A stretch of DNA of 64,000 bases from Sipunculus nudus (lineage: Eukaryota > Annelida > Sipuncula > Golfingiida > Sipunculidae): assembly GCA_026874595.1 (NCBI GenBank), contig CM049306.1:18345019-18409018 (forward strand). The letters run 5' to 3'. Below, in pieces: positions 1 to 64,000 of this stretch. The stretch's first letter is position 1, and each line of letters opens with the position of its first letter. The notes beneath the pieces were generated by a model, which saw nothing but the letters and a program-made list of their open reading frames with translations, ran no database searches and was not told where the DNA came from. The position numbers and the translations under genes are program-made.

Positions 1-1528
1 ACTTCTTCCTTAAGAAGAATACCTCGCGCCAAGTATACGTAGCTTTATGCAAAATAAATATTAACCAGAAACTTCGATAGGGACCACACCGTTAAAAATA
101 AAGAAGATTTATGACGTTTAAAATATTAGGCACAACAATATATTATTTTTCTCGTCGATACAAGAGACCCGAACGCTTATCGTCTGTCGTCGAAGGAAGG
201 TGTCGCTGGTCTGTTGGAAAAGGTCTGTTGCCTGAATTTAATGTAATACATAAAAAAGGAATATCACATAATAATCGCTAATTCTACAAATGCATTATCT
301 TTCTTCTTAATGGGTATACGTACGGTGAGTATATTGTTAAGAGAACGATATTTAAAACTTTCCTCGTTTTACATATCAGGTAGACCGGATGCGTTAATCA
401 ATTTTTATATATATACCATGTCCACTTTTTAGAAATAATACCCGAGAATCACACCCATTAACTATTCCGATGCATGGTTAAACCCATATGGCAGATCTTT
501 GCCTAAGGCACCAGTCTATATATGAACAACGCTCGCTGTTCAGGCGCGTGTATTCTACATAAATCGGTGACAGGATGGGAAAAGTTATCGGTATAGCCTT
601 ATCCTGGGACTACATGTTTCAAGATATTCTGAATTTTTCTTTGACTCACCACTCAGTCAACGGCAAAAACCCCGATCCCTGTTTTCAACAGCACGTAAAA
701 CAAGACAGGGACGTACCTGTGTAAAGAAGTTTCAGGTAGCAAACTTGTCAGACAGACTTTAAAATCCTTGCCATAAAAGGCACTTCTCAGTTTCAAGGCT
801 TTATACCTAAAAGCTTATTGATTACTGCTGAGAGGTCTCTTTCTTAAAACGTGTCATTTCCCGACGAAAAGGTACATATGTCCTAACGAGAAAATGTAAC
901 AAAAACCCATGATCCCGCACACAGCTCAAAGGACGTCATTGTTTGTTTTGAAAGTCACACGGTCTTTGATTTGTACACAGAGCTCATAGTCGGCAGGAAG
1001 ATAAGCCATGTTGTTGTGACATGAAGAGTTGATCCACTAAAGCCTTGTAAACGAGGATCATACAGGTACTGGATCATTGTAGCCCAACTCTGAATCCTTT
1101 TACTTGCTTCAACAAGTTTCCCGTTTTATAAACGAGGGATTATCATTAAACAGCTGTATCGACTGACAGCTTAAACTGGAAATATTTCAAAGTTTACCTT
1201 AATAAAATAAAACCAGAAAATTATATTTTATCATATAAAGACATTATCGACCAATCCGTGACGGCATACACATTACGCTTTGAAGCCAAGATTATAAATC
1301 GTACGCGTACCATGTCCAAAAGGCATCATATCAATGGAGAATAAACCCTTTTTTGGCTTTTGGTTTCAGAGAACCATGACTGGTGAGCGAGAGCACTTTG
1401 GAGTAACCAAGGTTTATTAAATTCTGTAATACTTGTGGGAATCACCATAAAACCGGCATTAGTCTATCGGTGGAACAGAGTAACAGTCAAGATTTAATTT
1501 GGCATTATTGAATCAAATTATAGCAAAT
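1..1528. other. Gene-free stretch upstream of the PAN-domain gene
   Basis: No coding exon, RNA gene or mobile element could be recognised here. The segment is AT-rich with stop codons in all frames. It should hold the promoter and 5' UTR of the gene whose first ATG is at 1529, but I see no convincing TATA box or initiator, so no promoter is called. Confidence 0.5.
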
Positions 1529-4500
1529 ATGAAAACATGCTACATATTTTCTGGTTTGTTAATCCTTTTGCCTCAAATACTTGTGTGCTCAACTTCGACC
1601 ATACATGAGACAAAATGGCGCAGACCAAGTTTCACCACAATCAACAAGGCGTTTCGGAACTATACATTTGCGGTCTTTCGTACAAGGGGAATGTTCCAGT
1701 GTTCATCATTTTGTTCCAATGACGTTCGTTGTTACTCTTTCAACTACGGGCCTCGGGATGTGGAGAATAACTGTGAGCTGAATGATCGACTGTCCGATTC
1801 TTATGGTCAATGGCTGGTCAACGCACCTGGGTTCCGCTATTTTGAAATGAGGTCTATTCAGGTAACTTGTAATGTTTAGTTCCCTTTCAAACTTCAGAGT
1901 GTAGAACAAATTTATTATTAAGGCTGTGTGTGTGTGAGGAGGGCAAATGAGAGTAAACTACTTAAGGGAGCTAGAATATCAGCAGAAGCTGACAAAAGCC
2001 CTCAGCCAAAAGAACAGTGTTTAGAGGTGGTAACAGTAACAAGTACTAAATATCTGTTCTCACATGGATGTATATCTGTACATGTCTCAGTTATAAATTT
2101 AAAATTGAGAGGTATGTACCATGATTCATAACAATCCACCAAATGCTTCCTGAAAAATAAGCATCTAAGTTTTATTATATTATAAGCTCTGTGACCTTGA
2201 AAAGTAGGTCAAGGTCAACCCATCTTTGAACTTGACCGAGATTTTGTCAATATATATCTTCACCAAAGAAATAAAATTCCTATTGTGAATCCTTTTAGAG
2301 ATATCCCGCTCACAAGGCCCAAGTTGAAAAATCCAAGAAAAATTCATTAAAAATCAGAAATTGCAGGTGGCGCCCCCAAACTTGTATAGCAGTTAGAGAC
2401 CATCAGTCCCTATGATCATAGTAAGTATTGTGCAAATCCACCCAATGGTACCTGAGAAATAAGCTTCTAAATGTTTTTTCTATGATCAGCTCTAAAACGT
2501 AGAAAAATAGGTCAAGGTCACCCATCTTCGAACTTGTAAGTTGAAAAATCCGATAAAAATTCATAAAAAATCAGAAATTGTAGGTGGCGCCACTAAACTT
2601 GTGTGGCAGGTACAGGCTATCATGCAGCAGTCCTAATAATCAAAGTAAGTTTTGTGAAAATCCACCAAATGGTTCCTGAGTATAAGCATCTAAGTATTTT
2701 TCTATAATCAGCTCTAAAATGTAGAAAAATAGGTCAAGGTCACCCATCTTCGAACTTGACCGAGATTTTGTCGATATACATCTTTAACGAGGAAATAAAA
2801 ATCTGACGGTGAATCCTTTTCAAGATATCCCGCTCACAAGGTAAAAGTTAACGGACGCCGGACGGACGGACGGACGGACGGACAGCTTGGGTGACGACAA
2901 TAGCCCATCAGCCTAAGGGCTGAGGGCTAAAAACAGGATTTATAGTGTATAGGGGGGGGGGGGGGGGGAGCGCCTACCCTGACGTCAGTCAGATTGTACA
3001 AGTGTGAGGGAATACGTTCGGGGAGGGGACAACCTTACGTTATGAACAAATTATATTTATAACTAAGATTATCTAGATTGATATTATATTCTTGTGTTTT
3101 AACTCTGCATACTTTATTTTAAATAAACATTGCTTTTTAACAGGTATAACAGATTAATGGCACCAGCGTCGCTGAATATGTTTGTTTCCCACTTCTCATT
3201 CTATAAGTTTTTATAAGCTTTTCTGTCATATTTTGGTTCAGATTTCTGCGATAGACTCTGCGTATAACTACGTTTATAATTATCATTCTCTCAGGAATTC
3301 GACAAAACACCTCATTTGTTTCTTTTCTTGATGAAATCCTTCGGTTTGTGTTCTATTTTGAAAAGCCGTTCCAAATGTGCACATGAACCCAGCTCACGAT
3401 CTGAAATCAAGGTCAAGGAATGGTGTCCTTTTTCTTAAAATTAAACATTTATCCTTGACCTTACCTTTACAATAGCTTTTGGTGAGTTCTTTAAGGTTTT
3501 GCTTCCCCAGATCCTGACTGACTGACTGACTGACTGACTGACTGAAAGTGAAGTCGGCGATCTGGCCAGTAACAGGTCTCCGGAAAACATGGCCCACACT
3601 GGCTCCCTCAGCAAGGTCAAAGTTTAACAGGTTGAGTCGGTGTTTAGTTGATCCGGGATATTTAAGGCGAAAATAGAAGATACTGATAGAGTTGAAGATC
3701 GTAGTTAGAGTGAGAGGAAGCCGGAGAACCACCGACCTTGGACGGGCCACTACTAATCCACTCTCATGGCAACACCTGGGATCGTACCGGGGTCGTCAGA
3801 GGAGAGGGTCAAGCGTTTTACCGCTCAGCTGTACAAGCCCCTGTTGGCCCAGATCCCATCAGAACAAAATATTATTGTACTTGTTCTTAACAGTTTGCTA
3901 CAAGTCCCAAAGTTCTGCCAACATATCATTAAAAAAAGTATCTGTGAAAACGGTTCTAATGAAATGCCAGCAACTTGGCCCTTTAGGTTTACAATTAAAT
4001 TTAATTACTTAAATGCACTCATTATTAGACAAATATTCCTTAAAATAGCACAATGTTTGATATGAAGTACACATCCAGTAAATACTCTACCAATTCAAGC
4101 AAAAACTTCATAAATATTTCACTGATGACTCAAAGCTTTTGTTTAAGGATTTGAGACTGAAGAAATCTACTAGCATGTATTTCCGTTAAAGATTGTTATT
4201 TTCATCTCTTTTTACAAGGCAACCTTTATATATAACATATCACCTCTTTGTTTATCGAAATTAATATTTTCTATACAATTTGAGTCTTCATCTTATTACC
4301 GGAATATTCCACTGGATTTGACAAAAGGTGCGTCATCATTAGGACAATATACAGTGATTAAATTACAATGAGTTTGACCAAAATCAATACTCACTAAGCG
4401 GTTTTGGGTGTCTGTTTTCTGTCCATCACAAGTGGCAGATATCCATATTACAAATACATTGTACTGTGGTTGGTACAGCCACTGAAAAAAAACCCATTAC

Positions 4501-7500
4501 CCTAACATCCGCTTAAGATTTCAGAGCTTTCATAAGATATAAGGGTCTCTGAAAGCAAAGAATTTCAAATGTCCGTTAAAAAGTAGGTTCTTCTTGAAAG
4601 TTGTTTCTGAGAAAATCCCTTGTTACTTATACTAGCTACGGATATAGTAGGTAATGTATATTAAGTTCATATAACTCCACAAGTTAAAATAGACAGCCTT
4701 GGTCAACGGAGCCCAGTAAGTCTGAACCTTTGGCAATCTTGTTGGGTCGGATGGTCTTTATTCCAGGGTCGGTCTTCTGTGTGTCTTCTGATAGTTGGCT
4801 GTGACCTATATTCTCCAAATAATTGAAAAGACATGATTTTCAGCATCCTGAAAGTCAGACGAAGGTGTTTGTTTTGTATTAACCTTCTAGTATGTGGCTA
4901 AACGACAGGTCTTTGGCCATCTATAAAAATAATGCTGGGAAAGGTAAGATTATACAAAAATGACATTTTATGTTTTTGTGTTGTTATTACAATTTTAAGA
5001 AAAACAGAAATAGAGAAAATGGTCGGGACATCAAACAACGTTGTTTGATATTGTCATCAGGTTCATAATAATAAATCCACTTGAAAGAAGGTAAGTCATA
5101 CAGGTTACTTTTAATATTCTTACGTAGTATTAAAATATATTAAAATAAACGGAAAATTAATCAAAACCAATCTTTTGAAAGGCATTTTTTTCTTCTAAAT
5201 AACATACATCATATGAGATCTGTTATGAATCTTAAACCGTTTTATAAATAAATTGGTTATTGATTTGGGAATTCTTGTTTACTCCTTTCTGACGACTTGG
5301 CTGTTCAGACAATTTATTGACTGGATGCATCACAGCCTCACTGCACCATATCCGAGAGAGGTTTTCATTGCTACTGGATAGCATCTTAATGTTGTGGTAA
5401 AAGTAGTTCATGTTTCTTTCACTGCATCAGGGCACATGGCTCTTAGATGCTCCATATGGCAAACATATCAGTGACTAGAAAACTAATTGAAAAGATTCAG
5501 ACTCAAATTTTGGAAACAATAATTATGATCTATAACCTTGAACTTTACCCCCGAAATCAATTGGATTCTTTAAGGATTACGGTAATACAAAAATGCGTTT
5601 TGAACTAATTAATCACATAAATTTAGACCCATTAATGTGAATACTGAATCACATGAAACATCCCTAGAAGTTCATCATCTGAAATCAAAGCTGATAATTA
5701 CTTGTGACCTCAACCTTTTAGCCCAAAAACGATAAGGCTGTTCCTCTAATGTCTGGTGAAAGACACGCATACACACCCGTGCATACCAAATTCGAAAGGG
5801 TATTTCCTTTTATGATAATCGGCATATATGTAAAGTTTTATTACAATGATTCAACTCAAAGATGTTCAACTTGTATATGGAGTTTGTCCAAGAGAGAAAT
5901 ATTCAGCTGAAAAGCATGACCTGTGACTAACATTTACCATTTAGACTGGAAAAAATAAAAATGTTTGGTTAAACTACATTTTCGCATTACCTGAAGAGCA
6001 GGGGCAAAATTTATGATTGGTGAGCTAGAAGGAGCTGTGACATGTAACTTGATTGACATATATTAGTCAGTATAAACATGACAAATAATGAGGCCGAAAA
6101 AAAAAGAAAAAATTCAGATGGCACCACCGGTGTCATAAAATTTATCAAGTTATTCGTGATCAATCAACATGCATATCAATATTCAGATCAAGTCATTCAA
6201 GAATTTTAGAAAAGTGATGCTTTTGTGGGAAATGGTATTTCAAGTGCGTACCAATTGTGTTGAAATTTCTTAATTGTTAGTCATACTCTTGCAGATCTCT
6301 AAGGTCGCTACTGATTTAAATCATTAATATGTGATTAAGGGACCTACAAAATCCTGGTTATTGCCAACTACCAGTCAAATATTGGAATTTTATTGTATTA
6401 TGACAAGTTATAGTAGATGAAAACAAAAATGAAAAAAAATCCTCGATTAGGGCCCAATTATGCACGGCTTTCCGAAACGGCTGCCTTGGAACCACTTAAG
6501 AATGGAATTTGACAAACCGCCATATATACGTTAAAGCAATATCTCTTATATTTTTCCAGACAATACATTCAATATTACAATGTTCTCATGGAGACCAATT
6601 ATAATATATAAAATTTTAGAGCAATGACTCAAAGACCTCTTGAGATAATGTATGCGAAAGGAATATTGGATCCATGGTAGCTATTCAACTGCATTTTATA
6701 CGAGTTTCAAATATTAAAGCGCACATTATTGTTAGTTACTATTCTTCTGATAAAAGAAAAGAAATGATAGTGACAGATGGTCAGCCAACCTTACGGTATA
6801 AACCAAAGAACAAACGGACAGACTTGACAACTGTAGGTTAACCATGCAGGTCCTTTAATCATGAAAGTAATATCATCTAACCTGAAACAATTATTTAGGT
6901 CATCATATGGGGTGCCACTGAAAATTTATTTTGCATATTTGCCACTTGATCAATATGTAGGTGAATTTTGTAATGACAACTGGTGTCTTTATAAAGAAAT
7001 CTGCCATTTTGTATGTATTTTTACTGGAAAGCGTTAATGTTCGTGGTGCTCAAATATGATTTCGCCTCAACACTCTGAGAATTTTGCATGCAAATAGTCA
7101 TCAAGGTGTAAATGGGGCACATTATTTAAATTTTATAAACCAACATCACTTTTGTTCAGCACTATCATACATTCAGAAAGGTCTGGCATTCAAGGTGCTC
7201 AAAATCATGCTTTTGCCATTTAGTTCGCAGAATATAAGTCACGGGGACCTAATTCGGTGAATTTGTTGGATATTTAAAAAGGACCTATCCGGGTTTAAGT
7301 TAAAAGTTCCTAGATTCAGCTTTTACGATTTGTGTCCTGTTTAAGGGACAGCTAAAAATAATTAATTTGAGTAAGAAACTGGGCCTGGGGGCAATATTGG
7401 ATAAATGCAAATTAAGCATTGTTCGACTCAAAATATTCTGGTAGACTTTAAAAAAGTGCTTTCAGACCCATTTCCCAGACGAATGGTGATAAAATACTTT

Positions 7501-8294
7501 CTGTAGCAATTTGTGGTGCGTCATTCCGTATAATGGCTGGACTCTTTGAGTCCTCGCACTGGGGCTAAAGGGTCGCGCCCCTGGATGCAATCGACTACTA
7601 AAGTCCAAGGTGCATGAAGTCCATTTCCCAGGAGACGTTTCAGATATATACGCGTGGTCATTTAAGCACATGCACTGTTTTTTATTGTGCCTTTATCTTA
7701 CAAACCTCTACCTTTTACAGCCAAACCGCCTAGAGCCGTACCAGGGGGCGGAGTGTGTGGACGCTGCGGTGGATCTGCCGTCTGAAAAACTTACGCCTCT
7801 CTACTTAACAATAGGTAGAGGTTACTTTGGTAAAACGTTGTTTGCAAACGGCGTTTCAAGCCCGAAACCCGTGGAACTGGAACTGAGGGGTTTCTCTGGA
7901 CAAGTGGACGCGATGGAAGTCTACCCGCCACCCGGACAGCCGTCAATGTCCATTATATTCCAAGGTAAAGGTGTAATTCAATCTGCACAGATAGACGCGT
8001 CTGTGCGTGAAAAATAATCATATGATTTATAACGTTGGTGTTCCCATGTGTACGTCAGCCAATAAGCGTAGGCTATGTGTATATGCCTGAAAATAAGATC
8101 ATAGGATTTGCGTAAACTCCGGGATTCCCAGTAAAACAACGTTGCCCTTGCATCATTATGGCCGAGACCTGCTTGGTCCACAATGCCACTAAATGCTCAT
8201 GATAGTCAACGCATATACGCATAAACACGCACATTTTATAAATATATTTTAATGTAATATCAAATGAATGTAATCCACTTTGTAGTAAAAACCT

Positions 8295-8357
<63 letters not shown>

Positions 8358-11300
8358 ACGGAACCTAATATAAACAGATCACGTATGCGTGTTGAACACA
8401 AATTCTGTAACGGAGATTAAAAAAATAAAAAATCAGATCCTGTAACACTTGGCAGCGTGAAATGTCTAGGAAATGCAGAAATAGCACTTATCTTAGCATC
8501 AACTACGCTCCTGAGGCAGCGGAAATCTTGCGCTTCTAAAGAAGCAACTGATATTCACGCTGCCAGCTTTGACCGTTTATGATATATTTAGACACCAGAT
8601 GGCGGTTCGTTGTCCGCTGAAAAATACATGCGTATGATGCGATAAGCAGCCAACCAAATGCCAATAAACAAACACTCGACAGGCATCCTGGCTCCGCGCA
8701 TAGCTGCGCTTCAAGCGCCGCTTGATGAGTTTACGGTCGAATTTTAATTGCTCCCTCTGCATTCTCGCATCATCGACCGATTCGATTATGACATTATGAC
8801 TGTGTTAGCGTAGCCATGTATCTGTTGTCTGCAGAACTGAAACCAGCCAGCGAGGTGTGCAAGCAGCCTTTGTTGTTACGTTTCGTTTGAATTACAGCTC
8901 ACCGGTCGGGCATCCTAGGTACCCAAGGCCCTGAGCAACCATGTCTGGGGCAATTCTCTCTGAGCCTGTGGCCTGTTACCGGGGCGATGAGCTGTCAATC
9001 AAAACGAACTGAACATGCATGATTGGCTCCGTGTATATATAATTCTCGCTTGGCAGTGTCTTCCAGCACAAAGTCTCACCTGATTGGACAAAAATACAGT
9101 GCTCCCCTCTGGTGTAGCAATTCAGGATACGAGGTCATAACAAACAGCGCTTACGATATAGGTACCAGGCCTATAGTTAAAGCGCTGTGTAAAGAGCGTA
9201 AGCATCAACAGGTTTTACCTGACCCTGCCCTACAATATACCCAAAAATGTTACTTGTGCATGAAAAAACTTAGATTTTACTAAGTTGACGGTCAGACGTG
9301 CTCACTGAGTCTTTCGAAGAGGTCGCGAAGAATTTGCAGATGTTTCTCCGAGGTGTCGCTGTACTCGATGAGGTCATCAATATATGCATCGCAGCACTGA
9401 ATGTCATTGACAAGTAGTTCTTATGCCCGCAGTAATATTCCCAGAAATCAGATCTGACTTCAAATGGATAATGTGAAGCGGAACTGAAGTGTGCCTGTCT
9501 GAAAACACACCATAAACAAGTGAATGTGCACCAGTAAAGGACCTATTAGAAAATGGCAAAGTGTTTGCTAACATGAGAGTCTGGCCTGAACCAGTGTCCC
9601 TCAAAATTCTAATAGGGTTAGAATCTGAAAAATCACTTGAAAGTGATACAAAATCCTCGTGTATGAATGGCTCAAAAAACCCCATTACTGAGTCAGGAGA
9701 GGAATCTACTACCTCAGCCTCATCAAACAAAGAACTGACATTGACAGTGTCAGTCATAAACTCTGTTTCAGAGTTATCTAAGGAATCTACATCCTTTTTA
9801 TCATCAAACTCCTCACGGGAGTCAACAGAGGAATTTTCCTCAGCAGAAACAAACTTCTGTTTGTTATAAGATGACCTGGCCTCATTTGAAATACTCTCGC
9901 AAGAGTTATAAAAGGACTTAGCCTCGTTTAGAGAATACTCCTCGCAGGAGTCTTGAAAGGACATAGCCTTATTTAATACCTCGAAGGAATCAACTGAAGT
10001 TTTAACCCCGCAATCTACGGATTCTTCTTTGGAAGACGTCAAAAGACGGCACTGTTTTTTGACAACTGTTCAAGTTGATCAGAGTCCGGTTCGTCAACAA
10101 ATGTCTCAGGTTTGAAATCTGCCATGTTAAGATGTCAAAACAATAACAAAAAACCACTCAGATAAATCCTGTGAACAATGTACTGTAAACAATATGTAAT
10201 CTTGTAAACAATGTATGATAAAACAATGTGTCCAGGTCAAAGCCTAATAAATTTGAAAACTATTAAGCATCTCGACGAGAGCCCCCAATTTTTTGTTACG
10301 GAACCTAATATAAATAAATCACGTATGCGTGATTAACACATATTCTGTAACGGAGTTAAAAAAAATATAAAAATCAGATTCTGTAAAACTAGGCAGCGTG
10401 AAATGTCTAGGGGAATGAATAAAGAAGTATATATATATATATGATATACAAATATAATTTACAATTTATTAATGCAACAATCATTGCGGATTAGCTAATT
10501 TATGCATTTTTCTATGGTACTATGAAATATTATATATCACGGTTACCTCCACAAAAAAATTAAAAAAATATTACATATAAAAATACGGTGATTGGGAGAG
10601 GACATGCATAAAATTATGTTTATTTCATCCGAGAGATACTATCGCGTGGCTAGAAAAATAGCTGTCACACGCCAAAGCAGTTTCATTGAAGGCAAGATAT
10701 ATTAACAGGTTTATGAACAACAACAGATATATCGAGGTGACCTGGCTCTTAGCCCTGGAGGTATAACCGCCAAGATAAGTGTGCACGCTATTGTAACTTC
10801 GTGCGCATGCATGCATTTTTTATGTCGTGTTCACGCGATATAGTATCCCATGCGCACGAAATAAAAATAATGTTTCGCATATCTATTCCAACCACCGTAT
10901 GAAATACAAAAGCTAATTAGTTTGATCTGGTCGTTCGACCGCTTGTGAATTCTGACCAGAGTACTAACACCAGCGAGTACCTTATAGCCTGACAAATGGA
11001 TTTCGTCTTCCTCTTAGAAAACATTTTAGACAGTTTGCTCGCTCATGACAGAAAATCAAACAGAATTAATGCAAAAACTCACTGTTTAACCAAAAATAAT
11101 AGTTCTACTTTTTTAAAACTACTATATATATAAACCGCTGCATATAAATTATTTTATAATATGGGGTTTGATACGAATTAAATGGGAAAAACCTCTAACA
11201 GCTATTAAAAAAAAAGTCGCATGAAACGTGTTTTGTTTTACAGAAGGGGTGGTATACAAACACACTGTGGCAGGTCCAAAACCATTCCCCCTAGAAGCGG

Positions 11301-11746
11301 GATACCCGAAGCCGGTAAGCGAGGAATTCGGCTCAGAAATACCCACCCGCCCAGACTTTGTGCTAACTGGCATAACGTGGGAGGAGTTGGTAATTGCTAA
11401 GAATGGAACCGTGTACACTTACAAGTGAGTCTTAAACATTGACCAGAAGCCTGCTTAATTATAGAAGTTGTCAAATTCGGTAGTCACATGATCATTTACG
11501 TAACCGAGTCATTTGTCAACAAGGGGCTTTGCCCACTGGATGTAGGTTATATATTTATAGATATATATACACACACACATATATATATAAATATATATGT
11601 ATATATGTATATATATATATATATATATTGAAACCTGTGTAATTAGACCACCATTAGGACACCTATTAATGTCCTTAAAAGGACACCCTTAAAAGGTGGT
11701 CTTAATGGACAGTTGATCTCATTAGACACGTGGTCTTTATTGTTAT

Positions 11747-11818
<72 letters not shown>

Positions 11819-12499
11819 GGATAGATATTCACCATCAGTGTACGATTGTATAGCTTGAATGATATTTGTTTAATTTAAATGTTATTTACTATGATACTCC
11901 ATGTATGGTATAGAATCTTCGTACTCATCACCAATTTTTCTCGTGCTGTATATTCCGTCATTTTCAGTCTTTAATATTAAACGATGAGAAATATTTTTGA
12001 AGGATATATTAAGGTCTCAGATGATATTTTATGGTGCACTAAATATTTATCATTATATTCTATTTTATTTAACCAAGAGCTATTGGTTCATTCAACGAAG
12101 TGCTTTTGAATACCTGAAATGACAATGTGATATTATCATTATTTTCCATCAGAGGGGAACACATTTTGTACCGGCTTAAGACACTTCTCGTGACAAGTAT
12201 ACCGCAATATAACGACGCTGTAATGATTGGATTTAAGTGCGCGAGAGAGTGGTTATTGGTGTTTATAATGACTAATTTATGATGATGATTTAATACTTAT
12301 TTCTGTCTATAGTTTAACATCCAGGGAGGTTACAGGCGTTGAGGAATGGGAAATCTCTGCCTTCAGGAATGTTCCTGATAGTGTGACGGCGGCTAGCAGT
12401 ATTCACAACCTTCCCACTGGTGTCTGCGCTTTGTTTGTTTGTTACCCAAATGAGCAGTATATTGTGAGAATGACAGATGGCTTTACAATTTCTCCTTAA
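1529..12499 (+). CDS. Secreted PAN/apple-domain protein, four-exon model
   Basis: Exons are 1529-1861, 7721-7964, 11244-11424 and 12313-12499 (945 nt, 314 aa plus TAA). All junctions are GT-AG and phases agree (0, 1, 2). I start at the ATG at 1529 because it opens a signal peptide (residues 1-21, MKTCYIFSGLLILLPQILVC), after which the protein should be secreted. Residues about 54-105 look like a PAN/apple fold: Cys58, Cys62, Cys68 and Cys82 with CYSFNYG and NNCELND, and an N-glycosylation site at N44-Y-T. PAN domains bind proteins or carbohydrates in extracellular and immune-type proteins. The C-terminal 200 residues (exons 2-4) are proline- and aromatic-rich and I recognise no family. Poly(A) signals AATAAA occur at 12630 and 12949. 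The 5.9-kb first intron could hide another phase-0 exon. A possible alternative last exon lies at 21237. Domain call fairly sure; function unknown. Confidence 0.72.
2160..2940 (+). repeat. Tandem-core dispersed repeat with CGGA microsatellite
   Basis: Two to three diverged units of about 225 bp each carry AGGTCAAGGTCA, then a TTCGAACTTG block and TCAGAAATTG next to GGTGGCGCC (near 2360 and 2583). A (CGGA)n microsatellite at about 2860-2884 follows. The tail contains CATCAGCCTAAGGGCTGAGG, which can form a short hairpin. A tandem core, then a tetranucleotide microsatellite, then a conserved tail is the layout of bivalve 'pearl'-type and Helentron-associated non-autonomous elements; that assignment is inference. 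It lies in intron 1 of the PAN-domain gene. A poly-G run follows at about 2950-2968. Confidence 0.5.
3514..3545. repeat. (CTGA)n microsatellite
   Basis: About eight tandem copies of the tetranucleotide CTGA inside intron 1 of the PAN-domain gene. On the minus strand the array reads through as serine/glutamine/valine repeats in a spurious open frame. Confidence 0.85.
4066..7720. other. Intronic stretch without recognised features
   Basis: This is the second half of intron 1 of the PAN-domain gene, ending at the acceptor CCTTTTACAG at 7711-7720. It is AT-rich with many stops. Around 5500-7350 are diffuse blocks resembling old dispersed repeats, including GGCACCACCGGTGTC near 6120, a degenerate relative of the GGTGGCGCCACC motif seen in other repeats here. 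No intact element ends were found. Confidence 0.4.
8298..8353. repeat. (AT)n microsatellite
   Basis: About 56 bp of uninterrupted AT dinucleotide directly abuts the TGTTACGG end of the Gypsy LTR fragment at 8354. Confidence 0.9.
8504..9200. mobile_element. 697-bp non-autonomous DNA transposon, Mutator-like, copy A
   Basis: The ends are TACGCTC (8504-8510) and GAGCGTA (9194-9200), a 7-bp terminal inverted repeat. The element is flanked by perfect 9-bp direct repeats AGCATCAAC at 8495-8503 and 9201-9209. Copy B (62296-62998, inverted) is the same sequence with its own 9-bp duplication, which fixes both ends. Nine-bp duplications are typical of Mutator-like elements, so this is probably a non-autonomous derivative; no transposase is encoded. 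It contains a 14-bp perfect palindrome GCTTCTAAAGAAGC and a 61-codon open frame (8577-8762, minus) shared with copy B. It inserted into the 3' LTR remnant of the Gypsy element and is therefore younger than it. Confidence 0.88.
9299..9403 (-). pseudogene. Gypsy reverse transcriptase fragment
   Basis: On the minus strand this short piece reads DAYIDDLIEYSDTSEKHLQI and continues LRDLFERLSEH. It contains the YIDD form of the RT catalytic motif and the downstream helix typical of Ty3/Gypsy polymerases. It directly follows the protease-type frame, so a large part of pol is missing between them. It is too short to be functional. Confidence 0.72.
9404..10042 (-). pseudogene. Gypsy gag/aspartic-protease fragment
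   Basis: A 212-codon open frame, acidic and serine-rich in its first 130 residues, then a retropepsin-like segment with the active-site motif IRILRDTGSGQTLML at about residues 144-158. Downstream blocks SLVYGV and VPLHIIHLKSDLISG are familiar from Ty3/Gypsy proteases. The frame has no good ATG of its own. The likely element start (ATG at about 10125) is in another frame that stops after roughly 28 codons, so the polyprotein is frame-broken. It lies between the primer-binding-site region and the RT scrap of the same dead element. Confidence 0.75.
10271..10289 (-). other. Primer-binding-site-like block after the Gypsy 5' LTR
   Basis: On the minus strand the LTR end CCGTAACA is followed by five to six A/T residues and then TTGGGGGCTCTCGTCGAG. 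A TGGGGGCTC start just downstream of an LTR resembles tRNA-Pro-type primer-binding sites of retroelements. The match past the first nine bases is imperfect, so the primer tRNA is uncertain. Confidence 0.4.
11567..11630. repeat. (AT)n/(AC)n microsatellite
   Basis: Compound AT/AC dinucleotide run in intron 3 of the PAN-domain gene. Confidence 0.85.
11747..11826. repeat. (AT)n plus (GATA)n compound microsatellite
   Basis: An AT run passes directly into about ten GATA tetranucleotides in intron 3 of the PAN-domain gene. Confidence 0.9.
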
Positions 12500-13585
12500 A
12501 CCTAAAGCTTTTCTCATTTCTTGTGGCAACCTCCAAGGTTGGCCTTAAACAAATTGGATGACACCCTTTTGTGTGTCAACCAGCACAGGTACCAGCTAGG
12601 CGTTGCCCTAGGTGAAAGAAAATACAGAAAATAAAAGAAAAACAACAACAATTTCTCTGTATTCAAATAAGGATAAATGTCATTTGAAATAGTCAGTATG
12701 TGAACGGACATTTCAGCCAATTTATGAATTGGTTCAATAGCACAGAAGAGGCCAGCCAAGACCAGCGGTCTGGCGGCAGACGATTAATGGCGTCCTTTCT
12801 TTCACTGTGCCTATAGACATGCATGGTGCTGTGAATGGACCATGTATTAGTTGATAAAAAGATACTATTGCGAGGAAAGAAAACGGTGGACAATTTTATT
12901 TGGAGATTTTATTATGTCAGTTATGCAGGCGTCAAACTATCCGTAAACAATAAAATAAAGGTTAACAATTGAGTTTTTCTTTCTCTATCGCCGGAGGGAA
13001 CACATTGATAGTTTTAATCCGAAAATGATCACATATATGACCATTTCACAACAATACATGATAATCAGTTAGCACACCTTGGTATCCAGAACAATTTGTA
13101 GAGAGGTATATTGGGTTGGATAGTGCGCCGAAACGTGTTGAATTTTATACTGAAAACTGATCAGGCGAATAGACGTCTTTTCATCTTTGGTACACGAGCT
13201 GACCCCGTCAAATCGCAAACTAACTTTTGGTAAAGAAGTTATTAAAAAAGGAATGATAGGAAACAAAGAAAAATAAATAACAGAGATGAGCGAAAAAAAC
13301 GTCTAAGGTCAAGTTGTCTACATTATACATGTTGCACATTCGCTTTCTAAATCCTTGATCTGCAAATGCGAAATGTCCCTAAACCACGTAATCAATTGCG
13401 GCCTGTACTGCGATGTAAAGGGTATATACAACTAAGTTTTTTTGGAGCCAGGGACGCTAATGAAAGTTGAATGAAGCCTAAAACCATTGGAACAGAAAGT
13501 TGCAATTGGGGTTCAAGCTGATAAGATTTATCGATCGTCCAGCAAGGCGTGCATTAAGGAGAAATACGCAAACATCCAGAATAAT
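12500..13585. other. Downstream flank of the PAN-domain gene
   Basis: Presumed 3' UTR and intergenic DNA. It contains AATAAA at 12630-12635 and 12949-12954 as candidate polyadenylation signals. No coding exon or repeat with defined ends was seen. Confidence 0.45.
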
Positions 13586-13589
13586 ATGA

Positions 13590-14390
13590 TGTTACAGATG
13601 TCTCTTTAATTGCATGCAGCAGTCTTACACGGTATGTACAGCGCTAGCATTGTCCGTTGCCATGGGAGACACGCGAGCTGGCCCGGCCCATGCGTGGAGT
13701 CTGACGTGTAAACACAGCGGTCATGCTAGTCTCGGGCTTTCTCGCCTGGCCGTGCCGGGCCGGGCCGGCCCATGTGTGAACCCTGACATATAGAAACACA
13801 GCGTTCTTTGTTCTAGTTTGTTCTTTCGGTGTGTGTATTATGGGTTCTTTAGATTGTTCGTGAAATAGAAGTTTCTAGAATGTTCGGATAAAACGTTATA
13901 AATAAAGGGCTGTGTTAAGAGCCATGAGGAGGAGAGAGAAATATTCCAGCGTACAAGGAAGAGTGTTAGCCAGTCTGTAGACTTATCCGATAATTTCAGC
14001 AGTTATAGATCTTCTTCGAATTTGTAACGGATTTTATAAAGTTTTCAGTTTGCCTTTGGAATCACTATCAGAACTTCACTTTTGGATAACAACAAATTGA
14101 TTTTGTGATTGAACTGGACTGTTATTCTCTGAGAAGATTTATGTGAACTGTTCATCTGGATTATACATTATAAAGGACTTGTTGTCGCTGTGACAGTGGT
14201 GGTATTGTAATGTTAGAATTGTTTCAAGAATATATTATAATTATTTGTTAACAAAAAATCACTGACTTCTTTTTTCATTTCCCTAGACATTTCACGCTGC
14301 CTAGTGGTACGGAATCTGATTTTTTTATCTCCATTACAAAATTTATGTTCGTCACGACTACGTCATCTGTTGATATTAGGTTCCGTAACA
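13590..14390 (+). mobile_element. Gypsy solo LTR, 801 bp, plus orientation
   Basis: It starts TGTTACAG and ends CCGTAACA, so TG...CA with a 6-bp inverted terminus TGTTAC/GTAACA. It is flanked by a 4-bp direct repeat ATGA at 13586-13589 and 14391-14394. There is no internal region, so it arose by LTR-LTR recombination. It is homologous to the solo LTR at 39090-39903 and to the LTR pieces of the 8.4-10.4 kb element. Inside are two diverged copies of a CCGGCCCATG-type block and a promoter-like TATAAATA at 13897-13904. The short 4-bp duplication fits Gypsy-type integration. Confidence 0.88.
13897..13904 (+). promoter_or_regulatory. TATA box of the solo LTR
   Basis: TATAAATA about 300 bp into the LTR is followed by a transcribed-looking R/U5 segment. 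It is the likely original Pol II core promoter of the retrotransposon; whether it is still active cannot be told. Confidence 0.45.
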
Positions 14391-14884
14391 ATGATAGCTA
14401 TCCTTGATCATGACAAGAGCCGGTAGAAGCGGGGACAATTAAGAGTTGATCAACATACTGCGGAATTTCAAGACTTCCAGATTCTCCGTGTGTAAATCCA
14501 CAATTATGACGTTATTTAGTTCAGCTAAACGGTATGTGGTGGCACCTACCACACCGCCTCGACTGCACCTGATGATTGTCCATCCTTGAAAACCAGCACC
14601 CGTTCAAAGTTTGTGCTTCCCATCACTAATTTAACAACTAACAGGTGCCTGAAATCTCGATAAAAAACTGTTTTCATGGTCAGTATATCTTTGCGAGACC
14701 TTAAATATGGCAAGGCCATTGGCAAAAGGAACATTCAGGCTGGGATCAGACTGAAATCTCTATTTTAATCCAAGAACTCCGGCTCCCTGTCATCTATCAA
14801 AGATCATAAAAAGACCAATAAGAGATTTATTTGACATTTCTAATCTAATTTGCCAATTAAAGAAATGTTTTCTTACCCTGGACT

Positions 14885-16112
14885 CACACGACTGTACATA
14901 TGCTGTGGCAAATATTTCACTAGCACTTCAATATCTTTGCAGTGTATGCAAGATTCGAAATGCATTGTTATATGATACTATATACTTCTGATTAACACTT
15001 TTTTAACTCTTACACAAAGGGCACAGATATAAATATTACTACAGTGAGCCTGGCACAGTGTCTTCTTCACTGCAGATGAACAAGAATGAAAAACTGTCAC
15101 TCTTTACAAAAAAAAAGCTCTTAGCCTGGCCATTATTTCATCAACATAAGTGAGAGTGTTATTTCCAAAATGCCCAAGGTACTTATATGACCGAGTTACA
15201 CTTAGCACCTGACCATCTAACTTGATATCACTTCTATAGCCCCTGTTCTTGGTATCAATGAACATGACTTGTGATTTCCTTACATCGTATGTCATTTTGT
15301 TTCTCATACACAACACATCCATTAGTCAAGGTTTTTATCCCTTTATCAGATGGAGCAAATACTACCAGATCATCTGCATACATTAAATAATTCACTTGTA
15401 TCATTTGTATAATTCAGTCTTTGCAACACACCCGATTTGTAACGTAGATCACATAGATCGTTCATATGAACATTAAAGAGTAAGGGGAAAGGATTCCACC
15501 TCATCGCACCCCATAAGAGAAGTCAGACGGTATTGTTTCCCATTTAACGCATAACTGTTTCTTACAATACCAAAAGCAAAGCACTCTGCACAAATATACT
15601 GCATGGAATGTTAGTTAAAGTAATTTACTCATTACTTTACAATGATTGACCTTGTCGAAAGCATTTAAAGCGTCCAGAAAAACAACATACATATCAGAAT
15701 TAAATTTCATATGATATCGAAGTAATTCTTTTAACATCAATGCACACATTTCTGCTCCTTGCTTATCCCTAAAGCCAAACTACATTTCTGTAGTAGAAAG
15801 GGACTGTTTATAAAGACATGGTTTTAAAGAAACTGAAGTATATCAAACTTGATACTAAAGGAAATTGGGTGATGATCGGATAAAACACAACTTAATAAGA
15901 CTTTTTCAGAGAGGTTAATGCCTGCAGAGTATCCTCAGTACACAATAGATGATTTAACCAAGAAGAAGTATTCCCGGAATTACTCAGCAATGCATAAGTA
16001 TTAGGTGGCAGAAATATGCTATAAGTAATAGTAAGGTTGTTTTCAGAGCAATGAGTCTGCATTATGTTACCAAATAAGGACATTTTAGACAAGTCAGCAA
16101 TAAAATCACCAG

Positions 16113-16117
<5 letters not shown>
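14885..16117 (-). pseudogene. Broken EEP-type LINE (endonuclease plus RT)
   Basis: Read on the minus strand, an endonuclease/exonuclease/phosphatase piece comes first: GDFIADL, SWLNHLLCTEDTL, then VLSDHHPISF in a second frame. It is followed by RT motifs FGFRDKQGAEMCALMLKELL, VVFLDALNAFDKVNH and YLMYADDLVVFAPSDKG (YADD at about 15366-15383). A YKYLGHFGNNTL block follows, then a C-terminal tail with VKKTLCQAHC and YNNAFRILHTLQRY. Order and motifs are those of an APE-type LINE. There are several frameshifts and stops, and the segment between endonuclease and RT is missing. An AT microsatellite (16115-16158) cuts into the endonuclease end. Clade not assigned. Confidence 0.75.

Positions 16118-16158
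<41 letters not shown>
16115..16158. repeat. (AT)n microsatellite
   Basis: AT dinucleotide run at the 5' side of the LINE endonuclease remnant. Confidence 0.88.
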
Positions 16159-16161
<3 letters not shown>

Positions 16162-16199
16162 GCATTGGGTATAAGCAGACGAACGAGTAAGATTCAATA

Positions 16200-17112
16200 T
16201 ACACTATAGGAAAGCGATAACATAAGTAAACAAATTCCCCCGTGGGCGATAATATAAGTAGATACCGTGGTTCCCGCAGGTGGCGGGTTTCTCTATCTAA
16301 ATATTCAAAATAGTTGTCTCAGGTGTCAGATTTAAGGTGAATCTTAGCTTATCTGATATTAATTTGCTTTGTACGAAGATTTCCATCTAAATTAGCATAT
16401 AAAGAATTTCAGCTGAGTTGAACCCGCCGCCTCGATCAATTCACCTGTGTGTTTCTTAATAAGTTGGTTTATTTGACTGTCAGCAAAAGACTGCTCTACT
16501 GGTTTCCACAAAACGCTATGGAGAAATGTGACATGGAAAATACTCCATTAAGGTTTGGTGCAGATCCGAGTAAACGTGTACGTTGGTTCAGGAGGATTGT
16601 AATGCTCTGGCAAAGGAATGCGTTCTATGGACTGCCGATCTGAAAACATGACTTAACAATTCTTACCCTGCCCCAGGGTAATATTGTTTTCAAGTAAATG
16701 TCAGCAATGTAATAATTTCTAAACAAAACGAGAATGTCCATGGATGGCTGTGTGAGGTACCTCATGAAAAATCAACGAAACACGTTTCGTTCGAATACAT
16801 GTATTTATTAAAATGTTATAAAAGAAGAACTTCTCATGAAAATACTTCTATCTGATCATGTGTAAAAGCTCATGCTGCCATTGCAAAGCTACTGTTAACG
16901 AAATTGTGTGAATATCCTGGGAAAATTCAAAAGTAATTTATAATTTCATATATTATCCTATGGAAACAACATTAACCATCCAATTCCTTTAATATGAATT
17001 TACTCAGAGGATAATGATAATACAAGAAGCAAGAGCATTAAAGTTTTCAATATAAGAAGCAAATACCCATCAGGACTTGAATATAAGCTCTCGGAACAAT
17101 TAGAACTAGAAT
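16200..17112. other. Intergenic stretch, nothing recognised
   Basis: The only pattern seen is a pair of GGCGGGTT-like and AACCCGCCGCC blocks near 16280 and 16425 in opposite orientation. No gene or element ends could be fixed. Confidence 0.35.
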
Positions 17113-20100
17113 ACGGGTAGTCGACAAGCGACTACGTGTATCCGCCAAAATCAGAGTAGGACGGGTTAAGTTAGGCATGGATTGAGTGGCAAGGGGAAAT
17201 AGAGTTACATGTGTTACATATTAGAATGGATGTCTGCCACGTAAACATGATTGTAGCGCCACAGGTTGAAAAGTCAAACCACTGCAGAGATATGAGTGAT
17301 TTTATCCCAAGGCAGACAAACAGATGGACGCTGTGCAAAAATGGCTGCAGGTGGCGCCACCATTTTTGTGTATGTTATAAAGCTATCCAAGGGTTACATT
17401 TGTGTAAAATTGTTTTCCTGATTGGTCAAATGAGTCAGGAGATATAAGCATTAATGTCTGCAGCGTGAACGTGAATGAAGCTGGCGCCACCTGTCATAAA
17501 ATCAAGAAAGCTATCCAGGATGAATACGGAAGCCGAATTACAGTTAATTTGGTCAAAACACTGCAGAGATATGAGTGATTTTAAGCCAAGGCAGACAAAC
17601 AGATGGACGCTGTGCAAAAATGGCTGCAGGTGACGCCACCATTTTTGTGTATGTTATTAAGCTATCCAAGGGCTACATTTGTGTAAATTTTTTTTCCTGA
17701 TTGGTCGAACGAGTCCGGAGATACTGATTGGTTGAGCGGTTCCCGAGATATGAGCTTTGATGTCTGCAGCATGAACGTGAATGTAGGTGGCGCCACCTGT
17801 CATAAAATCAAGAAAGCTATCTAGGATGTATATGCATGCCGAATTTCAGGTAATTTGGTCAAACCACTGCAGAGATATGAGTGATTTTATCCCGAGGCTG
17901 ATGAACAGATGGATACTGTGCAAAATTGGCTGCAGGTGGCGCCACCATTTTTGTGTATGTTATAAAGCTATCCAAGGGCTACATTTGTGAAAAATTGTTT
18001 TCCTGATTGGTCAAATGAGTCAGGAGATATAAGCATTAATGTCTGCAGCGTGAACGTGAATGAAGCTGGCGCCACCTGTCATAAAATCAAGAAAGCTATC
18101 CAGGATGAATACGGAAGCCGAATTACAGTTAATTTGGTCAAAACACTGCAGAGATATGAGTGATTTTAAGCCAAGGCAGACAAACAGATGGACGCTGTGC
18201 AAAAATGGCTGCAGGTGACGCCACCATTTTTGTGTATGTTATTAAGCTATCCAAGGGCTACATTTGTGTAAATTTTTTTTCCTGATTGGTCGAACGAGTC
18301 CGGAGATACTGATTGGTTGAGCGGTTCCCGAGATATGAGCTTGGATGTCTGCAGCATGAACGTGAATGTAGGTGGCGCCACCTGTCATAAAATCAAGAAA
18401 GCTATCTAGGATGTATATGCATGCCGAATTTCAGGTAATTTGGTCAAACCACTGCAGAGATATGAGTGATTTTATCCCGAGGCTGATGAACAGATGGATA
18501 CTGTGCAAAATTGGCTGCAGGTGGCGCCACCATTTTTGTGTATGTTATAAAGCTATCCAAGGGCTACATTTGTGTAAAATTGTTTTCCTGATTGGTCAAA
18601 TGAGTCAGGAGATATAAGCATTAATGTCTGCAGCGTGAACGTGAATGAAGCTGGCGCCACCTGTCATAAAATCAAGAAAGCTATCCAGGATGAATACGGA
18701 AGCCGAATTACAGTTAATTTGGTCAAAACACTGCAGAGATATGAGTGATTTTAAGCCAAGGCAGACAAACAGATGGACGCTGTGCAAAAATGGCTGCAGG
18801 TGACGCCACCATTTTTGTGTATGTTATTAAGCTATCCAAGGGCTACATTTGTGTAAATTTTTTTTCCTGATTGGTCGAACGAGTCCGGAGATACTGATTG
18901 GTTGAGCGGTTCCCGAGATATGAGCTTGGATGTCTGCAGCATGAACGTGAATGTAGGTGGCGCCACCTGTCATAAAATCAAGAAAGCTATCTAGGATGTA
19001 TATGCATGCCGAATTTCAGGTAATTTGGTCAAACCACTGCAGAGATATGAGTGATTTTATCCCGAGGCTGATGAACAGATGGATACTGTGCAAAATTGGC
19101 TGCAGGTGGCGCCACCATTTTTGTGTATGTTATAAAGCTATCCAAGGGCTACATTTGTGAAAAATTGTTTTCCTGATTGGTCAAATGAGTCAGGAGATAT
19201 AAGCATTAATGTCTGCAGCGTGAACGTGAATGAAGCTGGCGCCACCTGTCATAAAATCAAGAAAGCTATCCAGGATGAATACGGAAGCCGAATTACAGTT
19301 AATTTGGTCAAAACACTGCAGAGATATGAGTGATTTTAAGCCAAGGCAGACAAACAGATGGACGCTGTGCAAAAATGGCTGCAGGTGACGCCACCATTTT
19401 TGTGTATGTTATTAAGCTATCCAAGGGCTACATTTGTGTAAATTTTTTTTCCTGATTGGTCGAACGAGTCCGGAGATACTGATTGGTTGAGCGGTTCCCG
19501 AGATATGAGCTTGGATGTCTGCAGCATGAACGTGAATGTAGGTGGCGCCACCTGTCATAAAATCAAGAAAGCTATCTAGGATGTATATGCATGCCGAATT
19601 TCAGGTAATTTGGTCAAACCACTGCAGAGATATGAGTGATTTTATCCCGAGGCTGATGAACAGATGGATACTGTGCAAAATTGGCTGCAGGTGGCGCCAC
19701 CATTTTTGTGTATGTTATAAAGCTATCCAAGGGCTACATTTGTGTAAAATTGTTTTCCTGATTGGTCAAATGAGTCAGGAGATATAAGCATTAATGTCTG
19801 CAGCGTGAACGTGAATGAAGCTGGCGCCACCTGTCATAAAATCAAGAAAGCTATCCAGGATGAATACGGAAGCCGAATTACAGTTAATTTGGTCAAAACA
19901 CTGCAGAGATATGAGTGATTTTAAGCCAAGGCAGACAAACAGATGGACGCTGTGCAAAAATGGCTGCAGGTGACGCCACCATTTTTGTGTATGTTATTAA
20001 GCTATCCAAGGGCTACATTTGTGTAAATTTTTTTTCCTGATTGGTCGAACGAGTCCGGAGATACTGATTGGTTGAGCGGTTCCCGAGATATGAGCTTGGA

Positions 20101-20610
20101 TGTCTGCAGCATGTACGTGAATGTAGGTGGCGCCACCTGTCATAAAATCAAGAAAGCTATCTAGGATGTATATGCATGCCGAATTTCAGGTAATTTGGTC
20201 AAACCACTGCAGAGATATGAGTGATTTTATCCCGAGGCTGATGAACGATGGATACTGTGCAAAATTGGCTGCAGGTGGCGCCACCATTTTTGTGTATGTT
20301 ATAAAGCTATCCAAGGGCTACATTTGTATAAAAAAAATTTTTCCTGATCGGTCAAACGGTTCCCGAGATATGTGGGTTTATGTGTGGAAACAGACGCACA
20401 AACGGACGCTGGGCAGAGAGGAAAGGTCAGAGGTCAAGGCCAATTGGTTAGGCACCAGTTCACATGTGACCAGATAATTGGAGTAAGTTTCGGAAAAATC
20501 CATCCAGTAGTCTCAGAGGAGTTCTCCGGAAACGAAAGCGGCGGCGGCGGCGGCGGTGGAACCCGGTCAAAAACATAGTATCCGCAAAACTTCGTTATGG
20601 CGGATCCAAT
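17113..20610 (+). mobile_element. Tandem-core element, copy 1 (pearl/Helentron-associated type)
   Basis: The left end ATACGGGTAGTCGACAAGC contains a hairpin (GTAGTCG-ACAAG-CGACTAC) followed by GTATCCGCCAAAA. The right end has a (GGC)n tract near 20540-20560 and then GTATCCGCAAAAC, a few bases and GGCGGAT, which is another hairpin and a subterminal inverted repeat of the left end. The same two ends in the same order flank an independent copy in inverted orientation at about 56065-57780, so this is a mobile unit and not just a satellite. No transposase is encoded. End hairpins, a tandem core and an embedded microsatellite resemble Helentron-associated or bivalve 'pearl' elements; the superfamily is inference. 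Confidence 0.68.
17253..20400 (+). repeat. 585-bp higher-order tandem array (four ~146-bp monomers per unit)
   Basis: GGTGGCGCCACC or a one-base variant recurs at 17354, 17484, 17632, 17790 and 17936, so four monomers of about 130-158 bp make one unit. The whole unit then repeats every 585 bp about five times, shown by identical blocks starting near 17435, 18020, 18605, 19190 and 19775. A diagnostic site alternates (TTTGTGTAAAATTG versus TTTGTGAAAAATTG), so a 1170-bp double unit was also duplicated. Short open frames of 60, 67 and 81 codons recur on both strands because the units are nearly identical; I treat none as a gene. The last unit carries a deletion and a poly-A expansion at about 20250-20340. 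Confidence 0.92.
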
Positions 20611-21236
20611 TAAACATAATAGATTAAACTATGTCGGTGTCTCACGCAGTGGGGTACAAGAAATTCTAAAGACTGTATTTGTGGGCCTATACATTTTAAT
20701 AATGGATTTATAGTCTATAATAATAAGTGCGCTCCTTTTAGGCGAGTGCTTATTGTCATTTAAATGCATTTGAGACTAACATGACTAACCTAAAATCAGT
20801 TACTATTATAACCAACATTCGGTTTGACAAAATTATAAAATCAGTTAATATTTTAAACAACATTCGGATTGACAAAATTTTAAGATGATCAAATGTTGAT
20901 ACAGAGCCACGCTGCATGCGTTAACTATGACTATTTTGTATCAATTCAGATGTTATCATATAGGTCAGATCACAGTCACACCAATATAAATCAGTAAAAT
21001 GTTCAGCAGATCACTGTTTGACCAGGAAATGTTTTGGCCGGCCCGGAGGTTGGCACTCTGCTGTTGAAGGTCTGCCGTTCTTACTATTAAACACTCCTTG
21101 CTACCTATACACTTGATTTTCTCAGCTATTTGCTTTTTTTTGTAAAAACTAAATGTTTCGTACAAAACTGACGATATTAAGAATATTTTATTTTTATGTG
21201 AGGAAGATGTACCGGGTACGTTTTCTTCCCATCCAG

Positions 21237-21297
21237 GTACTCGGGCGACATCTTCATTCAGACGTCGCCCTGGTACCAGGATTTGTATCTTCCGTGA
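21237..21297 (+). CDS. Possible alternative 3'-terminal exon of the PAN-domain gene
   Basis: The acceptor TTTTCTTCCCATCCAG precedes a 61-nt open segment that ends in TGA. If joined to the donor at 11424 it would be in phase: the split codon becomes AAG (Lys), then YSGDIFIQTSPWYQDLYLP and stop. The exon at 12313 also joins in phase (split codon AAT) and gives a longer tail. Both acceptors are good. With only 19 codons and a 9.8-kb jump across the tandem array this may be chance, or a remnant exon of another copy. It lies beyond the SLC6 stop codon, within that gene's likely 3' UTR on the opposite strand. Confidence 0.25.
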
Positions 21298-21732
21298 CAG
21301 TATTCATCATGGTTAGTGGCCAATGTCAAAGCAAAGTGCTCAGTCATATCTTAATTCTATTTCTAAAGCCCTTGGTCTAATGGATAAAAAAAACTGGAAT
21401 GCCTGAGATAACACCTGCAATCAGCACGAATATGTGCTGGTCGCTAAAACTAGTGAGAAGTACCGATACTGCCAACTGGGGGCAAACTACCTGACTATTC
21501 TATGGTTTCCTGATCGTCATTTCACATTATGTATTATTATTATGAGCACGCATCGGAAAACGTAACTTCTATCGAGGTATGGAATTACATAATTACTAAC
21601 GGCAAGACAGGTTAAGCGCTGGCTAGTTGGTGACTGAGGAGTTTGCTGGAATTCTGCACACCACAGCGTATGTATGGGTAAAACTATTCTCTGTTCTCAC
21701 GAGGATAGGGGTATCTTCTCTTGGTATTTCTG

Positions 21733-24700
21733 TTATTGCATTCTCATAACCTCTGGCCAGTGCTTTGGCATCCGTGCAATAGGAATCTGAGGAGCTGTCA
21801 GCCTCTTCCAGCGCTTACGAGACAGAAAAGCAAATTTCTAACAGTTATAAGTTTTGGTACTTTAAATCAATCTCTATTTTTATCGAAGGATATAGATATA
21901 AAGAATGAATGCATATGCAAATTGTGTATCTCCTTACTGGTTAAAGTTTCAATCCATGGTATGAAAACTAGAAAAGGAAGCTTTCGTTAAGCTCGTTGAT
22001 TGCAAAAGCATTAATCATTAAGATTGTTAAAACCATTAATATTCAAAATATCATGATGACATTTCAAAGCAGCCCAACTGCAGTTTATTGGCGTATCTAT
22101 AGATAGAATTATTATAATTTTAAATGCAGAAAATAGATTTACCTCTTTGAAAGAGCCAGGGGTTGCTGCAAGTTTAAGGAAAAAGTATGAAGGCACGCAG
22201 ATCATTGAAGATAATGCCAGGCACATGCCGAGTCCTTGTGCAACCATAGGATAAGTGTACGTTCGATTATATGTCAGAGGGCTGAACCGGATTACAATGG
22301 ATAGAAATACACCCTGAAAGAACAAGAATAATCAGAATGAATCAAGAATGAATTATAGGGTTAACCAAGGTTGTTTAACTTAATTTAAAATCTGAGTTCT
22401 GTGATGATGTACACAATACAATCTGACGTAAGAATTCACCCATATACATTCCAACCGTAAAAAAATACAACGTATACATGAAGATATAAAAGAATCGAAG
22501 ATAACTGTATTGCCCATGTTATGAGGTATTTAGAGCAAATTCCAAATTTTGGACTGTGTTAATGTTTTCAATTAAGTTTTGTATTGATTGTTTAAAAATG
22601 TTCGAAATGAAATGCTAATTCAAATTCAAAAACGTTGTTCATGAAATTAGAATATATCTGCACTCTCCGTTTGTACTTATGTTTGCAACTAGAATGCGTG
22701 AAAAAAAAAATGATTCCATGCACCGATACAGGTAACTCCGTGCCGCGGTCTCATAGTTGACCAGAGAGCCGTAAATTAGTTATATTATTTGCCGTGAGAT
22801 TACATTACCTATTCTAAGCGTTGTGATACAGGAGCAAGTATAATGGCTTTGTTAGAGACAGCAGTTAATTCTAAACCATTGCAACGACTGGACAAGTCTA
22901 CGTATTAACTTATACAGGGTATTCATGGTTCTAAATCTCATTCCCACAACTCCCGGTATAAGAATAGCTAGCTTCCATGTGGTCTAAAAACAAATACATT
23001 TTACAACATATCTTTATTTTCATGGATGTTATCCGAAACAATTTAAGGGGTTCAGGTGATGAATATTTCATTACCATTCCAGAAAGACGCCTTCTTGAAA
23101 AGTCTCAGTTTGATTAATAAGTTTCTACTTTAAGTCGGTGTTATTTGTCTTGTCATATTCTTGCTGTACCAAGCATACCTATTGATAAGGACGCAGTGTA
23201 TTCTGTAGGTAGAATTCATTTTTTATTTACGTTTTCATTTATGCAGTCGCATGAACATGAAGAGTGGCAGATGAAGTACTTAGTTTATTTTGTAAGCTAA
23301 TCCTATATCCAATATCCGTTTGGGTCAATTACAGAATGAATGGCTTGGTCTAATGTCGAATAACTTGACCTACAGATGACCAATTCAAAGAAGTCGATAA
23401 TGAACAAAGCTTTATGGATCCTCCTTAACTGATTTCATTAGCAGTTTAATTCAGGGAATATAATCTCTAATATGATGATATAAAACGATACCGTAGAATA
23501 GCTTTAAAACTACGAAATTTCACTGGTCAGGAACCTGTCATTTGATAAAGGTAGCATCATTATTGAAAGCCAACAAAAGCAAAGTCTTAGACCCCCCTTT
23601 CATCAAGACCTTTCAATAAACTGGAGCCATTTTGAATAGGTGCATGAAGGACAAACACATATTATGTTTACATAGCCACCCATGACTCCACCACAATGAT
23701 TTGGACCAATATAATAGAGAGAAAGCTCTTGACAGAACTTACCAGAACAATGAGTGGGGTTAGAACTTTCCAACATACTTTCAACCACGGGCCTATCTTG
23801 TAGCCTATCATCAACTCAATGGCATCATAAAACTTGCCCACTCCTGTAAATGATAAGAATGACTATATATAACCTTCTCTTGAAACGTCCCCAGGGGGAT
23901 ATATACATAATTCAAACAAGGCATGTCCTCAGGAGGAATATTATTAAAAAAGTATATAATCTGACATTCTCATAACATAATATAATAATAAACACAGGTC
24001 ACTTTTTATGTTACGTGGTGTTAATGGTTGTGGCATGAAGGGCAACTTCCTTCGCGGGGTTAATGGTTGTGGCATGAAGGGCAACTTCCTTCGCGGGGTT
24101 AAAGGGCCGTAGCAAAGGGGGGGGGGGGGGGGGGGGCGCAAGGTTCCATCCCCCCTCCCCCCCCCCCCCTCCCGCGCATCCAGTACTCGCCGTCCTCCCG
24201 GGATTTCGCTTAGTCTTATATTATAATTAAATTTTCTAACACATAACATGAAATTCCTGTCACTGTATCCGCAGATTTGGGACTTTTTTCACTATAAAGT
24301 ATTACACAGGCAGTAGATAATATTTTGTTTATTGATTAGGTTTGATCCTGCAAATATATATTTTTTTATTAATTCATTTTGTACAACTGATAGTTCTAAT
24401 TGGAAGATGAGGTGTCGGTAAGGTGTTTTAAATATTCGGCCCCCTCCCCTCCCTCAGTCCTGGCTACGCGCCTGGGGATGTGATCTAGTAAGGCTGAAGC
24501 GAAGATGGACAGGCTCAAGTCTACACATGATACACAACATTAAGATTTTAAACTTTAGCAATAGTTTTATTTTAAATAATTATGTTTCTATATGTAACTA
24601 GCCCATATATGTTATCCATACATGGGGTATGGATACAACTGGGGTAAGAAATATACCCGGGAAATTTGTTTGAAGGCGGCCCGAATTTAACACCAACGGC

Positions 24701-27700
24701 TCACAAGCATCATGTATTGTTTATTCCATCGGCCCCCGAAGTCCCTGGTGGGCCAGTCCGCCCCTGTGTCCGTATAACGCTATAATATCCTAGACTTCTA
24801 GGTTCAGTTTTTTTCCTGCTGACATGCATTTGCTTCATTTACCTTTAGTGTATCGTATTATTTACTAAGTGCTGATTGTTTTGAGTAAAATACAAATAAA
24901 ATTTGCGACAGTACACAAGTCCGACCATTGACATAATGAAGTGATAAAAAGCGACTAAGAGTATTGTCATGTCCCCTAAATCTATGTGGTGCAAAAACCC
25001 TAAACAGAAGAAAATTGTTTTAAACCGCCAACCAAAAGAAAAGACAGTTTTTCGAGGTTAACATGCCACAAAAGCCCCTTGTATTTCAAAATTCTTTAAA
25101 AGATTTAATTACGTGCTTCCATTTTAAGAGAAATCTGTCCTCTTTACACATCAAACCAAAATTTGTAAATCAGCCTAATATTGATTGATTACAATTAAAT
25201 AAATGACCTATGCAATGAGTGACAATAAATAGGCGTCTGATCCTGTTTATATGGCCGTTGAAACTTCTATTTGTCAGTGTTATACCACTTAGTGATCGCT
25301 TAACGAGACGCCACATTTGTCAACCGTTTTCTTCGTATGGGGTGTTAGATCAGTGCAGAAGTCGCAAATGCCCTTAAGAAATTGTTACTTTGACTACATT
25401 TCATTTTGCCAAAATGTATTTATCGAATTCTCTCATTATAATTATGTGAAGAGCAGGTTAGTTTCAATTCCTCCAGTCTTAAATCATAAAAGGTTACATG
25501 AGGTTACACGGAAGAAACAGATTCCTCACCAAAGACCCAGCCAAGTGCGATGCACTCAAAGAAACAAATCCACAAGAGAGACATGCCACTTGCTGCGTAG
25601 TAATCAAACAGCTGGAAAATATACATCCCACCCTGAAACAAAAGCAATGTTTAATAGAAATTCCTCCTCACACAAGTGACACCTTGTCGGCTTTAGCTGG
25701 GACTGAGTTTCCAGGTGGGGTTCAAAGTTAAATCATATTTAATCATTTCTAAAATAATATGATTGAAGTCATAAACTGTAGGAAAATAATGACACTTCCT
25801 GAATAAGATACCTCTTCTACACGAGTGAAGGGTCATATTTAATATACTCTCATTGGCATTTTTTCTACGTTATCCTCGCGACCACGCCTGCAGATTTAAA
25901 TAAAGAATGGAAATAAATGTTGATATTACAAATAATAACATATTTTATATTTACCTGGAAATTAAAAATAATAAATTTAAAAAAAAGTCCGATATTTATT
26001 ATTATATGCCCAAAAGGACAAGAATTTCTAATCGTGGCGTGAGTCCCCGAACAATTGTTAAGATTAAGCGCGTATATTTAATATCAAATGTGATAATGGA
26101 TACCATGTGTACGTTACTGAATGGTAAGATCGCGAAAATAAAAACCCTCGTGCAACAATAATATAGTTAAAAATGCAAATATTAACTTCGCGAATATGAA
26201 GGCAACCACAGTATTTAACAGCAAACAAATCTGTGGTTTGTATCGCGTGCAAGTTGAAAACTCGACGATGCCGGATCATTTGGCCCGAACATATCTGTTA
26301 TCATGAAAAGTAAAGCGCCTGCTTGTACAAAATATTCGAAGTCGAGCAAGTGAAACACATAAATTCTTATTATCGAATTTTCAAATTGATGATCATCAAA
26401 CAGATATCAATGTATTGATTTTTCATAAATATTAAAGTATAATTTACCGATAAGCAACGTGTGAAATACGTCTTCAATGGTAAGGTATATGCGCTGCCCT
26501 TCCATGTCTTCAGATTTTGAAGAATATGTGGTCATTATCAGACGGTCAGCAGTGATAATTTGTGACTGACTTTAAACTCACCCTGGTTACCATGGAGAGA
26601 CCAATCAGGTAGGAGACGCCACAGTAAATGGCAAGGAAAATTTCTCTATTCCAGCCTCGGAGTAGGAAAGGAAAAGCATCCACTGCCATAGTACTAAAGG
26701 CCTCTACTGCAACGAACTGCAACAGATAATGATCAATACTTTTCAAATGAGTTATCTCTTTAAACCGCGCCCATGCAGAATATTTTCTGGTTATGATGTA
26801 TCTTAGTCTTTTTTATGAATCCTTTTAACGTCACCTGATACATATTTTATACGTGACTGTATAACTAACTGGGAATTTCTTACTTTTAATTTTTAGTATA
26901 ACAGTATATATGCCATGATTATTGTCTGATACATAATGTATATTATATTTATGTACTTGTATTTATTTATAATTTGCCCGTTCACGGTATCATTTGTATG
27001 CATATTATGTATTATAACATTTTTTTGTAAATTACATTTTCTTGTATAATGAGAGGGCGACCTGTGTAAGAACAGTCTGTACTGCTGAACAGATTACCCT
27101 GTTTAAATATTTTGAATATGTAAATAAATAAAATAAATGCTGGTGTCGGTTAACATGCATGTTTAGGACATAATCTAGTGTCCAATAAAGTATACCTTAA
27201 CAGCTGTACTAATTAAACCAGAGAGTCCACGTGCTAATAAAGTATTGACCGAAAACGGAGTGTGAACCCTGCACAATGCGCTGTCAAAAGTAAACTTTTA
27301 CCAGACCATAATTATTTTTCTCTGTTTAAAAAAGATATGAAACAAGTAAAAATAGAGCAGAAAGTAAGCCAATGTAAAACAAAAATTATTTGCAGGACTT
27401 TTATTTTGTTTTAATGTCATTGTCTTTTGCAATTTATTAATTTTACCTGGCTGTCCAGCCCGACCATAATCACCATGACAAAGAATAGAACAGCCCACAA
27501 AGGTGCAGCTGGCATCAGAGTCACAACTTTTGGGTAAGCGATGAATGCCAGACCGGGACCTGACCAAAAAGACAGAAAACATCGTAATGTTATATAACTT
27601 GACTGAAAACAAGTAATGAAAGTAAATGCGTCCTGGGTCCTAATGGAAGAACCTTCTTTGTTAACTGCAGTTTTATCTTTATTTGCTTATGCATAAAAGT

Positions 27701-30700
27701 ACAAAAGCTAATGTTTCACTCTTAGGTCTGGAATTATAAAGTAAAATTTGCAATACATTCAAACAAAGAAAATATACATATTTAAAAACTTGTTACCACT
27801 TACTCTTATGCTTTAAATCACTAAATTTCTTATCCACTTCGTTTACAAACTTTTTTTTACATACAACACAAACTAGGTGGTGATGACTGTCAAATGCAGA
27901 AGGTTTTCCATGTATACATGGAATTTATATAATAAACCAGTAGCCCACAGGCACATGACGTGTAATTCCAGATTAAATGAGTAGTTTTTCAAAATAGAAA
28001 CTTATACCATACTGTTTATTCAGGTTTCTCAAAGAATATTTATAAATCGTTCATATTTATGAAAACTGATTTATTATGAATTTACACGTCAGGTTCCCGA
28101 GAAGTAGCCCAGGGGCCATGACGCTAAATTAGTCTTTAAGGTAGTCTATGCATTAATTAGTGAGATATCAATGTAGGTATGTAATTTTAAATTATTTTAA
28201 TTTAAGTAGAACTTTTTAGCCTATTATGTTAAACCTTACATTCTGGAAGTTTTTAATTATTTCAACTTTATGCACTAATGCAAATATTCATTTAGCGACC
28301 GTGAGTGCTCAAAATTATATTTCTTGTCCATATTACTAAGTAAATAGGTCGCACTTTTAATTTCAGTTTCCATGAAGAGTTAATGAGCAAATGCCTGCAA
28401 GCTAAGTTAGAGGATTTTATGTCCAACTGAAACGATCTTTGCCCGTCTGATTTTCTTGATGCTTAAATTATGTATTTTCACGTAACCTGAGGAATATAGA
28501 TCACAGTGACCTTATTTCAGTTTACCAAGGAGATGTCACAGGGACCTCCCTGGATTGCAGTCAAGGGTTTCTTGGTCTAGCAATTAAAATGTGTGTCTGT
28601 CTGATTATCAGGGTGTTCGAATTATGTTATTTCTCATAGCTTGCAGAATATTCCAGGTTTCCAAATGGATTTTACTAGAGTCTACCCGGAATTTAAGTAG
28701 GACGTTTCTAGGTCCAGCTGGTACAACTTTTGTCAATCTGACTTCCAGGGTGCACAAATCGTGTTTCTTTTCTGGTCATATTTTATAAAGACCCCCTTGG
28801 ATGAAAAGACGTTTCTGCATGGTTCCAACGGTTATGATTTGCATTCATCTGATTTGTAGGGGGTTCAGAACGTTTTCTTTTTCCTATAACTCACATTATA
28901 TAGAAAATTTAATCAAGTCTTAATTTTGACGTTTTCATGTCTCTAAGTTACGGTTTATGTTCCTCTGACTTTCAACGGGCTAAAACAGGTTTTCCCCTTA
29001 GAACCCGCAGATGATTGAGTATAGGTCGCAGTAACCTAGTTTCAGGCTTCAAGTGTGACACTTTCAGTACTGGATTTTACGTAAGATGTTTCTAGGTCCA
29101 AATTTAACTTTAGTGTCCTGTCTAACTTTCATTGTGCTCAAAATAATGTTTTTGGTCTGTATAGCAGAATATTTGTCATCATGACCTAATATCAGTTTTC
29201 CAAAAGGATTTGTTCGGAAACTCTTTAGATGTAAAGTTAGAAGCTCTACCTCATAGTTTTAATGGTTACGAATTGTGCCCTATTAACGGACGGCCGGTGA
29301 GACATCTGTCAAAGACCAATCTCTATAACTCAGATGACCTTTCATACAGCTGAGCTAAAATTAAGAGTTTCACCAGGGATATTTCTAGGTTAAGGCTCAG
29401 GTCAAGTTTTCTGGAACGACTTTGATATCCTGTAAAATATTTTTGCTTTACAAAATGCACGTCTAACAGAAAACAAAACTAGATGATTACAGTCGCCGAG
29501 CGATTCAATTAGATTATGACTCAAAGTAAACATGGAGCAAATCATGGGCAGATTTTGGCGATAATGGAGGATCAACTATCGAATTCACGACCTTGGATAT
29601 AAAACCAATGTAAAATTCAATATAAGGTCAATAAACATATAAGGTAAAAATAACCCACCACCACCCCCCCCCCCCCCAACCCCTTATCTTCCTGCCTAGT
29701 GGGAGGCTTAATTTTATTTTAAAAGAGTTGGCTTTACTCGGTTGGCTTTACTCTATGATGTCGATCAACTATTGAATTCACGACCTTGGATATAAAATCA
29801 ATATAAAATTCAATATAAGGTCAATAAACTTATAAGGTAAAAATAACCCACCCACCCCCCAACCCCTTATCTTCCTGCCTAGTGGGAGGCTTAATTTAAT
29901 TTTAAAAGAGTTGGCTTTACTGGGTTGGCTTTACTCTATGATGTCAGGCTTCATACAGGACACCGATACAGTGTCCAAAGAACAGTGAACGGTACACGCT
30001 GACCTCACCTGATTCCGCCACGGTATCAATCGGTACACCCTGCTCACGTGACATGAAGCCCAGCAGAGAAAACACGACGAAGCCGGCCAGGAGGCTTGTG
30101 AAGGAATTCATCACAGAAACGATCAAACAGTGTCTGTAATCACATCATAACCATATGAAAAGTATACATTAAACAGTTCTTTTTCACTTTCTTAATATAA
30201 AAGCCTTCATGTGGCTAAAACACTATGGTAGGCCAGTCCTCAGTGTTGCAGAGCTAAATTCGTTTAAACATCTTACTACACTATTTGGATGTGGAAATTA
30301 GGTTAATTTTTAAAATTCATACTGACCGGGTAATTATGATGAATGAACTATTTTGTAATGGCCTAGATATAATAAGCGTTAGGCATACCAAATGCTTCTG
30401 AATTTGGAATATGAAAAATAAGAGCAATTATATTGATTCAGAGCCAATCACGTTACTTTAATATACAGTATAGTATTTGTATTATAACAAATAGTACTTG
30501 TAGCAGTCATTGTTGAATTTATTGTAGCTACCAAGGGCAGGCATCGTTCCCAGTGCTATCGCAAATGAGAAGAAGATTTGAGTTCCTGCGTCTGTCCATA
30601 CCTGCAAGAGTACCAAATATAAAATGACCAAGGATTAAAAAATTATTATGTAGGTGCTCTAAGTGGCAGATTAAGAGGGGGGTTCAGGGGGTCCGGAACC

Positions 30701-33700
30701 CCCCCCCCCCCCCCCTTTTTTTAGCCAAAACAACTTTTTTTAGGGTTTCAAACCAGATTTTGCGACCTGGACCCCCTCCCTTCTGGACCAGAGGCCTTTT
30801 TTTTGTTTTCTTTTAGTCTTCCTGGGTTTGGCCCTCCTCTTTTTTAAAACCCTGGATCCGCCGCCCGCTCTCCCCGTCATGCATCATATCACCACCAATT
30901 ATACATGGATGCGCCCTCCCGGCATGCATCAGATCAAAAGTAACCAAAAATTCTTCCCTCAAGCATGAATCTCTATATCATACACTTCGTTTGATGATTT
31001 CTCTCCTATTTAGCTCTGTCTAAAAAGAAAGAATAAGGATTCATATGTGATTACATAGCTGTCATAAACAGTCTAACACCTGTCGCAATCTGTAGAGACT
31101 GCAACATCAACAAGCAAAGTTCAATAGGAGCGCATTATCATAGAAGACAAAGTTGTGACATCTACAGGACTACTTGGTAAAGTTGTGACATCTACAGGAC
31201 TACTTGGTAAAGTTGCGACTTTTTACAAAACGGTTTTACTATCCTAAAGATTGGGCCAGTGTATATCTGTTATATCAGAAAGACCCCGTAGAGAGTTAAT
31301 GGATCCAGGGATCACGCTCATTCATCCTTATTAGTTTAATAAGAATATTGTTTCGTTCCCTCTATAAACCTATAAAGGACATTAGTTTGACTCTTTTATT
31401 TGTGCCATGCTCTATTGATTTCCCCCCCCCCCCCCCCATATTACTTGTAGCGTTATATTTTTAACTTATGTGAGATGTAAATACATGTACAACTATTTTA
31501 TACAAGAATGCCCGTTGCATTAGCGATCGCCTGATGTGTTAGGTTCAAATGACATAGTACCGCGGGTATTAACAAATGTGCACAAATACAAATATGGGCC
31601 AGGAAGTAAGGTCGTCTTTATACTAGGCGGGACGGGAAGACGTCTTAATATGAGGCAAACCCTGGGAGGAAAAAAATTCTTGGATAGGTCTTACTATATT
31701 ATATTTTCTTCACTATCTGCTAATCATCATAATTCATCTTTGACATCATGCAGCACCATGCTCATCATTCCAGCACCTCTCTCTCTCTCTCTGTTATATA
31801 AAATAATCATTACTTTTTTTCATTTGCGTCAAGAATGTTCTCAGCACGTGCTTCATTATTATCAGTAAACGTCTGCCTCTAAGCACATTTCTCAATTTTC
31901 CAAATATTTTATCAAATAACATTGCTCAATAAGAATATTTAAAATACAATTTGTATTTGGTATTTTGTAAATGTATTTTATTTCTGACCTGTCCATCACT
32001 GAGCCTGTTGAATTCAGGTTTGATGAAGAACAGGATGCCGTCCTTGGCCCCGGGTAGTGTTACACCACGTACAAGCAACACGGCCAGGATGAGGTACGGG
32101 AAGGTAGCCGTCACATACACTACCTACAAATAAAAAATAATCCACACGTAGCCGTCACATACACCACCTACAAATAAAATATATATCCCACATTTAGCTG
32201 GTACAAACACCACCAACAAACAAAAAATAATCCACACGTAGCCGTCACATACACCACCTACAAACAAATAAAAATATCCACATGTAGCCGTCACATACAC
32301 CACCTACAAATGAAATATATATCCCATATTATCTGGTACAAACACCACCAACAAACAAAAAATAATCCACACGTAGCCGTCACATACACCACCTACAAAC
32401 AAACAAAAATATCCACATGTAGCCGTCACATACACCACCTATAAACAAAAAAATATTCTCACGTAGCCGTCACATACACCACCTACAAACAAACAAATAA
32501 TCAACACTGGTATGCATGTAAAAGTTGCTTATTGGCAGTTTGGTGTCGTAAATATTTTAAAATCAGAATGCGGCAAACATCACCTAAACACACAGAAGAA
32601 CGAACACGCTGAATGGTAGGCACTTTAATTCTGCTTATTGGCTGCTGGGTATCATCAATATCCTATAACACAGTTACTGTGAAAGTGGGATTGCCAATCA
32701 AAGGAGGCGTCATGTCACTGGCCACAGACCAAGAAATATCAAGGTGTTTATAAAATAAGGAAAGTTAATTTTTGTCAGTTTTTATTTCAATTTGACATAA
32801 GGCCTCCTGATATTTATTGAATTAATATAGTGCGGAACTGTGTTAAAATATTTAAATTTTGCAGATTAATCGCCATATTTCAATGGGCAGCCCTACTGAG
32901 AAACGCGTCGGATTGAGTGAAAATATAGAATATACTTTCATTAAATATACTTCGATAAATCATTGATAACGAAATGAATAACAGACACACACTATTGATA
33001 TTGATTTTTCACAAACGATGCACTTCACTGCAATTTCTATGTAAGAAACTATGTTGGCGAGCATTAATGGAGTAGAATCAAAGAAATTTATTAAGTTTCA
33101 TAAAATATGAGACAATCGTTCCTACATTTAGTATAAGAAAACTGAGGATCAACACAGCCATTACCAGTCCCATAACGGTTAATAGGATACGAAACTTTAT
33201 TTCATGAATGTCACAGGGGAGTACTAGCCCGCAAGAAAATTCATTAGGAGTAATAAGAATGTTGGGGGTTACCCTAGTGTTGACATCCAACCTTTGAGTC
33301 AGTCCTTACCTTCCCTGTCCAGCGAACTCCTTTCCAGATACAGAAGTAACATATAACCCACATGACGAGTAAGGCCATGGCGAGCTGCCAGACTACACCG
33401 TCAGGGCGGTCTATCCCCGGGGAGATCTGTAGAATCTGACGCCTGACAAGGAAAAATAAAAAAAAATCACACCTGGTGTCATTTTCGAGATCAATTGGAA
33501 TCGAAAGGATAATTGTATGGAATGAAATGCTGAAAAGAAATAAGTTTGCACTGATCGAACTGACCGAATTTTATTTTTTTTTTTTGTATTTTTTTAAATG
33601 GAGATATCCGCCTCCATTTTTTAATGCTATGTACATATGCAGAATTCCTTTCCGGTTTTTGGACTACGTGAAAGGGCAGTTTCACACGCTTCCATTTTAT

Positions 33701-34301
33701 ATCCTGGTGTAAACCATGACCCGGTGACCACTGTTCCTACGGTTCTTGGGTGTTTAGTCATCCCCAGTGATGGGTCATACATCCGAGGAACTCCGAGGAA
33801 CCCCAGGAAGGGGCACCAGTTTGTGAGTGAAACAACAGCCGTCGGGCACGTCCTTCCCATTAAGCCTGAAGAGCGCTCACCCTGGGTTGGGGCCGACTGT
33901 GAAAATTCTCACCGCCTCGGATTAAATTAAATCACGATCTCCCGTTGAGTCCTGTGCTCTACCCCTGAGCGACAGATAACTTGATTTGTTAATAAGTTTA
34001 AAGTCTCAAACAAAATTAGTTGATATTAGGGTAAATGTTCAAGCTTTTGCAGTTTCGTAGTGTCAGATATTGCATCCTGACTTAGAGTACTTAAGAATGT
34101 TGATCATCCAGTCAGTACAGTAAGGTGAATAAGGTATTCTCTGTTACTCACATTCGTGTTTCATCACATTCGCCAATGAGATGTCTTCTATTTAAAAGAT
34201 GGCAGCTTTTTTAAAAGCGAATTGAATTTGAATTTTATTAAAAAAATACTATACGGTGTATTTATATTATAAAAATATAAAAAAATGAATTAAAATCATT
34301 G

Positions 34302-34374
<73 letters not shown>

Positions 34375-36489
34375 ATTAAAATTGAATAGAAATGAAAAAT
34401 TTAAACTGGCCCAAGTGTGATTACTGCTTTTAATACGGACCCTGACTTATGGTAAAGTACGTGTATGTACAGAAAAAGATATCTTACTTTTCGACACACA
34501 CATTTATGAAGGGGCCATCTGTTATCAATAGGTATCAATTATAAGACACTGGCTGACATGTAATATGATGTGTTTACTACTTTCAATGATTTCCTTTTCA
34601 TTTTTTTTTTTAAATAATGGAGAATGGTTCGAGGCAAAATGTTTTTTCTCAGCGTTCTGAAAGCTTATTTAATAGACATAATTCTTAATTCTTAAACTTA
34701 ATTCAGATCATTACGTCTACGGGACCGTGTGCTGTATAATACGAAAATGCAAATTATACAAGCATGTGATTCACAACTGCATGTAAGGCAGATGCCTCAT
34801 TTTTTTAAAAAGGGTTCACATTACATTTGTAATTAATATTAAATTGACAAAACCTTGAACATGCTAAGTCTACTATCAAATACTCAAATAATAAAACCTA
34901 ATTTAATTTTAAATTGTAAGAAATCTTTATAATAAATGCATGAATAACATTGACATTTAGTTTTGTGTTATCAAATTAACATAAATCCTATAAAAGGATC
35001 ATGTAAAACAATTATATTGAAAAAAAATCTAATAATGATTAAAAACTGAAAAGTCATATTAATTAACATGGCTTCTATTTCATATAATACCTAATATTAC
35101 TTAAATATGAAAGAACCGATACAAATTTATTTATCTTTGACATTGTATTAATTAATTTGTTTTAGTGAAACATTCAAATATATTAAAAAATAAGCATTCA
35201 GTGGACCAACTTGGTCTTTAAAACTCCCGTTTGATCGTTAATCAATAAGAATTTGCAAAAAAATAAACGATACAAAAAAAAATTACAAAAAAACATAAAT
35301 AAATTAAATAGTACCCATGCATTTTTTTCAGTCTCTTTAGGCCAAAAAGTAAGAACTTACTCCCAGAATTCGATGACTGGATCGACTGTTTTCATGGCAT
35401 TATACTCAGTGCCGTTTACGGATACATTGCTGGACATGTTTGATGCAACCATGGTGTAATTCCAGCTACTGTTTCCAAAGAGACTCGGGTTAACACGTCT
35501 TGTAACGGCACAACTAGAAAGAGACAAATTGAGGCAATCAGAGATATCGAGGTTTAAATGTCTTAACGAGTGTCCAAATAAGTGGAAATATTTAAACATT
35601 TGAATGGTTTATTGAAAATATAAATAAATAAGAAACATAATATGACGTCGAAATTTCAAAGCAAATAATTGTAAAAAAAAAATGTATGAACTGTGTCTAA
35701 AAGAATTTCTGGGGGAAAATAAATAGATCCATGTCTACATGATGTCAACACGAGTGATAAGTAACATTCTTTTGATAACAAGTTAATGGTACATTTTCAA
35801 TGAGACAAAGAAATTAACAAAACTAGACAAATGGATGCTTGGTAACGAAATGAAAAGAAATTTACTCTTTTTTTTTATAAATTACTATTTTATTATAACT
35901 GGAGAATAGAATGAATGTAGCGAAACATTTTTTTTTGCTACTATAGTGTTTCTGTGTATTTTTTTCGATACGAGGTAGCAAGAAGGTTATTTAACAAGTC
36001 AGCTAGAACTCTTAATTTGTGACCTTTCATTTAATCTGAATTGAAGACTGTTATTTTAGTCAATCCAAACAGAATAGAAAAGTCAGCGAGTGTGTGGTCG
36101 TGTGTTTGTTTTCATGTATATGATATGATGCTGTACCTCGGCGTGTTCCACGAGTTATTACAATGGGACCAGGGTAGTACGGACGTGAAAGAAAAGGTCA
36201 TGTAGTACACATCCCACGCCAGGACCACGATGTAGTAGATGTTGAGTAAAAAGCAGATCACTAGCGTACCATAACCAATACCTGTAAGGTATGACAAGTA
36301 GTGGAGAATAAAAAAATTAAATTATATATATGCACTGCAGACATCTTCATTTTCTCAAAATTGCACTGTTATTTAAAATAACTCTTTGTAAAATGATATG
36401 AGGGACTTTAAATTAATACAAATACTGGTTTTATTTTAATACATTTAAACTTTCATTTCTTACATTTAAGTCAGTCTAACTGTTTGTTT

Positions 36490-36524
<35 letters not shown>

Positions 36525-38935
36525 ACGCCTTACACACACATGCTAGTGGATTTATTACCAACCGTACTTAACACTTGTGTCTGGTAAATAGTATATTGCA
36601 TGAAAGGCTTACCTTTGAATATAGGAACTATATTCCAGCAATGAAGTCCTCCCCTGCTCGTGTATTGTCCTAGAGCAATTTCCAAAAAGAGAACCGGAAC
36701 ACCACCCATGACTAGACAGAGCAGGTAGGGTACCAGGAACGCACCTACAACATAAACTTCACCCATGGGATAAATATTACAATAATATACATGTGAAACA
36801 GATGTATTGGGAAAAAAAGAAAGATCTGTGATTCACGGGTGGAGCCCAGGGCTCAAAGCCGGGAGATCGTGAGTTCAAATCTCAGCCGAGGCGGTGAGAT
36901 TTTTCACGGTCGGCCCCCACTCAGGGTGAGCGCTCTGCAGGCTTAATAGGGAGACTGTGCCCAACAGTCGTTTTTCACTCACAAACGATTGATCCTTTCG
37001 GGGGTTCCTCGGTGTTTAGACCCAGCTATGGGGACGACACACACCAAGGATCGCAGGAGTGATACACCGAACCTGGTTGACGCCAGAATTATCACGTGCA
37101 AGCACCTGTCACGTGGTCCGAAACCGAAATGTACATAATACTTAGTTAAGCAAGCATTAAAAAAATCGAGGCAGTTACCTCCACTAAAATATCTTTAAAA
37201 AAAGATCGGGATTTAACCAAGGTGAAAATGTTTATTAGCCTTCCTCGAAAAGGAGTTGACAGAGGTATATTTTGGTTCAATTTTTTTTTTTTTTTTTGGG
37301 GGGGGGGGAGTTCTCACATCCCCCTGAATGCAAATCCATCAACAAGAGTTTGTATTCTTGTGTCCATGTTTGTGCTAGATCTCCTACATATCTTGATTTT
37401 CAAAAACTGAGTATACGATACATGTGACTGATTTGCACGTAGATATTTTTTTTTTTTTAAATTTCGCCTCAATTTCTAAAGTCGTCAAATATTTAACCTA
37501 ATATCGTTCATTTGCATGTGACCAGGGGAGACTTCTCGTGATTGGTTGACGATGCATTTCTCTAGTTAGCTATAATCCGAAAAAAGTCTCTGGATATTCC
37601 TACCCGCTGACCACCTGTACTAATCCTTTACTTGTAACCATTTTACTATAAACGTATTAGTGGCTGTGAAATCACGTGGTCTGTTGATCGGTCTTTCAGA
37701 TGCGATGGAGAGCATTAAAGAGTCAGTTTTATGCGGGTGGACTCTTTATGATGTACTTTATCTTTTATATGGGCCCCATACAGTGTTCGCATTTTTGGTT
37801 CTATTTGCAAGAAAAAATGTGTTTAAAAGGGACATACCAGACATGTTAAGTATACTTCCAGTACATTGTATAAAATTACTCTTTAAAATTAGATTGTATT
37901 TGACATTTTGTTCTATCACTGTTTGCTTACTCCTGCATACACGTGGGAAGATTTTCGCCGGGCGCCAAGCAGATCGTGCACGCCCCCTGGCGACCATGCC
38001 GTGCAACTTCACATTAAGCTTTTTCAAGCTTCAAATCGATGATTCTTATGTTTTTTCTTTCATTTTTCCTCTCCTGTTTCGGAGTTAATTTTTGGCATTC
38101 ACATGATCACCATGTCTTGCTATGGTAAACAGACCATATACTCACACAACGACCCCTAACAACGTATATAAAACAGGTGAATTGGAGATAGTCAATCCGT
38201 GTGCTTGGAAACTATTGTATTCAGCCCAAGTGATATAATTTAAGAATATGAGATAATACACATTTTATGCAAACATCTATGTAACTTTAAACTATGTGTT
38301 CATCTATTATGCTCATGCTACCGGCGCAGACAGCAAACAACGATGCCTTGTCGCAGATTGATACTGGGTTCCATATTCCTATGCATTTTACTCTATACCC
38401 CATTCACCAATCCCAAACCAATTTCAAATGCTTGAGTGAGTTCATACAATTTATTTTACCAAGGTAACCCGCGGAAAACCATTTATCTAAAACCCTCTTG
38501 ACAAAATCCTGTGTACATATTCGTATAACATATGACACGTGCTTCTGCAAACAATTAAAAAATAATAAATAAATAAAATGTAAGAAAATCGCAATATGGA
38601 AGTGTCACTTTTCACATCTGATCTAAAGCTGTAACCAGTTGTATATTTATACACCTATTCATTAGCATAGCACGATTGTGGGTGACACTTACATACAGTT
38701 TACAAATAACTGTCTGTACACTGTATACATATATGAATTGCTTATCGTCCCAGTGTCATTACAATTTGGCAGCCGACCTGCGCATTCTGTCTCGTTCGCT
38801 CACTGACCTCACACCGAGCATGACTGGGAATATGTTTTTTTGTAAGTTAAAGTATATTCTGAAATCACTAGCAAGGGGGGTGCATACAGGTAGCATTATT
38901 ATACATTGTAAATAGTCCAGATACAATGAATCAAT

Positions 38936-38982
<47 letters not shown>

Positions 38983-41900
38983 CGTTTTAATCTATGCTAA
39001 GAACAGTTACGTGGATTTTGCGGATCAGAGCCAGTGAAAGGAACTATAAAGAAAGCAGTGCGTGTGCCCATGTGTGTGTGTGTGTATCTTGTTACGGAAC
39101 CTGATATCAACAGATCACGAATGCGTGATGAACACAAATCTTGTAATGGAGATAAAAAAATCAGATTCTGTAACACTTGGTAGCGTGAAATGTCTAGGGG
39201 AATGAATAAAGAAGTCAGTGGTATTTTGTTAACAAATAACCATAATTTATTCTTAAAACAACCCAAACATTACAATACACCAAATCAATACTATTATACA
39301 GTAAAACAGCGGTATAACAACAAGTCAATACAATCACACAGTAAAATACACAAAGTGCACAGTACCTGGACACCACTACCGTCACAACGATAAGTTCTTT
39401 AAATGTATACTCTCGGAGAATGACAGTCCAGTGTAAAGATCTTGTAACAATCCAGAAAGTAAACTGAAATCCAAATGCTAAAAATCCAGGAGAAAGTCTG
39501 AAGAAAATCTATAATTGCCGCACTCGTCTGATAAGGTCCCAGAAACTGACACACGCTTCTGCGTCCGCTGGAAATCTTCTCTGCTGTTCTCCCGGCTCTA
39601 AAACACAGCCCCTTATATACTCTTCACCCAAAGCCGAGAATTTTCCACTTCTCGAACAGTCCAAAAGATCTTACACAACACAGTAAACACGCGTTACAGG
39701 AATCATCTAGAAGAACACCGCTGTGCGTGCCCCCCCCCCCCCCCATATACCAGGGTCCACACGTGACTCACGACCAGGCGAGAAAGCCCAAGGCTAGCAT
39801 GACAACCAGTGCGGATTATACTGCGAATGTAACAAACGGCCCGGTGAGGGTGTCACAACACGAGTTACGCCCGTGTCACACAATAAAAAGAGCACCTGTA
39901 ACAATCTAATAACTAAATAAAATAGTTGTTAGGTATAACTTAAAAAATACCAAAACGTGGACCCATTATTCTTTGTAAATTTGAAAATCCAGCTTTTCTT
40001 AAGTGCCACAGCAATTATATACATATAAAATAGAATACATATTAAGCTGTATACAGTACACCGACAACTACCAGCTGATGAAACAGATACTAGCATATGG
40101 CTGTTACTGATTTAGAATTGAAGTGAAACTAAATCTATTAAAGGAAAAAAGCTATATCAGGTTTTTAATTTCATATAATTTTACTCCAGTTGTTAACTTT
40201 TTCTTTCGATCATTTATTATAGCTAGTTTACAAAAAAAGTTACAACAATTAAATTTAAACTGACCAAATGAACTTTGAGACAAATATTTTATGCAGATAT
40301 ATTCAAACATATTCTTAGAGTACCATATTTAAATAAGTATAAAAAAGTAAATTTAAACATTTTAGAATTTTAAATGATAACTCAAAACCGTGGCATTTTA
40401 GAACAACAGCACTGAGGTTACCATAAACATGCGAGCAGATTTCTATTGGACAATCACAGAGCACAAATCAAACGTACCTCCGCCATTTTTGTAACACAGA
40501 TAAGGGAACCGCCATACATTTCCAAGGCCAACAGCAAACCCTAGTACACTCAGAAGGAACTCCCACTGGTTTGCCCACTGTCCTCGTGCTGGTTGCTCGC
40601 TCTCAGTGCTGTCTGTGTCGCCGTCTGTTGGCACTGAGGTGTAATTCCCCTCAGCCTGGTCTTCTTCCTTCAAGGTGTGATTCATCTTGTGTCCTCTGTC
40701 AAATAAACAAATGAGCGTATTACCACTACAGAATTAATATACGGACTGAGCGTCCTGTAGCACGGGGCCTCACTATCTGGGGTGCCTTGGCCTCCTGCCG
40801 AGAAATGACATGTGATAAGTTTGCCTCCACAAATCTAGACAAGAACTGTTCTCACATTGTATATCATTATGCTGCCATGTTTGAATACATAATTACATAT
40901 ATTAATTTTCTATGTTAACGTCTCCATTAAATCCATATAGAATATGGTAAAGTTTGTAGGAATTTTTTGTCAATGATAAATCCCAAAGTTCTGTTTTCAT
41001 TGAGCATTTGCTTGCCTCAGACCGTTTACTCTTTAGTATACAGTACACGGGGCACAATGTAAAAAAATAAATCATCACCATGGCTTCACTTTTTATAAAC
41101 TTAGAAGTATGATTTTCCCGATTTGAAATGCCAGGACAAAATAATAAACACATTTTACCCCCCCCCCCCCCCTTCTTTGCCGTAGTATCCTTCCTGTGAG
41201 TCTGTGTGAAACCTTTCACTCAATAGTTAATCAATTAGACTGGCATCTCATTACTATGTACTTCTTCCTTTTATTTTTTAATATTTTACAAATTACTGGA
41301 CATGACTTTATATGCTAAATACGATGGTAAAAGAGCGAGGCGTGCTACTCAAATGCATTCAACGTCGTAGCTTGACCCCCGTTTGTGTAACTTCTTGAAG
41401 ATGAATTGTTAGTTCTTTTCATGAGGATTATTGTCTCGTGTAATAAAATGACTGCCGTAATTCACTGTAGTTTCAAAATATGGTCATTTTGAATGAACAT
41501 AATAGCCCAACAACTGTTCCAAGAGCATGTGAAAACAATATTTCATTTTTATTCTTTTATATACCCAATAGCATTATAATTTGAAAGTTAATATCCAAAT
41601 TCTGAACAGTTTTACTTAAATTTAACTTTCATGTATCCTGTATGATATAGTGAAACTTTTATTTAAAATTAAATACGGGAATATAATAAAAATATTGTTA
41701 AATCCTCAAAATATCAACGAATATTAGAGAGTTCAAAATTTCTGTATACCACAAGCACAAATTTCAGAATAGGCACTTGCAAGCTGGCCAATGTATATTT
41801 AGTTATTAAGGAAAATCTGAAACAATGATTACATGTGTTCATGAAACAGTACTCAAACCTTGTAGTAACACCAGAGTGCCCCCTACGGACCGGATCCAGG

Positions 41901-44106
41901 GCGAGGTTATGGGTGTTTTAAATATCCATACACAGCAAAAATATATTCATTGCAGTTATACTATGTAATGTTTTTAGTAAAATAATTGTGACTTTATTAT
42001 TTGATTTGTAAAAAAAAGCATTCTTTTAAAGCATGCTTTCTCCGCCCCCCCCCCCCCCCCCCCCCTACAAAGAATCCTGGATTTGGTCCAGTTTTTCAGC
42101 AACAGTGAATGATTGTTGTGCACCAGAAGCAATAATTTTTTACGTTAATCGTGTGAAAGTGTCGGCTATTTTGATATGATTACTGGAAAATAATGCATTA
42201 TGGAAGGCATTAAGACAATCGACCTGTCACGTCGGCTGGTTCATTCAATATGACACAGTCTTCCAGGTCACCTGACAAGAGTTGGACGTTTGTCCTCGAG
42301 AAACATACGATTCAGCGGTGATCGGCGAAGCTATTTTTGTAGGATTTTACCATTAGCAAATAAAGAAAATAAAGGGGACAAAGGTGAATTACTTTGTGTT
42401 GAAATCACGTCGCAGTGTATGCTGTAAAGATAATAAAGATACAGATTCCTTAGGCGTACACCTGCACGCCTATCATGTATGTAAATATAAATATATCAAC
42501 CAGTTACCTGTATCGTGTTACCCGGGATAGAGCCTTATATTAACGAATATATAAATATCTAATATTCACCGTGTATATAAAAAGAAACACAAATTGAAAC
42601 GCTCCACACAGCTCTTGTAAATTATAAGCGGAATTTGGAGCTAATGAGCTACAAGGAGCCATTGAAATCCTAACCAGCACCACTACCGTGAATTTCCGAT
42701 TCTTAACTGAGGTGAATTAAGTTTGCAATTAGGACAAGACAGTTAAGTAGATGTCGCGGACCAATATGTATAATGAGTACAAATATATAAATAAATAAAT
42801 GATCTTATAGGCAGCTTTTAAACTACCTTTCCAGTAGAATGTATGCGGTTTCTTGCTTACTCCGCGTACATATTAATGAATTGTTAAAGTAATTCCTGTG
42901 AATAAAAGTTATGCCCTCTGTGACGGATGGATGAATTTGTTTATCTATCAAGTCACAAACAACCTACGAATTTGACTGTCGTACGATTTCAGCAGGTCGT
43001 AGGTTAGGGAGTTTTTAAAATTTCGTGGAAGCTTCCACTTATAAAATTTATGTTGCACAATGGTCGTGGGAAAATCGGTAAGGTCTGTCTAGTCTAATCG
43101 TACACTCTTTCTGCATAGGTCATGTGAGGTCCCTACTATGGTCGTAATACGAAAGAAAAGTTTCTTCAATTTTCTGTCGTTAACCTGCCATATATATGTT
43201 TTGTACGATGTATGTGACTTAGGCTTTTAGTAAACAGGGCACATACGCTGAGGTTTAGAAACAGGAAAAAATATGTAACATAAGGTGGTTGGTTGCATAT
43301 TTTAATCTAGCTGCAGAAACGCCTTTTGCAAAACTCTGGACCGTCCGACCTTCCGACAGATGCCCTTATTGATTAATTGTTATTTTAATGGCTGGCTACA
43401 CATCTAAATAAAACTTGGATATATACAAAACGAACTGCATGTGTGCGTTGAGATCAGTGTTTTCTGGCCCATGCATTTCTATAAAGGGTTCAATGGAATT
43501 ACCTTTAATTAACAGCAGCCAAATATCGGCTATCCATGAATTCCCCAAAGATCAACGCAATCATTGAGATATTTTATCTAGAGTAAGAATTTCATACATC
43601 AACAGGCGAAATGTTATTTTTTTTCAACAACAGTCCTCAACAACAGGTTTGAAAAACTGGCCGGACCGATTTTCTTTATTTTTGCATGGTAACAATTTGA
43701 TGTGCATTTGATGCACAATGTTTTTAGTTTTTTGGTTGAGTGCAAATGTTTTGTTTTAAGTCTGATTTTCTAATTACTAAAACACACTTGTAAAACTCGT
43801 AACTCCCAAAATATAGGCCATATGTGCAGTGACCTACTTTTTGGCATGCGAGGAGATTTAGCAAGGGCCTGTCTTGTTATCATGTTAGTAGTTTTTAGTT
43901 CAACCGGTTACGAATTGTGCCTTGTTAAAGGACGGACAAACGGACAGACAACGGACAAAGGGTGATCGCTATAGCTCATATGACCTATGCATGCTATGGC
44001 AAACTGAGCTGAAAAATAAGGGGTGTTTATAAAATGTTATGGCCGTAATGATTGCGACACGATATCTCTGATGTCAGCATATACCTTTTTTTCTAAACTC
44101 AATGGT

Positions 44107-44140
<34 letters not shown>

Positions 44141-44718
44141 AATTCGTACAAAATCGTGATGGCTTGTTAGTGTCACGGTCATTAACATTGGCAGTATAGG
44201 TTCTAAAAACACGTGTATAGCCGTATCGGCCACTAATGCCAGTAATTCTTAATGCTATAGTAATGGCACTATGTCTGCTCTATAAATGGGATCTGAGAAT
44301 GAATGATAAATAAATGGTGGTATTATTTATTACCGCTACTTATAATGACTTTATGTTAATTACTATAATTTAGACATCTTTCTAGTCTGAGACCTGTGTG
44401 CCGTTTAATTATATGTTTTGGAACATACTCTTATACGAATACTCCAGTCTCAACACCAGTTTCGGCACCCCTGTAGGCTGTAAACAGACTGTTTAGTGAA
44501 AGTTGTTTCAAACAGAACTTAGTTTTACTGGAAGTCAGGCGTCAGTTCACGTCGTCAAACTAAGATGACAGGCACAAGTAGGCCTACCTAGGCGTGTTGT
44601 GACCTTGTAGGTCTTACTAAGATTGCATTGTTCTTGTACTGGTTTTCATATAACTGATATACAGAAAAAGTAGGCGCCAGAAGCATAAGATAATTAATAA
44701 AACTCACCCGGAAGCCAT
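21733..44718 (-). CDS. SLC6 family Na+/Cl--dependent transporter, 15 coding exons
   Basis: Minus-strand exons: 44718-44708, 40695-40478, 36744-36613, 36281-36137, 35513-35361, 33442-33310, 32123-31989, 30601-30498, 30133-30009, 27559-27447, 26716-26582, 25632-25530, 23843-23743, 22313-22143, 21813-21733 (1860 nt, 619 aa, TAA). All junctions are GT-AG with matching phase. The product is a plasma-membrane symporter with 12 helices. TM1 has [15 protein letters not shown], then CYKNGGG (residues 71-77). TM2 carries GQYTS, whose Tyr104 is the expected chloride ligand. Extracellular loop 2 has the Cys161/Cys170 pair and several N-glycosylation sites. TM6 has ALGSYN and TM8 has GLDSQ (Asp421-Ser422, sodium site 2). 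Length is normal. The sequence falls with GABA/taurine/creatine-type SLC6 members; GFAVGLGN is the creatine-transporter-like form, whereas GAT2/3, betaine and taurine carriers have Glu there. Substrate not assigned. Pro330 in the TM6 linker is unusual. The 11-nt first coding exon is inferred from one donor and phase. Confidence 0.9.
23999..24170. repeat. 49-bp tandem duplication followed by poly-G/poly-C tracts
   Basis: GGTTGTGGCATGAAGGGCAA occurs twice, 49 bp apart, and runs into a G tract (about 24117-24136) and a C tract (about 24150-24170). The region lies in the SLC6 intron between coding exons 12 and 13. The G and C tracts could pair with each other. Confidence 0.7.
28330..29365 (-). 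repeat. Dispersed repeat, AGCTCAG/GGACGG family, copy 1
   Basis: The right end reads ACGAATTGTGCC, a GGACGG tract and then CTATAACTCAGATGACC and AGCTGAGCTAAAA. The same order of blocks occurs at 43860-44015 and, in the opposite orientation, at the start of 45190-47090. The left limit is vague, and there is internal repetition of TTTCTAGGTCCA. It lies in an SLC6 intron. Superfamily unknown. Confidence 0.45.
29571..29943. repeat. ~190-bp tandem duplication next to an SLC6 exon
   Basis: ATCAACTATCGAATTCACG (29571) and ATCAACTATTGAATTCACG (29764) begin two near-identical copies, each with a poly-C or CCCACC tract and ending GGCTTTACTCTATGATG. The second copy ends about 65 bp from the SLC6 exon at 30009-30133. 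It is a recent local duplication. Confidence 0.85.
30655..30870. mobile_element. Possible hAT-like MITE remnant with C tract
   Basis: GGGGTTCAGGGGGTCCGGAA at the left, a C tract, and CCTGGATCCGCC at the right resemble the 54605-54816 repeat, which begins CAGGGGCGGATCCAG. A CAGGGGCGGATCC terminus is seen in many animal hAT-type MITEs. Target duplications could not be fixed here. Confidence 0.3.
31148..31220. repeat. Short tandem duplication (two full 30-bp units)
   Basis: AAAGTTGTGACATCTACAGG and its continuation ACTACTTGGT are repeated exactly twice, with a third unit started (AAAGTTGCGACT). Intronic in the SLC6 gene. Confidence 0.85.
32103..32508. repeat. Minisatellite derived from an SLC6 splice acceptor
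   Basis: The unit of about 45 bp contains GTAGCCGTCACATACACCAC, which on the minus strand is the intron end TTTGTAG plus the first ~20 nt of the SLC6 exon at 32123-31989. The genuine junction (32103-32146) is unit one. Further copies begin near 32147, 32239, 32285, 32376, 32421 and 32464, and two degenerate copies (AGCTGGTACAAACACCACC) lie between them. Every good copy keeps an AG followed by GTGGTGTATGTGACGGCTAC, so the intron now carries a row of potential duplicate 3' splice sites upstream of the real one. The array grew toward the intron only. Confidence 0.9.
33700..33985 (-). mobile_element. tRNA-derived SINE, copy 1
   Basis: Read on the minus strand the head GTCGCTCAGGGGTAGAGCAC is A-box-like. 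It is followed by GGGAGATCGTGA and a degenerate B box, then a body with CCGAGGCGGTGAGA, GTCGGCCCC and GGGTGAGCGCTCT. The same body follows a better B box in the copy at 36828-37135. The element sits in the SLC6 intron between coding exons 5 and 6. The 3' limit is approximate. Confidence 0.68.
34303..34372. repeat. (AT)n microsatellite
   Basis: About 70 bp of AT dinucleotide, once interrupted, in an SLC6 intron. Confidence 0.9.
36828..37135 (+). mobile_element. tRNA-derived SINE, copy 2
   Basis: A degenerate A box (GGTGGAGCCCAGGGCTC) and a clear B box (GTGAGTTCAAATCTC) are spaced as in a tRNA. They are followed by the same body as copy 1: CCGAGGCGGTGAGA, TCGGCCCCCACTCAGGGTG and AGCGCTCT. It lies in the SLC6 intron between coding exons 2 and 3, in the orientation opposite to copy 1. 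There is no obvious poly-A tail. Confidence 0.7.
38938..38981. repeat. (AT)n microsatellite
   Basis: AT dinucleotide run about 110 bp before the solo LTR at 39090. Confidence 0.9.
39090..39903 (-). mobile_element. Gypsy solo LTR, 814 bp, minus orientation
   Basis: On the plus strand it begins TGTTACGG and ends CTGTAACA, flanked by the 4-bp duplication ATCT (39086-39089 and 39904-39907). It aligns over its whole length, in reverse, with the solo LTR at 13590-14390; for example GTCATGCTAG and GGGCTTTCTCGCCTGG are shared. It carries a C tract near 39730. It is inserted in the SLC6 intron between coding exons 2 and 3, antisense to nothing known, since the gene is also on the minus strand and the LTR is in the same sense as the gene. 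Confidence 0.88.
40696..43859. other. SLC6 first intron, mostly featureless
   Basis: If the micro-exon at 44708-44718 is right, this is most of a 4.0-kb first intron. Poly-C tracts occur near 41158-41172 and 42043-42065. I saw no exon, RNA gene or element with definable ends. Confidence 0.4.
43860..44015 (-). repeat. AGCTCAG/GGACGG repeat family, copy 2 (fragment)
   Basis: It contains ACGAATTGTGCC, then GGACGGACAAACGGACAG, then CTATAGCTCATATGACC and ACTGAGCTGAAAAA, the same block order as copy 1 near 29270-29365. Confidence 0.5.
44104..44138. repeat. Long poly-G tract
   Basis: About 33 consecutive guanines, the longest of many G or C homopolymers in the window. It could form G-quadruplexes; its exact length is likely uncertain in the assembly. 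Confidence 0.85.
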
Positions 44719-44900
44719 TGGCATTACACAATCGCCTTACGCACTACTAGCATGGAAACAAACACGTGTTTTACACTCGTACTTACTCCAAGACTAGAGG
44801 AACGTCACTGGGGTCACGTGATTCAGCAGACAGACACTGTTTATCTCCACCAGAGGTCGCTGCCGCTAAGTTATTGTAGCGGATTAACCTCTGGTGTAGA
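44719..44900 (-). promoter_or_regulatory. Probable SLC6 promoter/5' UTR region
   Basis: On the minus strand, upstream of the proposed start ATG at 44718, there is a second strong donor (TTGGA then GTAAGTAC, near 44786), so an alternative non-coding first exon is possible. Within about 100 bp further up are GTGACGTTCC, a half CRE, and CACGTG, an E-box. No TATA box is seen. Placement rests on exon 1 being correct. Confidence 0.35.
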
Positions 44901-45189
44901 CAGATTTTGCTTAGTTTAGCCAGAGCTTATAAACACCTATTATAAGCTCTCTGGTTTAACAACCATTCGCTATAAGTCGTTGTCGGAGATCCCTACACAG
45001 TGGCTTCACTCATTCTTTATCTGTATCGCAGGATTTTTTTTCTTCTCTGTAGATTATTTGATTAGTGACAAATTGACAACGCCCGTCTTGAGTCTGAATG
45101 GATTCTGATTAGGCCTGTCACGCAACGCTATTTTTTAATGAAAGAACAATCAAATAGGCCCTGGGTTACACGGCTTCTGTTTTACAATT

Positions 45190-47090
45190 TTAGCTCAGCT
45201 GACTATAAGTCATCTGAGCTATAGTCGTGGTCCTTTGTCCGTCCGTCCGGCCGGCCGTTCGTCCGTCCGTCCATTAACGGTGAACGTTCTGAAACCGTTG
45301 CACCTATGAATCCAAATTTTTGCATACAGTTAGATGTCCCCAACATCTCCTATGAAACCGAAAATTGAGTTACTAGGACTTCGTTCCTTCGAAATATTAA
45401 GGAAAAACCTCCGTTTTCCATAAAAAAAGCCATTTTTACACTTCAAGGCTGCCTAATATTAAAGCCACTGGTCTGTTTTTGATCATATTTAGTATTCATA
45501 TTCTTCCCTACATTTTCTATTAACATACCAAAAAAAAATTAAGTCAGTATTGAGTATTATTTTGAAGTTATGGGCCCAAATATAATGCATTTTTTTTAAA
45601 AACCAGGAAATATATTTACTCACTTTACATGAGAATTGGTGAAGCTGGAGACTTTTTCTTCAGGGATATATCTTTATTAAATCCATATTCAATTGTTAAC
45701 CCAAAATTAGATCTGAATTTTGCAAATTTTTTAAGTTATTAGCATAAATAAAAAATTGATACCTTAAGTTTTGTCCAACTTTAGCTACGGCACATTTTTT
45801 CCCTGTAAGCAGTGTTGATTTAATTTTCATAACATATACATAAGGATTTAATTTGTTAAAATCTGAAATTTCAAAGGAAATGATTGAAAAGAGAAGCTTT
45901 TATTCAAGTTTCCATATACCATGTCAAGTGTTGTTTACATCAGGCCTACCTAGTAGTACAGCCTTCACTTGTATTATGTAACCCTCTCCAGGGAGCTTTC
46001 CTTGGCTCAGCTTGGCCACTACCAGCAGGCTTCCCCTCTGCCCTGCACCCCCCCCCCCCCTCACTCCCCCAGCCGGTGCATAAACTAGATGAATGTTATA
46101 ATTTTCTGTATTTGATCCATCCTTATTCTAGGCTATGCTACATTTTAGATTTTGTATTGTACCACCAGGGTTACAATGATCAAAGTGCACATTTAATTGT
46201 GTCCACAAAGTGATTTATTGCTATATGAAAGTGTGGATGTTCATCAGATAAGGAATTACTTTCACCAGGTGTGAAATTGAATATTAATTCCAGTAATAAA
46301 TTATAGCTGAGATAGTAATTAGCACAATGATGTTGTTTGTCCCTCATTCAACTAAAAGTTTGTATACTTTATTTGAAAAGATGGTTTTATTTTATCAAAT
46401 TTACTGAATCTTTTATTTCATTAAATAAAATTAAGCATGTTTACTGAAAACTCAAATGTGCAAAACTTTTTAATAGTGTTTCAAGGAATAATCTTGAAGA
46501 TGCCATGTTATGGATTCATTTTCTTTTGAATTCAGTTTAAACATTTGTGATTTAAAAATAATTAAATATATGTGTATGCATAATATGACCCGATATGAGC
46601 TACACTCTGGATAAATTATGATTGCTACTTAGAATTCTGATATTTTAACTTATATTTTCATATTTTTTTATTACAAATTTATAAAACTTGTAAATGAAAA
46701 AAAAATTAATCTGATAAAAAACTATTAATGGAAAAAGTGGATATGCTAAAAAATAGGCTCAAATATAAACTTAAATGCATTATTCCCTTGAAAGTGAAGT
46801 AAAGGTATTAGTCCATTCTGTCCACTTGCCTATCCATCTGTAAATTTTTCATATGCATCACAGTATCTCAAAACTTTTACTGTTTTTCTTCATGACAGTA
46901 TTGTCAGAGTATTAGTTTTGCAATCATATATTTAGAACTTTATTATAACCAAGTAGGAGGGCCCCTTTCCTCTTAGCTTCCATATGCTTGTATATATGAA
47001 AAGGATTACAATAGAAAATTTTGCATGTTTTGCATTTGCAAAAATTTCAAACTTCAGCTGAGCGCCGTGACACATGGGTCCCTTGTTTTA
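45190..47090 (+). repeat. AGCTCAG/GTCCGTCC repeat family, copy 3 (long)
   Basis: It starts TTTTAGCTCAGCTGAC, then GAGCTATAGTCG, then a GTCCGTCCGTCC tract. It appears to end CAGCTGAGCGCCGTGACAC before CCCTTGTTTT. Its first 120 bp are the reverse complement of the ends of copies 1 and 2. The interior is AT-rich and non-coding. Ends containing AGCTCAGCTGA and CAGCTGAGC suggest imperfect terminal inverted repeats. No target duplication was established. Confidence 0.45.
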
Positions 47091-47685
47091 ATGTTGTACC
47101 ACACTCACAAAACTACTGTTGATGGCCTTGTCTGAATGGAACAGTATGATAAACTCAGTGAATTCAACGTCATTCAACCGCATGATTATAACAACAATAA
47201 TAATAATAACAATAATTATAATAAAAATAATATTAATATTAATATTATATCTTGTTCAGAGGATTGCAGAATATCATACAGAGTAAATACCACATTAAAA
47301 GCGAATTTCTCTCAATGAATCATGATGATTATGACAGTTATTAAAGTGTAAATAAACAAGTTTAAGTATCTTTTGCGGCTGTTTACCGGGCGTTCACATA
47401 TTTAATGTAATTAAATATGCAATTTAAGGATACGTTGGATCGGCGTTGGAAAACGCAGCAAGAGGTCCAAGATTCAACGCCCCTCCCTCTTCCCTCCCTC
47501 CTATCTTTTAGGAAAAAAATCATGATATGTCAGTTTAACGTCAGTGATTAGTTCTAAACTCGCAGCATAGCGCAACGTTTGATTTCTGGATTTTCCTAGC
47601 CCCGTTGCTCGGATACCTGAAACATTCTAAAACAATTACATATCATTTTGTTACCTTCAACTTCTTTCAATATACAGTGTAGCCT

Positions 47686-47687
<2 letters not shown>

Positions 47688-47757
<70 letters not shown>
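47688..47757. repeat. (AT)n microsatellite abutting the Penelope-like element
   Basis: The AT run passes directly into the first base of the left direct repeat. A matching AT run lies just beyond the other side of the element at 51921, which suggests insertion into an AT microsatellite. Confidence 0.88.
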
Positions 47758-47759
<2 letters not shown>

Positions 47760-48468
47760 TAACAGAATGAAGACGCCTTAGTGTTGACTAACTGTTTAAT
47801 TCAACCACGAGCTTTCGAAGCTTATAGCTTCTTCATCAGGTGTCAAGTGGAAAGGTATAGAAATCGGCTGTATATATATGTTAGATAAACAATTTCTAAT
47901 GATCATAATGCATGGTATAGTGTAATGGATCTGTGATTGGCTATTCTGAATTTATATCATGTTGACCCGGGTTCCGAGTGTGTCATTGTTATTTACCCAT
48001 AATGCTAGGTTATGACTGTCCGGGTTATGTTGAGTTCATGTCCTCTGACATAATAAAGGTTTAAAATTCATTATGCTCATCGGCTCAATGTTGATGATGA
48101 TTGACGACTGATGTGGTGGCGATCTGGTTGTGCAAGTCCATGATTATGAATAGAGATAATCCATATGTAAATGGTGTATTAAATGATATATTAAAAAGTC
48201 TGTATCAGAAAGTTTACGTATAGGATGATGACGTTTGTTGATTACTTGATATTATTATTGTGTGTAAGCTTGAGAGGTGATCTCACAACACGGCGGTATC
48301 AGTGGCGGGAATGTGCACGTATGCATGAGGAATGACGTCACGTCATTATCAATATGGAGGGGTCGTTCGGTGCTATTAATATTATGGTATGTCTCAATGT
48401 CTGTAGTGTGCCATGAAACCGGCATCGCGATTTAATCCTTTCCTTATGGTGTCAAATTTATCAATCAG
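47754..48468 (-). repeat. Penelope pseudo-LTR, downstream copy
   Basis: This 715-bp direct repeat is identical in length to 51182-51896. Differences seen include GGCTATTC/GGCTACTC, CCCGGG/CCCAGG, TTGTTG/TTGTCG and GACGTC/GACGCC. The ORF's last 25 codons and stop lie within it. Confidence 0.92.
47813..47839 (-). ncRNA. Hammerhead-ribozyme-like core, downstream copy
   Basis: The minus strand reads CUGAUGA, then a 5-bp stem (GAAGC/GCUUC) with loop UAUAA, then GAAA. These are the conserved core boxes and stem II of a hammerhead. Hammerheads are known in Penelope pseudo-LTRs. I could not identify convincing stems I and III or the cleavage site by eye, so activity is uncertain. Confidence 0.5.
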
Positions 48469-50994
48469 TTTTAGTTCCCATATCTGTCGTTGTCTTGTGT
48501 CGGTAAGGTGGCCCTTTAGAACGCAAATCTGCATGCATTCTGGCGAGTGTTCCTGTTGAGAAAAATGTTCTCCGACCGGTAAGTTCGTGTCTAGCGCTTT
48601 AATGGACTGTCTCTTGCCATTTATTCTAAGACTTAGCATTAGGCTGGTTTCGCCTATATAAATAACTCCTGGACATATTTTACATAGGATGGCATAGACT
48701 ACACCTTTACTGGTGCAGTCAAAGTGTCCCTGAATAGGGTGTTTGGCACCATGGATAATTAGGGTTTCCATGCGGACTATGAGTGGGCATGTGCGACAGC
48801 GCGGTCTTTTACATGGGAATGTACCGTTAGTGTTATCATATCTGAAGCTTTGATTTTGTACTAATTTTTTATGTAGATTATGGGGTTGTTTAAAAGAGAG
48901 GAGTGGTGTGTCGGGAAAGAGGGGTTTTAATGTAGGGTCCGATTCTAATAAAGGTTGCAGATCGTGGATAATTCTTTTTAGAGGTTTTAGTATGCGGGGA
49001 TGAAATGTTGTAACTAGCGGTGTGCGAGTGTTTTCTATTTTGATTTTTGGGGCGAGTAGAAAGCTGCGTGAGATTTTAGTGGCTTTTCCTTTTTGTTTTT
49101 CTACCGTTTTCTCTTTGTATCCCATGTTGATAAAAATATTTTGTAGTTTCGCTATGTTTCGATTTCTATCGGATATGTCGGAACATATCCTATTGTATCT
49201 TATGGCTTGACTAAATATAATGGATTTACCAACATGGGGTGGGTGACAACTAGTAGGATGGATATAATTATACCTGTCGGTGGGTTTGCGGTAAATAGAT
49301 GTGTGAATGTTGCCATCTGTTAATTTTACTGTGGTGTCAAGGAAATTAATCCTATCTACGGAGTACTCCATTTTGAATTTTATGTCGGGGTGAAAATTAT
49401 TGAAATCTCTATAAAATTTTAATAGGTTTTCACGACCATGATGCCATATAAGAAATATATCGTCGATGTAACGTAGGTAGAGTAAAGGTTTAAATGTTTG
49501 TTGATCAAGAAAATTTTCTTCCATTGAAATCATAAATGTGTTTGCATATTGTGGCGCCATGCGTGTACCCATGGCCGTTCCCATCATCTGAAGATAAATC
49601 TCATTGTTGAAGCTAAAATAATTATGGGTGAGAATAAATTCCGCTAGTTTTTTTACGACTGATGGGGCTGTCACGTTTTCGGTATGAAATTTTGTGAGTA
49701 ATTTTAAAGATGCAGCAAGCCCGTCGTTATGGGGGATATTGGTGTAAAGGGATTCCACATCAAGGGTTGCTAAGATAGAATGTGGTGGAATTTTGTTGAT
49801 TTGGCCAAGTTTGTTTAAGAAATCATTGGTGTCTCGAACGTAACTACTGGAATTTAGGACTATAGGTTTTAAACATGATTCTACAAAACCGGATATTTTT
49901 TCAGTGAGTGTACCCAATCCGGAGATGATGGGACGACCAGGGTTGTTTTGTTTGTGAATTTTGGGAAGTGTATAGAAGTAGCCGGGTTTAGGATCACATG
50001 GGATTAATTCATTAATTTGATGTTGTGTTTCTAGAGGGAATGTGGAGATAAGACCGTTTAGCTCTTGCAGATATTGTGGGGTTGGGTCTTTTTCTAATTT
50101 TTTATAATACTTATGATTATTAAGTTGGCGATACGCTTCTTTAACATAGTCATTCTTATTTTGTATGACAGTGGCTCCCCCTTTATCGGCAGGTCTGATC
50201 ACAATTTCATTATTATTCTGTAATTTATTCATTGCTTTGCGCTCACCGTTTGTTAAATTATATTCTGGTTTGGTTATTTTGTCTATAATTTCAGTTTTAA
50301 TCCTGCTCCTGAAAGTGTTAATGTATAAATCTAACTTTTGATTCCGCCCGGGTAGAGGTGTCCATCTGCTGAAACGAACTGTTTTAGTTTTTTTATCCGT
50401 TTGCTTGTGTAGTCCGCATAATGCCTCTGTGTCTTTGCTAAAATATTCTGCCAGGCGGAGTCTCCGGAAAAAAACTTCTAGATCTCCGCAAAGCGCTATG
50501 TTGTCTATTGATTTAGTCGGGCAAAACTTGAGACCCTTGGAGAGTAATTTAGTTTCAGAGTCAGTTAATATATAAGCTGATAAGTTGATAATCTTAGATG
50601 GATCAGATGTCGCAGGTCTGTCTGTGTGTTTGTTGTCCGACTTGTCTGTATAAACGGTCAAGTCATGTGTGAATTTGGGTCTGTCGAAATGTTCGAGTGT
50701 ATATTGGTTCGAATTGTTTTTAACAGGGGGTTTTATGAAATTATGGCCGTGTTGTGAGAGTCTCTCAAGCTTACCTTTCTTCCGGGTGATATAAATGTGT
50801 AGCTCCCGCGTATACACTTTCATGATTTCAGTGAGTGTTTCAGAGTCCGGGTTGATTTGCTGAAGTAATTCTTCATACTTCCTGTTGTACGTGTCCTTTC
50901 TGGAGTACAGAACATGTGAGAGGTGGTTTCTGAGTTTCTTCGACAAATTTCTACACAGCTTGGCTGAGTAGTCTGTATTGTATGTAGTGGCCAT
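48394..50994 (-). CDS. Penelope-like reverse transcriptase with GIY-YIG endonuclease
   Basis: The 866-codon ORF starts at ATG 50994. It has telomerase-related RT motifs: IRPADKGG (267), PGRPIISG (352), LDVESLYTNIP (411), MGTAMGTRMAP (471), the catalytic YIDD (509-512) and FLDTT (551). A Cys cluster CKRPRCRTC (728-736) follows. Next is a GIY-YIG nuclease: GVVYAI (764), YIGET (779), an Arg at about 790 and Glu840 in WELKLI. It would nick the target and copy the element RNA from the nick in the nucleus. The frame stays open about 130 nt upstream of the Met without another ATG and reads ESDIYFINQCKKKDLIPKG, which looks like genuine N-terminal sequence. The nearest upstream ATG (51142) is in a different frame, so the N-terminus may carry a one-base frameshift or start elsewhere. 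Core domains look intact. Confidence 0.93.
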   Translation of the reverse strand: MATTYNTDYSAKLCRNLSKKLRNHLSHVLYSRKDTYNRKYEELLQQINPDSETLTEIMKVYTRELHIYITRKKGKLERLSQHGHNFIKPPVKNNSNQYTLEHFDRPKFTHDLTVYTDKSDNKHTDRPATSDPSKIINLSAYILTDSETKLLSKGLKFCPTKSIDNIALCGDLEVFFRRLRLAEYFSKDTEALCGLHKQTDKKTKTVRFSRWTPLPGRNQKLDLYINTFRSRIKTEIIDKITKPEYNLTNGERKAMNKLQNNNEIVIRPADKGGATVIQNKNDYVKEAYRQLNNHKYYKKLEKDPTPQYLQELNGLISTFPLETQHQINELIPCDPKPGYFYTLPKIHKQNNPGRPIISGLGTLTEKISGFVESCLKPIVLNSSSYVRDTNDFLNKLGQINKIPPHSILATLDVESLYTNIPHNDGLAASLKLLTKFHTENVTAPSVVKKLAEFILTHNYFSFNNEIYLQMMGTAMGTRMAPQYANTFMISMEENFLDQQTFKPLLYLRYIDDIFLIWHHGRENLLKFYRDFNNFHPDIKFKMEYSVDRINFLDTTVKLTDGNIHTSIYRKPTDRYNYIHPTSCHPPHVGKSIIFSQAIRYNRICSDISDRNRNIAKLQNIFINMGYKEKTVEKQKGKATKISRSFLLAPKIKIENTRTPLVTTFHPRILKPLKRIIHDLQPLLESDPTLKPLFPDTPLLSFKQPHNLHKKLVQNQSFRYDNTNGTFPCKRPRCRTCPLIVRMETLIIHGAKHPIQGHFDCTSKGVVYAILCKICPGVIYIGETSLMLSLRINGKRQSIKALDTNLPVGEHFSQQEHSPECMQICVLKGHLTDTRQRQIWELKLIDKFDTIRKGLNRDAGFMAHYRH

Positions 50995-51181
50995 CGGATT
51001 CTTGACAAGAAGTCCCTTTGGTATGAGGTCCTTCTTCTTGCACTGATTGATGAAATAAATATCGCTCTCAATTCTTGATATTCTTGTTCTTGATCTTGAT
51101 GAGTTTCCACTTGTTCCGGCTGTATGCGGCGTCGGACGTCATGATGTAGAATGCGTATATAGCCGTGTTAGTCCCTCAGTG

Positions 51182-51896
51182 TATAGATAACAGAATGAAG
51201 ACGCCTTAGTGTTGACTAACTGTTTAATTCAACCACGAGCTTTCGAAGCTTATAGCTTCTTCATCAGGTGTCAAGTGGAAAGGTATAGAAATCGGCTGTA
51301 TATATATGTTAGATAAACAATTTCTAATGATCATAATGCATGGTATAGTGTAATGGATCTGTGATTGGCTACTCTGAATTTATATCATGTTGACCCAGGT
51401 TCCGAGTGTGTCATTGTTATTTACCCATAATGCTAGGTTATGACTGTCCGGGTTATGTTGAGTTCATGTCCTCTGACATAATAAAGGTTTAAAATTCATT
51501 ATGCTCATCGGCTCAATGTTGATGATGATTGACGACTGATGTGGTGGCGATCTGGTTGTGCAAGTCCATGATTATGAATAGAGATAATCCATATGTAAAT
51601 GGTGTATTAAATGATATATTAAAAAGTCTGTATCAGAAAGTTTACGTATAGGATGATGACGTTTGTCGATTACTTGATATTATTATTGTGTGTAAGCTTG
51701 AGAGGTGATCTCACAACACGGCGGTATCAGTGGCGGGAATGTGCACGTATGCATGAGGAATGACGCCACGTCATTATCAATATGGAGGGGTCGTTCGGTG
51801 CTATTAATATTATGGTATGTCTCAATGTCTGTAGTGTGCCATGAAACCGGCATCGCGATTTAATCCTTTCCTTATGGTGTCAAATTTATCAATCAG
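51182..51896 (-). repeat. Penelope pseudo-LTR, upstream copy
   Basis: Direct repeat partner of 47754-48468 at a constant offset of 3428 bp, so there are no net indels. On the minus strand it precedes the ORF and should hold the element's promoter. Confidence 0.92.
51241..51267 (-). ncRNA. Hammerhead-ribozyme-like core, upstream copy
   Basis: Same CUGAUGA, stem II and GAAA arrangement as at 47813-47839, with no base change. Having the motif in both pseudo-LTRs fits processing of Penelope transcripts; full folding not shown. Confidence 0.5.
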
Positions 51897-51916
51897 GGGA
51901 CTAACACGGCTATACG

Positions 51917-51920
<4 letters not shown>

Positions 51921-51992
<72 letters not shown>
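51921..51992. repeat. (AT)n then (GT)n microsatellite
   Basis: About 40 bp of AT followed by about 30 bp of GT directly after the Penelope-like element. Confidence 0.9.
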
Positions 51993-51994
<2 letters not shown>

Positions 51995-53074
51995 GCATAT
52001 AAGGCAGATTCGGACTACGAGATAAACTGTACACGAAGATCGGTCTAGACGTAAAATCAAACAATTACCACTTTTGAACATATTCCTGTATGCTGTTTAT
52101 GATACAGGCGTATCCCGAAAGTCAATAAAACGCGGGTTACGAGTGTTCGCAACAGCTGATTAATCGCAGGATTGCGAGAGACGTGCAAGAGGTTTCCAGC
52201 ACACTTCGCAAAAAAAAATTGTCAGCCTTCGCAAACCTTCCGCAAAACCCTCGCATTCGCAAATTTGCGAAAGTTTCGATCACATAGGCCCAGGATTTCG
52301 TGTCGTATCCAGCTTCCTATCCCATCGTATCCATATTTCGTAACGTGTATGCTGCAGCATGGGCTTCATTAGACTTGTGACGTTTCCAGGTATCGTATCA
52401 TAGACGTCGGGACAGGTCTTATTAAGCCTAGCGTACACGTTACAAAATTTGGATACGATACAATTTCTTAATTTCCTATCGTAACGTAACCTCCTTTCGT
52501 ATCATACATACCCAGTATTCGTATCACTATTTTCCCGTACATTATACGAATTTCGTGCATAAGGGGATGGAACAATTGGATCAAATACTGATCAGCAACG
52601 TGGCTGAACATGAAACACTAGGTTCTTTAGACTGCAGAAAAATGGCTTTATACGCTACGAACAGGAAATATAAATCAAGGTACGAGAAGAAAAGGACTAA
52701 ACCCCTTAAACCAAGCGTACACTAATGAAATTTCGACATGATACGAAGCCAGTCTGATACGAAAATTTCGAACATGTTAAATTAAACGATACGAAACGAA
52801 GCCGAGATCGTATCACTGCATAGTGATGCTTAAGGTTTGTACGAAGATAGAACTTTTATTTGCATGATCGATCGTGCAGTTTATCCCGATTATCTTAATT
52901 CTCCGACGCGATCATCGGAACGATCCATGTGTGCAATTCTGTTGACTCTCATACAAATAAAACTGTAAAAGCAAATTCACCGATAGATATTATTTTTCCC
53001 GCGAATCTTTCGCACGATATGGTGTCGTGTCGGAAACTCAAATATAATGTTGGAATATATATTTAGGGATAGGG
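51993..53074. other. Intergenic stretch with degenerate short repeats
   Basis: Blocks such as AGCGTACAC followed by AAATTT and GATACGA occur near 52430 and again near 52710 in the same orientation. They suggest two diverged copies of a short repeat. No gene seen. Confidence 0.3.
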
Positions 53075-53300
53075 ATTTCAAGGTTAGACCAAAATGCTCA
53101 CTGGAAAAGAAAAACCAGATGTCGAAATTCAAATGAAGATTACTCCCCGCAGATATTAAGAGAATCATCCTCACGGACGAGGAGAACTTTACCTTAGAAA
53201 CTGCGACAATCGACAGAACGAGCGGGTCTCTTGTAAATGAAAATCTGAAATTCAATTATATAGCCTCTATCAGGACTTTACCCTTTTTAAAAGAAAAGGG
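53075..53300 (+). pseudogene. Possible Tc1/mariner-type transposase fragment
   Basis: The plus strand reads FKVRPKCSLEKKNQMSKFK, a stop, then ADIKRIILTDEENFTLETA and further open residues. R-I-(I/L)-x-(T/S)-D-E-x-x-F-T is the usual setting of the second catalytic acid in Tc1/mariner/IS630 transposases. The fragment is about 70 codons with a stop, and no inverted repeats were found around it. Short and degenerate, so tentative. Confidence 0.35.
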
Positions 53301-54604
53301 AATGGTTTCAGCTTGATTTTCTGGACAGGAATAACAAACATTCATTTCATGAGTTAACCAAAGTTAAGAGTGTTAACTTCATGAATCTTTTCGATGGTAT
53401 AATCTGCTCCCTGACTGTAGGATACTTTCCAAGAAACTACCATGTTTTTCAATAAGTAGAAACCTCTTCCAATACTGGTGAAGGAATGTTTTGGCGGGGG
53501 GGGGGGGGGGGCACGGAGGGGGATATTATGAGTAGCCTCAAATCCCTGATTGTGATTCGAAAAATACTTTTTGTAATTCGATAGATACTTTTTTAAGAGT
53601 CGCTAAAGGAAAAGGGTTACAGAGGAATGAGGGAAAATCTAACGAACATGCAGAAATTAATACATTAGATACTTTATTGCATCGTAGGAGGATATTCCAT
53701 TCAAATAAATCCGGAAAGCATCTCTGATGGAAACAAATCTGCGTTTAGTTGTGGAGAGAGAAGGAGTGCGTATTGAATGCATGCAGGTTAAAATAACTGT
53801 GTTGTTCTCTGAAATTAAATTTTTCGAACATTTTTTTTAATTCGGGGCCATTACCAAATTTGTAGATAATATTCTAATATTGTACCATTTAAGTTCCAAT
53901 GTAACTGGTATATTTATCATATATTTAAATATAAGCTATTCTTCTTTAAACGTAAATTATCACTTTGATAAAGTTTGATTGTATAATCCAAACAAATATA
54001 CTTTTAAAAGTAAAAAAAATTAGAACAAATATATAAAAGTAAGTACCTACCACCTGGTCACCACTCACCAGTACGGTGTCTACGGTGTAATGGAATAAAT
54101 GCACATTGCTGATTAATAAATACATGCATGTGTCACGTGATTCATTTTTTATACACAATTAACACGGATCCTTGTAAATTACACATTTGCTGCAATGACG
54201 TGTATACCCGTCATTTATTTTGATTCCCCCAGTGCCAAGCACGGATATACACATCATTTATTGATTAGCAATTTTCAGAAGGAATTCTTATAAATTTATC
54301 AATAAATTCTTTTCAGATAAGCATTAGTCCAATTATAAAATAGTCTCGCAGTATGAAATTGAATTATTTGTAATTCAACAGTGCACAGCATCATTCGAAA
54401 GCAGGAAATATGTGTAGATGGTGACAAAATCCACGCCTCTGATCCTTTGCCGTAAAATAACTTCCCGACGCGCTTCAGTTTGAAGTCGATTCCTTGTAAG
54501 AATACTACTATGAATCAAACGAAAGCGAGGATCGTTAAAATACGTAGGTAGTTTTATATTAGAGCATGTTTTGGCCAGTTATATACGGCAGACCCAGTGG
54601 GGAG
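53301..54604. other. Intergenic stretch, nothing recognised
   Basis: AT-rich, with one poly-G tract near 53494-53511. No exon, RNA gene or defined repeat seen. Confidence 0.4.
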
Positions 54605-54816
54605 CAGGGGCGGATCCAGAATTTAGGAAAAGGTGGGGTCCAACCCAAGGGGGGGGACTAATAATAAAGCCTAAAAAAGGTCCCCAGATCTGGACAGGGG
54701 GGGTCCAGGCCGCAAAATTTTTCTGAAGCCCTTAAAAAACGTTGTTTCTTATGAAAAAAGGAGGGGGGGGGGGGGGGGGGGTTCGGACCCCCTGGAGCCA
54801 AGGATCCGCTTCTCAT
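54605..54816. mobile_element. Possible hAT-like MITE with poly-G tract
   Basis: The left end CAGGGGCGGATCCAGAATTT and right end CCAAGGATCCGCTTCT share the inverted block GCGGATCC. G tracts fill the centre (54763-54781). Similar sequence lies at 30655-30870. The 8-bp target duplication expected for hAT could not be confirmed. Confidence 0.4.
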
Positions 54817-56064
54817 ATATTGCGCAATCAACATAGGGCGCGTGCCACATGATTGACACACAGATCGGCAGTGTAATCAAATCGCGACTGCAAATGATTC
54901 TTTCCGCTTATTTTATGTTTATTGATTGGTAGAATCACTGTGTTCGTTATGAAAGTGTAAAAATATATGTTTGAGCACTAAAACTACAAGTTTGTAAAAA
55001 AGCGATGCCATGCAGGTTTGGATCTATGCGGTAAACCATGTTGCTCTTGGCAACTTACTGTTCTAACAACTGCCCCAATCTGCCTCTACTCACCGTTATG
55101 TGTTTATACCGCTATTAAATTTTTGGTTTGACATAGAGCTATATGTCAGTGCCTGTCAGTCATTTCAGTCGTCCCAGTTCATTGATTTACCGGCAACATG
55201 CACCTTTTCATTTAGTTTATCATTTACAATAAATATAAATCTTTATTTGAATCAGTTTTCAGCTTAATGCTGGTGTCAACGTAGATGCTATGTGACCATG
55301 ATTGCCGGAGCCAAGCTGTGACCGCTATCGGTCATTTGGCTAAGTGCCCAGCTTCACACCTCCACCGAGTTTTATTGCCCCTGTGTTATCCGAAATAACA
55401 CCTTCTTGTCAGGTAATTACCACCTAGTTTTGATACCACTGCAACTATCGGTACTGATGGGGTCGCTGTCCATGGCCCTGGCACTGGGAGTTAACATGGG
55501 CTTGGCAGCGAATGTGTTAATTTATATTGGTCTTTGCCAGATTTCAAATTAATGTTTTATATTATTATTGTAAGACATCATGTCATTCAACCATCAATGC
55601 AAATTGTGTTCTGTAATAACATACCTATAGTTATATATATATATGAGACATGAATGAGAATGGCCGTTTTGTTATCGAAGAAACACGTGCTGAAAACAGT
55701 GAATCTTGCCGTTTTTTTATTTTGGTTTATGTGACAGTAGAAAGGGGCATAAATGTCTAAAAACAAACCTGGTCTACAGGTAAGAGTTGTTAGCAAGAGA
55801 ATACACATCACATTCATCACACTCAGGTATATATTCGGGGAAATTTTAAATGATTTAATTATTGAATTACCTATATTGTTTTCAATACTTACAGACCAAC
55901 TAAATTTTCCTACAACTTAGGCATATTCGTTAATCGTCAGAACCGAAATGTAGAAAGTCCTCTCCTACACAAGACAGAGTGAGGTTCATTTTATGAATAC
56001 AATGAACTCATGAATGCGATTGAAGGTTAAACGTATTGATCTACATGAGACATGCAACCCTATA
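54817..56064. other. Intergenic stretch, nothing recognised
   Basis: No exon, RNA gene or defined repeat could be supported here. Confidence 0.4.
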
Positions 56065-57780
56065 CAGTAATTGTATCTGCCAAAACAGAGTTTTGCGGAT
56101 ACTATGTTTTCTGGCCACAACCGCCGCCGCCGCCGCCGCCGCGTAGGTGTCCGGAGAACTCCTCCGTAACCGCTGGGCGGAATTTTACGAAACCCGGGAT
56201 TATGTTCGGGTCACATGTGAACTGCTGCGCCCCGATTTTGTTTTGACCTCTGACCTTTCCTCTCTCCAGTGCGTCCATCTGTGCGTCTGTTTTGACACAT
56301 TAACCCACACATCTCGGGAACCGTTTGACCGATCCGGAAAAAAAAATAGCACAAATGTAGCCCTTGGATAGCTTTATAACATACATAAAAATGGTGGCGC
56401 CACCTGCAACCATTTTTGCACAGCGGCCATCTGTTCATCTGCCTTGGGTTAAAATCACTCATATCTCGGCAGTCGTTTGACTTATCTGACTAAAATTTTG
56501 CAGGTTTATACATCTTGGACAGCTTTCTTGATTTTATGACAGGTGGCGCCACCTACATTCACCTTTAAGCTGCAGACATCCAAGCTCATATCTCGAAAAA
56601 TATTTGGCCGATTGGGCCAAAATCTTGCATGTGTATAGATCTCACATACCTCCTTATCATATGCAAAACTGGTTGCGCCACCTTCAACCATTTTTGCACA
56701 GCGTCTGTCTGCTTGTCTGCCTTGCAATAAAATCACTCATATATCTCTGCACTGGTTTGGCTTATCTGCCTAAAATTTTGCAGGTTTATACATCTTGGAT
56801 AGCTTTCTGGACTTTGTGGCAGGTGGCGCCACCTACATTTATGTTTACGCTGCAGACATCCAGGCTTATATCACGGCAACCGTTTGACCGATTGGGCCAA
56901 AATTTTGCATGTGTATAGATCTCACATAGCTCTTTATTATACGTAAAACTGGTGGCGCCACCTGCAACCATTTTGCACAGCGTCCGTCTGGTTGTCTGCC
57001 GTGGGATAAAATCACTCATATCTCTGCAGTGGTTTGACTTATCTGCCTAAAATTTTGCAAGTTTATACATCTTGGATAGCTTTCTTGATTTTATGACCGG
57101 TGGCGCCACCTACATTTATGTTTAAGCTGCAGACATCCAGGCTTATATCACGACAACCGTTTGACCGATTGGGCCAAAATTTTGCATGTGTATAGATCTC
57201 ACATAGCTCTTTATCATACGCAAAACAGGTGGCGCCACCTGTAAACATTTTTGCACAGCGTCCGTCTGTTTGTCTGCCGTGCGATAAAATCACTCATATC
57301 TCTGCACTGGTTGGACTTATCTGCCTAAAATTTTGCAGGTTTATACATCTTGGATAGCTTTCTGGATTTTGTGGCAGGTGGTGCCACCTACATTAATGTG
57401 TACGCTGCAGACATCCAGGCTTATATCTCGGGGACCGATTGGGCCAAAATTTTCTCACATAGCTCTTTATCATACGCACAACTGGTAGCGCCACCTTCAA
57501 CCATTTTGCACAGCGTCCGTCTGTTTGTCTGCCGTGGGATAAAATCACTCCTATCTGGGCAGTGGTTTGACTTTTTGTATTTGTATACAACTTTGATAGC
57601 TTTCTGGATTTTGTGGTAGGTGGCACAACCTACATACACATTTCGGCTGCAGACATCCATGCTAATATGCAACACACCTCACTCCCCTTGTTACTCAATC
57701 CATGCCTCACTTCATCCGTTCCACTCCGATTTCGGCGGATACACGTAGTTGCTTGTCGACTACCCGTATTCATTCGGTAT
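56065..57780 (-). mobile_element. Tandem-core element, copy 2 (inverted)
   Basis: It begins TTGTATCTGCCAAAACAGAG, then GCGGATACTATG and a (CCG)n tract at about 56120-56142. It ends GTAGTTGCTTGTCGACTACC followed by CGTAT. These are the reverse complement of the right and left ends of the 17113-20610 element. The core holds about ten monomers with GGTGGCGCCACC or variants (near 56393, 56546, 56680, 56825, 56955, 57105, 57231, 57383, 57489, 57620) in an alternating two-monomer pattern of about 285 bp. Monomers differ from each other far more than those of copy 1, so this array was not recently homogenised. Confidence 0.8.
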
Positions 57781-59275
57781 GACCAGTCACAACATAAAAA
57801 TTCACAACTCTCTTGACACAAACCTGCCATACCTGATTACACATAAATCAGTGTATGTGGTTTAACCCATGATACTAACATTCACAGTTATATACAGGTC
57901 ACAAATTCTAAAGCCATTTGCTGTATCTGCTGACTCAGAAAACCTTTTGTTCCGATTGTGTATCCTGATTGTATATATGATAGCGTTGTGCACAGAAGTA
58001 TACGGAGGCTGATTTAGGACACAGAAAAAAAAGTTATCTCGAGATCTCGAGATAACATCTTTAGATCTCGACATAGAATTTTGCACACACAAAAATTTAG
58101 GAAGCAAAAAAAAATAAAATAAAGGTAACCCTAGCTGGGAGTGGGTCTTATAACGCCACTTTGACGTATAAACATTTTATCGACAGGCTACTCGAGCAAG
58201 TGTTCACATACAGATAAAAACATGTAACCGAGTTATTGAAAGATCACTAGTTGATATTCGTTAGAGCATGTGAAGCAGTGCAGTATGTGTCATTTACAGA
58301 ACTCTGTACTCTCTAAATTGAAGCCAGATGTTTCTCCGGACGTCTTTCTATTACGATCGGTGGCAATTTTTGCACCCCCCCCCCCCCCCGCCCCGACCCA
58401 TGTTATAAAAACACGTAGATATAGACAAAGACACCGCCTTTACCCATGGGATTGGCTCATTTTTATGAAAGGTTTAATAGATTATGTTTACCTAGATTAT
58501 GTTTATGATTACCTTCACTTCTTTAATATGTATATGCAGAGTAAGCCGGTATTACAAAGATTCTATAGATAAGGTAGGTGAATAGTGACTTTAAGGCCAA
58601 AGCAGAGCGTTTTGCTGAAGAAAAATCATAATGAGAGATGATCGAAATACTTAAACCGTTTATTTATGAATATAAAACATAAATAAAGATAGGTTGACTA
58701 AAGGTAATCTGAGCTATAGTTATAGCTTTAGTGGATCAAGACTTGGGCTGTAGGGGTTGAAGCTACGCCCCCCTTCCCCCAAGCTGACCTACCCGAAAAC
58801 ACAGTAATCATTTTAGCATATTTACATTTATGATGGTCTAATACATGTTCCATAAAACAACACACCGTTTCAATAAAAACAAAATCTGAAAAATATTGTA
58901 CAAAAAGCGTGTTTCTATGAGAAGCTCATATTTGTTTGTATTTTTAAAATAATAAGGTACCCACAATGCATGCATGCAGACCTAAACATTTCTATTTGAG
59001 TGATTTAACAGCATGGTTCCAAATCCGCCGATCAGGTAGAATGTTTCAGTTTCTTTAGGCTTTGATTAAGACTATTTGGTATGTTCTTTACAGATTATCC
59101 TTTCTAATATTGTTTTTAATGCCTTGTTTACTTATATGCTGCGTAATTCCCACATAATAATTTATTTCGCAATCCGAGTCAACAAATACTGTATTTCGTT
59201 TTGATTTCATTGGCTCAACTAACATCATGCACTTCAGTGTCCTGACTCATGAGCCACTTGTTTTCAAAATTGTTC
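57781..59275. other. Intergenic stretch, nothing recognised
   Basis: It contains the short palindromic stretch TATCTCGAGATCTCGAGATA at about 58036 and a C tract near 58374-58390. No coding exon or element with defined ends. Confidence 0.4.
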
Positions 59276-60781
59276 ACCAGTGAACAGTGTTTCTCTGCTG
59301 AAGTTATTCTACAATGAGTAGTTAAACTAGAGGACTAAATCCCCCGCCAAATTGTTATGTGAGATATATGTGTTTTGGCTGATATAATAGTATGAGAAAA
59401 ATTGACACAACTGCCAAATGTATAAACACACGTCTTGGTAAATAGAGTTGGATCCCAAATAACTTATCAGGTTATGGGAGAGGCTTACGATACCCTTCCT
59501 ATTTCAATACGACTTGGGGATGAGCAATACTTGTTTAAGACACTGCAACGCATATTTAAAAAAACTGATAAAAATCCAAAAATCATCCACGTATGGCCAA
59601 AACCTAATCAGGCTAGGAGACGCGTAAGGTACAAAGGCAATGCTATATACAGGTGGATATGAGTAAAAATTTGAGACCGGGATTCGAATATGAGATTTTA
59701 AACTTAAATTTTAAAATTTCATGATAAATCTAAAGATCTTTAAGTGCATGCATAACTCATCCCCCGGGGCAGGGGACAATGGCGCTGATTTGTGGAAGTA
59801 TAAGTTTTAAAGTATAAAAAGTAAATATTCACGCTTTCATTACAGCTCTTGTATCTTTGGCTGGCTTACAGAAACTCTCATGGTTGTTTCAGAATAAATA
59901 CAATATTGAGTGTTCTAGTGCTTTGCTTTGCAATTCCTCCTGAAATCTTTGATAAAATGACAATGTATATATTTGAATTGAAGAAAGATGGTTATTAATA
60001 TTATTATAAGAATTCTCCTCTTATCAATTGACTTTCGGTTTTGCTGAGGCAATGCTTTGTCGCCCATTGAGTTAGAATCTTACATTTTGCATTCAAACTT
60101 TAGTAAGGTGTCGTTGAAACCTAAGACCATGACACATTAAGAAATAGATCCCAACGTGCATATTAATGTTTAATGTTGATTTGTGTAAATTATCAGGGAA
60201 TACCTAGTCGCCATATGTCGATATAGTCATACATAAAATCTTGGTCCAGAAACATACTACAAGTGGTAATTAATGCGTTTTAACGAAAAGCCATCTGGGA
60301 TTATTTTGCTAGCTAACTCTCATTTAATATGAGATCCAGTGTTCGGTTTTTTTTCCCGTTGTCCTTCCGTCCGGTTTTTCGTAAGCAGGGCACATTGCGT
60401 TACCGTTATGGTTACGAACTTGATATCAATTGTCAAGTCCCTTTGAAAAAAATATCTAAACAACAAGGAACAAGGTTACCACGACCTAATTCTTGCTAGC
60501 CATGCACTGGACAGAAATCCTGTTCCTCCTTTAAAGTCCCTATTAGAAGTCTCCATAAAACTGTGTCATAATCAATAGTACTGAATTTAACTAATTAATA
60601 TGTATACCTCCGCCGGTAAGCCACCTATACATGTAGTGGTTATAAGATGAATCGTTGTTGAATTTAGAGGCTGAAATACGGTGCAATCGACATACATTTA
60701 ACAATTAGATATTTCTTGGCACCGCAGGTTCCATAATATCCCAAGACAATTAACCCCCCCCCCTTTTAAGAACAGGCCCCA
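59276..60781 (+). repeat. Left arm of a large inverted repeat
   Basis: It matches, as reverse complement, 61792-64000 with the 703-bp insert and one target duplication removed (about 1.50 kb on each side). Matching blocks include TGAACAGTGTTTCTCTGCTG (59281) against the window's last bases, and GGCACCGCAGGTTCCATAAT near the centre. The outer limit is unknown because the right arm runs off the window. A 75-codon open frame here (59435-59662) is disrupted in the other arm and not called. Confidence 0.9.
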
Positions 60782-61791
60782 ATCTTCAGCCGCATATACT
60801 GACACTTACTTGGCAAGCGACTATGTTTTCTTCCATCTATCAACTTGAGAAACAATATTTTTCACCAAATATGAGGGCCAATATGTTGAATCTCTCTTGA
60901 GAAAAGAGCATTCATTTCTTTTATGGAAATGGGAAGGTAGGTGGCGCCACCTGTCTGGTTTATGAGAAAATTTTCCAAGATGGATGGACATGCCAAATTT
61001 AAGACCTATACCTTGAACCACTCCGGAGATATGATCAATTTTCACCCAAAGCACATGTGCTTCGAATACAAGGCGGAGGTATCCAAAATCAATTGACATG
61101 CACAATTTCAGCCCAATCTGTCCATTAGTTTTAGACTTATAATACTCACAGTACTGTCAAGTGGCAATGATGAGAATTAAAAGGCCCGAAAACAAGAAAA
61201 GGACAAAAGGTGGCGCCACCAGTCTTCCGCAGAAGACAAAGCTATCCAAGATATTCGATCAATTCGTTTATTGGACCAATCCATACATCCCTTATTGAGA
61301 TATTTATGATTTTGTGTGATTTTCACCATATATGGCAATATTCAAGGTCAAGGCCACTCTCATAGGAAAGGCCATGATCCCAATTTATATATACATCATC
61401 CCATAACCCATGTCAATGTATTTGCATAATACGAAATAATTCTGTCCATTAGTTTTTGACTTATAATGCTCACAGTACTGTTAAGTGGCAATAATAGGGG
61501 TATTAAACGGCACGGAAACAAGAAAAGGATAACAGGTGGCTCCACTAGTTTCCGGTACATGACAACACTATCCACGATATTCGGTCAAGTTGATTTTTGG
61601 ACCAATCCATGCATCCCTTATTGAGATATTTATGATTGTATGTGATTTTAACCGTATATTGCAATATCCAAGGTCATGGCCACTCTCATATATATCATCC
61701 CATAACCCATGTCTATGTATATGCATAATGTGAAATAATTCTGCATTAGTTTTTGACTTATAATGCTCACAGTAGTGACCTTGGATATTGA
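60782..61791. repeat. Tandem core between the inverted-repeat arms
   Basis: Units of about 300-330 bp start near 61116, 61442 and 61740 with TCTGTCCATTAGTTTTTGAC. They contain GGTGGCGCCACC (61209) or its variant GGTGGCTCCACT (61534), ATCCCTTATTGAGATATTTA and AAGGTCAAGGCCACTCTC. A further monomer at about 60940 has GGTGGCGCCACC, then CCACTCCGGAGATATGA, resembling the monomers of the 17-20 kb array. Confidence 0.8.
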
Positions 61792-64000
61792 TGGGGCCTA
61801 TTCTTAAAAGGAAGGGGGGGGGGGTTAATTGTCTGGGGATTATGGCACCTGCGGTGCCAAGAAATATCTAATTGTTAAATGTATGTCGATTGCACCGTAT
61901 TTCAGCCTCTAAATTCAACAACGATTCATCTTATAACCACTACATGTATAGGTGGCTTACCGGCGGAGATATACATATTAATTAGATAAATTCAGTACTA
62001 TTGGTTATGACACAGTTTTATGGAGACTTCTAATAGGGCCATTAAAGGAGAAACGAGATTTCTGTCCAGTGGCTAGCAAGAATTAGGTCGTGGTTACCTT
62101 GTTCCTTGGTGTTTAGATATTTCGCAAAGGCACTTGACAATTATTATCAAGTTCGTAACCATAACAGTAACGCTATATTCCCAGCTTACTGACGGAAGGA
62201 CAACGGAAACAAAAAACGAACACTGGATCTCATCTTAAATGAAAGTTAGCTAGCAAAATAATCCCAGATGGCTATTCGTTAAACACATTACGTACTACGC
62301 TCTTTACACAGCGCTTTACCTATAGGGCTACTACCTATATCGTAAGGCGCTGTTTGTTATGACCTCGTATCCTGAATTGCAACACCAGAGTGGAGCACTG
62401 TATTTTTGTCCAATCAGATGAGACTTTGTGCTGGAAGACAAAGCCAAGCGAGGAATACACAGAGCCAATCATATTAATTTCTTTTTGAGTGACAGCTCAT
62501 CCCCCAGCGTAACCGTCTGAACAGGCCACAGGCTCAGAGAGAATTGCCCCTGACGTGGTTTGCTTAGGGCCTTGGGCACATAGGATGCTCGGCCGGTGAG
62601 CTGTAATTCAAACGAAACGTAACAACAAAGGCTGTGTGCACACCTCGCTTGCTGCATGGTTTCAGTTCTGCAGACAACAGATACATGGCTACGCTAACAC
62701 AGTCATAATGTCATAATCGAATCGGTCGATGATGCGAGAATGCAGAGGGAGCAATTTAAATTCGACCGGAAACTCAATAAGCGGCGCTTGAAGCGCAGCA
62801 ATGGGCGGAGCCAGGATGCCTGTCGAGTGTTTGTTTATTGGCATCTGATTGGCTGCTTGTCACGTCATACGCACGTTTATTTCAGTGGAAAACGAACCGC
62901 CATCTGGTGTCTAAATATATCATAAACGGTCAAAGCTGGCAGCGTGAAAATCGGTTGCTTCTTTAGAAGCGCAAGATTTCCGCTGCCTCGGGAGCGTAAT
63001 TACGTACCACCTGTAGTATGTTTCTGGACCAAGATTTTATGTATGACTATATCGACATACGGCTACTAGGTATTCCCTAATAAATTACACTAATCAACAT
63101 TACAACATTACTATGCACGTTGGGATCTATTTCTTAATGTGTCATGGTCTTAGGTTTAAAGGGCACCTTACTAAAGTTTGAATGCAAAATGTAAGATTCT
63201 AACTCAATGGGCGACAAAGCATTGCCTCAGCAAAACCGAAAGTCAATTGATAAGAGGAGAATCCTATTAATAATATTAATAACCATCTTTCTTCAATTCA
63301 AATATATACATTTTCATTTTCCCCCAAGATATCAGGAGGAATTGCAAAGCAAAGCACTAGAACACTCAATATTGTATTTATTCTGAAACAACCATGAGAG
63401 TTGCTCTAAGCCAGCCAAAGATACAAGAGCTGTAATGAAAGCGTGAATATTTACTTTTTATACTTTAAAACTTGTAGTCCTACAAATCAGCGCCATTGTC
63501 CCCTGCCCCGGGGGATGAGTTATGCATGCACTTAAAGATCTTTAGATTTATCATGAAATTTTAAAATCTAAGTTTAACATCTCATATTCGAAGCCAGATC
63601 ACGAATTTTTACTCATATCCATCTGTATAAAGCGTTGCCTTTGTACCTTACGCGTCTCCCAGTCTGTTTAGGTTTTGGCCATACGTGGATGATTTTTGGA
63701 TTTTTTATCAGTTTTTTTAAAATATGCGTTGCAATGTCTTAAAAAAGTTTTGCTTATCCCCAAGTCGTATTGTAATATGAAGGGTATCGTAAGCCTCTCT
63801 CATAACCTGATAAATTATTTGGGATCCTATTCTATTTACTAAGACGTGTGTTTATACATTTGGCAGTTGTGTCAATTTTCTCATACTATTATATCAGCCA
63901 AAACACATATATCTCACATAACAATTTGGCGGGGGATTTTGTCCTCTAGTTTAACTGCTCATTGTAGAATAACTTCAGCAGAGAAACACTGTTCACTGGT
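61792..64000 (-). repeat. Right arm of the large inverted repeat, interrupted by a DNA element
   Basis: Reverse complement of 59276-60781, still continuing at the window edge. It is split by the 703-bp element at 62296-62998. Scattered substitutions and small indels separate the arms (for example the G tract near 61818 against a C tract near 60755), so it is not a perfect assembly-artefact palindrome. Confidence 0.9.
62296..62998. mobile_element. 703-bp non-autonomous DNA transposon, Mutator-like, copy B
   Basis: It begins TACGCTC, ends GAGCGTA and is flanked by ATTACGTAC at 62287-62295 and 62999-63007. It is the reverse-orientation homologue of 8504-9200. The left arm of the surrounding inverted repeat has ATTAATTAC at the same spot with no insert, an empty site that confirms element ends and the 9-bp duplication. 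The shared 61-codon frame lies at 62740-62925 (plus). Confidence 0.9.

Follow-up and report, generated by a model that had tools for sequence, protein, structure and literature searches.

The window analysed here is a stretch of 64,000 nucleotides from the genome of Sipunculus nudus (assembly GCA_026874595.1, contig CM049306.1), and its minus strand carries a gene of the SLC6 transporter family, with matches to Pfam SNF (PF00209) running across three consecutive exons in the order of the profile. The first of these lies at 33310-33442 (profile positions 161-204, E = 3.1e-11), ends in ...WTGK/gtaagg with the slash marking the exon-intron boundary, and provides the donor of the intron considered below. 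It is followed by a 135 nt exon of 45 residues in phase 0 at 31989-32123 (profile positions 205-248, E = 1.8e-15) and by a further exon from 30601 (profile positions 250-284), with additional SNF stretches downstream of these three. By these exon boundaries the intron spans 32124-33309 (1186 nt), and a tandem array is found at its 3' end. The same genome contains 44 exons homologous to the exon that adjoins the array, all 44 of which start in phase 0 after AG. No RNA family was found at gathering score when Rfam was run over the window, and Pfam gave no match in the two frames searched over positions 1-14999.

The array occupies 32104-32507 on the minus strand and consists of nine tandem units of approximately 44 bp with a higher-order period of 135, TRF reporting periods of 44 (9.0 copies), 90 and 135 (3.0 copies, 89% matches, score 605). 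Each intact unit combines about 24 nt of intron end, comprising a T-tract and TAG, with the first 20 nt of the SLC6 exon 32123-31989. Read 5' to 3' on the minus strand the junctions fall at 32482, 32438, 32392, 32348, 32303, 32257, 32213, 32167 and 32123, neighbouring junctions being 44-46 nt apart, and the last and 3'-most of them, in unit 9 (32104-32147), is the real one. Upstream of it are six intact units with AG, namely units 1 (32463-32507), 2 (32419-32462), 3 (32373-32418), 5 (32284-32328), 6 (32238-32283) and 8 (32148-32193), in which TTTGTAG, or TTTATAG in unit 2, is followed by GTGGTGTATGTGACGGCTAC. The remaining two, unit 4 (32329-32372, junction 32348) and unit 7 (32194-32237, junction 32213), are degenerate copies without AG in which TTG replaces TAG and the exon part has diverged. 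Units 2-3-4 and 5-6-7 recur as a block, which accounts for the 135-bp period. The sequence GTGTTGATTATTTGTTTGTTTGTAG (32507-32483), ahead of the junction of unit 1, is similar to the intron part of the other units, and the repeated piece can therefore be taken to begin about 24 nt before the AG and to extend 20 nt into the exon. In all six intact copies the exon's GTAGTG reads GTGGTG, a single-base and synonymous valine difference (GTA/GTG). The first-pass annotation had described the position and nature of the array in the same terms, and both TRF and our reading of the units agree with it. Its starting unit, taken to be the real intron/exon junction of 32123-31989, is indeed the junction unit at 32123, with the exon assigned to SLC6 by Pfam; the "at least six" further copies with TTTGTAG or close variants and the first ~20 exon bases are the six intact units, in each of which 20 exon nt are present, and the two degenerate copies said to lie between them are units 4 and 7.

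A further stretch of the intron, at 32563-32683 on the minus strand and about 101-106 nt upstream of unit 1, is a probable older and diverged duplicate of the junction region with a junction-like site at 32583. Global alignment of 32683-32563, a stretch picked for alignment after a repeat search had flagged it, with 32578-32462 gave a score of 70.1, whereas 500 dinucleotide shuffles averaged 13.5 and did not exceed 47.0. Taken by itself, the 44-bp unit aligned to the upstream intron with a local score of 28, which was not significant (100 shuffles: mean 21.0, maximum 32). Judging from the longer alignment, it is probable that the same junction had been duplicated earlier, with a longer unit, before the array was formed.

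The strength of the repeated acceptors was assessed with a matrix made from 41 distinct sister acceptors, which as its own training sites, scored without leave-one-out, have a median of 12.8 and a range of 5.6-20.1. The real site scores 10.8 and the six intact copies score between 12.7 and 16.0 (14.7, 16.0, 16.0, 12.7, 15.5 and 13.2 for units 1, 2, 3, 5, 6 and 8 respectively), while the degenerate units 4 and 7 each reach 7.3 and the junction-like site of the older duplicate 12.8. Of the 42 AGs that were scanned across the intron, seven reach at least 12.7, these being the six array copies and the older copy at 32583, and the next-best AG beyond the array and the old copy scores 4.6. This bears out the earlier suggestion, in that the splicing machinery would meet several near-identical acceptors in this intron. 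It had also been proposed that use of an upstream copy would retain array sequence in the mRNA, which follows directly from the order of the units, and reading the sequence after splicing to each upstream unit we met a stop codon in all eight cases. Since the TAG of the real acceptor lies in phase 0, any in-frame reading that begins upstream would halt there at the latest. In-frame inclusion of the array, which we considered, was rejected on the same count. On sequence alone the upstream copies would thus outdo the real site as acceptors, and splicing to them would be unproductive.

A DNA search of the 1.43 Gb genome, with very common words skipped, placed the array at this single position. 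Its anatomy, on the other hand, recurs at other junctions, and the view expressed in the first-pass annotation that a tandem array seeded by a splice site is unusual does not apply to this genome, although its statement that the array was seeded by a functional splice site is supported, the unit being the real SLC6 junction. We surveyed 1.5 kb on each side of the 44 homologous exons, or 41 loci after removal of the near-identical L015-L017. A script detected local junction copies at 8 of 101 acceptors, the window's included, and at 0 of 103 donors (P = 0.003); we do not claim an acceptor bias, the myosin loci described below showing two acceptor and two donor arrays. Array clusters, defined by a TRF period of at least 20 and a score of at least 80, numbered 21 around the 41 SLC6 exons and 11 of them contain a splice junction, eight as called by the script and three by eye. 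The script-matched arrays lie at L002 (the window array), L028, L029 (two), L035, L036 (entered in the enrichment count with a period of 172) and L037 (two), the weakest match being acceptor B of L037 with 79% over 38 nt and 9 exon nt. The three read by eye are an acceptor array at the exon SDGVLGLSESEGVHDLG (L004, TRF 6.2 copies), an acceptor array with a 64-bp unit and TRF 12.2 copies that precedes the exon VWIDAGTQ (L007), and a donor-side mirage (L026, with L047) in which 15.0 copies of a 52-bp unit, ...AAATCCTCCGGGAAG/GTGAGT, begin at the end of the SLC6 exon ...GIKSSGK, the unit carrying the consensus donor AAG/GTGAGT. At another SLC6 locus (L003) a 25-bp unit is present in at least 59.5 copies between -1499 and -13, counted from the exon start, the array running past the start of the locus; it reaches to 13 nt before the real SLC6 acceptor and contains T-tract-like sequence and no exon bases.

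As a gene family independent of SLC6 we surveyed 30 exon loci of the myosin head, drawn from 75 matches and in part overlapping. These contained nine array clusters, merged by hand; seven of them, all but L064 and L071, were read for junctions, and four of the nine were called by eye as junction arrays. Two are acceptor arrays, at the exons MKDERNYHIF (L066) and VDYFNNKIICDL (L077), and two are donor arrays, one of a ~36 bp unit following ...NSILT with 27 copies besides the real one (L083, ~1737-2736 in gene orientation) and one of a ~20 bp unit at ...VKDYK/gtaggt with 51 copies besides the real one (L082, ~2161-3238 in gene orientation). Reading by eye found no junction in the clusters at L069, L084 and L082 (493-1252). 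Taken together there are 15 junction arrays around 71 exon loci (41 SLC6 and 30 myosin), these loci being centred on exons, and a single true site may be accompanied by up to 49 donor copies that keep GT or 13 acceptor copies that keep AG. Of the repeats examined in gene regions, about half are copied splice junctions. On contig C2 (44849337-44852248) we also observed four adjacent matches to the same myosin-head stretch (model ~109-153), the arrangement that mutually exclusive exons of a muscle myosin gene would give.

These counts bear on whether the window array might be an ordinary intronic minisatellite that touches its exon by chance, with junctions being in no way special here. Counted by position this has some appeal, since intronic probes away from known exons have a local copy in 486 of 4028 cases (12%) as against 8 of 204 junctions (8/101 acceptors and 0/103 donors). 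Counted by array it fares poorly, in that random placement of units of equal length would put a junction in 1.83 of the 21 SLC6-locus arrays, compared with the 11 observed (P = 5e-8) or the eight called by script (P = 1e-4). With two extra unannotated junctions assumed per locus the expectation rises to 2.58 and the corresponding values are P = 2e-6 and P = 1e-3. We have used the all-array figure of 11/21 here, as a split at period 40 (11/13) was drawn after the data were seen. The four of nine myosin arrays, called by eye, compare with 0.76 expected when five junctions per locus are assumed (P = 0.0025). The enrichment lies in which sequences seed arrays and not in the amount of gene that is repeated, and we consider a chance contact unlikely.

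We then asked how far the copies are constrained. Across 14 junction arrays, a set that leaves out acceptor B of L037, agreement with the array consensus is 90% both for exon columns (3286 of 3639 column-copies) and for intron columns (3322 of 3682), and the AG/GT columns reach 95% (338 of 356) versus 90% elsewhere. In 13 arrays, acceptor A of L037 being outside this set as well, 162 of the 177 copies retain the splice dinucleotide, where random pairs of columns average 148.4 (P = 0.07); the figures are 72 of 85 against 67.9 for AG at acceptors alone (P = 0.29) and 90 of 92 against 80.5 for GT at donors alone (P = 0.12). Retention of the splice dinucleotide across the 13 arrays is therefore a weak tendency at most. 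In the window array itself 6 of the 8 copies retain AG, compared with 6.8 for the average column pair, a negative result for the idea, raised with the first-pass annotation, that the AG and its tract might be better conserved than the remainder of the unit. Selection on the copies is not supported, the exon and intron parts being equally diverged and the dinucleotide test giving the P value above, though the AG/GT columns are better matched. On present evidence we regard the window array as not functional.

Minisatellite-like tandem duplications of exon-intron boundaries have been described in amphioxus as "mirages", a term introduced for Adh3, and were also seen in globins, TnC and PGBD5 (PMC3087553, PMC3902484). 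The window array matches this type. It resembles the amphioxus BflGb6 case in being built of tandem units of intron end and exon start (PMC3087553), and its nine units span a boundary and adjoin the real one, which is the last of them. As in amphioxus, AG/GT persists in many of the copies though not in every one (here 6 of 8), and the real exon is intact (PMC3087553, PMC3902484). Units derived from the 3' boundary of an exon are described for BflGb9 (PMC3087553) and have their counterpart here in the donor arrays at exon ends (L026, L083 and L082). The unit of 44 bp compares with 150-160 bp in BflGb6, 157 bp in BflGb9 and 10-72 bp in Adh3, and length instability has been reported for the amphioxus arrays (PMC3087553, PMC3902484). 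These sources also describe concerted evolution inside the cluster, from which the boundary copy stands apart (PMC3087553, PMC3902484); in the window, likeness of the copies among themselves and separation from the boundary copy is seen at a single site only (GTGGTG versus GTAGTG). Whereas the amphioxus examples concern a handful of genes in a cephalochordate, we find 15 arrays around 71 loci in a different host, and what is new is accordingly the host and the scale, that is the density of mirages. The array is ordinary within its own genome and of a kind rarely described. Among the matches listed from the open literature there was no report of mirages in molluscs. A minisatellite in human IFI6 (6-16) reportedly contains multiple splice donor sites; it likewise repeats a splice site, but the repeated sites are donors and not acceptors as in the window array. 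Tandem duplication of AG/GT proto-splice sites has been put forward as a route to intron gain (PMC2891723, PMC2812944) and is similarly a local tandem multiplication of splice signals. There the duplications involve coding exons and new introns are made, whereas the window array sits in an existing intron and gives no sign of a new one (PMC2891723, PMC2812944).

In view of these observations we consider it likely that the array is a mirage minisatellite which grew by local tandem duplication and whose last copy is productive, and it is most likely a neutral by-product of such duplication. A piece of approximately 44 bp, made up of the terminal ~24 nt of the intron (with the presumed branch region, T-tract and AG) and 20 nt from the start of the exon, would have been duplicated in tandem, after which the array would have grown by slippage or unequal exchange, including a three-unit step of 135 bp. 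This growth probably took place on top of the older ~105-bp duplication of the same junction. The copies would extend into the intron with the 3'-most junction still adjoining the complete exon, so that this junction would remain a productive acceptor, and the array would be tolerated because the copy next to the exon stays usable. We infer that exon definition holds splicing to the last copy, through the part of the exon beyond +20 and the downstream donor, both of which are absent from the copies, and stray use of upstream copies would presumably be cleared by nonsense-mediated decay. The last site is the sole junction with a whole exon and a donor after it, and on the evidence of this arrangement it would be the site used. 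Several points run counter to the proposal. Among the seven acceptors the real site scores lowest, and a rule by which the strongest or the first AG wins predicts an upstream site. The AG/GT columns match the consensus somewhat better than the others do, 3 of the 11 SLC6 and all four of the myosin junction arrays were called by eye, and the loci surveyed are centred on exons.

The same acceptor scores might point to a switch in which regulated use of the upstream copies, as poison acceptors, yields stop-containing transcripts that set the level of the transporter. Such a regulatory array would look much the same in sequence, with six upstream copies that outscore the real acceptor and a stop in all 8 upstream uses, and the slightly better preservation of AG/GT columns across all arrays is in keeping with it. 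We nevertheless think it very unlikely, as the AG and exon part of the window array are kept no better than other columns, AG has been lost in 2 of 8 copies, and arrays occur at unrelated junctions, donors included. In amphioxus, moreover, mirages appear to have left splicing undisturbed, RT-PCR having suggested regular splicing (PMC3087553). Intron gain or exonisation in progress, in which copies with an acceptor and a following GT turn into small exons or supply new ends of introns, a course suggested for amphioxus globins, seems to us highly improbable. Unit 1 does offer an acceptor, 20 nt and then GTGAGA, and the model is a published one (PMC3087553, with a related model in PMC2891723), but a 20-nt exon would shift the frame and there is no clear constraint on the copies. 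False expansion of the repeat during assembly hardly deserves credence, for although an aberrantly assembled mirage is on record from the amphioxus draft genome (PMC3087553), simple stuttering is unlikely here because the copies vary in sequence and spacing, and the same structure is present at independent loci.

Beyond the mirage origin of the window array, the surveys allow a broader reading which we put forward tentatively and rate at rather less than an even chance. Splice junctions would be the preferred birthplace of intragenic minisatellites in this genome, with a process tied to the boundary repeatedly duplicating acceptors and donors alike, a large share of intron arrays consisting of copied sites, and the spliceosome routinely picking out the one true site. 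Candidates for such a process may be transcription or splicing intermediates, or a step in composition at the boundary. If true, a genome rich in mirages would amount to a natural experiment on splice-site choice, and mirages this common would be a source of intron growth and of new splice sites. The mutational question raised is why the duplications start at exon-intron boundaries.

Elsewhere in the window we observed a palindrome, GGTGGCGCCACC, which with at most one mismatch occurs 34 times compared with 0.01 expected. Its sites fall at 17350-20285, 56393-57495, 2366-2594 and 60940-61220, mostly at alternating spacings of ~130-157 bp in long-period arrays. It looks like a dispersed satellite-like family, and no exon match was seen. 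An open frame of 914 aa at 48394-51138 on the minus strand carries a reverse transcriptase domain (PF00078, E = 1.2e-8) and by eye looks like a Penelope-like element, and a further open frame at 1484-1879 on the plus strand carries a PAN domain (PF00024, E = 2.7e-7).

The assembly of 1.43 Gb (1426.5 Mb) comprises 17 contigs of 61-111 Mb, which together make up 1396.9 Mb, and 136 others with 29.6 Mb. Three exons of one of its muscle myosin genes have a molluscan chain as their best PDB match, squid (3i5f) for two and scallop (1dfk) for the third. For the exon led by scallop, all eight squid and scallop chains come before the rest (85-86 bits against 76, a lead of about 10); for one squid-led exon the lead is about 6 bits (83 against 76.8), with scallop just under a vertebrate chain, and for the other about 1 bit. 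In lists with no chain known to come from amphioxus or an annelid, these matches would speak for a mollusc as host and against a vertebrate-like chordate, and we consider a cephalochordate host unlikely. A search for the GFP family, which amphioxus possesses, gave no hit, as did one for the mollusc haemocyanin domain; control genomes gave no hit in either, and the haemocyanin result is accordingly uninformative. Approximately 30 cytochrome P450 genes are present in it as full-length single open frames (model ~1-460, intronless), several of them clustered, as at C14:33257373-33338643 and C1:57122810-57169387. The best matches to ABC transporters fall on bacterial-looking contigs. Equally scoring, intact and bacterial-looking ABC transporters are found on the small contigs C61, C62, C64-C66, C69, C72, C75 and C89-C91 (loci L089-L095), and a pattern scan with one of these against 84,980 prokaryote species returned only relatives at 28-33% identity. 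These small contigs probably represent associated bacteria that are present several times over.
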